DNA from: Bacillus tequilensis KCTC 13622 | Lineage (GTDB): Bacteria; Bacillota; Bacilli; Bacillales; Bacillaceae | Assembly (NCBI RefSeq): GCF_000507145.1 | Contig: NZ_AYTO01000044.1 | Location: 1 to 64,000 of the forward strand | Reading direction: 5' to 3' | DNA length: 64,000 nt | Part shown: positions 1-64,000 of the stretch, in pieces | Numbering within the stretch: position 1 is the first letter of the stretch | How the letters are laid out: every line of letters begins with the position of its first letter | The notes under the pieces: generated by a model | Told to the model about the DNA's origin: nothing | Database searches by the model: none | What the model saw: the letters and a program-made list of their open reading frames with translations, nothing else | Position numbers and translations under genes: made by a program

Positions 1-3000
1 CTTAAGCGGACAGGAGGATATCATCGTCGGCTCGCCAATTGCCGGCCGTCCGCACAAGGATCTGGAGCCGATACTCGGCATGTTCGTGAACACGCTGGCG
101 CTGCGGACACGCCCGGAGGGCGGGAAGCCGTTTGTGCAGTATTTGCAGGAAGTGCGCGCCACAGCATTGGAAGCCTATGAGCATCAGGATTATCCGTTCG
201 AAGAGCTTGTCGATAAGCTTGGAGTGACGCGGGATATGAGCAGAAACCCGCTATTTGATACCATGTTAGTTGTCCAAAATAATGATTACGAGCCATTGCA
301 TCTGCATGATTTGCAAATGAAGCCGGCAGAAGTTTCTCATCTCGTTTCTAAATTCGACTTGACACTACAAGCATCTGAGGGTGACGGGAACATTCATTTT
401 CTTTTTGAATATTCAACCGCACTGTTTGAGAAAACCACCATGGAACGCTGGGCATCTCATTTGACAAATGTACTTCGCATCATCGGAAAAAATCCAGAGG
501 TGACACTCAACCGTATCGACATCCTGACCCAAGAAGAGCGGAACCAGCTGCTCAATGAGTTTAACATCAAGAAAGCAAATCAATACGAAGAACAAACAAT
601 CAGTCAATTGTTTGAGCAGCAGGCTGCACGAACACCAAAAGCCTCTGCACTTGTCATCGGAGACAAAACACTCACATATCAGGAGCTTGACGAGTGGTCC
701 AATGGAATCGCACACACATTGCGCAGCAGAGGTGTTAAACCGGACACACCAGTAGGTATCATGATGCCTCGTTCGTTCAGCATGATAGCAGCAATACTTG
801 GTGTGTGGAAAGCAGGCGGCTGTTACGTTCCCATTGATCCTGAATACCCATCGGAACGGAAACGCTATATTCTCAGCGATAGCGGAACGAAACTGCTGAT
901 GACAGTAAATGAAGCGGATTGGAGAGCTGATGATGATTTTGAAGGAGAGATCTTGACCGTCGAAAACGCGGAGACATACGACAAATCACCGCTGCCGCAA
1001 GTATCGTCTGCTCATCATTTAGCCTATATCATTTATACATCAGGAACGACGGGCCGCCCAAAAGGGGTAATGGTCGAGCACCGCAATGTAATCAGTCTCT
1101 TAAAGCATCAAAATCTGCCTTTTGAATTTGGCCATGAAGACGTCTGGACGTTTTTTCATTCATATTGCTTTGATTTCTCTGTATGGGAAATGTTTGGTGC
1201 GTTATTGAACGGAAGTACACTCGTTGTGGTCTCTAAGGAAACAGCCCGTGACCCTCAGGCATTCCGATTATTGTTAAAGAAAGAACGCGTCACTGTACTC
1301 AATCAGACCCCGACAGCTTTTTACGGCCTGATGCATGAAGAGCAAAACCATTCGGATCGATTAAATATCCGATACGTCATTTTTGGCGGCGAAGCTTTAC
1401 AGCCCGGCATGCTTCAAAGCTGGAATGATAAATATCCTGATACTGATTTGATCAATATGTACGGTATTACAGAAACGACGGTACATGTCACATTCAAAAA
1501 ATTGTCCGCAGCTGATATTGCCGCAAATAGAAGCAATATCGGACGGCCTCTTTCAACTCTGCAGGCTTATGTGATGGATGCTCATATGAACCTGCAGCCG
1601 ATCGGAGTTCCAGGGGAGCTTTATATAGGCGGTGAAGGCGTGGCACGGGGATATCTCAACAGAGTTGAGCTGACCGCTGACCGTTTTGTACCCAATCCGT
1701 ATCTCCCGGGGGACAGATTATACCGAACGGGAGACCTTGCGAAACGCCTGTCAAATGGCGAGCTGGAATACTTAGGCCGCATTGATGATCAGGTGAAAGT
1801 CAGAGGGCACCGTATTGAGTTGGGCGAAATCCAAGCGGCTCTTCTTCAGCATCCGATTATTAAAGAGGCAGCTGTCATTACAAGGGCAGATGAGCAAGAA
1901 CAAACAGCTATTTATGCATACATGGTGACAAAAGATCAACAGGCCGCGAATCCATCAGATATCAGGGCTTCTCTAAAAACCATGCTGCCTGACTTTATGC
2001 TGCCGGCCCGTTTGATACAGATTGAAAGCATCCCGCTGACTGTTAATGGAAAGCTTGATCAGAAAGCCCTGCCTGAACCCGAGAAACACGCTTATCCTGC
2101 AGATGATATCAGCCCAAGAAACGAGATTGAAAAGGTGGTGGCAGAAATTTGGGAGGAGCTTCTTAATGTGGATGAGCTGGGCGTAAACGCTAATTTCTTT
2201 GAGCTGGGCGGAGATTCTATTAAAGCGCTGCAAGTTTGCGCCAGACTGAAGCAGCGCGGATTCGAAACGACAGTACGTGAGATGTTTGAACATCAGACTC
2301 TTGGTGAACTGTCCGTTCGGGTTCGAAAAGCCGTGCGCGTCATTGACCAAGCTCCGATTGAGGGAGACGTGCAATGGTCGCCTGTTCAGAAATGGTTTCT
2401 TTCTCAAGATATAAAAGAAAAACACCATTTTAATCAGTCCGTCATGCTGCAGCGGAGCACCTCTATACAAGAAGACGCACTGCGCAAAACATTAAAAGCA
2501 ATAACAAGTCATCATGATGCGCTGCGGATGGTATTTTCACAGAATGAACAAGGAGATTGGGGTCAATATAATCGGCCGATCAGTCATTCGGACGATGCAC
2601 TGTATGGCCTTCAGATGATTGATTTATCAGCTCCAGAAGGCACTAACGGAAATAGAGCGTATGAGCCTATTATCAAACGCCATGTACGTGATATTCAGCA
2701 GAAAATGGATTTGAAGAATGGTCCGCTGCTGCAAGCCGGTCTTTTCCGCACAACTGACGGTGATTTCTTATTTTTATCGGCTCATCACTTCGTCGTTGAC
2801 GGCATCTCATGGCGGGTTCTGCTTGAAGATTTGTCTTTAGGGTATCGCCAAGCTGCTGGCGGGGAGGATATCAAACTGCCGCCTAAAACAAGCTCGTTTA
2901 AAGCGTACGCGAAAAAGCTTTCTGGCTATGCAGAAAGCCAGCAGCTTATAAAACAGCTCAAGTATTGGCGCGAAACCGAAGAATATCAAACAGAGGCACT

Positions 3001-3823
3001 GCCTTTTGATCACATCGACGGACCCATAGCAAACGAGAGAAAACGATCCACCATTTCGTTTACATTAAACGATAAAGAGACAGCTGCGCTTTTAAAAGAT
3101 GCCAACAGCGCATACAACACAGATACTCAGGATTTGCTTCTCGCTTCTGTCATTCTCGCGCTGCGCCATTGGACCAATCAATCCGCCTTCAAGCTATCAT
3201 TAGAAAGCCACGGGCGAGAGGATGTATTAGACGGGGTTGATGTGAGCCGTACGGTTGGATGGTTTACCGCCATTTATCCGTTATTGGTCAAACTGAACGC
3301 AGACTTGCCAGATTCGGAAGAAGGCATCGTTCATGTGCTAAAAACAACAAAAGATACACTGAGACGTGTACCGGACAAAGGGTTTGGCTACGGTGTCATC
3401 AAATATTTGACACCGCCTGACAAAAAAGACATCCATTTCACAGGCGCGCCAGAAATCAGCTTCAATTATTTGGGGCAATTTGAAAGCGGCAGCCCAGCTG
3501 AAGCACCTGAGGAGGACACCTTCTCATTCTCTCCCCTTGGTGCCGGGGATGATATCAGCACAACCTGGAACCGTGAACAGTCGCTGGATATCAGCGCAAT
3601 CGTTGCAGAAGGAAAACTGTCTGTCAATATGACTTATGACAATGCCCGCTTTCAGCGCAAAACCATCGAACAGCTTAGCGAAACATGCCGTCAATTTTTA
3701 TTACAGCTGATCGAACACTGCCAGAACAAAAGCGAAACAGAAAAGACCATCAGTGATTTTGATGATCAAGAACTGACCGAGGACGCGCTGCAAGAGATTG
3801 CTGATATGCTCAGTTTTCACTAA
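1..3823 (+). CDS. ppsD: Fengycin/plipastatin synthetase, 3' part (C-terminal C, A, T and E domains)
   Basis: Open from the window edge (first codon at base 2), so the N-terminus is missing; 1273 residues are visible. Numbered from that codon, the order is: C-terminal lobe of a condensation domain (1 to about 170), adenylation domain (about 195-690), carrier domain with phosphopantetheine Ser739 in GGDSI, and an epimerisation domain with HHFVVDG at 928-934 and NYLGQF further on. The A domain reads D-F-W-N-I-G-M-V-H by alignment to the GrsA pocket (first Asp at 391), the usual Thr code. A terminal E domain next to ppsE is what PpsD has, but PpsD module 3 normally uses Tyr. The C-terminus ([13 protein letters not shown]) looks like a donor COM helix for the next protein. 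Naming as ppsD rests on position; a ppsB-ppsE fusion by deletion is possible. Confidence 0.8.
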
Positions 3824-3851
3824 TGAATCCGTGAAGAAAGGTGCAGATACT

Positions 3852-6800
3852 ATGGATAACATCAAAAAAATCAAGAACATTTATCCTCTGAGTCATATGC
3901 AGGAGGGAATGCTGTTTCATTCCTTCCTCCGTAAAGAGGAGGGGGCATACGTTGAGCAGTCGCTCTTCACCATTAAAGGGAGCCTCAGTTATGAATGGTT
4001 TCAGCGCAGCATTCAAACCATCATCGACCGCCATGACATTTTCAGAACCGTGTTTTTGCCGCACGTCCCGCATTTGTCGGGACCTCGGCAAGTCGTGATG
4101 ACAGAACGCGAATTCCATTTGTACAGCGAAGACATTTCCCATCTGCCAACAAACGGGCAAAATGAGTATATTGAATGCTTTAAGGAGAAGGACAAGCAAA
4201 AAGGCTTTGATTTGCAAAAAGACATGCTGATGCGGATTTATCTATTCAAAACAGCTGAAGAGGAACATGTTTGCATCTGGAGCCACCATCACATTTTAAT
4301 GGACGGCTGGTGCCTTGGCATCGTTCTTCAGGAATTTATGCGGATTTATCAATCGATTCATGCAGGAAAACCGCTTTCTTTAGACCCTGTCCGTCCGTAC
4401 AGCACCTATATTTCCTGGCTGACAAACCGTGACAAAGAAACAGCGGCGGAGTACTGGGATTCATATTTAAAAAACTACAGCACCCCGTCACCGCTGCCTC
4501 GTGTGTCTGATGAAGAAACAAAAGAGGGTTATCAACGTGAAGATTTGATATTTTCATTAAATAAACCACTGACAGACAAGCTCAAAGAGACTGCCAAACA
4601 ACATGGCGTCACGCTTGCCACCTTTATTCAGGCAGTTTGGGGTGTGATGCTGCAGCAATATAACCGCACTGACGACGTTGTATTTGGCGCGGTTGTCTCA
4701 GGCAGACCGTCAGAAATTCCGGGTGTGGAACAAATGATAGGATTGTTTATCAATACCATTCCGGTTCGCATTAAAACATTTCAAGGCGAAACGTTTCAGG
4801 AGCTGGTCAGACGACGCCAGAAAGAAATGCTGGAAGCTGAGCCGTTTACCTGCCAACCTTTATTTGATATTCAGGCAAACACCGCTTTAAAACAGGAACT
4901 GATTGATCACATTATTGTCTTTGAAAACTATCCGATACAGCAGAAAATCGCCGATCCCGCTGATCAAACCGAATCACCGCTGCAAATCGATCAAGTGAAG
5001 GTATCCGAGCAATCAGGATATCACTTTAATCTTGTCATTGCTCCCGGAGAAGAATTGATCATCAAATTCAGCTATAATGCATTCGTTTACGATGCTGCCT
5101 GGATCAGCAGTATCAAAAGGCAATTTACACAAGCGCTAAGCACAGCGGCCCATCACCCTGATACGCCAATTGCTGATTTTTCTTTTCTTGATGCTATAGA
5201 AAAAGAACAGATTGTCACACAGTTCAACAATACAAAAACAGAATATCCAAAGAATCATACAATTATAGATTTATTTCGTGAACAAGCAGAAAAGACGCCA
5301 GACCATATCGCACTTGTGTGTGGGAATTTGACTTTTTCATATGAAGAACTTGATAAACGCTCTAATTCACTCGCCAGAGCTTTATATCAAAAAGGGTTTC
5401 GGAAGAACGAGACAGCCGGCATATTGGCTGCTCATTCTGCCGAATTCATGATCAGTGTGCTTGCCGTTTTAAAAGCAGGGGGAGCATACCTCCCGCTTGA
5501 TGCCGAGCTTCCGCCTGAACGTGTCAGCTTTATGCTTGAGGAAACGCAGGCAAAAATACTGATTGTTCAAAAGGGGCTGGAGCAAAACGCTGCGTTCTCA
5601 GGGACATGTATCATTTCAGATGCGCAGGCATTGACGGAAGAGAATGATATCCCAATCAATATCACCTCCAGCCCGGATGATCTTGCATACATCATGTATA
5701 CCTCAGGATCAACAGGCCGGCCGAAAGGCGTCATGATCACCAATCGCAATGTCGTGTCCCTTGTCAAAAACAGCAATTACACGTCTGTGTCCGTTGATGA
5801 CCGATTTATTCTGACTGGATCTATCAGCTTTGACGCCGTCACCTTTGATATGTTCGGGGCACTTTTACATGGTGCAAGTCTTCATATCATTGATAAATCG
5901 ACACTGCTGTCACCCGATCGGTTTGGGGTATATTTGCTTGAAAATGGCATCACAGTGCTATTTTTAACTACGGCTCTTTTTAATCAGCTGGCACAGGTAC
6001 AACCAGACATGTTCCGCGGTCTTCATACGTTATATGTCGGAGGCGAAGCACTCACGCCTGCCCTTATGAATGCTGTCAGACACGCCTGTCCAGATTTGGC
6101 ACTTCATAATATTTACGGGCCTACGGAAAACACGACATTTTCAACCTTTTTTAAGATGGAAAGAGACTATGCAGGACCCATCCCAATCGGAAAACCAATC
6201 AGCAATAGCACCGCTTTGATCTTAGATGCAAAAGGCCGTCTTTTGCCGATAGGCGTTCCCGGCGAACTTTGTGTCGGCGGCGATGGAGTTGCAAAAGGCT
6301 ATTTGAACAGAGATGATCTGACAAAGGCTGCTTTTTCTCCTCATCCTTACTTGTCTGGAGAAAGAATATATCGCACTGGTGATTTGGCGCGCTGGCTGCC
6401 CGATGGAAACTTGGAATACATCAGCAGGATTGACAGGCAGGTAAAAATCCGGGGAAAACGAATTGAGCCTGCCGAAATTGAAGCGCGCCTATTAGAAGTG
6501 GAAGGCGTGCAGGAAGCGGCAGTGACATTGAGAGAAATTGACGGAGAGGGACAGCTGTACACTCACTACGTCGGCGATGATAAACGAACAGAAAAGGAGA
6601 TACGTGCCGATTTGGCGCGTGTGCTTCCAGACTATATGATCCCGCAGCACTGGGTGCGTGTAGACCGGATGCCGCTTACCGGAAACGGAAAAATAGACCG
6701 CAGCGCTCTTCCTATACCAGAAAATAAACCTGACAAACGGAAGGACATTACACTGCCAAGAAACTTGGTTGAAGAAGAATTGGCGAACATTTGGAAGCAT

Positions 6801-7673
6801 GTTCTCGGAGTCAACCCAATCAGTATTGATGATGACTTCTTTGCTCTTGGCGGACATTCACTAAAAGCGCTGCAAGTCATACACACATTGAAGCATCAGC
6901 AGCAAATAGACATACCGATTGATTTCTTATTCGAATATCCGACAATCGCTCAGCTTGCTGAAAAACTTTATTCTAAACAGCTGACAGCGGCAGATGAACA
7001 GCATGTGATCAAACTGAACCAGCACGGCGAGCGAAACCTTTTCTGCTTTCCGCCAATATCAGGATTTGGCATTTATTTCAAAGATCTTGCTTTATTGCTG
7101 AATGACAAGGCATTTGTCTACGGATTTCACTTTATTGAACATGACAACCGCATTGAACAATATGTCAATTACATCACGGACATACAGCCAGAAGGCCCAT
7201 ACGTGTTATTAGGCTACTCCGCAGGCGGAAACCTGGCCTTTGAAGTGGCGCAGGCGATGGAGCGCAAAGGATTGGATGTCAGTGACCTCATTATCGTGGA
7301 CGCTTATCTAAAAGAGCGGCCTTTACTTGTCGATACCGTGAATGACGAATCTGCAGTATACCTGCCTGAAGCGGTCAGGGAAAAGGTGATGAAGAAAAAA
7401 AGAAATTATCATGAATATTGGGCGCAGCTGCTGAATGAAGGGCACCTCAAAGCGAACATTCATTTCATTGAAGCTGGAATTCAAACCGAAACCAGTGAGA
7501 ATACAGGCTTAACGAAATGGAAAGGTGCCGCTTACGGAAACTACAGCGAATACACTGGTTTTGGCGCTCATAAAGACATGCTGGAAGGCACATATGCTGA
7601 AAAAAACGCTGACATCATCCTCGGCATTTTAGACAAGATCGCTTCAAATAAAGCACTGCTGCACAAACGATAA
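3852..7673 (+). CDS. ppsE: Plipastatin/fengycin synthetase PpsE (C-A-T-TE, Ile)
   Basis: Terminal fengycin synthetase, 1273 residues, close to the usual PpsE length. Start chosen at ATG 3852 (AAAGGTG upstream; 28 bases after the previous stop) because the protein then begins with the acceptor COM/C-domain segment [11 protein letters not shown]; an upstream in-frame ATG at 3798 lies inside the preceding gene. Domains: condensation (1 to about 440; HHILMDG at 146-152), adenylation (about 465-970), carrier (Ser1003 in LGGHSLK), thioesterase (about 1045-1273; nucleophile Ser1123 in GYSAGG). The A-domain pocket reads D-A-F-F-Y-G-I-T-F (first Asp 661), a known Ile code, agreeing with Ile10 of fengycin. 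The thioesterase releases the decapeptide as a Tyr3-Ile10 macrolactone in the known pathway. Confidence 0.95.
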
Positions 7674-7682
7674 AGCGATTTA

Positions 7683-7718
7683 GCGGACAGAGGCATTCTC
7701 GGTCCGTCTTTCTTTTTA
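7683..7718 (+). terminator. Intrinsic terminator after ppsE
   Basis: GCGGAC pairs with GTCCGT around a short loop 10 bases after the ppsE stop, followed by a T-rich run (CTTTCTTTTT). It would end the fengycin operon before yngL. Confidence 0.7.
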
Positions 7719-7780
7719 CATCAAGAATGGATATAGAACACGAGGGAATGATAACATCATCCTTTTTGTTGGAGGCTGTT

Positions 7781-8173
7781 ATGGACCATTTCTCTTGGCT
7801 TACTTTTATCATGCTGATTTTAGCCAGCTACAGGCTGACACATTTAATTGTATTTGACAAAATCACGGAATTTATCCGGAAACCATTTATGAAAAAGAAA
7901 AAAATCGTTGATCAAAACGGTCATGTGAACGAAAAAAGCGTGCCGGCTTCTAACTTTGGATATATGCTCAATTGCTATTGGTGTGCCGGCGTTTGGTGTG
8001 CCATCTTGATCGGACTGGGCTATCTCTTTTTGCCTCGTATCGCAGTTCCAGTAATCTTTATTTTAGCCATCGCAGGAGCTCAAGCGATTCTTGAAACAGC
8101 TGTCGGGGTCGGCGTAAAACTGATTGATGTGTTAAAGAGCCTGCAAACTATGATAAATGATAAAAAGTCCTAA
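7781..8173 (+). CDS. yngL: YngL, DUF1360 small membrane protein
   Basis: 130-residue protein of unknown function. ATG 7781 is preceded by GGAGG at 7771-7775 with 5-base spacing, so it is preferred over the longer in-frame ATG at 7727. Hydrophobic segments near residues 3-20 and about 70-105 flank a charged, Lys-rich stretch (FMKKKKIVDQN). A CxxC-like motif (NCYWCAGVWC) opens the second hydrophobic region. It sits in its usual place between ppsE and yngK and has its own terminator. No catalytic motif is visible; the family (DUF1360) has no assigned role known to me. Confidence 0.85.
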   Translation: MDHFSWLTFIMLILASYRLTHLIVFDKITEFIRKPFMKKKKIVDQNGHVNEKSVPASNFGYMLNCYWCAGVWCAILIGLGYLFLPRIAVPVIFILAIAGAQAILETAVGVGVKLIDVLKSLQTMINDKKS

Positions 8174-8203
8174 AGCGGCGGACAAATGCTTCAGGACTTT
8201 TTT
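8162..8203 (+). terminator. Intrinsic terminator of yngL
   Basis: AAAAAGTCCT pairs with AGGACTTTTTT; the left arm overlaps the yngL stop codon at 8171-8173. Strong stem with a T run. Confidence 0.85.
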
Positions 8204-8325
8204 CGTTTGTCTGGTGATATACACATAAATCCTAATTTCTTCAATTTCATTAAGCACCCTTTTCCCCCCTGGGAATACGGTAATAACGAATAGTGAAAGC
8301 GATGTAATGGGGGAGAAGAAATAGA

Positions 8326-9858
8326 ATGAATGTTCGACAAAAGCCGATTGTCCGTTTCCTTGTCAGCTTGATCATCGGGACGTTTGTCATCTCCGTTCCG
8401 TTTATGGCCAATGCGCAGCCTGACAGGGAACTGAGAGCCGTATGGATTGCTTCCGTATTAAACATTGATTGGCCGTCAAAAAAGGGGTTATCAGCCGAAG
8501 AACAGAAGGCGGAGTATATCAAGCTGCTGGACGATGTGCAGACACTGGGAATGAATGCCGTTATTGTTCAGATTAAACCGACTGCAGACGCCTTTTATCC
8601 ATCCGATTATGGACCTTGGTCCGAATACTTAACCGGTGTCCAAGGGAAAGACCCGGGCTATGACCCGCTTAAATTTATGATTGAAGAAACCCATAAACGA
8701 AATTTGGAGTTTCACGCATGGTTTAATCCTTACCGCATTACGATGAATCATACGGATCTCAATAAATTGTCTGAAGATCACCCGGCAAGAAAGCATCCAG
8801 ACTGGGTTGCCGCATACGGAAAGCAGCTTTATTATCATCCGGGCATTCCCGAAACCAGAGATTTTATCGTCAAAGGCATTGAAGAAGTGGTCAAACAGTA
8901 TGATATCGATGCCGTTCATATGGACGATTATTTTTACCCTTATAAAATAGCTGGACAGGAATTTCCTGATCAAGCTCAGTATGAACAATACGGAAAAGAC
9001 GCTTTTCCCAATATTGATGATTGGCGGCGGGATAACGTGAACCAGCTGGTCAAACAAATCAACGATACGATTAAAGCCGCAAAACCGTATGTCAAATTCG
9101 GCATCAGCCCCTTTGGCGTATGGAGAAACGCAGCAGATGACCCGACCGGATCAAACACGAAAGCAGGCGTCAGAAATTATGACGATCTATACGCAGATAC
9201 GAGACATTGGATTCAACAAGGCGACATTGATTATATCGCCCCGCAAATATATTGGAGCATCGGCTTCAACGCAGCGGCGTACGACGTATTGGCTGATTGG
9301 TGGAGCAATGAAGTCAAAAATAAGCCGGTCCATTTATATATTGGCCAGGCAGCTTATAAAATCAATAACAATTTTGACGCGCCATGGTCTGACCCCGAGG
9401 AATATGTACGACAAATCAACTTGAACCGTCAACTTGCGCTTGTAAAAGGAAGCATGCATTTCAGCCTTAAAGACCTCAACAAAAATCCGCTCGGCATCAA
9501 AGACAGGCTCACCACCGAGCTTTACAGCAAGCCGGCACTCATTCCGGAAATGCCTTGGCTTGACAGTACCGCCCCCAAAAAACCAAAACTTACGAAAGTG
9601 ACTAAAGACAAAAACGGCAATCTTCTGCACATTCAAGACCACCCATCAAATCAACAATCGAAAGAAACAGCCTATTATGCGATATACAGAGCCGAAGGGA
9701 AAAAGCACAAAACATTGCTGGCAACCGCAAGAAAAACAAATGAGCAGCAAACCTACTTAGATGACACGGCAGACCCAAACAAGAAGTACACGTATTATCT
9801 CACTTCAGCAGATCGGCTTCATAACGAAAGCAAGGCTTTCAAACGAACAACAAAATAA
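8326..9858 (+). CDS. yngK: YngK, secreted glycoside hydrolase-like protein (GHL10/DUF187)
   Basis: 510 residues, the same length as B. subtilis YngK. A GGGGGAGAAG ribosome site lies a few bases before ATG 8326. The N-terminus is a Sec signal peptide (basic MNVRQK, hydrophobic core, likely cleavage after NANA in residues 25-30). The mature protein starts with ELRAVWIASV and continues as a TIM-barrel-like domain with LEFHAWFNPYR, AVHMDDYFYP and DYIAPQIYW, typical of the glycosyl-hydrolase-like 10 family. The last 90 or so residues look like a fibronectin-type beta domain (KPKLTKVTKDKNGN and later). Acidic residues in VHMDDYF are candidate catalytic groups. Substrate is unknown; cell-wall or exopolysaccharide is a guess. 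Confidence 0.9.
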   Translation: MNVRQKPIVRFLVSLIIGTFVISVPFMANAQPDRELRAVWIASVLNIDWPSKKGLSAEEQKAEYIKLLDDVQTLGMNAVIVQIKPTADAFYPSDYGPWSEYLTGVQGKDPGYDPLKFMIEETHKRNLEFHAWFNPYRITMNHTDLNKLSEDHPARKHPDWVAAYGKQLYYHPGIPETRDFIVKGIEEVVKQYDIDAVHMDDYFYPYKIAGQEFPDQAQYEQYGKDAFPNIDDWRRDNVNQLVKQINDTIKAAKPYVKFGISPFGVWRNAADDPTGSNTKAGVRNYDDLYADTRHWIQQGDIDYIAPQIYWSIGFNAAAYDVLADWWSNEVKNKPVHLYIGQAAYKINNNFDAPWSDPEEYVRQINLNRQLALVKGSMHFSLKDLNKNPLGIKDRLTTELYSKPALIPEMPWLDSTAPKKPKLTKVTKDKNGNLLHIQDHPSNQQSKETAYYAIYRAEGKKHKTLLATARKTNEQQTYLDDTADPNKKYTYYLTSADRLHNESKAFKRTTK

Positions 9859-9872
9859 GAAATGAGAAATGA

Positions 9873-9904
9873 GAAGGACGGCTTTCTATAGTCGTCTTTT
9901 TTTC
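9873..9904 (+). terminator. Intrinsic terminator of yngK
   Basis: AAGGACGGC pairs (with wobble pairs) with GTCGTCTTTT followed by more T. The following bases up to 10135 are noncoding and should hold the yngJ promoter; I cannot assign its boxes confidently. Confidence 0.7.
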
Positions 9905-10135
9905 GGCTGAAGAACCCTCTCGTTCTTTCTCTGTCAAAATCTCGATCTCCCTTTGTAATCATCCCATTATCTTCCTCGTACGATCCAAAAGGCGAGTCAT
10001 TGCATTTGCTCTATGGATGGCTTACTCATTTTCACTAAAAAATGAACTAATTTCAATTTTCAGATTTCTTTTGTCAGGGAATGATTACAGAACTTGCCTA
10101 ATAGGATGTTACAAAGATGTGAAGGAGGAAACTAC

Positions 10136-11278
10136 GTGAATTTTGAGCTGACAAAAGAACAGCAAATGGTGCGTGAAATGGTAAAGGATTTTGCGAAAAA
10201 AGAAATTGCTCCTCACGCTGAACACGTAGATCAAACGGGCGAGTTCCCGATTCAAACATTTAAAAAAATGGGTGAACTCGGACTGATGGGCATTCCATTT
10301 CCAGAAGAATACGGCGGATCGGGAGGAGATACGATTTCATATGCCTTAGCCGTTGAAGAAATCGGCAAAGCCTGCGGCAGTACTGGATTAAGCTATGCAG
10401 CAGCGGTCTCACTCGGCGCAAGTCCTCTTTATTATTTCGGAACAGAAGATCAAAAGCGGGCGCATTTGACTCCGCTGGCTTCTGGCAAAGCGCTCGGGTC
10501 ATTCGGTCTGACGGAACCAAATGCCGGCTCAGATGCAGGAGGCACTCAAACAAAAGCGGTAACAAATGGTGACGAGTATGTCATCAACGGCGAAAAATGC
10601 TGGATCACGAATGCAAGCTATGCACGAACGGTGATTGTAACCGCGGTAACAGGCAAAAACAAAGACGGAAAAAACATCATCTCCGCTTTGATCGTGCCAA
10701 CCGACACACCCGGACTTACGATTACGAGCTCGTACGATAAAATGGGCGTCCGCGGTTCAAATACGGCGGAAATTTTGCTTGAGGATGTCAGAGTGCCTGC
10801 TGGCAACTTACTCGGCGATCCGACAAAAGGGTTTAAACAGTTTTTGTACACGCTGGACGGCGGACGGATCTCCATCGCCGCGCTTGCAGTCGGCATCGCT
10901 CAAGCGGCATTTGAAGCATCATTAGCCTATGCGAAAGAACGAAAGCAGTTCGGACAGCCGATTTCTTCCTTTCAGGCGATTCAATTTAAGCTTGCCGACA
11001 TGGCGATGGAAATTGACTTGGCACGGCAAATGGTGTTAAAAGCCGCTTGGCTGAAAGACCATCATCGCCCGTTCACAAAAGAAGCAGCGTATGCCAAGCT
11101 GTTCGCATCAGAAATGGCGACAAGAGCTTGCAATCAAGCCATTCAAATCCATGGAGGTTCAGGCTATATGAAAGAATATGGGGTAGAACGGATGCTGCGG
11201 GACGCCAAATTAATGGAGATCGGTGAAGGCACATCTGAAATTCAGCGTATTGTGATCGCCAGACAGCTTTTAACATAA
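10136..11278 (+). CDS. yngJ: YngJ, acyl-CoA dehydrogenase (probable isovaleryl-CoA dehydrogenase)
   Basis: FAD-dependent acyl-CoA dehydrogenase, 380 residues. Start is GTG 10136 preceded by GAAGGAGGAAA; this gives MNFELTKEQQ, the family's normal beginning. An upstream in-frame ATG at 10094 has no ribosome site. Family signatures: GLTEPNAGSDAG (flavin/substrate region), AYAKERKQFGQPI, QIHGGSGYMKEYGVERMLRDA and IGEGTSEIQ near the C-terminus. First gene of a seven-gene cluster whose enzymes together form the leucine degradation route from isovaleryl-CoA, so 3-methylcrotonyl-CoA is the likely product. In B. subtilis this operon is known to be expressed in the mother cell under sigma-E; I did not find clear sigma-E boxes here. 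Confidence 0.93.
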   Translation: MNFELTKEQQMVREMVKDFAKKEIAPHAEHVDQTGEFPIQTFKKMGELGLMGIPFPEEYGGSGGDTISYALAVEEIGKACGSTGLSYAAAVSLGASPLYYFGTEDQKRAHLTPLASGKALGSFGLTEPNAGSDAGGTQTKAVTNGDEYVINGEKCWITNASYARTVIVTAVTGKNKDGKNIISALIVPTDTPGLTITSSYDKMGVRGSNTAEILLEDVRVPAGNLLGDPTKGFKQFLYTLDGGRISIAALAVGIAQAAFEASLAYAKERKQFGQPISSFQAIQFKLADMAMEIDLARQMVLKAAWLKDHHRPFTKEAAYAKLFASEMATRACNQAIQIHGGSGYMKEYGVERMLRDAKLMEIGEGTSEIQRIVIARQLLT

Positions 11279-11280
11279 AA

Positions 11281-11294
11281 TGCAAACGCTTTCC
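11281..11294 (+). promoter_or_regulatory. Candidate CcpA (cre) operator between yngJ and yngI
   Basis: TGCAAACGCTTTCC fits the cre consensus TGNAANCGNWWNCA at all fixed positions but the last. It lies 3 bases after the yngJ stop. If functional it would act as a transcription roadblock in the operon under good carbon supply. Inferred from pattern only. Confidence 0.35.
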
Positions 11295-11320
11295 GATCGC
11301 TTGGAAAGGAGGAACAATGT

Positions 11321-12970
11321 ATGGCTGAACTCATCCATTTCACAATCGGCAGGCTGCTCGAACAAACCGCTGAAGCCTATCCTGATCAAGAAGCGGTAGT
11401 TTATCCAGACAGACATATCCGCTATACGTACGCCCAATTTAACAGCCTGTGCCGTCAAACCGCTAAAGGACTTATGCGGATGGGAATTAGAAAAGGAGAT
11501 CATGTCGCCATATGGGCTTCAAATATCCCCGAATGGCTTGCCGTTCAGTTTGCCACCGCAAAAATCGGAGCCGTGCTTGTGACCGTCAATACGAATTATC
11601 AAGCTCATGAGCTCGATTACTTGCTGAAGCAATCAGATGCCGCCGCGCTTATTGTCATGGAGTCGTACCGCGGCACTTCTTACACAAACATCTTGAAGAA
11701 CCTCATTCCCGAGCTGCAAGAAGCAGAGCCCGGCCAGCTGACATCAGAACGATATCCCTTTTTAAAAACGCTGATTTATATCGGTGAAAAACGTGTGCCC
11801 GGCATGTATCATTGGAACGATACAGAGATACTGGCGAAAACAGTGACAGATGCTGAGCTGGAAGCGAGAATGAACAGCCTTGAAAAAGACGATGTGATGA
11901 ACATGCAGTATACATCAGGGACGACGGGGTTTCCTAAAGGAGTCATGCTGACCCATTTTAATGTCATCAATAACGCCGCCAATATCGCAGAATGTATGGC
12001 ATTAACCTCTCAAGACCGCATGTGCATCCCGGTTCCGTTTTTTCACTGCTTCGGATGCGTGCTCGGGGTTTTGGCGTGTGTGTCGGTCGGAGCAGCCATG
12101 ATACCTGTACAAGAATTTGATCCCGTTACCGTCCTTAAAACCGTCGAAAAAGAGAAATGCACAGCGCTCCACGGCGTGCCGACCATGTTTATCTCAGAGC
12201 TGCATCATCCGGATTTTCATGCATATGATTTATCGACGCTCCGAACAGGCATCATGGCCGGCTCTCCTTGTCCGAGAGAAGTGATGAAAGCCGTCATTGA
12301 AAGGATGGGCATGAAAGATATTACGATCGCCTATGGACAAACCGAAGCCTCACCGGTCATTACGCAAACGAGGGCAAATGATTCGTTCATCAGGAGGGTC
12401 GAAACAACCGGCCGCGCCCTGCCTCATGCAGAAGTAAAAATTGTAGAACCAGGGACATGCCGAGAAGTTCAAAGAGGCGTGCAAGGTGAGCTATGCACCC
12501 GCGGATACCATGTCATGAAAGGCTATTATAAAGATGAAGAAGCGACTAGAAAAGCAATCAATCCCGATGGATGGCTGTACACCGGAGACCTTGCTGTCAT
12601 GGATGAAGAGGGGTACTGCCGCATTACCGGGAGATTAAAAGACTTGCTCATCAGAGGCGGTGAGAACATTTATCCGCGGGAAATCGAAGAATTTTTATAC
12701 CGGCATCCCGCTATTTTAGATGTACAGGTCGTTGGTGTGCCTGACGCCAAATTCGGGGAGGAGGCGGCTGCCTGGATTAAGCTGAAAGACGGAAAAACCG
12801 CTTCATCTGAAGAGCTTAAAGCCTATTGCAAAGGGAAAATCGCCCGCCACAAAATTCCGCGTTATGTGATTTTTACAGACGAGTACCCGATGACGGCTTC
12901 AGGCAAAATTCAAAAATATAAACTGCGTGAAAAAACGATTGAAATGTTCAACTTATCATCATGTCAATGA
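11321..12970 (+). CDS. yngI: YngI, AMP-forming acyl-CoA synthetase
   Basis: 549 residues, preceded by GGAAAGGAGG with 9-base spacing. AMP-binding family motifs are visible: YTSGTTGFPKG (P-loop), YGQTEASPV, GWLYTGDLAVMDEEGY, and GRLKDLLIRGGENIYP with the C-terminal catalytic Lys in ASGKIQKYKLRE. The enzyme activates a carboxylic acid to its CoA thioester using ATP. By context the substrate is a short or branched acid linked to leucine breakdown (isovalerate, or acetoacetate released by the lyase); the sequence alone does not decide. It follows yngJ by 42 bases and ends 9 bases before the next start. Confidence 0.92.
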   Translation: MAELIHFTIGRLLEQTAEAYPDQEAVVYPDRHIRYTYAQFNSLCRQTAKGLMRMGIRKGDHVAIWASNIPEWLAVQFATAKIGAVLVTVNTNYQAHELDYLLKQSDAAALIVMESYRGTSYTNILKNLIPELQEAEPGQLTSERYPFLKTLIYIGEKRVPGMYHWNDTEILAKTVTDAELEARMNSLEKDDVMNMQYTSGTTGFPKGVMLTHFNVINNAANIAECMALTSQDRMCIPVPFFHCFGCVLGVLACVSVGAAMIPVQEFDPVTVLKTVEKEKCTALHGVPTMFISELHHPDFHAYDLSTLRTGIMAGSPCPREVMKAVIERMGMKDITIAYGQTEASPVITQTRANDSFIRRVETTGRALPHAEVKIVEPGTCREVQRGVQGELCTRGYHVMKGYYKDEEATRKAINPDGWLYTGDLAVMDEEGYCRITGRLKDLLIRGGENIYPREIEEFLYRHPAILDVQVVGVPDAKFGEEAAAWIKLKDGKTASSEELKAYCKGKIARHKIPRYVIFTDEYPMTASGKIQKYKLREKTIEMFNLSSCQ

Positions 12971-12979
12971 GGTGAAGTC

Positions 12980-14314
12980 ATGTTTACAAAAGTACTGATC
13001 GCCAACCGCGGAGAGATTGCAATGAGAATTATCCGAACGTGTAGCCGTCTCGGTATCCAAACGGTCGCGGTTTATTCAGAAGCAGACAGGGACGCACCCC
13101 ATACAAAGGCGGCCACAGAGGCTTATTTGATCGGAGAATCAAGAGTCAGTGAAAGTTATTTAAATATAGAGAGAATCATAGAGACGGCGAAAAAAGCAAA
13201 CGCCGACGCCATCCATCCCGGCTACGGGTTATTATCAGAAAACAGCCGGTTCGCTGAACGCTGCAAGCAAGAAAACATTGTGTTTATCGGCCCTGCACCC
13301 GGTATCATCGCAAAGATGGGCAGCAAAATTGAAGCGCGAAAAGCAATGGAAGCGGCCGGTGTCCCTGTCGTTCCCGGTGTTTCTGAATCCCTCGGAGATA
13401 TCCAGGCGGCCTGCCGTACTGCAAGCCAAATTGGCTATCCAGTCATGCTGAAAGCCTCAGCGGGCGGAGGCGGCATCGGTATGCAGCTTGTTCAAAATGA
13501 GGAAGCATTGATAAAGGCGTACGAGGGGAACAAAAAGCGCGCAGCAGATTTTTTCGGCGACGGGTCGATGTATATCGAAAAAGTCATTGAACATGCCCGC
13601 CACATTGAAGTTCAGCTTTTGGCCGATCAGTACGGCCATACAGTACACCTGTTTGAGCGCGATTGCTCTGTTCAAAGGCGGCATCAAAAAGTCATTGAAG
13701 AAGCGCCGTCACCATTTGTAGACGATGATCTCAGAATGAAGCTCGGGCAAACGGCGGTAAAAGCAGCAAAAGCGATCGGCTATACGAACGCAGGCACCAT
13801 CGAATTTTTAGTAGATCCGAATCAACACTTTTATTTCCTCGAAATGAATACGAGATTGCAAGTTGAACACCCCGTAACTGAAGAAATAACGGGGCTGGAT
13901 TTAGTTGAGCAGCAGTTGCGGATAGCTGCGGGCTATACACTCGCATTCTCTCAGCAAGATATCAAACGAAACGGGCATGCGATCGAAGTTCGAATATACG
14001 CGGAAGATCCCAAGACATTCTACCCGTCACCAGGTACGATCACTGTGTTTTCACTTCCGAACCAAAAGGGAGTCAGGCACGAATGTGCAGTGGCTAAAGA
14101 CAGCACTGTTACCCCTTTTTATGATCCAATGATCGCCAAGATGATTGTCAAAGGCCAAACGAGAGCGGAAGCAATTGAAAAGCTGGAGACAGCGCTCCGC
14201 GACTACCGGATAGAGGGCATCAAAACAAACCTTCCGCTTCTTATCCAGGCTGCAGAAACAAAAGCATTTAAAGAAGGGGATATCACGACTGACTTTTTGA
14301 AACAACACTTATAA
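12980..14314 (+). CDS. yngHA: YngHA, biotin carboxylase subunit of an acyl-CoA carboxylase
   Basis: 444 residues, the size of a stand-alone biotin carboxylase. ATP-grasp enzyme: N-terminal VLIANRGEIAMRIIR, HPGYGLLSEN, ATP-binding glycine loop KASAGGGGIGMQ, and EMNTRLQVEHPVTE carrying the catalytic Glu/Arg residues. It carboxylates biotin held on the small carrier YngHB, and YngE then transfers the carboxyl group to the acyl-CoA. Ribosome site GAGGTGAAG precedes ATG 12980. The genome should have a separate AccC for fatty-acid synthesis; the leucine-operon context makes methylcrotonyl-CoA carboxylase the likely complex. Confidence 0.92.
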   Translation: MFTKVLIANRGEIAMRIIRTCSRLGIQTVAVYSEADRDAPHTKAATEAYLIGESRVSESYLNIERIIETAKKANADAIHPGYGLLSENSRFAERCKQENIVFIGPAPGIIAKMGSKIEARKAMEAAGVPVVPGVSESLGDIQAACRTASQIGYPVMLKASAGGGGIGMQLVQNEEALIKAYEGNKKRAADFFGDGSMYIEKVIEHARHIEVQLLADQYGHTVHLFERDCSVQRRHQKVIEEAPSPFVDDDLRMKLGQTAVKAAKAIGYTNAGTIEFLVDPNQHFYFLEMNTRLQVEHPVTEEITGLDLVEQQLRIAAGYTLAFSQQDIKRNGHAIEVRIYAEDPKTFYPSPGTITVFSLPNQKGVRHECAVAKDSTVTPFYDPMIAKMIVKGQTRAEAIEKLETALRDYRIEGIKTNLPLLIQAAETKAFKEGDITTDFLKQHL

Positions 14315-14328
14315 AGGAGGCAGCTGTC

Positions 14329-14550
14329 ATGACAGTTAAGATACAAATGGCGGGAAACTTGTGGAAAGTGCATGTCAAAGCCGGCGACCACATTGAAAAA
14401 GGCGAGGAAGTTGCCATTTTGGAATCTATGAAAATGGAAATCCCGATCGTTGCAGACAGAAGCGGAACTATAAAAGAAGTCAAAAGACATGAGGGCGATT
14501 TCGTGAATGAAGGAGACGTGCTGCTCGAACTGATCGATTCCACCCAATAA
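14329..14550 (+). CDS. yngHB: YngHB, biotin/lipoyl attachment protein (BLAP)
   Basis: 73-residue single-domain carrier that starts 14 bases after yngHA with an AAAGGAGG ribosome site. The sequence is one biotinyl domain; the modification site is Lys35 in ESMKMEI. It lacks the long Ala/Pro-rich N-terminal part of AccB. The B. subtilis protein has been studied as a minimal biotin/lipoyl attachment protein. Here it should shuttle carboxybiotin between YngHA and YngE. Confidence 0.92.
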   Translation: MTVKIQMAGNLWKVHVKAGDHIEKGEEVAILESMKMEIPIVADRSGTIKEVKRHEGDFVNEGDVLLELIDSTQ

Positions 14551-14564
14551 TCTGGAGGAAGGCC

Positions 14565-15464
14565 ATGTTATATCCTAAAAAAGTGAAGATCAAAGAAGTC
14601 GGCCCGCGTGACGGCTTACAAAACGAGAATGTATGGATCGCAACAGAAGATAAAATCTCTTGGATCAACCAGCTTTCCCGGACTGGGCTTTCGTATATCG
14701 AAATCACATCCTTCGTTCACCCGAAATGGATCCCGGCGCTTCGAGATGCAATAGACGTGGCAAAAGGCATTAACCGTGAAAAAGGGGTGACGTACGCGGC
14801 ACTTGTCCCGAACCAAAAGGGGCTGGAGAATGCCCTTAAAGGAGGCATTGACGAAGCCTGCGTCTTTATGTCAGCCAGCGAGACGCATAACAGAAAAAAC
14901 ATCAATAAATCCACTGCTGACACACTTCATATCCTCAAACAAGTAAACGATGACGCAAAAAAAGCAAACCTCACAACAAGAGCCTACCTTTCAACCGTTT
15001 TCGGCTGTCCGTACGAAAAAGATGTCCCCCTTGAACAAGTCATCCGCCTTTCTGAAGCATTATTTGAGTTCGGGATTTCTGAATTGTCGCTTGGAGATAC
15101 GATTGGAGCGGCAAATCCCGTCCAAGTTGAAATCGTTCTTGAAGCTCTTTTGGCACGCTTTCCGGCCAAGCAAATCGCCCTGCATTTTCATGATACGAGA
15201 GGAACGGCGCTGGCCAACATGGTCACAGCTCTCCAAATGGGCATTACTGTGTTCGACGGCTCGGCAGGCGGTCTTGGGGGCTGTCCATATGCTCCGGGTT
15301 CGTCAGGAAACGCCGCAACTGAGGATATCGTGTATATGCTGGAACAGATGGACATCAAAACCAATGTAAAGCTCGATAAGCTGCTATCTGCGGCCAAATG
15401 GATCGAAGAGAAAATGGGCAAACAGCTGCCAAGCCGAAATCTAAAGGTATTCAAATCATCCTGA
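14565..15464 (+). CDS. yngG: YngG, hydroxymethylglutaryl-CoA lyase
   Basis: 299 residues, ribosome site TGGAGGAAGG. HMGL-like TIM barrel: KEVGPRDGLQNE near the N-terminus holds the metal and substrate residues (Arg, Asp), EITSFVHPKWIPAL follows, LHFHDTRG supplies metal-binding histidines, and the signature GGLGGCPYAPGSSGN has the active-site Cys. Cleaves HMG-CoA to acetyl-CoA and acetoacetate, the last step of leucine degradation. Lies between the carrier gene and yngF with short spacers, so co-transcribed. Confidence 0.94.
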   Translation: MLYPKKVKIKEVGPRDGLQNENVWIATEDKISWINQLSRTGLSYIEITSFVHPKWIPALRDAIDVAKGINREKGVTYAALVPNQKGLENALKGGIDEACVFMSASETHNRKNINKSTADTLHILKQVNDDAKKANLTTRAYLSTVFGCPYEKDVPLEQVIRLSEALFEFGISELSLGDTIGAANPVQVEIVLEALLARFPAKQIALHFHDTRGTALANMVTALQMGITVFDGSAGGLGGCPYAPGSSGNAATEDIVYMLEQMDIKTNVKLDKLLSAAKWIEEKMGKQLPSRNLKVFKSS

Positions 15465-15483
15465 TAAAAGAGAGGACAAAAAC

Positions 15484-16266
15484 ATGGAAGAAACGATTCT
15501 TTTTACTGTCCAGAATGATCACATTGCCGTCATCACGTTACACAGACCTCAGGCGGCAAATGCTCTTTCAGCTGAAATGCTGAGAAGCCTGCAATCGATT
15601 CTTCAGGAAATTGAATTCAACTCAAACATTCGCTGCGTCATCCTCACAGGCACCGGCGAAAAAGCGTTTTGTGCGGGGGCTGACCTAAAAGAAAGGATCA
15701 AGCTGAAAGAAGATCAGGTTCTTGAAAGTGTATCTCTCGTTCAAAGAACTGCGGGTTTACTTGAAGCCTTGCCTCATCCAGTCATAGCTGCGATAAACGG
15801 AAGCGCATTAGGCGGCGGTCTTGAACTGGCATTGGCATGCGACCTTCGCATCGCAGCTGAAACTGCCGTGCTGGGCCTTCCAGAAACAGGGTTAGCCATT
15901 ATCCCGGGGGCAGGAGGAACCCAAAGACTGCCTCGTCTGATTGGCAGAGGAAAAGCAAAAGAACTCATTTTCACAGGCAGACGCGTAACAGCACATGAAG
16001 CAAAAGAAATAGGTCTTGTAGAGCATGTCACGGCTCCTTGTAACCTTATGCCAAAAGCAGAGGAACTGGCCGCAGCAATTTCTGCCAATGGGCCGATCGC
16101 TGTCCGGCAAGCAAAATTCGCGATCAATAAAGGATTGGAGACAGACCTCGCCACAGGTCTGGCAATTGAACAAAAAGCATATGAACATACCATTCCGACA
16201 AAAGACAGGAGAGAAGGGCTTCAGGCGTTTCAAGAAAAAAGACGGGCTGTATACAAAGGCATATAA
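15484..16266 (+). CDS. yngF: YngF, enoyl-CoA hydratase (probable methylglutaconyl-CoA hydratase)
   Basis: 260 residues, crotonase family. AFCAGADLKER forms the first oxyanion-hole/active-site segment, and AAINGSALGGGLELALACDLRIAAE the main signature; LPETGLAIIPGAGGTQRL carries the second Glu region. By operon context it hydrates 3-methylglutaconyl-CoA to HMG-CoA, the substrate of YngG. A ribosome site (AGAGAGGAC) precedes ATG 15484. Other enoyl-CoA substrates cannot be excluded from sequence. Confidence 0.92.
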   Translation: MEETILFTVQNDHIAVITLHRPQAANALSAEMLRSLQSILQEIEFNSNIRCVILTGTGEKAFCAGADLKERIKLKEDQVLESVSLVQRTAGLLEALPHPVIAAINGSALGGGLELALACDLRIAAETAVLGLPETGLAIIPGAGGTQRLPRLIGRGKAKELIFTGRRVTAHEAKEIGLVEHVTAPCNLMPKAEELAAAISANGPIAVRQAKFAINKGLETDLATGLAIEQKAYEHTIPTKDRREGLQAFQEKRRAVYKGI

Positions 16267-16282
16267 AAGGGAGGACATGCTC

Positions 16283-17812
16283 ATGGATTATGAAAAGGAA
16301 CGGACAGAGCGGGCCGAAAGGATACAAAAAGGCGGGGCGGAAAAGTATCATCAGAGCAACAAAGAAAAAGGCAAGCTCTTTGTCAGAGCGCGGCTTGCTC
16401 TTTTGTTTGATGATGATATTGAGCTTGAAGACGCTTTTTTTGCGGAATGCATGTCAGACGGGCTTCCGGCTGACGGTGTAGTAACTGCCCTCGGCAAAAT
16501 TGGCGGCCGAACCGTTTGCGTCATGGCCAATGATTCGACGGTGAAAGCAGGCTCATGGGGAGCAAAAACTGTTGAAAAAATCATCCGCATTCAAGAAACA
16601 GCCGAAAAATTAAACTGCCCGCTCATTTATTTAGTCGATTCGGCAGGCGCCAGAATCACTGACCAAATCAATGTTTTTCCAGGGAGACGCGGGGCAGGAA
16701 GAATTTTTTACAACCAAGTCAAACTATCGGGACGAATTCCGCAGATCTGCCTGCTTTTCGGACCGTCTGCGGCAGGGGGCGCATATATCCCGGCCTTCTG
16801 TGACATAGTCGTCATGGTAGACGGTAACGCCTCCATGTATCTAGGCTCGCCGCGGATGGCAGAAATGGTCATTGGCGAAAAAGTGTCTCTCGAGGAAATG
16901 GGAGGCGCCCGTATGCATTGCTCAATCTCAGGCTGCGGGGATATTCTTGCAGATACAGAAGAAGAAGCCATACGTTTGGCGCGGACTTATTTGTCGTACT
17001 TCCCGGCAAATTACCAAGAAAAAGCGCCCATGCAAGAGAATCACCCGCCAAAACGCTTCGATATCCCTCTTGCCGACATCATTCCGCAAAACCAAAATGC
17101 GCCTTTTGATATGAAAGAGCTGATTGAGCGGGTCATTGACGAAGGTTCACTTTTTGAAATCAAGGCTTTATTCGCACCTGAATTAATAACGTGCCTCGCG
17201 CGAATTCACGGACAGCCTGTCGGCATTGTTGCAAATCAGCCAAAGGTCAAAGGAGGCGTCTTATTTCACGATTCAGCGGATAAAGCAGCTAAATTTATTA
17301 CCTTATGTGACGCATTCCATATTCCATTGCTGTTTTTAGCAGATATCCCCGGCTTTATGATCGGCACAAAGGTAGAACAAGCGGGCATTATCAGGCACGG
17401 AGCAAAAATGATATCAGCGATGTCGGAAGCAACCGTTCCAAAGCTCTCTGTCATTGTCCGAAAAGCGTACGGAGCGGGTTTGTATGCAATGGCAGGACCG
17501 GCCTTTGAACCAGATTGCTGTCTAGCGCTCCCAACCGCCCAAATCGCGGTCATGGGCCCTGAAGCAGCTGTAAACGCCGTTTACGCGAAAAAAATCGCCG
17601 AGCTGCCGAAAGAAGAGAGGGCACAATTTATCAGCAGCAAACGCGAGGCATACAAAGAGGACATTAATATCTACCGGCTGGCTTCAGAAATGATTGTCGA
17701 TGCCGTGATCCCGGCTAATTCGCTGCGTGATGAGCTGGCAAAACGGCTTAAAGCATATTCGACAAAGGAAATGACATTTACCAACCGAAAGCACCCGGTT
17801 TATCCTGTATAG
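16283..17812 (+). CDS. yngE: YngE, acyl-CoA carboxylase carboxyltransferase (probable methylcrotonyl-CoA carboxylase beta)
   Basis: 509 residues from ATG 16283. AGGGAGG at 16268-16274 is 8 bases away; ATG 16277, two codons earlier, is also possible but sits only 2 bases from it. An open frame extends upstream to 16025 inside yngF but is not used. Two crotonase-like halves: LVDSAGARI, FGPSAAGGAYIPAF and AYLGSPRM in the first, PLLFLADIPGFMIGTKVE and KAYGAGLYAMAG in the second, as in propionyl/methylcrotonyl-CoA carboxylase beta chains. It takes carboxybiotin from YngHB. Context (dehydrogenase, hydratase, HMG-CoA lyase) favours methylcrotonyl-CoA. Last gene of the operon. Confidence 0.92.
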   Translation: MDYEKERTERAERIQKGGAEKYHQSNKEKGKLFVRARLALLFDDDIELEDAFFAECMSDGLPADGVVTALGKIGGRTVCVMANDSTVKAGSWGAKTVEKIIRIQETAEKLNCPLIYLVDSAGARITDQINVFPGRRGAGRIFYNQVKLSGRIPQICLLFGPSAAGGAYIPAFCDIVVMVDGNASMYLGSPRMAEMVIGEKVSLEEMGGARMHCSISGCGDILADTEEEAIRLARTYLSYFPANYQEKAPMQENHPPKRFDIPLADIIPQNQNAPFDMKELIERVIDEGSLFEIKALFAPELITCLARIHGQPVGIVANQPKVKGGVLFHDSADKAAKFITLCDAFHIPLLFLADIPGFMIGTKVEQAGIIRHGAKMISAMSEATVPKLSVIVRKAYGAGLYAMAGPAFEPDCCLALPTAQIAVMGPEAAVNAVYAKKIAELPKEERAQFISSKREAYKEDINIYRLASEMIVDAVIPANSLRDELAKRLKAYSTKEMTFTNRKHPVYPV

Positions 17813-17826
17813 AAAAGCAAAGACTT

Positions 17827-17853
17827 AAGGAGCGCCAAAAGCGCTCTTTTTAT
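17827..17853 (+). terminator. Intrinsic terminator of the yngJ-yngE operon
   Basis: AAGGAGCGC-loop CAAAA-GCGCTCTTTTTA: strong GC stem with T run 15 bases after the yngE stop. Confidence 0.9.
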
Positions 17854-17889
17854 ATTTACAATAAACACATTATGTAAACTAATCAGTTT

Positions 17890-17917
17890 TTGCATAAAAC
17901 CCTATGTTTTTTAGAAT
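17890..17917 (+). promoter_or_regulatory. Candidate sigma-A promoter of nrnB
   Basis: TTGCAT, 16-base spacer, TAGAAT; about 65 bases before the nrnB start. Plausible housekeeping promoter just past the yngE terminator. Confidence 0.5.
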
Positions 17918-17982
17918 AGTAAATAAAGGCTGCCGCATCTCTGGCGGCAATTGTCAGTTCATCATAAAAAGGGGCCTACATT

Positions 17983-19182
17983 ATGTATCATTTATATTCA
18001 CATAACGACTTGGACGGAGTAGGGTGCGGAATCGTAGCAAAATTGGCATTCGGAAAAAACGTTGAGGTCCGGTATAACTCTGTCAACAGTTTAAACGCAC
18101 AGGTGCAGTATTTTTTAGAGAAAGCGAAAGAGAGCAACAGACAAGACGCGTTATTCATTACCGATCTCGCCGTCAACGAAGAAAACGAAGAGAGATTGAA
18201 TGAGTATGTTCATGCGGGCGGGAAGGCGAAGCTCATTGACCATCATAAAACAGCCCTTCATTTAAATGAGCACGAATGGGGATTTGTCCAGGTGGAATAC
18301 GATGATGGACGGCTCACATCCGCGACATCGCTTTTATATGGCTATCTCATTGAAAATGGCTTCATGAAACCGACAAACGCCTTAGATCAATTTGCAGAGC
18401 TCGTCCGCCAATATGATACTTGGGAGTGGGAGCGGTACGATCAAAAACAGGCGAAGCGGCTTAATGATCTGTTCTTTTTGCTGTCAATCGATGAATTTGA
18501 AGAAAAAATGATTCAGCGTCTTTCTGCGCATGACAAATTTTTCTTTGATGATTTTGAAGAAAAGCTGCTTGATTTAGAAGACGCGAAAATCGAGCGCTAT
18601 CTCCGGAGAAAGAAAAGGGAAATGGTGCAAACCTTTGTTCACGAACACTGTGTGGGCATTGTTCACGCAGAATCTTATCATTCTGAGCTGGGAAACAGGC
18701 TCGGAAAAGAAAATCCGCACCTCGATTATATTGCGATTTTAAGCATGGGGTCAAAACGGGTCAGCCTGCGCACGATTCATGATTACATCGATGTGTCAGA
18801 AATCGCCGGCCGATACGGAGGCGGCGGACATGCTAAGGCATCCGGCTGTTCAATCACCGACGACGTATATGAATTGTTTGTGGCTGAAGCATTCCGAATT
18901 GATCCTGTGCGGCCGGATGCTTTCCGTAATATCTATAATGTAAAGGGATCTGCGAACGGATCATTATACGAAAATCGGGAACAAATGAGATTTTTTCTGT
19001 TTCCTTTAGACAGCGAGTGGAATATCCAAATGAACGGAGAAACACAGGATGAAACATTCGCAGCGTTTGAAGAAGCTGAATGGTTTATTAAGAGAAATTA
19101 TGCCGCATCGCTTGTGCGGGACGAAGTATTTGTCGCATTTTTAGCAGAGCATTTGAAGCTGGCAAATCAGCATCACAGGTAA
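17983..19182 (+). CDS. nrnB: NrnB (YngD), oligoribonuclease / nanoRNase of the DHH family
   Basis: 399 residues, the usual NrnB length. AAGGGG ribosome site precedes ATG 17983. DHH-type phosphoesterase: HNDLDGVGCG at residues 7-16 gives the first metal ligands, FITDLAV the next, and LIDHHKTA the DHH motif (Asp86-His87-His88). The C-terminal DHHA1 part contains GRYGGGGHAKASGC. In B. subtilis NrnB degrades RNA oligonucleotides of a few residues to mononucleotides in the cytoplasm. Monocistronic by the flanking terminators. Confidence 0.94.
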   Translation: MYHLYSHNDLDGVGCGIVAKLAFGKNVEVRYNSVNSLNAQVQYFLEKAKESNRQDALFITDLAVNEENEERLNEYVHAGGKAKLIDHHKTALHLNEHEWGFVQVEYDDGRLTSATSLLYGYLIENGFMKPTNALDQFAELVRQYDTWEWERYDQKQAKRLNDLFFLLSIDEFEEKMIQRLSAHDKFFFDDFEEKLLDLEDAKIERYLRRKKREMVQTFVHEHCVGIVHAESYHSELGNRLGKENPHLDYIAILSMGSKRVSLRTIHDYIDVSEIAGRYGGGGHAKASGCSITDDVYELFVAEAFRIDPVRPDAFRNIYNVKGSANGSLYENREQMRFFLFPLDSEWNIQMNGETQDETFAAFEEAEWFIKRNYAASLVRDEVFVAFLAEHLKLANQHHR

Positions 19183-19186
19183 AAAA

Positions 19187-19222
19187 ATATGCATAGGGGA
19201 GATCAGCCGTCCCTATGCATAT
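19187..19222 (-). terminator. Terminator between convergent nrnB and yngC
   Basis: Perfect 12-base arms ATATGCATAGGG / CCCTATGCATAT. Read on the minus strand the stem is followed by a run of seven T, so it is an intrinsic terminator for yngC; on the plus strand there is no T run. Confidence 0.85.
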
Positions 19223-19229
19223 CCGCTAG

Positions 19230-19835
19230 CTACCGTTTAAAGATGGCTGCCCGTTTTTTAATCACAAAATAAAGCGCAATCACGACAATAGCCAGTATCA
19301 TAATCGGTGTTGTATAAGTGCCCGCAATGTTCTCAACATGATCCCACTGGCTTCCGAGCTGAATGCCTAAATAAACAAAAAGGATAGACCACGGGATGAT
19401 CGCAAGCACAGTCAGTGCCACAAATTTAGAAAAAGGCATTTTGGCAATGCCTGCGGGAATCGATATCGCATGTCTGACAACCGGTATAAAACGTGCCGAG
19501 AAGACAACTCCAGCGCCGTACTTTTGAAACCAGTTTTCTGACATGTCAATATGATGCTTCTTAATGAATAAGTACTTCCCGTATTTGTCCAAAAACGGTC
19601 TGCCGCCATACCGCCCGATCCAATAAATAAAGATCTGGGCAATGGTGCCCCCGATAACACCCGCAATAATGGCGCCAATAAATCCAATCGTGCCTTCCGA
19701 TACCATATAGCCGCCATAGGCCAATACAATCTCACTCGGAATGATTTCAATCATCAATCCAAGCGCAATACCCGCATATCCCATACTCGTCAGCCATGTT
19801 AAAATTTCGCTTATCAAACTGCCCACATTCTTCAC
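19230..19835 (-). CDS. yngC: YngC, DedA-family membrane protein
   Basis: 201 residues if translation starts at GTG 19835, which has AGGACAGG just upstream; the first residues are MKNVGSLISE. DedA/SNARE-associated (VTT) family: EIIPSEIVLAYGGYM, the conserved GxxxG-rich segment GVIGGTIAQIFIYWIGRYGG, FLDKYGKYLFIKK, and FSARFIPVVRHAISIPAGIA with the conserved Arg. Several transmembrane helices, ending in a short basic tail KKRAAIFKR. DedA proteins are known lipid scramblases or transporters needed for envelope homeostasis; the specific substrate is not known. Divergent in job from neighbours. Confidence 0.92.
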   Translation of the reverse strand: MKNVGSLISEILTWLTSMGYAGIALGLMIEIIPSEIVLAYGGYMVSEGTIGFIGAIIAGVIGGTIAQIFIYWIGRYGGRPFLDKYGKYLFIKKHHIDMSENWFQKYGAGVVFSARFIPVVRHAISIPAGIAKMPFSKFVALTVLAIIPWSILFVYLGIQLGSQWDHVENIAGTYTTPIMILAIVVIALYFVIKKRAAIFKR

Positions 19836-19887
19836 AACCTGTCCTAATCTTTTTCACTATTATATGACTGATGAACGAATAAGATGG

Positions 19888-20448
19888 TTACAATTTTTTT
19901 CGCAGCATTTCTTTCGTTTCCCGTTTGATCACATCCTCTAAATAAGCCAAAAGCTGAGATCTCATATCGGGGCGCATTAAGCCGATTTCAGTGCTCGCTT
20001 TAAAAAACAGCCCAGCTTATCGCCAATGTCCCATAACGGCGATTTCTGAAGGTGTTCTTGACTATATCCTTCACGTCATACACATCCCATGAGATCCAGA
20101 AGTATTTATTATACCATATTTGCTGACATCCTCAGGGTGGACTGGCCGCACGCCGACAAAGCATCGTATACATCTATTAATTACCGTAGAGCTGGTTTTT
20201 CAGACACCGTACTATCATCACCTAAGGGCTCATCTCTGATAAAATGCTCCGCACCCAGCACGCATCACCTAATCCGGGCGGCTCTTTCTCGCGGTTGTAA
20301 TGAATGTTGGCCAAATCTGCGAATCTGCGGCCTCTTCTACAACATATTGGATTGCTGGTTTGTCCACGATTGGGAGCATTTCTTTCCGCCACACTTTTGT
20401 CGCCGGCAGAAATCCTAAACCAGCTGCGGGGATGACCGCTTTTCTCAC
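19888..20448 (-). pseudogene. yngB: Decayed yngB (UTP-glucose-1-phosphate uridylyltransferase)
   Basis: No long frame survives, but reading the minus strand and moving between frames recovers the enzyme. N-terminus near 20448: [18 protein letters not shown], then [14 protein letters not shown] and EEAA; middle fragments resembling PEDVSKYGIINTSGSHG; C-terminus in one frame GDKLGCF-LKASTEIGLMRP then AYLEDVIKRETKEML ending at stop 19890-19888. The nucleotide-binding loop has lost residues (the TR of GLGTRF) and about one third of the gene is deleted. In B. subtilis YngB makes UDP-glucose for envelope glycosylation and lies here between yngC and yngA. Loss is probably tolerated because GtaB does the same reaction. 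Confidence 0.85.
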
Positions 20449-20458
20449 TTTTTTCTCT

Positions 20459-20866
20459 TCACTCCTGATCCTGTATGTTTTTCAACGAATCTCCAAATAC
20501 CCAGATTCGGTTTCCGATAAAATTCATCACCATTCCGCCGATAGTGGCAGTGAGCTTACTCACCAAAAGCGAACAGCCGCCTTTTTGAAACAAATAAAGC
20601 AGCAAAAAGGTGATCCCCGAGGCAGCAATATTCATCGTGAGAAAACGCACGATCTCTTTCCCGTCAGCCTTATGTTTAACACCAAACGTCCAATTGCGAT
20701 TCCACACATAGCTGTTGGTGATACCTGCAGAATAGGAACAGATCTGCGCCGGCAGATAAGGGACATGACAAGCGGTAAGAAGAAAGAAGACACCAAAATC
20801 GATCAGCGTATTGCCGACACCCACGGTACAAAAACGGCCTAATATCTTTATTTTTTCTTTCAGCAT
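20459..20866 (-). CDS. yngA: YngA, GtrA-family membrane protein
   Basis: 135 residues with four predicted transmembrane helices (around residues 12-32, 38-55, 75-95, 100-122) and the GtrA-family pattern [20 protein letters not shown] near the start and [12 protein letters not shown] near the end; [12 protein letters not shown] is also typical. GtrA-like proteins are thought to move lipid-linked sugars across the membrane during cell-wall glycosylation. Its stop at 20459 is about 10 bases from the start of the decayed yngB, so the two formed one operon. Appears intact, although its partner is lost. Confidence 0.85.
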
Positions 20867-20939
20867 AACGGCACCCGGCTTTGACCTCCCATCATAAAAG
20901 ATGCAGATGGCTTTCTTATTTGTTGATATGGATTACTTT

Positions 20940-21600
20940 AGCGGACAGTGTTGAAAAAACAATTAATAAAATATGAACAAAACATGAAAAAGAAATGAGA
21001 GCTTCTCCGGATGCCTTCATGAACAAGGCGGAAAACACATTTCCTGATGAGATCGGCTCATCACTTACAGCGTTTACAGGAAGCGGTGGATAGCTTATTA
21101 CATAAAGGCTTCTCGGACACCATGCAGATGCAGCTTGAAAGCGTTAATGAACCGAGCAAAACGATCCGCCCTATTACCGATTGCCGTACATCAAAGCCTT
21201 GTTCACAAAAAGTTGACAAAATATGACGGATTTCGAAAGGGGGTTTGCGAATGATAACGAAATGTCTTATAAAGAAGTACAATGCAAACAGAAATCAGCG
21301 GAAGAAGCAGCCGGAATTCAATAGATTGAGAGGTTCCGCGCCTTGATTCCCTATCAGCCAAAACAATTTGTTTCTAATGATAAATTCCTCTTATGAAGAT
21401 GCAGCTTGCATTCAGCAATGGTGTGGATCGATTTACTGCATCAATCAGTATCCAGGCAAGATCATTCATATCATTCTATGTCATATTTCATCATTGCAGA
21501 TTTTTCTCATCCATATCCATTCCTTGTACAACATCTAATCGAGCGGAATCAATTTACAATCCTCGACAGATACATAGATGAATTTTTACAATTAATAAAT
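20940..21600 (+). pseudogene. Unrecognised decayed coding sequence upstream of the iturin operon
   Basis: This part of the 1-kb gap between yngA and fenF has no intact gene. Several plus-strand fragments look coding but are broken by stops and shifts: LQEAVDSLLHKGF ... NEPSKTIRPITD near 21070-21190, then in another frame DFERGFANDNEMSYKEVQ near 21225-21280 and RFRALIPYQPKQFVSNDKF near 21330-21390, and a 67-codon stretch 21406-21609 ending FTILDRYIDEFLQLINNV. They could come from one or two genes. I do not recognise the family. Confidence 0.4.
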
Positions 21601-21647
21601 AATGTATAATTTCTGACACAATTATGTCGATAGACCTAAAACATATG

Positions 21648-21706
21648 AGGGGAGGTCTTAGTGAAGAAGAGTCGGTAACAGCCTTCTATCCCGGCTCTTA
21701 TCCCCT
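21648..21706 (+). promoter_or_regulatory. Stem-loop with minicistron upstream of fenF
   Basis: Two nested arms: AGGGGA (21648) with TCCCCT (to 21706), and AAGAGTCGG (21667-21675) with CCGGCTCTT (21691-21699). Inside the 5' arm is a strong ribosome site GGGGAGG followed by GTG AAG AAG AGT CGG TAA, a five-codon frame. A TATAAT box at 21605-21610 could be a promoter reading into it. Could be a leader of the iturin operon or the terminator of a lost gene. Confidence 0.4.
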
Positions 21707-21710
21707 TTCT

Positions 21711-21830
21711 TTAAGACTGATTGTTCGGTGCAGCCCCATCTTCTATTTCATGAATAAATGTATCCAGTTCCTTCGTAAAATCGAACAATAACCCCTCCAA
21801 AAGTATTCTATACACATTTGTTATAATCAT
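21711..21830 (-). CDS. Possible small ORF opposite the iturin promoter
   Basis: A 39-codon frame from ATG 21830 to TAA 21711 on the minus strand. Within it GGAGGGG stands 3 bases before an in-frame TTG, which would give a 25-residue acidic peptide (MFDFTKELDTF then IHEIEDGAAPNNQS). The ATG itself has no ribosome site. It overlaps the candidate fenF promoter. No family recognised; may be chance or a gene remnant. Confidence 0.25.
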   Translation of the reverse strand: MIITNVYRILLEGLLFDFTKELDTFIHEIEDGAAPNNQS

Positions 21831-21846
21831 GCTAGGATGTTATATA
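21818..21846 (+). promoter_or_regulatory. Candidate sigma-A promoter of the iturin operon
   Basis: TTGTTA, 17-base spacer, TATATA, starting transcription roughly 45-50 bases before fenF. Best-spaced pair in the region; known iturin-family promoters are sigma-A dependent and activated through DegU/ComA, whose sites I cannot place with certainty. Confidence 0.45.
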
Positions 21847-21900
21847 AAGGCATAATTTGTATGATATTGTATTTCTATTCGATATGATCGGAGGAATCTC

Positions 21901-35071
<13,171 letters not shown>

Positions 35072-35116
35072 GGAATAGCATTTATTTCTTTAAATTATAT
35101 AAAATGAGGTGCTCCA

Positions 35117-38100
35117 ATGTCGGTATTTAGAAATCAAGAAACGTACTGGGAAAACCTGTTTAACGAAGAGGACGGCCTAAGCGCATTCCCTTACTTTAAA
35201 GCAGCGGACAAAGCGTCATTGGCCCGTACCGGCTATCAGGAAAAATACATCTGCCGTTCCTTATCTCCGGAAGTATCTCAAAGAATCATGACAATGGCGA
35301 ATCATTCCGATATGGCGGCCTATTTGATTTTATTAGCAGGTATTGAATGCTTGCTGTATAAATATACCGATCGAACGAGCCTGATTCTCGGCATTCCAAC
35401 GGTATCGAAGCAAAAAAGCAGCCAGTCAGCCGTTAACACCGTTGTTCTTTTGAAAAATACGCTTTCAAACGAGAGTACATTTAAAACCGTGTTTGAACAG
35501 CTGAAAGAAGCCGTTAATGATTCTCTGAAAAATCAAAACCTGCCGTTTAGAAAAATGGTTCAGCATCTAAACGTGCATTACAATGATGAGCGTCTGCCGC
35601 TGATTCATACTGTCGTTTCGCTTAACGAAATTCATTCTTTGCAATTTAAAGAAGACATTGCAGCCGATACGCTGTTTCACTTTGATTTAGAAAACAACGG
35701 GATTCATTTGAAGCTTTTTTATAACGGCAATCTGTACGATGAGCGCTATATGGATCAAATGACAGCCCATTTGGATCAGCTGCTGTCCGTAATCTTGTTT
35801 CACCCTCAAGCGGAGATCCATACGGCAGAAATGATACCCGAAGCGGAAAAACAGAAGCTATTGTTTGATTTTAATGACACCGGCAGAGATTTCTCCGGGA
35901 AAAGAACCGTGTATCAATTATTTGAAGAGCAAGCAGAAAGAACGCCTGAACATACGGCGGTCAAGTTTAAAAACGCCCATTTGACGTACAGGGAATTGAA
36001 TGAAAAGGCGAACCGTTTGGCAAGAACATTGCGTAACTGCGGGGTTCACGCCGATACGTTAGTCGCTATTCTGGCTGATCGTTCATTAGAGATGATTGTG
36101 TCTATGATAGCCGTTTGGAAGGCGGGGGGCGCTTATGTGCCCCTGGACCCTGAATATCCAAAAGAGCGGCTTCAATATTTGCTTCATGATGCGAATGCGG
36201 ACATTCTCCTTGTTCAGCATCATTTAAAAAACAGCCTCACCTTTGACCGCCCAACGATCGATCTGAATGATGAAGTATCTTACCATGCGGACGGCTCATT
36301 GTTATCACCAATAGCGGAACACAGCCATTTAGCCTATGTTATATACACCTCGGGCACAACAGGAAAGCCGAAAGGGGTCATGATTGAACACGGAGGCATT
36401 GTGAACTCGCTTCAGTGGAAAAAGGCGTTTTTCAATCATTCTGCCAAGGATCGCGTGCTTGTCTTGTATCCCTATGTTTTTGATGCATTCATTTTAAATT
36501 TCTTCGGCCCGCTCATCTCGGGTGCAACTATGTACCTTTTGCCAAATGAAGAGAATAAAGATCTTTTCGCCATTCAAAATGCCATGAAACAAGAAAGGAT
36601 TACACATTTTTCAACTTCTCCCCGTCTTCTGAAAACGATGGTCGAACAGATGAACGCGGCCGACTTCATTCATGTTCAGCATGTTGTTGTAGGCGGTGAG
36701 CAGCTGGAAAAAGATACAGTTGAGAAGCTGTATTCTCTGCAGCCTCACATTCGAATCAATAATGAATACGGACCGACAGAAAACAGTGTGGTATCTACAT
36801 TTCATCCTGTTCAGACTGATGATGAACAGATCACAATCGGCAAACCAGTAGCTAACCACCAAACCTATATTTTAGGATCGCACCAGCAAATCCAGCCGAT
36901 CGGCGTACCGGGAGAGCTGTATGTTGGAGGAGCTGGAGTGGCCCGCGGCTATCTCAATCAGCCTGAATTAACGGAAGAAAAGTTTGTTCAGCATTTGCTC
37001 CTCCCTGGTCAAAAGATGTATAAAACGGGTGATCTCGCCAGATGGCTGCCAGATGGAAGAATCGAATATGTAGGGCGGATCGATCATCAAGTGAAAATTC
37101 GCGGCTACCGTATCGAGATCGGCGAGGTAGAAGCAGCCATGTGTACTCTGGACAATGTTCGTGAAGCTGCAGTCGTTGCGCGGGAAGACGAAGACGGAGC
37201 CAAGCAATTGTATGCCTATTATGTCGGCGATCCTTCTTTGACTGCTGCGCAGTTCAGAGACGTATTATCCCGTAAACTGCCGGATTTTATGATTCCATCC
37301 TACTTTATCCAATTGGAACAGATACCGCTCACTTCCAATGGAAAAATTGATTTGAAAGCTTTGCCTGCTGATGAAGAAAATACGCGGACGGATAACGAAT
37401 ACATAGCCCCGAGAAACACAACAGAAGAACTGCTGGCGTCCATCTGGCAAGAAGTATTAGGGGCAGAACGTATCGGAATTCTAGATAATTTCTTTGATTA
37501 TGGCGGAGATTCGATTAAATCAATTCAGGTGTCTTCCAGATTGTATCAAGCCGGATACAAGGTTGATATGAAACATCTGTTTAAATATCCCGCGATTGCA
37601 GAACTAAGTCAATTTGTCGTGCCGATCGGCAGGATGGCTGATCAAGAGGAAGTGACCGGCAGCACAAACCTGACCCCGATACAGCATTGGTTTTTTGAAC
37701 AAAAAATGCCGCAAGCTCACCATTACAATCAGGCCGTCATGTTATATTCGGCGGAAGGCTTGAAAGAGGCTCCGCTTCGCCGGACGATGGAACGGATCGC
37801 GTCGCATCACGATGCCCTTAGGATGATTTTCGAAAAAACACCGAACGGGTACGCTCCGCGAATTACAGGAACAGATGAAAGTGAACTATACCATCTCGAA
37901 GTGATGAATTATAAAGAGGAAACCGATCCGGCTCAAGCGATTGCCGATAAAGCGAATGAGATTCAAAGAAGCATGGCATTAGACCGGGGGCCTTTGATGA
38001 AGCTTGGTTTGTTCCAATGCCCCGACGGAGATCATTTGCTGATTGCAATTCATCATTTGGTGATTGACGGAGTATCGTGGCGCATTTTACTCGAAGATTT

Positions 38101-41100
38101 TGCAAGCGGTTATGAGCAGGCAGAGCGCGGACAAACCATCCAGCTTCCGCAAAAAACAGATTCATTTCCATTCTGGGCTGATCAATTGTCCAAATATGCG
38201 AAAGAAACCGACATGGAAGAAGAGATTGCTTATTGGGCCGAGCTTTCAAGCACGGAGCCGCAGCCATTGCCTAAGGACAAAATAAGCGAAGGTTCATTAT
38301 TAAGAGACAGCGAAGAAGTGACGATTCAATGGACAAAAGAGGAAACGGAGCAATTGTTAAAACAAGCGAACCGCGCCTACAACACGGATATCAATGATCT
38401 GCTGCTGACTTCGTTAGGTCTCTCCGTTCACAGGTGGACGGGCATGGAAGACATTGCCGTGAATGTGGAAGGGCACGGGAGAGAACCAATTATTCCGGAT
38501 GCGGATATCTCCCGCACGATAGGATGGTTTACAAGCCAGTACCCTGTCGTCCTGAGAATGGAAGCCGGAAAAGACTTGTCACAGCGGATTAAGACCGTGA
38601 AAGAAGGGCTGCGCCGTATCCCGGATAAAGGCATGAATTACAGCATCATCAAATATGTATCCGGACATCCCGAAGCCGACATCCTGCAGCTGAATCCGGA
38701 AATATCGTTTAATTACTTGGGGCAGTTTGATCAAAACCTGAATCATCAAGCTTTGCGCATGTCGCCTTTTTCCACAGGGTTATCGATGAACGAAAACCAA
38801 GAGAGAACAGCTGTTCTTGATGTAAACGGCATGATTTCTGAAGGGACATTATCGCTGACACTGAGCTACAGCAGCAAACAATACGAAAGACCGACTATGG
38901 CGCAATTTGCACGGAACTTGAAAGAAAGTCTGCAAGAAGTCATTGCACATTGCGTAAGCCGGCAGCAGACTTCCCTCACACCAAGTGACATCCTGTTAAA
39001 AGACATCTCAATCGACGAACTGGAACAGCTTTTGGAGCAGACGCGTGAATTAGGCGAAGCGGAAAATATTTATCCATTAACGCCGATGCAGAAGGGCATG
39101 CTGTTTCACAGCTTATTTGATCCGAATTCAGGTGCTTATTTTCAGCAAACGATGTTTGATCTGCACGGAGAGTTAGACATTGATGCATTTTCAAAAAGCT
39201 TGGATGGCTTATCGCAAAAATATGATATTTTCCGGACGAATTTTTACAGAGGCTGGAAAGATCAGCCGCTGCAAATCATATTCAAAACGAAAAAGATCGG
39301 GTTTGAATTCATTGACTTACGCGAGATGAAGGAATCACAAAAAGAAGAGATGGTTCAGGAGTATGCCAGAAAAGATAAGATGCGGGGCTTCGACTTAGAG
39401 AAAGACGCATTAATGCGGCTACTCATTCTTCGTACAGCTGAAAAGACATACCGTTTTATCTGGAGTTTTCACCATATTTTGATGGACGGCTGGTGCCTGC
39501 CGCTGATTACAAAAGAAATATTCGAGCATTACTTTGCCTTGCTTCACAAAAAGCAGCCTGAACAATCGTCCATTACTCCGTACAGTCAATATATTGAATG
39601 GCTCGGCCAGCAAGATGCGAAAGAGGCCATGGCTTATTGGGATCAGTACTTGGAGGGATATGAAGAGCAAACCGGCCTCACTAAGGATCACCATGCGGCG
39701 CAAGATGAACGATACATTTCGGAGAAAGTGACATGTGAAATAAGCACTGATCTGACTTTGAAAATGAAGCAGACGGCCGGCAGACGCCATGTCACGCTGA
39801 ACACGCTGCTGCAGACGGCATGGGCGGTTTTGCTGCAGAAATATAACCGAAGCCGGGACGTTGTGTTTGGAAGTGTTGTATCCGGAAGGCCGGCTGGAAT
39901 TCCAAACGTGGAAACAATGATCGGCTTATTCATTAACACCATTCCCGTCCGGTTCAGGTGTGAAGCCGGGACAACGTTTGCCGAGCTTATGAAAGAGGCG
40001 CAGGAAAGAGCTGTAGCATCTCAACAATACGAGACACACCCGTTGTACGATATTCAAGCGCGTACAACGCAAAAGCAAGATTTAATTACACATTTAATGA
40101 TCTTCGAAAATTATCCTGTTGATCAGTATATGGAGAGCATTGGCCGGCAAAACGGATCATCCATCACCATTTCCAACGTACAAATGGAAGAGCAGACCAA
40201 CTATGATTTTAATATGACCGTTATACCGGGCGACGAGATGAACATCTCTTTTGAATACAATGCCAATGTGTATGAGCGGGCAAGCATAGAGCGGGTTCGG
40301 GAACATTTCATGCAAATCCTGCAACAGGTCGTGACAGATCCGGATATCCGGGTGGATCAAGTAGATTTGTTAACGGAAAGTGAAAAAAGAACCCTTCTGC
40401 GGACGCTTAACGACACGGCAGCGCCATTTCCGCAGACGCCGGTACATCAATTATTTGAAGAGCAATCGCAACGTACGCCCGATCAAGCAGCCGTCATTGA
40501 AAAGGACAGGCAGCTCACGTACGGAGAGCTCAATAAGCGGGCAAACCGTCTGGCGCGAACGTTAAGAGCGAAAGGAGTGCAGACGGATCAGCCTGTAGCC
40601 ATCATCAGCAGAAACAGCATCGAATCGGTGGTCGGAATCCTTGCCGTTTTAAAATCAGGCGGCGCCTACGTCCCAATAGATCCGGAATATCCGCAAGACC
40701 GTATGCGATATATGCTGGATGACTCCGAAGCCGGAATCGTTTTAATGCAGCGAGATATCAGGAAACAGCTTGCCTATGAAGGCGTCACGGTTTTACTTGA
40801 TGATGAAAGTTCTTATCACCAAGATGACTCTGACCTTGCTCCGATAAGTGATGCGAGCCATTTGGCATATGTCATTTATACGTCAGGCTCTACAGGCCGG
40901 CCAAAAGGCGTACTAATCGAGCACCGCGGCTTGACTAATTATATTTGGTGGGCGAAAGAGGTTTATGTAAAAGGTGAGAAAACCAACTTCCCGTTGTACT
41001 CGTCCATCTCTTTTGATCTGACGGTGACTTCTATTTTCACACCGCTTGTCACAGGCAATGCAATCATCGTCTATGACGGAGAGGATAAAACAGCTCTGCT

Positions 41101-44100
41101 TGAATCGATTGTGCACGACCCGCGGGTGGATATCATCAAATTGACTCCGGCCCATTTGCAGGTTTTGAAAGAAATGAACATTGCCGATCAAACGGCAGTC
41201 CGAAGAATGATTGTGGGCGGGGAAAATCTAAGCACCCGGTTAGCCCGCAGCATTTATGAACAGTTCGAAGGCCGGATTGAAATATGCAATGAGTACGGGC
41301 CGACGGAAACCGTTGTCGGCTGCATGATTTACCGTTACGATGCCGCAAAGGACAGGCGGGAATCGGTACCGATCGGAACCGCTGCGGCAAATATGAGCAT
41401 TTATGTGCTGGATGAGAATAGGAAACCCGCACCGATCGGAGTTCCGGGAGAGATCTATATCAGCGGGGCAGGTGTGGCAAGAGGGTATTTGAACCGTCCC
41501 GAATTAACGGCAGAGAAATTTGTCGATGACCCGTTTGAACCCGGAGCTAAGATGTATAAGACCGGAGATTTGGCGAAGTGGCTGGCTGACGGGAACATTG
41601 AATATGCGGGCAGAATAGATGAACAAGTGAAAATCAGAGGCTACCGTATCGAATTAGGCGAAATCGAGGCGGCACTGCTTCAAGAAGAAGCGGTCAAGGA
41701 AGCGGTCGTTACAGCAAGAGTTGACGCCCACGGGTTTAAACAATTGTGTGCATATTACGTGAGCGGCGGGCAAACAACGGCAGCCCGGCTCCGCAAACAA
41801 TTGTCTCACAGCCTGGCGGGTTATATGGTTCCGGCTTATCTTATCGAGCTTGATGAAATGCCTTTAACGTCTAACGGAAAAATAAACAGAAAAGGACTGC
41901 CGGCTCCGGATTTCGAGCTGCAGGACAGAGCAGAGTATAAAGCTCCCCGAACAAAAACGGAAGAAATATTAGTTTCTGCCTGGGAATCGGTATTAGGCGC
42001 AGAGAATGTCAGTATTCTTGATAATTTCTTTGAACTTGGCGGAGATTCCATTAAGTCAATCCAAGTGTCATCCAGATTAAAACAGAGCGGATACAAAATG
42101 GAAATCAAAGACTTGTTTCAATATGCTACGATTGCCGAATTGAGTCCGCATATCAAGCAGAATCTGCGTACAGCCGATCAAGGTGAGGTCAAAGGAAAAG
42201 TCAGCCTGACTCCTATTCAGCATTGGTTTTTTGAACAAACAACAATAGATCCGCATTATTATAATCAAGCCGTCATGCTGCATGCGCCGGAAGGTTTTCA
42301 GGAAACGCCGCTTCGTCAAACCCTGCAAAAGATAGCAGAACATCACGATGCGCTCCGGATGACGTTCCAGACTGCGGAAAAGGGTTACGAGGCACATCAT
42401 GCAGAGATCGCCCAAAGCGGACTGTACAACCTTGAAGTCCTGAACCTGAAAGCAGAATCCGATCCGGGGCAGACCATTGAAGCCAAGGCTGATGAGATAC
42501 AAAGCAGTATGCATTTAAGTGATGGCCCGTTAATGAAAGCCGGATTGTTTCAATGTGCAGATGGAGATCATTTGCTCATCGCCATCCATCATTTGATTGT
42601 AGACGGGGTGTCATGGCGCATTTTACTGGAGGATCTCGTGACCGGCTACAGGCAAGCCGAGAACGGGCAAGTGATTCAACTGCCGCAAAAAACAGATTCT
42701 TTCCAATTGTGGGCCAAAAAGCTTTCAGAATATGCGCAAAGTGAAACGATAAAACAAGAACAGGAATATTGGACAAAGATCGAACAGACCGATGTCAAAC
42801 CGCTGCCTACAGATTTTCAGGAAACCCATACAACTGCAAAAGACAGTGAAACAGCAACTGCGGAATGGACGAAAGAGGAAACGGAGCTCTTATTAAAACA
42901 AGCGAATCGCGCTTATAACACAGAAATAAATGATTTGCTTTTAACTTCTCTTGGTCTTTCTATATCCCATTGGTCGGGGCTTGACCGGATTCCGATTCAT
43001 TTAGAGGGACACGGAAGAGAACAGATCATTCAAGATATGGATATCTCCCGCACGGTCGGCTGGTTTACTAGTCTGTATCCGGTTGTGCTGCACGCGCAGC
43101 CAGGCAAAGAAATCTCTGATTATATCAAAACGACCAAAGAAGGACTGCGCCAAATTCCGCATAAAGGGATCGGATATGGAATAGCAAGGTACTTAAGCGG
43201 CGGAATGCCATCGAAACTCAATCCTGAGATCAGCTTTAACTACCTGGGACAGTTTGACCAAGATTTACAGCAGCATGGGGTTCAATTATCTTCTTATTCA
43301 TGCGGTTCAGACTCAAGCGGAAATCAAGAAAGACCGTATGTATTGAATATAAACGGAATGATAACCGAGGGCCGGCTGAAGCTTACGATCAGCTACAGCA
43401 GCAAGCAGTACGCAAAAGAAACGATCATGCGGTTATCGGAAACGATTCAAAGCCGCCTGCGGACAATCATTACGCATTGCGTTCAGAAAGAACAAATTGA
43501 ACTGACGCCAAGCGATATTTTGTTAAAAGGCATGACCATTGAAGAATTGGATCAGCTTCTTATTCAGCTGCCGCATGCAGGTGAGATTGAAAACGTGTAT
43601 CCGCTCACTCCGATGCAGAAAGGAATGCTCTTCCACAGCTTGCTGGATGAGGACTCACATTCTTATTTTGAACAAGCATCGTTCGATTTGCAGGGAGAGT
43701 TAAAGATTGATTGGTTTAAAGAAAGCCTTGAACGATTATTTGAAACATACGCCGTGCTCAGAACCCGTTTTCACAGCGGCTGGAACGATACTCCTTTACA
43801 AATTGTCTATAAAACGCAAAAACCGCAAATTCATTTTGCAGATTTGCGTGACATAGAGGAGCACCGGCGTGAGGATGCAATCGCAGCCTATCAAAGAGAA
43901 GACAAGGCAAAAGGATTTGACTTGGCTCGCGATCCCCTGATGCGCATAGCGATTTTCCGTATGGAAGACCGCAACTATCATTTGATTTGGAGCTTCCATC
44001 ATATTGTGATGGATGGCTGGTGTCTGCCTCTTATCACAAATGAAGTGTTTGAGCATTATAACGCCTTACTAGAAGGAAGGGAAACTGAACAGCCGTCAGC

Positions 44101-47100
44101 AGCTCCTTACAGCGACTATATCGAATGGCTTGACCGCCAAGATCAAGGTGCGTCCAAACGGTACTGGAGCGGTTATCTTGAAGGATACAAAGGTGAAACC
44201 CGGATTCTTCATAAAACGCCGCAGCATGAACAAAAAGAATACGCTTATGCCAATGTGATCTGCCAATGTGATCACGAACAGACAAAACAATTACAGCAGA
44301 TCGCAAATCAGCATCAGGTTACGTTAAATACGTTGATCCAAACGTTGTGGGGAATTTTGTTACAGAAATACAGCGGGTCCGCAGACGTTGTATTTGGCAG
44401 TGTCGTGTCGGGAAGGCCGGCGGAAATTCCTGATGTGGAACAGATGATCGGCCTGTTCATCAATACCATTCCGGTTCGGGTCTGCTGCGATGAGACCAGC
44501 TCTTTTGCTGATACGATGCAAATGGTTCAACAAAAGGCTTTGGCTTCCCAATCGTACGATACCTATCCTTTATACGAAATTCAGGCACAAACGGAACAAA
44601 AGCAGAACCTGATTGACCATATCATGATCTTTGAAAACTATCCGATAGGACAGCAGGTCGAAGAGACGGGACATCATGATACGGAACTGAACATCACGAA
44701 TTTTCATATGCAGGAACACTCCCATTATGATTTGAATGTGGTTGTCATACCAGGCGAACAGCTGTCCGTTCATTTCGGTTTTAATGAAAACGAATATGAA
44801 AAATCAGAAGTCGAACGGCTCTGCGGACATTTTGAACAGCTCATGCAGCAAGTATTACAGCAGCCGTCTGTCAAAATAGAAGAATTGGAGCTTCTCTCTC
44901 AGCAAGAAAAAGAACACATGCTCAGCCATCTTCAGTCTGGCGACATGCAATACCAGCGTGAACAAACGATTCATGAGCTGTTTGAGGAACAAGCGCATCG
45001 TACGCCGAATCATATTGCAGTTGTATACGAGGGTAAACAATTAACCTACGGAGAACTGAATCGGCGTGCCAATCAGCTTGCGCGAACCTTGCAGGCAAAA
45101 GGTGTGCGGACGGATCAGCTTGTCGGCATTATGACTGAACGCTCGCTTGAGATGATTGTAGGCATCTTAGGAGTTTTAAAAGCAGGCGGCGCATATTTGC
45201 CGATAGATCCTGATTCTCCGTCTGAACGCATCCGTTATATTTTAAATGATTCAAGCATCAGCGTATTGCTTTACAGCGGGAAGCTTCCGGATGATATCGG
45301 CTTCTCAGGAACATGTATCGATCTCATGGAGGAACGTTTCTATCACGAAAAAGACAGCAGTCTTGCACTCTCTTATCAGTCCAGTCAACTGGCCTATGCC
45401 ATTTATACTTCCGGCACGACAGGCAAGCCTAAAGGCACGTTAATTGAACATCGCCAGGTCATTCACCTGATTGAAGGGCTTCGACGCCAAATTTACTCTG
45501 CCTACGATGCGGAGCTGAATGTAGCCATGCTCGCTCCATATTATTTCGATGCTTCTGTTCAGCAAATGTATGCTTCCTTGCTGTCAGGCCATACCTTGTT
45601 TATTGTTCCGAAAGAGATTGTGTCAGACGGTGCTGCCTTATGCCGTTACTATCGGCAGCATTCGATTGACATCACTGACGGAACACCTGCCCACTTAAAG
45701 CTTTTGATAGCTGCAGGTGATTTGCAGGGAGTCACGCTTCAGCATCTTTTAATCGGAGGAGAGGCTCTTTCCAAAACGACGGTAAATAAGCTCATACAAT
45801 TATTCGGCGATCATGGCGTTACGCCTGGGATTACCAATGTATATGGGCCTACGGAGACTTGCGTAGACGCGTCTCTGTTCAATATTGAATGTTCTTCCGA
45901 TGCTTGGGCACGCAGCCAAAGCTATGTCCCTATAGGCAAGCCGTTAGGCAGAAACCGCATGTACATTCTTGATTCAAAAAAACGGCTGCAGCCGGCGGGC
46001 GTCCAAGGCGAGCTGTATATTGCAGGGGACGGTGTCGGGCGGGGTTACTTGAACCTGCCGGAACTGACGGACGAAAAATTTGTTGCCGATCCGTTTGTAC
46101 CGGCGGACCGAATGTACAGAACCGGTGATCTGGCCCGCCTTCTGCCGGATGGAAATATTGAATATATCGGCCGGATTGATGATCAGGTGAAAATTCAAGG
46201 TTTTCGGATTGAACTCGGTGAAATCGAATCGGTGATGCTGAACGTTCCTGATATTCAAGAAGCCGCCGCAGCTGCCCTTAAAGATGCAGATGATGAATAT
46301 TACTTGTGCGGATACTTTGCTGCGGATAAGACAATACAGATCAGTGAACTTCGCGAAAGAATGGCCCGGCATTTACCGGGATATATGATCCCGGCTCATT
46401 TTGTTCAGCTGGATAAGATGCCGCTGACGCCAAACGGGAAGTTGAATCGCCAGTTATTGCCGGCTCCGGTCAAAAAGCGTGACAGCGGCATAGAGTACGT
46501 CCCGCCGCAAACTTCGGCAGAAATCCAGCTGACAGCAATTTGGGAGGAGGTTCTCGGATTAGAGCAGGTGGGGATCAGAGATCACTTTTTTGAGATCGGC
46601 GGACACTCCCTGCGGGCAACGGCGCTGATTGCAAAAATACAAAAGCAAATGCATGTCCAAATTCCTTTGCGGGCCGTCTTCCGTTTCCCAACCATTGAAC
46701 AGCTCGCGCGGACGATCACGAAGACGGAGCTGACCGGATATACCGCGATTCCTGTAATTGAAAAAAGACCTTATTATCCGGTATCCTCAGCACAAAAACG
46801 GTTGTACATCCTTAATCACTTGGAAGGCGGAGAACTCAGTTACAACATGCTGGGCCTGATGGCTGTGGAAGGAAAGCTTGATCGTGACAAGCTGCAGCAA
46901 GCCTTCCGCACGCTGATTTTGCGCCATGAATCTTTGCGCACCGGTTTTAAAATGGCTGACGGAGAACCTGTCCAGTATGTCTTGGATCACGCAGCGTTTG
47001 AAGCAGAGTGGTACCAAGGGGAAGATGATGATGCGGACCTTTATATCCGCCAATTTATTCGTCCTTTTCACCTGGATGAGCCGCCGCTGCTTCGCGTGGG

Positions 47101-50100
47101 GCTGATTGAACTTCAACCTGACTGCGGAATTCTGATGTTTGATATGCACCATATTATTTCTGACGGAACATCCATGAGCGTATTGATTAAAGAATTTATC
47201 CGGATTTATGAAGGAGAGACATTACCGCCCCTTCGCATCCAGTACAAGGACTACGCAGTATGGCAGACCGGCGAAGCGCGGTTAAAACAGATCCAAAATC
47301 AAGAAGCCTATTGGTTAGAGCTGTACAGCGGCGACGTTCCTGTCCTTCATCTGCCGACCGATTATATCCGGCCGTCGGCACGGGATTTTGCGGGAGCCAC
47401 AATGCAGTTTACGCTTGATAAGCAAAAAAGCGCCGGATTAAAGCAGCTGGCATCCCAAACCGAATCGACTTTATATATGGTGCTCCTTGCGTCTTATACA
47501 TTATTGCTTTCAAAATACAGCGGCCAGGAAGACATTATTGTCGGCAGTCCTATAGCGGGAAGACCGCACGCCGATTTGGAACCGATTATCGGAATGTTTG
47601 TGAATACACTGGCCATGAGAAATTACCCTGAAAAAGGGAAGACGTTCTCTCAGTATCTGTCCGAGGTGAAGGAGAATGCATTAAAAGCTTATGAGCATCA
47701 AGATTATCCGTTCGAAGCGCTGATCGATCAACTGAATATCGCCAGAGACTTGAGCCGTAATCCATTGTTTGACACCATGTTTGTGCTTCAAAACACGGAG
47801 CAGGAACAGTTAGAGATAAATGACGTCACTTTCAAACCATATCCAAACGGACATACGATGGCTAAATTTGATTTAACCTTAACGGCTGTGGAAGAAGAGT
47901 CGGGTATTCAGTTCACGATGGAATACTTGACGGCTCTGTTTAAACCGGAAACGATCGAACGCATGATGGGGCATTTTGTGCAGCTGATTGATTCGATTAT
48001 TAAACAGCCTGATGCCGAGCTGGCTCGTCTGAATATGATGACCAAGGAAGAGGAAAGAGACATTCAGCAACTCTTTAACGATACTGCAGTTGCGGAAAAA
48101 CGAATTCCAACTACGGTTCATCAGCTTTTTGAGCAGCAGGCTGAGCTTAACCCGGATCATGAAGCCGTCCGGTTTGGAAATCAGACGCTGACTTATCGTC
48201 AGCTGAATGAACGCTCCAATCAGCTGGCTCGCGTCCTTCAAGATAAAGGTATTGGCACTGATCAGGTGGTTGCCGTTCTCACGGATCGCTCAGCAAATAT
48301 GATCATCGGCATTTTAGCCATATTAAAGGCGGGCGGAGCATTTCTACCTATCGATCCCGAACTTCCTGATGAACGGCGGGCTTTTATGCTGAAAGACAGC
48401 GGCGCCAGTGTGCTTTTGTCTGGCGCAGGTTATGCCATTCCGACGCTCTTTAAAGGGGAAGTGCTTCTGCTTGATGATCCGATAATATATCAAGGCAGAG
48501 CAGACAATCTTAATCTTTCCTGCTCGGAAAATGATTTAATGTATGTTATTTACACGTCAGGCACAACGGGGCAGCCGAAAGGCGTTCAGCTGGAGCACAA
48601 GACCATGACGAATCTGCTCGCTTATGAGCAGGCTCATACGCCGCTTCACTTTGACAGAGTACTGCAATTTGCCGCAATGAGCTTTGATGTCTGCTATCAA
48701 GAAATGTTCTCCGCGCTTTCAAGTGGAGGAACACTCTGTATCATCAGCAATGAGGCAAAACGGGAAATACGCCAGCTCAATGAATTTGTCAAAATGCACA
48801 GGATACAAACAGCATTTCTTCCGACCGCGTTCCTTAAGCTTCTTGCCTCGGAGAGACACTATTTCGAACCATTTGCCGAGTGCGTGGATCACATCATCGC
48901 TGCGGGAGAACAGCTCATCGCAACAAGGATGCTGCGTGACATGCTGGCGCGCCACCAAGTCACATTGCATAATCATTACGGTCCGTCGGAGACGCATGTT
49001 GTGACCATGTATACCGTCGATCCTGATACAAATCAGGAGATTCAGCCGATCGGCAAACCGATTTCAAATACGGAGATTTTCATTTTGAATGAAGCCGGAA
49101 CGCTTCAGCCTGTCGGAATCGTCGGTGAACTTTGTATTTCAGGAGTGAGCCTGGCCAGAGGCTATCATAACAGGGAGTCTTTGACGCTCGAAACTTTTGT
49201 TCCCCACCCATATGACTCGAATCAACGGATGTATAAAACAGGCGATCTGGCTCGTTACCTTCCCGACGGAAACATTGAATATGCAGGAAGGAGAGACCAT
49301 CAGGTCAAAATTCGCGGTTACCGGATTGAACTCGGCGAGGCGGAAGCCGCTCTGCTGAGCCTCGAGCATGTACAGGAAGCAGTCGTTCTGTCCAGAGAAA
49401 ATGCAGATGGCCAAAGCGATTTATATGCCTATTTTACAGCGGAGCAATCACTCTCGATCAGTCAGCTGAAAGAAAAACTTGCTGGCCAAATACCGGGATA
49501 CATGATCCCTTCATACTTCATCCAGCTGGAGAAACTGCCGCTAACCGGCAATGGAAAAGTAAATCGAAGAGCATTACCGATGCCTGAAGCAGGTTTGCAA
49601 ACGGGAACCGACTACGTTGCTCCGCGGACGAATATGGAAGAGCAGCTGATATGCATCTGGCAAGACGTTTTGAAGGTAAAAGAAATAGGTGTAAAAGATA
49701 ACTTTTTCGATTTGGGCGGCCACTCGTTGCGGGGGATGACACTCATCGCCAAAATTCATAAGCAATTCAGCAAAAACATTTCATTAAGAGAAGTCTTTCA
49801 ATGTCCGACAGTTGAGGAAATGGCAAAGGCAATTGCAGGAGCTGAAACCAACGGGCCGGATTACATTCCGAAAGCCAAAGCAAAAGATGTCTATCCTGTA
49901 TCGTCCGTACAGAAAATGGTTTACCTGTCAACACAAATAGAAGGTGGAGAACTGAGCTACAATATGCCGGGAATCCTTACATTAGAAGGAAAACTCGACA
50001 TGAATCGCTTGCAAACCGCTTTCCAAAGACTGATCCAGCGTCATGAATCGCTGCGTACCGGTTTTGAAATGGTCCGCGGAGAACTGATGCAGGTGATCAA

Positions 50101-51211
50101 ACCGCAAGTGGAGTTTTCGATGGAAAGATACAAGGCAACAGCTGACGAGGTTGAGGAATGTTTCCGCACCTTCGTGCGGCCGTTCGATCTCAGCCAGGCT
50201 CCATTACTCAGGGCCGGACTCATCGAGTTAGAACAAGACCTGCATATTTTCATGTTTGACATGCACCACATCATCACGGACGGCGCCTCCATGAACATTT
50301 TTGTCGAAGAACTGATTCAATTGTATGACGGCAAAGAGTTAGCTCCGCTCCGTATTCAGTACAAAGACTTTACGGAATGGAAACATCAAAAAGAACAGAG
50401 AGAACGAATCAAGAAGCAGGAAGAGTATTGGCTTGGTGTATTTCATGAAGAGCTCCCGTCATTCGAGCTTCCGAAAGATTTTGCGAGACCGCCGGTTAGA
50501 AGCTTTGATGGGAAAAGGCACAATTTTACGCTCGATAAGACTGTCACCCAAGGGATAAAGCAGCTGGAAGAATTGACCGGAACGACCGCTTACATGATTT
50601 TGTTCTCGGCCTATTCCATACTGCTGGCAAAATACAGCGGTCAAGATGATATCGTCGTCGGCACACCTATTGCGGGGAGACCGCATGCGGATTTGGAACC
50701 CATTATCGGAATGTTTGTCAATACATTAGCCATCCGCACCGCTCCGATGGCGGAAAAGACATTTTTGGATTATATAACTGAAACGAAAGAAACCATGCTG
50801 AAGGCTTTTGAACATCAAGAGTATCCTTTTGAAGAATTAGTTGAAAAACTGGGTGTAAAACGGGACTTAAGCCGCAATCCATTGTTTGATACGATGTTTG
50901 TCCTGCAAAATACGGAACATACGGATATTGAAGTGGACTCTCTCGCAGTCAGACCTTATGAACAAACGGAGACGGCAGCCAAGTTTGATTTACAGCTGAA
51001 CTTCTTAATAGATCAAGATGAGATTCAGGGCAGTTTTGATTACTGTACAAAACTGTTTAAAAAGAAAACCATTGCTGTATTGGCCAAGGATTACGTCATG
51101 ATCCTTTCGGCGATTATGAGAAACCCATCCATTCCTTTAAAAGACATTCAATTAAGCGAAAAAGTAAACAAAAGGAAACATCTCGCAAGCACAATCGAAT
51201 TGGATTTCTAA
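35117..51211 (+). CDS. mycB: Iturin-family NRPS, second subunit (Tyr-Asn-Gln-Pro; MycB/ItuB type)
   Basis: 5364 residues, four modules; GAGGTG ribosome site before ATG 35117. It opens with only the C-terminal lobe of a condensation domain (1 to about 260, no HHxxxDG); the full C domain sits at the end of MycA. Module 1: A code D-A-L-S-V-G-E-V-V (Asp456; Tyr), carrier Ser799, epimerase HHLVIDG at 979. Module 2: C (HHILMDG 1452), A D-L-T-K-I-G-E-V-G (Asp1967; Asn), carrier Ser2311, epimerase HHLIVDG at 2491. Module 3: C (HHIVMDG 2961), A D-A-Q-D-L-G-V-V-D (Asp3478; Gln), carrier Ser3831. Module 4: C (HHIISDG 4011), A D-V-Q-F-I-A-H-V-V (Asp4524; Pro), carrier Ser4870. A final C domain (HHIITDG 5050) serves the next subunit. 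Predicts D-Tyr2, D-Asn3, L-Gln4, L-Pro5, common to iturin A, mycosubtilin and mojavensin. Ends in TIELDF. Confidence 0.96.
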
Positions 51212-51218
51212 TCACGGG

Positions 51219-51254
51219 GGCAGCGGCTGTCCCGGCATGAATGCCGCGGCTGCC
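51219..51254 (+). repeat. Intercistronic hairpin between mycB and mycC
   Basis: Inner arms CGGCAT (51233-51238) and ATGCCG (51241-51246), outer arms GGCAGC (51219) and GCTGCC (to 51254) with an internal loop. GC-rich, no T run, so not a standard terminator. The mycB-mycC gap is 88 bases; the mycA-mycB gap is 45 and has no such structure. Confidence 0.65.
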
Positions 51255-51299
51255 GCCAGCTGCCTGAAAACAGGAATGAAACCAACTGGAGGGATATGA

Positions 51300-54200
51300 G
51301 TGTCAGAATTCAAACAACAGGAGTTGTTCTGGGGCCGAATGTTTCACACGGAAGACCGTCCTAGTGCATTCCCTTCGTTTCAAATGTCCGACTCAACAGT
51401 AAAGCGTGATGCAGCGAGTGGATCTGACTGTATTCACAGTTCATTGAGTGCGGATGTATCACGGCGCATCCTGTCCATGACGAACCAAACGCCAATGGCC
51501 GTCTATCTGGTTCTCCTGATCGGAATTGAATCTCTGCTGTACAAATACACAGGAGAAGAGAACGTAATTACAGGGATTCCAACCTTTGAAGACGAAACTG
51601 ATGAAGATTTTCGTTTAGAACAGCTCATGTTAATCAAGCAGAATATCAATGCCGACAGTACGTTTAAATCGATATTCCACGAACTGAAACATACGCTGGA
51701 CGAAGCAATCTTATATCAGGACGTTCCCTTTGAAAAAATGGCCGGACAGCTGCAGCTGAACTATAATAAAAATCATTTGCCGATCATCAATACGGTTGTT
51801 TCATTAGAGCAAATTCATTCTGATCGTTTCATAGAAACGGCTGCTGCAGATGCTTTGTTTCAGTTTGCTATGGGGGAAGACTCGATAAATGTAAAGTTAT
51901 GTTTTAATGAACAAGCTTATGACCGCGAGTATATGATACAGGTGATCGGGCATTTAAATCGTCTATTTTCTATCATGTTATTCCAGCCCGACCTCACTCT
52001 CGGCCAAGTGGATATCTTGTCTGAAGCGGAGACTAATACTTTTCTCGCTGACTATCATCATACGAAAACTGAATATCCGCGGGATAAGACGATTTATCAG
52101 TTATTCGAAGCACAGGTGAAACGAACACCGGATCAACCAGCCATTATTTGCGGAGAAAAGCAATTCACGTATCGCCAGCTCAATGAACGCGCCAATCAAT
52201 TAGCCCGAACCTTGAGGGCCAAGGGCGTTATGGCGGACCGGCTCACCGCCGTCATCAGTGAACACAGCATCGAACTGGTTGTGGGAATACTGGCCGTATT
52301 AAAAGCGGGAGGGGCCTATGTGCCAATTGATCCGGATTATCCGAAGCATCGCATACAGTATATAGTAGAAGACTCCCAAGCTGATATCATCCTGACGCAG
52401 AGCCATCTTCAAAAACAGTTGGAACTTGCGGGCACAATGGTTTTCCTCGATCAGGAAAGCTCTTACCACGAAGACGGCTCTGACCTGGAACCGATCAGCA
52501 GTACGAAGGATTTGGCTTATGTCATTTATACGTCAGGCTCCACAGGCAAGCCTAAAGGAGTGGCAATTGAGCATCAGGGCTTAACCAATTATATTTGGTG
52601 GGCCCGCCGGGTCTATGTCAAAGGGGAAAAAACCAACTTTCCCCTATATTCGTCCATCGCTTTTGATCTGACGATAACGTCTGTTTTCACTCCGCTCATT
52701 ACAGGAAATTCCATTATTGTCTACAGAGGAGAAAACAGTGCTGCCTTGCTTGATTCCATTATTCAGGATTCAAGGACGGATATTATCAAACTGACCCCGG
52801 CGCACTTGCAGTTATTGAAAGAGATGAATATCCCTGCTGAGTGCACCATTCGGAAATTCATTGTCGGCGGTGACAATTTAAGCACGCGGCTCGCCCGAAG
52901 CATCAGCGGGAAATTCGGCGGAAAAATCGAAATTTTTAACGAATACGGGCCTACAGAGACAGTCGTCGGCTGTATGATTTATTCCTTTGATCCGCAAAAC
53001 GACAGACGGGAATCAGTGCCGATCGGAACCGCCGCGGACAACATGAACATTTTCGTGCTGGATAAGAGCATGAAACCGGTGCCGGCCGGCGTCCCGGGAG
53101 AAATCTATATCAGCGGGGACGGCATCGCCAGAGGATACTTGAACAGAGCGGAATTAACAGCGGAAAGATTTTTGCAGCACCCCTTTGTGCCAGAGGTGAA
53201 AATGTACCGGACGGGAGATTTAGCAAGGCGGCTGCCGGACGGAAATATCGAATATTTAGGCCGGATCGACCACCAGGTGAAAATCCGCGGTTACCGCATT
53301 GAAATCGGGGAAGTCGAATCCGCATTTTTCCAAATACCGCCGATTCAAGAAGCTCTCGTTATGGCACAAGAAACCAACGGGGAAACATCCTTGTGCGCCT
53401 ATTATACCGCACAGCATTCTTTAACCGCAGGCGAAATTCGGGAGCACCTGTCCCGGCAGCTTCCGTCCTATATGATCCCTGCTTATTTTGTACAGCTGGC
53501 AGCGATGCCGCTTACTTCCAACGGAAAAATAGATCGTCAGGCGCTGCCTGCTCCAACGGGAAATCTCACTGGCAATCCCTATACAGCTCCGCGGACAGAA
53601 CTGGAAAAAATACTGGCCGGGGTGTGGGAATCCGTATTAGGCGCCGAACAGGTCGGAATCGATGATCATTTCTTTGAGCTGGGAGGAGATTCGATTAAGT
53701 CGATTCAGGTGACCTCAAGCTTATATCAAGCCGGGTATAAGCTTGACATCAAACACTTGTTCAAACACCCGACGATCTCCGGGCTTGCTCCTTTTATTGA
53801 GCCCGTTACCCGAATCGCAGAACAAGGGGAGATCAAAGGCCGTACCTTATTGACGCCGATTCAGCATTGGTTTTTCGCCCGGCAATACCCTGATCCGCAC
53901 CATTATAATCAATCTGTCATGCTTTATTTTAAAGAGGGGTTGGACGAATCGAAGCTTCAGAAAGTCATGAAGAAGATTGCCGAGCATCACGATGCTTTGC
54001 GCATGGTCTATGTTCAGGGAGATCATGAATACGAAGCCAGAACCCGCGGGATCAGTGAAGGAGAATTATTCACCCTCGACGTGTTCTCTTTACTCGAAGA
54101 AAACAACCCTGCCGAAACGATAGAAACGATAGCAAATGACATTCAGCAATCCATCCATTTAGCCGATGGACCGCTCATGAAACTGGGATTGTTTCAATGT

Positions 54201-57200
54201 CAGGATGGCGATCATTTGCTGATTGCGATTCATCATCTGGTTGTAGATGGCGTATCGTGGAGGATTTTACTTGAGGATATAACGTCAGCTTATGAGCAGC
54301 TCCAAAACGGAGAAGCGCTCACGCTCCCTAAGAAGACGGATTCCTATCTGTTATGGGCTGAACGATTGAAACGTTATGCAGAAAGTCCGGAATTTGAAGC
54401 AGAAAATCAATATTGGCTTGAGCAGAGACATATCTCGCAACACAAATTGCCAAAGGACAATGAGCAGGAGACCGGTCTGGCCGAAGACCGGGAAACGATC
54501 ATCGTCCAATGGACAGAGGAAGAAACCGAGCGTTTATTAAAAAAATCGAACCGGGCCTATACGACTGACATTAATGATTTATTGCTGACCGGACTCGGAA
54601 TGGCTGTTCATCGCTGGACGGGGCATGAAGAAATTCATGTTCATCTGGAAGGACACGGCAGGGAATCTATTTTTCAAGACGTTGATATCTCACGTACGGT
54701 GGGCTGGTTCACAACCCAATACCCGGTTTCTCTTCAAATCCAGGCGGACCGGGACATCTCCCAGTGGATTAGGACGGTGAAAGAACAGCTGCGTCAGATT
54801 CCCCAAAAAGGAATAGGATATGGCCTGATGAAATATTTGACCGATCATCCGAAGGCATCAGAATGGACCGGACATCCGGAAATCAGCTTCAATTACCTCG
54901 GACAATTTGATCAAGATTTCGAAAATGGAGGAATCGAAGTATCTCCTTACTCCGGAGGGAAAATTGCGAGCGACAGGCATCCCATTGCCTATACGCTTGA
55001 CATTAACGGCATGATCTCAGACGGCCGGCTGTCATTGGCCATTAGTTACAGCGGTAAACAATATCGAAGAGAAACGATGGAAACATGTGCAGCTCTCTTA
55101 AAGAACAGCCTAAAAGAAGTCATCGAACATTGCGCAGCTCAAGAAGACATTCACCTGACGCCAAGCGATATCTCGCTGAAGGACATAACAATCGAGGAAT
55201 TAGATCAATTTGTTCAGCAAACACAGCATATCGGCGAGATTGAAAATATATATCCTTTAACTCCCATGCAGAAAGGTATGCTGTTCCACAGTTTAATCGA
55301 TTCGTCTTCCAGAGCTTACTTTGAACAAGCCGCTTTTGATCTCAAAGGCGACTTGGATATCGAGGCATTTTCAATGAGTTTGTCACAGCTGGCGGAAAGA
55401 CATGAGATTCTCCGGACTCATTTTTATACGGAATGGAAAGATCAGCCTTTACAGATCGTATTCCGAAAAAAACCGATCGAAATAACTGTTGAAGATATTC
55501 GAAGCATGAAGAATAAACAACGAAACGAGTTCATTGCCAGCTTTGTACAAAAAGATAAGGCAAGAGGATTCGACCTTATCCAAGATTCGTTAATGCGCGT
55601 ATCAATCCTTCGTACAGAGGATGACCAAGTCCGATTGATATGGAGCTTCCATCATATTTTAATGGATGGCTGGTGTCTGCCTCTTATTACGAAAGAAGTG
55701 TTTGAAACCTATTATGAACTTCTTGAGAGAAGAAAACCGGAGCGGGAAGCCGTCACCCCGTACAGCCGGTATATCGAATGGCTGGAAGATCAGGATCATC
55801 AGAACGCTTCAGCCTATTGGCAAAAATATTTGGACGGTTATGAAGGACAAACCGTTTTACTGAAAGAACCTGTCTCAAACCAAGCCAAGGGATATCAAAA
55901 ACAAATGCTTGCATGCCGTCTCGGAAAGCAGCTATCAGAAGAAATCAGACAGACTGCAAGCAAGCATCACGTCACCGTGAATACGTTCATTCAAAGTGCG
56001 TGGGGACTATTGCTGCAAAGATACAACAACAGTCAGGACGTCGTTTTCGGGTCGGTTGTATCCGGACGCCCGGCAGAAATTCCGGGGATTGAATCCATGG
56101 TCGGCTTATTTATTAACACCATTCCCGTACGTATTACCGCTCAGCCTGGAATGACTGTGGAACAAGTGTTGAAAATGAGCCAGGAGCAGGCATTGGCTTC
56201 TCAAGGGTATGATACATTTCCGTTGTATGAAATTCAGGCTCAAACCGAACAAAAGCAGCAGCTGATCAGTCATATTATGGTATTTGAAAATTATCCGGTC
56301 GAGAAACAAATGGAGCATATGAAACCGAATCGTGACGCGCTGGACATTATCAATTTCCATATGGAAGAGCATACCCATTACGATTTCAATTTCATTGTCA
56401 TGCCCGCGGGAGAAATCGACATTCATTTTGTATACAATAGCAACGTCTATGATCATGCAAGTGTCGAACGGATGCAGACGCATTTCATACAAATCATGAA
56501 GCAAATGGCGGACGATCAGGACATTCGCGTTCAAGACCTTGAGATATTAACAGCGGATGAACGATCGCTCCTGATAGACAAGTTCAATGATACGGCGGCA
56601 GAGTATCCAAAGGAAAAGACGATTAATCAATTGTTTGAAGAACAAGCGGAGCGGACGCCGGAGCAAGTGGCGATTGTTTTTGAAGATGAGAAACTAACGT
56701 ATCGACAGCTCAATGAACGGGCTAATCGATTAGCTCGAACATTAAGGGCCAATGGGTTGCAAGCGGACCGGCTCACAGCCATCATCAGCGATCATAGCAT
56801 CGATCTGGTTGTGGGAATACTGGCTGTATTAAAAGCCGGCGGCGCCTACGTACCTATTGATCCGGATTATCCGAAGCACCGCATACAGTATATATTAGAA
56901 GATTCCAAAGCCGAGATTGTCTTGACACAGTACCATCTTCGGCAGAGATCAGCACATGCGGGCACAATCGTTCTCTTAGATGAGGAAAGCTCTTATCACG
57001 AAGAGCATTCTAATCTTGAGCGGACCAGCGATGCGAAGGATTTAGCGTATGCGATTTATACATCTGGCTCGACAGGCAATCCCAAAGGCGTACTAATAGA
57101 GCATCGAGGCTTAACCAATTATATTTGGTGGGCTGCCAAGGTATATGTCAAGGGGGAAAAAGCCAACTTCCCACTGTACTCCTCCATCGCTTTCGACTTA

Positions 57201-59117
57201 ACGGTAACATCTATCTTCACACCGCTCGTAAGCGGCAATGCCATCATAGTCTTCGGAGGAGAAGACAGGGCTGCCTTGCTTTCATCTATTGTACGGGATT
57301 CCAGAGTAGATATTATCAAGCTGACTCCCGCTCATTTGCAGTTATTACATGAAATGGACATTCCACATGAGTGCAGGATCCGGAAACTGATTGTAGGCGG
57401 CGACAATTTAAGTGTGAGGCTGGCCCGGAGCATCAGCGAGCAATTTCAAGATCAAATTGAAATCTTTAACGAATACGGGCCAACGGAAACGGTCGTCGGA
57501 TGTATGATTTATTCCTTTGATCCGCAGAAAGACAGACGAGAATCGGTGCCAATCGGTACGGCCGCGGCCAATATGAATATTTATGTGCTGGATGCGGGGA
57601 TGAAGCCGGTGCCGATCGGCGTTCCCGGAGAAATATACATTAGCGGGGCCGGCATAGCCAGAGGATATTTGAACCGCCCGGGATTAACGGCCGAGAAATT
57701 TGTTGAACACCCGTTTGCCGCAGGCGAAAAAATGTACAAAACGGGAGATGTCGCCCGATGGCTTCCCGACGGTAATATCGAGTATTTGGGAAGAATTGAT
57801 CATCAGGTGAAAATCCGGGGCTACCGGATTGAAATTGGCGAGGTCGAAGCGGCTTTATTGCAACTGGAATCTATCAAAGAAGCAGTTGTCATCGCGATTG
57901 AAGAAGAGGGCTCAAAGCAGCTGTGCGCTTACTTGTCAGGAAACGAGTCATTAAATACGGCGCAGCTGAAGCGTCATTTGCTGAACAAACTGCCCGCGTA
58001 TATGATTCCGGCTTATTTTGTACAAATAGAGAAGATGCCGATAACCGCTAATGGAAAAGTCGATCGAAAAGCTTTGCCGGCTCCTGAGGGAAATAGGCTT
58101 ACCGGAACCGAATACGCAGCGCCCGGAACGTTAATTGAAAAGCAGCTGGCCGATATATGGAAGGATATTTTAGCTCTCAGTGACCCGGGAATTAAAGATC
58201 ACTTCTTTGACGTTGGCGGCCATTCACTTAAAGTATTGCAGCTCATTCATCAAATTAACGCCGATATGGGAGTCAACATGCATTATCAAGCCGTATACGA
58301 TTTTCCTACCATCGAAACAATGGCACGCGCCATTCAAGCGGCAGTTTTCGAATCCAAGACGGATCATAACGTATTCGTCAAGCTGAACCAGGAAGATTCA
58401 ATCCCTGTGTTCTGTTTCCCGCCTTTAATTGGGTATGGACTCGTTTATCATGAAATGGCAAAAAGACTTGACGGCGGTTGCACTGTCTATGCGGCTGATT
58501 TCTTAGAAGAGACGTCTCATGAGAAAGAGATCGTTGACCGGTATGCAGAAAGCATGATACGCATTCAGGAACAAGGGCCTTTTGTTTTGCTTGGTTACTC
58601 TTCGGGATCGAATTTGGCTTTTGAGGTTGCTAAAGCTTTGGAGAAGCGGGAACGCACCGTATCTGATGTGATTATGCTGGATTCTAAAATAACCACTTCG
58701 GTAACTCATTTATCGGAAGAGGAAATCGAAGAGATCGTCCATCTGAATATGGACATTATCCCTGACTATTACAGAGAAATATTAACCATTCCTTCGATTA
58801 AGGATAAAATCAGAGGCTACCTTGCGTATCACAATGAACTGATCAATTCGGGCGCCGTCAACGCCAACATCCATCATTTGCTATGCGGTGATGTAACCGA
58901 TAGAGGATGGACGCAATCAACAGCACAGCATTATTTTGAGTACAAATTAAAAGGAGATCATGTGACGATTTTTGAACCACATAATATTGAAGAAAATGTG
59001 GATGCGATCCGATCTATTATCAAAAGAATTGAAGAACGGAATAACCAAGGACGTCTTCTTGAAGAACAACTGTCAATGGGATCGTTTGCGGGAAACACAA
59101 AGTTTGACAAAATGTAA
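51300..59117 (+). CDS. mycC: Iturin-family NRPS, terminal subunit (Asn-Asn, thioesterase; mojavensin-like MycC)
   Basis: 2605 residues. Start is GTG 51300 with TGGAGGG upstream; MSEFKQQELFW matches the beginning of MycB. Order: condensation C-lobe only (1 to about 250); A1 with code D-L-T-K-I-G-E-V-G (Asp456; Asn); carrier Ser798 (GGDSI); epimerase HHLVVDG at 978; condensation HHILMDG at 1451; A2 with the same Asn code (Asp1966); carrier Ser2309 (VGGHSLK); type I thioesterase with Ser2434 in GYSSG, LDSK Asp region and GDH histidine. Iturin A has Asn-Ser here, mycosubtilin Ser-Asn, bacillomycin D Ser-Thr; Asn-Asn gives D-Asn6-L-Asn7, the pattern I recall for mojavensin A. The two A domains are more alike each other (both VGGDNLS) than the Asn domains of MycA/MycB (VGGENLS). 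The thioesterase closes the ring onto the beta-amino group. Confidence 0.94.
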   Translation: MSEFKQQELFWGRMFHTEDRPSAFPSFQMSDSTVKRDAASGSDCIHSSLSADVSRRILSMTNQTPMAVYLVLLIGIESLLYKYTGEENVITGIPTFEDETDEDFRLEQLMLIKQNINADSTFKSIFHELKHTLDEAILYQDVPFEKMAGQLQLNYNKNHLPIINTVVSLEQIHSDRFIETAAADALFQFAMGEDSINVKLCFNEQAYDREYMIQVIGHLNRLFSIMLFQPDLTLGQVDILSEAETNTFLADYHHTKTEYPRDKTIYQLFEAQVKRTPDQPAIICGEKQFTYRQLNERANQLARTLRAKGVMADRLTAVISEHSIELVVGILAVLKAGGAYVPIDPDYPKHRIQYIVEDSQADIILTQSHLQKQLELAGTMVFLDQESSYHEDGSDLEPISSTKDLAYVIYTSGSTGKPKGVAIEHQGLTNYIWWARRVYVKGEKTNFPLYSSIAFDLTITSVFTPLITGNSIIVYRGENSAALLDSIIQDSRTDIIKLTPAHLQLLKEMNIPAECTIRKFIVGGDNLSTRLARSISGKFGGKIEIFNEYGPTETVVGCMIYSFDPQNDRRESVPIGTAADNMNIFVLDKSMKPVPAGVPGEIYISGDGIARGYLNRAELTAERFLQHPFVPEVKMYRTGDLARRLPDGNIEYLGRIDHQVKIRGYRIEIGEVESAFFQIPPIQEALVMAQETNGETSLCAYYTAQHSLTAGEIREHLSRQLPSYMIPAYFVQLAAMPLTSNGKIDRQALPAPTGNLTGNPYTAPRTELEKILAGVWESVLGAEQVGIDDHFFELGGDSIKSIQVTSSLYQAGYKLDIKHLFKHPTISGLAPFIEPVTRIAEQGEIKGRTLLTPIQHWFFARQYPDPHHYNQSVMLYFKEGLDESKLQKVMKKIAEHHDALRMVYVQGDHEYEARTRGISEGELFTLDVFSLLEENNPAETIETIANDIQQSIHLADGPLMKLGLFQCQDGDHLLIAIHHLVVDGVSWRILLEDITSAYEQLQNGEALTLPKKTDSYLLWAERLKRYAESPEFEAENQYWLEQRHISQHKLPKDNEQETGLAEDRETIIVQWTEEETERLLKKSNRAYTTDINDLLLTGLGMAVHRWTGHEEIHVHLEGHGRESIFQDVDISRTVGWFTTQYPVSLQIQADRDISQWIRTVKEQLRQIPQKGIGYGLMKYLTDHPKASEWTGHPEISFNYLGQFDQDFENGGIEVSPYSGGKIASDRHPIAYTLDINGMISDGRLSLAISYSGKQYRRETMETCAALLKNSLKEVIEHCAAQEDIHLTPSDISLKDITIEELDQFVQQTQHIGEIENIYPLTPMQKGMLFHSLIDSSSRAYFEQAAFDLKGDLDIEAFSMSLSQLAERHEILRTHFYTEWKDQPLQIVFRKKPIEITVEDIRSMKNKQRNEFIASFVQKDKARGFDLIQDSLMRVSILRTEDDQVRLIWSFHHILMDGWCLPLITKEVFETYYELLERRKPEREAVTPYSRYIEWLEDQDHQNASAYWQKYLDGYEGQTVLLKEPVSNQAKGYQKQMLACRLGKQLSEEIRQTASKHHVTVNTFIQSAWGLLLQRYNNSQDVVFGSVVSGRPAEIPGIESMVGLFINTIPVRITAQPGMTVEQVLKMSQEQALASQGYDTFPLYEIQAQTEQKQQLISHIMVFENYPVEKQMEHMKPNRDALDIINFHMEEHTHYDFNFIVMPAGEIDIHFVYNSNVYDHASVERMQTHFIQIMKQMADDQDIRVQDLEILTADERSLLIDKFNDTAAEYPKEKTINQLFEEQAERTPEQVAIVFEDEKLTYRQLNERANRLARTLRANGLQADRLTAIISDHSIDLVVGILAVLKAGGAYVPIDPDYPKHRIQYILEDSKAEIVLTQYHLRQRSAHAGTIVLLDEESSYHEEHSNLERTSDAKDLAYAIYTSGSTGNPKGVLIEHRGLTNYIWWAAKVYVKGEKANFPLYSSIAFDLTVTSIFTPLVSGNAIIVFGGEDRAALLSSIVRDSRVDIIKLTPAHLQLLHEMDIPHECRIRKLIVGGDNLSVRLARSISEQFQDQIEIFNEYGPTETVVGCMIYSFDPQKDRRESVPIGTAAANMNIYVLDAGMKPVPIGVPGEIYISGAGIARGYLNRPGLTAEKFVEHPFAAGEKMYKTGDVARWLPDGNIEYLGRIDHQVKIRGYRIEIGEVEAALLQLESIKEAVVIAIEEEGSKQLCAYLSGNESLNTAQLKRHLLNKLPAYMIPAYFVQIEKMPITANGKVDRKALPAPEGNRLTGTEYAAPGTLIEKQLADIWKDILALSDPGIKDHFFDVGGHSLKVLQLIHQINADMGVNMHYQAVYDFPTIETMARAIQAAVFESKTDHNVFVKLNQEDSIPVFCFPPLIGYGLVYHEMAKRLDGGCTVYAADFLEETSHEKEIVDRYAESMIRIQEQGPFVLLGYSSGSNLAFEVAKALEKRERTVSDVIMLDSKITTSVTHLSEEEIEEIVHLNMDIIPDYYREILTIPSIKDKIRGYLAYHNELINSGAVNANIHHLLCGDVTDRGWTQSTAQHYFEYKLKGDHVTIFEPHNIEENVDAIRSIIKRIEERNNQGRLLEEQLSMGSFAGNTKFDKM

Positions 59118-59125
59118 ATGATCTA

Positions 59126-59165
59126 GTACAAAATGCTGCTTCTGGAAGTCGGCGGCATTTTGTAC
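59126..59165 (+). terminator. Perfect stem-loop after mycC, possible operon terminator
   Basis: Arms GTACAAAATGC and GCATTTTGTAC, 11 of 11 paired, 8 bases after the mycC stop. No T run follows on either strand, so it may stabilise the 3' end or stop transcription inefficiently. Confidence 0.5.
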
Positions 59166-59245
59166 GAAAAAGAAGAGAGTAAACTCATGGATTTGAAACG
59201 GTTTCCTCGTTATGCGTTCTCCATGACCATTTGTCATCAAATGTT

Positions 59246-59520
59246 AAAAGAAAATCCTCATTTTAAGGAAAAAGAAGGATATTCAGTCATGACAAAAAAG
59301 TGTAGCTTATGTTTATGGGTTCTTGCTTTATGATTGAGTTGCATTACTGGGAAGTCGTCGTATGCTGCCAACACTGCAATTTCCCAAAAGAACCCCTATT
59401 TTAAGAAAAGGAGGATACTAAGTAATGAGGAAAAAGTGTAGCTTATATTGTTTATGGGTTCTTGTTTTATTATTGAGCTGCTTATCTGGGAAGTCTGCGT
59501 ATGCTGCCAGTACGCCAATT
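59246..59520 (+). repeat. Tandem duplication of the xynD leader and signal-peptide region
   Basis: Two diverged units of about 135 bases lie head to tail: 59246-59380 and 59386-59520. Both hold an AAAAG start, a TTTTAAG segment, a ribosome site, ATG, AAAAAGTGTAGCTTAT, TTTATGGGTTCTTG, GGGAAGTC and TATGCTGCCA. The second unit is the real 5' end of xynD. Confidence 0.8.
59289..59380 (+). pseudogene. Nonsense-mutated copy of the XynD signal peptide
   Basis: In the first repeat unit ATG 59289 reads MTKKCSLCLWVLAL, then TGA (59331-59333) replaces the TTA of xynD, then SCITGKSSYAANTAI continues in frame. The copy aligns with MRKKCSLYCLWVLVLLLSCL of XynD. It is a dead signal peptide, possibly still translated as a short upstream ORF (the frame opens back to 59133). 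Confidence 0.75.
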
Positions 59521-60966
59521 GCAAAACATGTAGGAAATTCAAACCCGCTGATCGACCATCATTTGGGCGCTGATCCGTTTGCGTTGACCTATAACGGAAG
59601 AGTCTACATCTATATGTCAAGTGATGACTATGAATATAATAGAGACGGATCGATTAAGGATAATACATTTGCCAATTTGAATAAAATATCCGTCATATCT
59701 TCAGCGGATATGGTGAACTGGACAGACCATGGATCCATTCCGGTAGCAGGAGCCAATGGGCTGAATGGCGGCCGGGGGATTGCAAAATGGGCAGGTGCGT
59801 CCTGGGCTCCGTCAGTCGCAGTTAAAAAGATAAATGGCAAGGATAAATTCTTCCTTTATTTCGCTAACGGCGGCGGAGGTATCGGGGTCCTTACAGCAGA
59901 CAGTCCGACCGGCCCGTGGACAGATCCGATTGGAAAAGCATTGGTTACAACAAGTACACCAGGAATGTCCGGTGTTGTGTGGCTTTTTGATCCGGCAGTG
60001 TTCGTAGATGACGACGGTACCGGTTACCTGTATGCCGGCGGAGGCATCCCTGGCGGTTCAAATCCAACACAGGAGCAATGGGCAAATCCTAAAACAGCAA
60101 GAGTCATGAAATTAGGGCCTGATATGACCAGTGTTGCTGGAAGTGCATCTATGATCGATGCGCCTTTCATGTTTGAAGACTCGGGAATGCACAAATATAA
60201 CGGAACATATTACTATTCCTATTGTATTAATTTCAGCGGCGCGCACCCAGCCGATAAACCCCCAGGTGAGATCGGCTACATGACCAGCCGAAGTCCCATG
60301 GGTCCCTTTACGTATAGAGGTCACTTCCTGAAAAATCCGGGTGCGTTTTTCGGAGGCGGCGGGAACAACCATCATGCCGTTTTCAATTTTAAAAACGAGT
60401 GGTACGCGGTGTATCATACTCAAACAGTCAGCTCCGCTCTGTTCGGGGCCGGCAAAGGATACCGTTCTCCCCATATTAATAAGCTTGTGCATAATTCAGA
60501 CGGATCTATTCAAGAGGTAGCGGCAAATTATTCAGGCGTAACACAGCTTTCTAATTTGAATCCATATCACCGGGTAGAAGCTGAAACGTTTGCCTGGAAT
60601 GGACGGATTTTGACCGAGAATTCCTCTGCACCCGGCGGGCCGGTAAATAATCAACATGTAACAAGCATTCATAACGGAGACTGGATTGCTGTAGGAAATG
60701 CAGACTTCGGGTCAGGCGGTGCCAGGACGTTTAAAGCAAATGTAGCATCCGCTCTTGGCGGGAAAATAGAAGTGCGTCTCGATAGTGCAACCGGTAAGCT
60801 TGTAGGAACCCTGAATGTCCCTTCCACAGGCGGAACGCAAAATTGGAGAGAAATAGAAACTGCGGTAAGCGGCGCAGCCGGTGTGCACAACGTATTCTTT
60901 GTATTTACCGGAACAGGTACAGGAAACTTGTTTAATGTTGATTACTGGCAGTTTACGCAAAGATAA
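59425..60966 (+). CDS. xynD: XynD, secreted arabinoxylan arabinofuranohydrolase (GH43)
   Basis: 513 residues, same length as B. subtilis XynD; AAGGAGG ribosome site before ATG 59425. Signal peptide with hydrophobic core and likely cleavage in SAYAAS (about residue 30). GH43 five-bladed propeller: NPLIDHHLGADPFAL gives the catalytic base Asp, WLFDPAVFVDDDG the pKa-modulating Asp, and PFMFEDSGMHKYNG the acid Glu. The C-terminal about 135 residues (from VEAETFAWNGRI to WQFTQR) are a CBM6 xylan-binding domain. The enzyme removes arabinose from mono-substituted xylose units outside the cell. It works with XynC encoded 90 bases downstream. Confidence 0.95.
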   Translation: MRKKCSLYCLWVLVLLLSCLSGKSAYAASTPIAKHVGNSNPLIDHHLGADPFALTYNGRVYIYMSSDDYEYNRDGSIKDNTFANLNKISVISSADMVNWTDHGSIPVAGANGLNGGRGIAKWAGASWAPSVAVKKINGKDKFFLYFANGGGGIGVLTADSPTGPWTDPIGKALVTTSTPGMSGVVWLFDPAVFVDDDGTGYLYAGGGIPGGSNPTQEQWANPKTARVMKLGPDMTSVAGSASMIDAPFMFEDSGMHKYNGTYYYSYCINFSGAHPADKPPGEIGYMTSRSPMGPFTYRGHFLKNPGAFFGGGGNNHHAVFNFKNEWYAVYHTQTVSSALFGAGKGYRSPHINKLVHNSDGSIQEVAANYSGVTQLSNLNPYHRVEAETFAWNGRILTENSSAPGGPVNNQHVTSIHNGDWIAVGNADFGSGGARTFKANVASALGGKIEVRLDSATGKLVGTLNVPSTGGTQNWREIETAVSGAAGVHNVFFVFTGTGTGNLFNVDYWQFTQR

Positions 60967-61055
60967 CACCAGTTATGGCACCGCTTGCTTGCGATATAAA
61001 AGCAGACAGAACACATTTTTCTAATACGGTAAAAGACATTGAAGGAGAGGAAAAA

Positions 61056-62327
61056 ATGATGTCGAGCGTCAAAAAAACAATTTGTCTATTATTGGTATGT
61101 TTCACTATGCTGTCAGCAATGTTAATGGGCCCAGGCGCTGCTGAGGTCTTGGCGGCAAATGATGTAACAGTTAATATTTCTGCAGAAAAACAAGTGATTC
61201 GCGGTTTTGGAGGAATGAACCACCCGGCTTGGGTTGGAGATTTAACAGCTGCTCAAAGAGAAACTGCTTTTGGCAATGGACAGAATCAGTTAGGCTTTTC
61301 GATCTTAAGAATTCATGTAGATGAAAATAGAAATAATTGGTACAAAGAAGTAGAGACTGCAAAGAGCGCGATCAAACATGGGGCAATCGTTTTCGCTTCT
61401 CCCTGGAATCCTCCAAGCAATATGGTTGAGACCTTCAATCATAATGGTGACACATCAGCTAAACGCCTAAGATACGATAAGTACGCCGCATACGCGCAGC
61501 ATCTTAACGATTTCGTTACCTTCATGAAGAGTAATGGTGTGAATCTGTATGCGATTTCCATCCAAAACGAGCCTGATTACGCTCACGAGTGGACGTGGTG
61601 GACGCCGCAAGAAATACTTCGCTTTATGAGAGAAAACGCCGGCTCGATCAATGCCCGTGTCATTGCGCCTGAGTCATTTCAATACTTGAAGAATTTGTCT
61701 GACCCAATCTTGAACGATCCTCAGGCTCTTGCCAATATGGATATTCTCGGAACCCACTTGTACGGGACTCAGGTCAGTCAATTCCCTTATCCTCTTTTTA
61801 AACAAAAAGGAGCGGGGAAGGACCTTTGGATGACGGAAGTATACTATCCGAACAGTGATAACAACTCGGCGGATCGATGGCCCGAGGCCTTGGATGTTTC
61901 ACAACATATTCACAATTCGATGGTAGAAGGGGATTTTCAAGCTTATGTTTGGTGGTACATCCGAAGATCATATGGTCCTATGAAAGAAGATGGCACGATC
62001 AGCAAACGCGGCTACAATATGGCTCATTTCTCAAAGTTTGTGCGCCCTGGATATGTAAGGATTGATGCAACGAAAAACCCTAATCCGAATGTTTACGTGT
62101 CAGCCTATAAAGGTGACAACAAGGTCGTGATTGTCGCCATTAACAAAACCAATACAGGGGTCAACCAAAACTTTGTGTTGCAGAACGGATCTGCTTCGCA
62201 AGTATCCAGATGGATCACGAGCAGCAGCAGCAATCTTCAGCCTGGAACGGATCTCAAAGTAACGGACAATCACTTTTGGGCCCATCTGCCGGCTCAAAGC
62301 GTGACAACATTTGTCGTAAAGCGTTAA
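61056..62327 (+). CDS. xynC: XynC, secreted glucuronoxylanase (GH30)
   Basis: 423 residues from ATG 61056 (GAAGGAGAGG ribosome site 5 bases upstream); a longer frame back to 60975 has no such site and would precede the signal peptide. Signal peptide cleaved near EVLAAND (about residue 33). GH30 subfamily 8: GFGGMNHPAWVGDL, acid/base Glu172 in QNEPDYAHEW, nucleophile Glu261 in WMTEVYYPNSD, and WWYIRRSYGPMKEDG, the Arg/Tyr-containing segment that binds glucuronic acid. C-terminal beta domain ends in TTFVVKR. Cleaves xylan next to methylglucuronate side chains. Forms an operon with xynD, with no terminator in the 89-base gap. Confidence 0.95.
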   Translation: MMSSVKKTICLLLVCFTMLSAMLMGPGAAEVLAANDVTVNISAEKQVIRGFGGMNHPAWVGDLTAAQRETAFGNGQNQLGFSILRIHVDENRNNWYKEVETAKSAIKHGAIVFASPWNPPSNMVETFNHNGDTSAKRLRYDKYAAYAQHLNDFVTFMKSNGVNLYAISIQNEPDYAHEWTWWTPQEILRFMRENAGSINARVIAPESFQYLKNLSDPILNDPQALANMDILGTHLYGTQVSQFPYPLFKQKGAGKDLWMTEVYYPNSDNNSADRWPEALDVSQHIHNSMVEGDFQAYVWWYIRRSYGPMKEDGTISKRGYNMAHFSKFVRPGYVRIDATKNPNPNVYVSAYKGDNKVVIVAINKTNTGVNQNFVLQNGSASQVSRWITSSSSNLQPGTDLKVTDNHFWAHLPAQSVTTFVVKR

Positions 62328-62442
62328 GAGAACCTAAGCAAGCTGTTCCGCTTCGTATAACCGCTGATGGTGGTACAAAAACCTAGAAGGCTTGTTAAGC
62401 AAAACATTTAATGAAAATTCAACGCTCTTCCATACTATGTCT

Positions 62443-62485
62443 GAAAAAAGCGATATTCCGATCGGAATATCGCTTTTTTCGTCTC
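62443..62485 (+). terminator. Palindromic terminator after xynC
   Basis: A perfect palindrome spans 62443-62480 (left arm GAAAAAAGCGATATTCCGAT, centre CCGATCGG) and carries its own A run and T run, so it can work in both directions. It lies 115 bases after the xynC stop; the bases between show nothing else. Confidence 0.85.
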
Positions 62486-62591
62486 TCCAATATAGGAAAC
62501 AGATAGTCTATAGAATAAATAAAAAATAGCGGAACACAGAATAATAAGTCTAAAAAATCAAGGGCAGGCTATGTAGCATTCATTCGAACTA

Positions 62592-62741
62592 ATGCTTTAT
62601 CAAATTCAGGCTCAAAATTGCACGAATTCTTACGAGGATAAAAAAGCGAATGGATTAAACAAAGTGGAAATGAAGTATTTAAAAGGACTATCAGGCTCCA
62701 AAGCACTTGCAAAAAATTTAGAGGTCCAAATGAATATTTAA
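62592..62741 (+). other. Small ORF, possible transposase-type HTH remnant
   Basis: 49 codons, MLYQIQAQNCTNSYEDKK then NKVEMKYLKGLSGSKALAK. The latter half resembles the start of IS3-family OrfA helix-turn-helix domains (KEYLEG-SY--LAKKYG). No ribosome site is seen, and the frame stops where the helix should continue, so at most a fragment. Confidence 0.2.
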
Positions 62742-62944
62742 GTATTTGTTTTCAAGTTTAGTCATAACTATGTCTATATTTAAAATAATATCTATTTAAT
62801 AATCAAGAGAAAAACACATTTGCACTGCATAGTCATTGCTGTTTTGATTAGTGTAAGATGCACATTCATGCGAGGGAATGAACCAATATACAAAAAATGG
62901 CGCGGGAAAATTTAAATAGCAATCTTGTAAGAATAGCAGCTAAG

Positions 62945-63016
62945 CTATTGAACAGCTTTTATAAAATGACTTTTGACTTTGAATTGCTCTTTCTCACTAT
63001 GATAAAACTTCTTCAT
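62945..63016 (-). other. Tiny ORF with a good ribosome site
   Basis: 23 codons (MKKFYHSEKEQFKVKSHFIK and three more) preceded by GGAGAGAG with 6-base spacing. Basic peptide of unknown role; could be a truncated gene or chance. Confidence 0.2.
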
Positions 63017-63235
63017 CAGCGCTCTCTCCTAAATCCAATATAGTAAAACCCTCAATTACATTGCAAATTCCCAGAAAGTTTTTCCTGCCTTTAGATAAGG
63101 TCCAAACATTATTCTATTGGTTAGCCAAGAAGCTATTACTGCTTTCTCTTTTTCGGGCACTTATATTTATATAATCAGGAAGAGAAAGTGATTCAGAGAC
63201 ATTCACCTTTTTTATTTTAGCTAGTGAAGTGAAAG

Positions 63236-63263
63236 ACCGCTGGAGCTTTTTCTGCATAGAATA
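63236..63263 (+). promoter_or_regulatory. Candidate sigma-K promoter of the collagen-like gene
   Basis: AC (63236-63237), 17 bases, CATAGAATA (63255-63263), matching the sigma-K -35 AC and -10 CATANNNTA pattern. Expected start near 63270, about 30 bases before the GTG at 63300. Fits late mother-cell expression of a spore-surface protein. Confidence 0.45.
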
Positions 63264-63299
63264 GCTGGAACTATTCAAAAAGGCAGGGGATGAAGTTGA

Positions 63300-64000
<701 letters not shown>

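Follow-up and report, generated by a model that had tools for sequence, protein, structure and literature searches.

We conclude that the locus analyzed here, very probably from Bacillus tequilensis, encodes a complete iturinic lipopeptide synthetase of the mojavensin type, and we put the probability of this reading, in which the product itself is predicted from the genes, at roughly 0.93. The window, that is, the whole stretch of 64,000 nt that was analyzed, comprises positions 1-64,000 of contig NZ_AYTO01000044.1 of Bacillus tequilensis KCTC 13622 (genome of 3.98 Mb in 50 contigs).

Gene organization and predicted peptide

Four consecutive open reading frames (ORFs) on the + strand, none of which has internal stops, correspond to fenF, mycA, mycB and mycC and form an intact iturin-family synthetase:

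21901-23103, + strand: fenF/ituD-like malonyl transacylase, 400 aa (ORF; TIGR00128 fabD, 327 bits against a curated cut-off of 260.9)
23123-35071, + strand: mycA, 3982 aa, with acyl ligase, ACP, KS, aminotransferase, C, A1 (Asn), T, C (Pfam, pocket, motifs; acyl ligase from NCBIfam matches below cut-off)
35117-51211, + strand: mycB, 5364 aa, with A2 (Tyr) T E, C A3 (Asn) T E, C A4 (Gln) T, C A5 (Pro) T, C (ORF, pockets, motifs)
51300-59117, + strand: mycC, 2605 codons, with A6 (Asn) T E, C A7 (Asn) T TE (ORF, Pfam, pockets, TE motif)

This is the layout of the iturinic family, namely a transacylase and three synthetases with one, four and two amino acid modules. The mycC frame runs uninterrupted from a GTG start at 51300 to its end at 59117, and Pfam models detected a pair each of AMP-binding and carrier domains, three condensation-type domains and a single thioesterase (TE) domain in MycC, whose TE serine motif GYSSG lies at aa 2432. 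The hybrid starter part expected of iturinic synthetases (fatty-acyl ligase, KS and aminotransferase) was found in MycA, where KS and a class III aminotransferase were detected by Pfam and the fatty acyl-AMP ligase model NF006624 matched aa 4-556 with 410 bits, under its cut-off of 600; a family-specific model was absent among the best 25 NCBIfam matches.

On the 5' side, the cluster is preceded by acyl-CoA metabolism genes and by synthetase ORFs 80-3823 and 3798-7673, which presumably form the last part of a plipastatin/fengycin operon (ppsD/ppsE), and it is followed on the 3' side by GH43 and GH30-like glycosidase genes, the former presumably being xynD. In PMC8546965, xynD is used to delimit iturin clusters. 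Near the contig end, ORF 63300-63998 contains collagen-like GPTG/GATG repeats.

That the strain carries an intact cluster but fails to express or activate it is very unlikely; all four ORFs are open, and a candidate phosphopantetheinyl transferase gene, an Sfp-like open frame of 233 codons, is present elsewhere in the genome.

To read the pockets of the adenylation (A) domains, 68 such domains were aligned with MAFFT, drawn from the window and 12 relatives (13 clusters with MycC in all). In this alignment, nine pocket columns were set on the motifs of the window's own domains and then checked against relatives with published products. The GrsA numbering and specificity tables, which we assumed to apply, were used to translate pocket letters into amino acids; GrsA (1amu) was among the matches of the PDB search (E 3.2e-128), as was linear gramicidin synthase A. 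In modules 2 and 5, the last pocket letter sits one alignment column further right. P. terrae yielded no domain under the extraction rules and was dropped from the pocket alignment, and module 7 of B. inaquosorum, B. velezensis and ISL-51, which carries a different A4 motif (FDFSVWE), was missed by the A3 pattern and stands outside the pocket table, with module 7 being read in 10 of the 13 clusters. The window gave the following readings:

Module 1: pocket DLTKIGEVG, Asn
Module 2: pocket DALSVGEVV, Tyr
Module 3: pocket DLTKIGEVG, Asn
Module 4: pocket DAQDLGVVD, Gln
Module 5: pocket DVQFIAHVV, Pro
Module 6: pocket DLTKIGEVG, Asn; AMP-binding core of A6 at 52104-53141, + strand, D235 equivalent at aa 456
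Module 7: pocket DLTKIGEVG, Asn; AMP-binding core of A7 at 56634-57671, + strand, D235 equivalent at aa 1966
Epimerase motif of module 6: HHLVVDG at 54231-54251, + strand (motif search)

The tenth pocket residue, the A10 lysine in NGK, is present in all seven A domains. Where iturin A- or mycosubtilin-type synthetases take Ser, the identical columns hold DVWHFSLID or DVWHFSLVD, which argues that the Asn-type readings are not due to chance. Modules 1-3 read Asn-Tyr-Asn, the first three residues of iturinic peptides, and modules 4-7 read Gln4, Pro5, Asn6 and Asn7, as in mojavensin. Iturin A would call for Ser7, but module 7 carries DLTKIGEVG and not DVWHFSLID; mycosubtilin would call for Ser6, but DLTKIGEVG is also the pocket of module 6; and bacillomycins D, L and F would call for Thr7, which bacillomycin D carries, but module 7 reads Asn. 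Nevertheless, a minor side product would be compatible with these pockets.

With regard to stereochemistry, 11 HHxxxDG motifs were found. The three that follow modules 2, 3 and 6 are of the epimerase type, HHL[VI][VI]DGVSWRILL, with LTPIQHWFF upstream. The C domains directly after these three motifs (n=3) carry a motif of 13 residues, four other C domains carry YPVSSxQ or YPTSPAQ, and the eleventh HHxxxDG, at aa 2083 within the MycA starter region, is accompanied by neither type. Read in the usual meaning of the two C-domain motif types, the epimerase motifs and the C domains following them suggest the order L, D, D, L, L, D, L, with D residues at positions 2, 3 and 6 as in mojavensin.

The calculated [M-H]- of the C15 form with Asn at every Asn position is 1082.5640, and mojavensin A was reported with [M-H]- 1082.5617 and the formula C50H77N13O14 (PMC8877463). 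Calculated [M+H]+ values of the C14, C15 and C16 forms are 1070.563, 1084.579 and 1098.594, compared with 1043.55, 1057.57 and 1071.58 for the Ser-containing iturin A or mycosubtilin series, so that homologues of differing chain length in the two series are separated by roughly 1 Da. For the Asn-Tyr and Asn-Tyr-Asn fragments, Dunlap 2019 gives m/z 278.11 and 392.15 (PMC6693446). The predicted peptide is identical at positions 2 to 7 to the mojavensin A of the table in PMC12206863, which prints L-Asp at position 1; since C50H77N13O14 fits Asn1 together with a C15 beta-amino acid, Asn rather than Asp is preferred at this position.

An earlier note on this DNA had proposed an Asn6-Asn7, mojavensin-type synthetase instead of one for iturin A, mycosubtilin or bacillomycin, which the pockets of modules 6 and 7 support. 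The seven residues that it listed (Asn; Tyr, Asn, Gln, Pro; Asn, Asn) were obtained again by alignment, its DLTKIGEVG for both MycC domains was confirmed among the 68 domains, and the residues to which it pointed, around 456 and 1966 of the mycC product, are exactly the D235 equivalents, where the pocket alignment gives Asn at both sites rather than Ser or Thr. Epimerase motifs were likewise found where it had placed the domains, after Tyr2, Asn3 and Asn6, and its full prediction of L-Asn, D-Tyr, D-Asn, L-Gln, L-Pro, D-Asn, L-Asn as mojavensin A agrees with pockets and motifs alike.

In the proposed pathway, MycA would load and elongate a fatty acid, install the beta-amino group and add Asn1, MycB would add D-Tyr2, D-Asn3, Gln4 and Pro5, and MycC would add D-Asn6 and Asn7, after which its thioesterase would close the ring.

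Relatives with published products and previously described clusters

The same columns were applied to relatives. Positions 6-7 read Asn-Asn in B. halotolerans, B. swezeyi and the genome designated G019, Asn-Ser in B. siamensis, the genome designated G017, B. nakamurai and SKDU12, and Ser-Asn in B. spizizenii and B. atrophaeus. For the iturin of B. nakamurai, residue 7 is presumably Ser. In the text of Dunlap 2019 (PMC6693446), B. halotolerans and B. swezeyi are given as mojavensin producers, B. nakamurai as an iturin producer, and B. spizizenii and B. atrophaeus as mycosubtilin producers; our readings agree in five of five single-product species, compared at the species level with strains that sometimes differ. 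The product of B. atrophaeus is given as iturin A in PMC12206863 and as mycosubtilin in PMC6693446 and PMC8546965; its Ser-Asn pair sides with mycosubtilin. Substrate prediction was reported by Dunlap 2019 to be correct for 101 of 105 iturinic modules (PMC6693446).

G019 is a second genome with Asn6-Asn7 pockets, and its mycA fragment is 98.5% identical to that of B. halotolerans. The mycA gene of B. halotolerans ATCC 25096 (positions 34000-50500 of contig C10 of that genome), a confirmed mojavensin producer (PMC8877463), is split into two ORFs in different frames, which reflects either a sequencing error or a broken gene.

The product class and the kind of cluster are already known, and the cluster is very probably known from B. 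tequilensis, too. The earlier note had considered the mojavensin gene cluster less well described, a view that does not hold: the clusters of B. halotolerans and B. swezeyi were described, together with MS/MS, in Dunlap 2019 (PMC6693446), and the cluster is also covered by work on B. halotolerans (PMC8877463). Its attribution of mojavensin A to B. mojavensis needs to be corrected as well, as Dunlap 2019 assigned such producers to B. halotolerans (PMC6693446). In the text of the same study, iturin, the bacillomycins and mycosubtilin are confined to species other than B. tequilensis, for which mojavensin is therefore left by elimination (PMC6693446).

Compared to the mojavensin A cluster of B. 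halotolerans (Dunlap 2019, PMC8877463), the window has the same gene order and the same seven pockets, and in both the cluster adjoins a fengycin/plipastatin cluster, as stated in PMC8877463 for B. halotolerans and as judged here from ORF names that we assume; however, nucleotide identity to B. halotolerans is 88-96% per 1 kb at 23-59 kb, and the window is mostly nearer to B. siamensis. The mycosubtilin synthetase belongs to the same family and has an orthologous Asn7 A7 core (82.9% identity for B. spizizenii and 89.2-89.3% for B. atrophaeus), whereas its module 6 is of the Ser type. Paenilarvin of Paenibacillus larvae, compared by its published description, has an identical heptapeptide according to Dunlap 2019, but comes from another genus and has another alkyl chain length (PMC6693446).

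Relationship to B. siamensis and probable transfer of the cluster

The nearest relative over most of the cluster is the iturin A-type synthetase of B. siamensis KCTC 13613, with 91-99% nucleotide identity per 1 kb at 24-56 kb. For a 5.4 kb mycA fragment, whose limits were chosen to mimic those of Table 1 in Dunlap 2019, identities were 90.3 to B. velezensis, 97.0 to B. siamensis, 90.1 to G017, 85.0 to B. nakamurai, 90.6 to B. halotolerans, 90.7 to G019, 80.0 to B. spizizenii and 90.3 to B. inaquosorum. The B. tequilensis row of that table, in the same order, reads 90.6, 97.7, 89.7, 84.9, 90.5, 90.6, 80.6 and 90.5 (PMC6693446). All eight comparisons agree within 0.75 points, out of a row of 11 columns in which G017 was set against the B. 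amyloliquefaciens column and G019, on account of its 98.5% identity to B. halotolerans, against genomospecies 1, and the B. atrophaeus and B. swezeyi columns were left out. B. tequilensis is therefore the very probable source of the window. The B. halotolerans row of the table was reproduced within 1.0 point in seven of seven comparisons, which we take as the error of the method, and this row does not fit the window. An origin from B. halotolerans was rejected, as the mycA fragment is 90.6% identical to that species and 97.0% to B. siamensis.

As a control, a single stretch of 6 kb from another part of the genome was compared; its identity is 97% with B. spizizenii, B. inaquosorum and G019, 96% with B. 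halotolerans and 92% with B. siamensis. The 97% identity of mycA to B. siamensis, set against 92% in the control stretch, points to a transfer of the cluster, as the table of Dunlap 2019 also implies. A plasmid-borne cluster is unsupported, as the best plasmid match also has parC, parE and spore-protein genes. This match, NZ_CP154897.1 (67504-115353), is a B. amyloliquefaciens record labeled as a plasmid that carries iturin-type synthetases along with those genes and looks like a chromosomal contig.

The similarity to B. siamensis is interrupted at several places. At 23-24 kb, the nearest relatives are B. halotolerans, G019 and G017, not B. siamensis; at 36-37 kb, the nearest is B. inaquosorum; the A cores of modules 2 and 3 are nearest to B. 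inaquosorum and B. velezensis; and MycC aa 81-360 (51540-52379) is 92-100% identical to B. halotolerans per 40 codons versus 82-93% to B. siamensis. Among the seven A domains, the pocket differs from that of B. siamensis in A7 only. Several exchanges thus shaped the cluster, the other mosaic stretches being without pocket change.

Exchange of the module 7 A core

In 1 kb steps, identity to B. siamensis falls to 84% and 78% at 56-58 kb and returns to 94% at 58 kb, whereas B. halotolerans and G019 hold 91-94% at 56-58 kb. The segment concerned is:

56457-57896, + strand: part of mycC where near-identity to B. siamensis breaks (10- and 40-codon identities)

The part that distinguishes Asn from Ser proper begins near 56667. 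In a codon alignment, in which the A7 core was taken as aa 1790-2130 and MycC outside the A cores as aa 1-230, 640-1700 and 2215-2605, the window is 95.4% identical to B. siamensis outside the A cores and only 50.8% in the A7 core, where B. siamensis has the Ser-type pocket DVWHFSLID. The corresponding values for B. halotolerans are 91.2% and 93.7-94.3%, and G019 reaches 94.3-95.0% in the A7 core. The left junction, 56457-56666 (aa 1720-1789), has its closest counterparts in B. velezensis (87-100% per 10 codons) and B. inaquosorum; at the right junction, approximately aa 2120-2199, the window is as close to B. halotolerans as to B. velezensis.

The phylogenetic trees of the two parts conflict, with the window and B. 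siamensis grouped at 100/100 in the backbone tree and the six Asn7 rows grouped at 100/100 in the A7 core tree. The AU test rejected the window plus B. siamensis in the A7 core (p 7e-94, in a tree with long branches) and the window plus B. halotolerans plus G019 in the backbone (p 8e-6), both groups having been named after the pattern had been seen. As far as the sequences tell, the Asn7/Ser7 difference from B. siamensis is the exchange of one A core, and a recent common ancestor of most of this synthetase and the iturin A-type synthetase of B. siamensis is the best explanation of the backbone. We infer that the exchange took place by homologous recombination in one of the two lineages.

Two other readings of module 7 were weighed. 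Outside the A cores, MycC shares 95.4% identity with its counterpart in an iturin A-type synthetase, which might suggest that iturin A or a mixture is made, with A7 also taking Ser; this is highly improbable, as the A7 core differs strongly from Ser7 domains (50.8% to B. siamensis) but resembles the Asn7 domains of B. halotolerans and G019, and its pocket is that of the other Asn domains. Equally improbable is that Asn7 arose recently by duplication of another Asn domain within the cluster, such as module 6 onto module 7: although the protein tree places Asn-type module 7 beside module 6 of B. nakamurai and B. swezeyi and not beside modules 1 and 3, module 7 of the window is only 76.4% identical to its own module 6 versus 93.7-94.3%, 94.3-95.0% and 89.2-89.3% to module 7 of B. 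halotolerans, G019 and B. atrophaeus, respectively, and, being nearer to module 7 of other species, is an orthologous Asn7 domain.

Either lineage may have changed its A7 core: Asn7 and Ser7 are scattered over the backbone tree, and the nearest A7 relative among the rows compared is at 94% for the window and 90% for B. siamensis. Between B. siamensis and G017, identity is 89.8% for the Ser7 cores and 90.4% for the backbone, and a recent donor is thus apparent for neither lineage. It is likely that the clusters of the window and B. siamensis form a natural pair with a closely related backbone, whose predicted peptides differ only at residue 7, through a single A7-core exchange whose ends lie in the C-A linker region and near motif A8, and that, as part of the same reading, one lineage switched from iturin A to mojavensin, or from mojavensin to iturin A, while keeping its C, T and TE domains.

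Recombination in NRPS genes, including iturinic ones, was reported to affect mostly the A core (PMC8097286), a rule that the module 7 exchange fits. The main text of that paper, figure 4 apart, names neither mojavensin nor bacillomycin nor mycosubtilin. This type of exchange is already reported in iturinic clusters, and we do not claim the module 7 exchange as unreported.

Neither the product assignment nor the exchange should surprise specialists, as this is an ordinary route of cluster change. The product class is antifungal and of use in plant protection, and the present reading fixes which member is expected from this strain. The comparison with B. siamensis shows sites of A-domain replacement in nature, which is useful for enzyme redesign, and, if the reading is true, the pair would be useful to test whether the identity of residue 7 matters to the last C domain and to the thioesterase.
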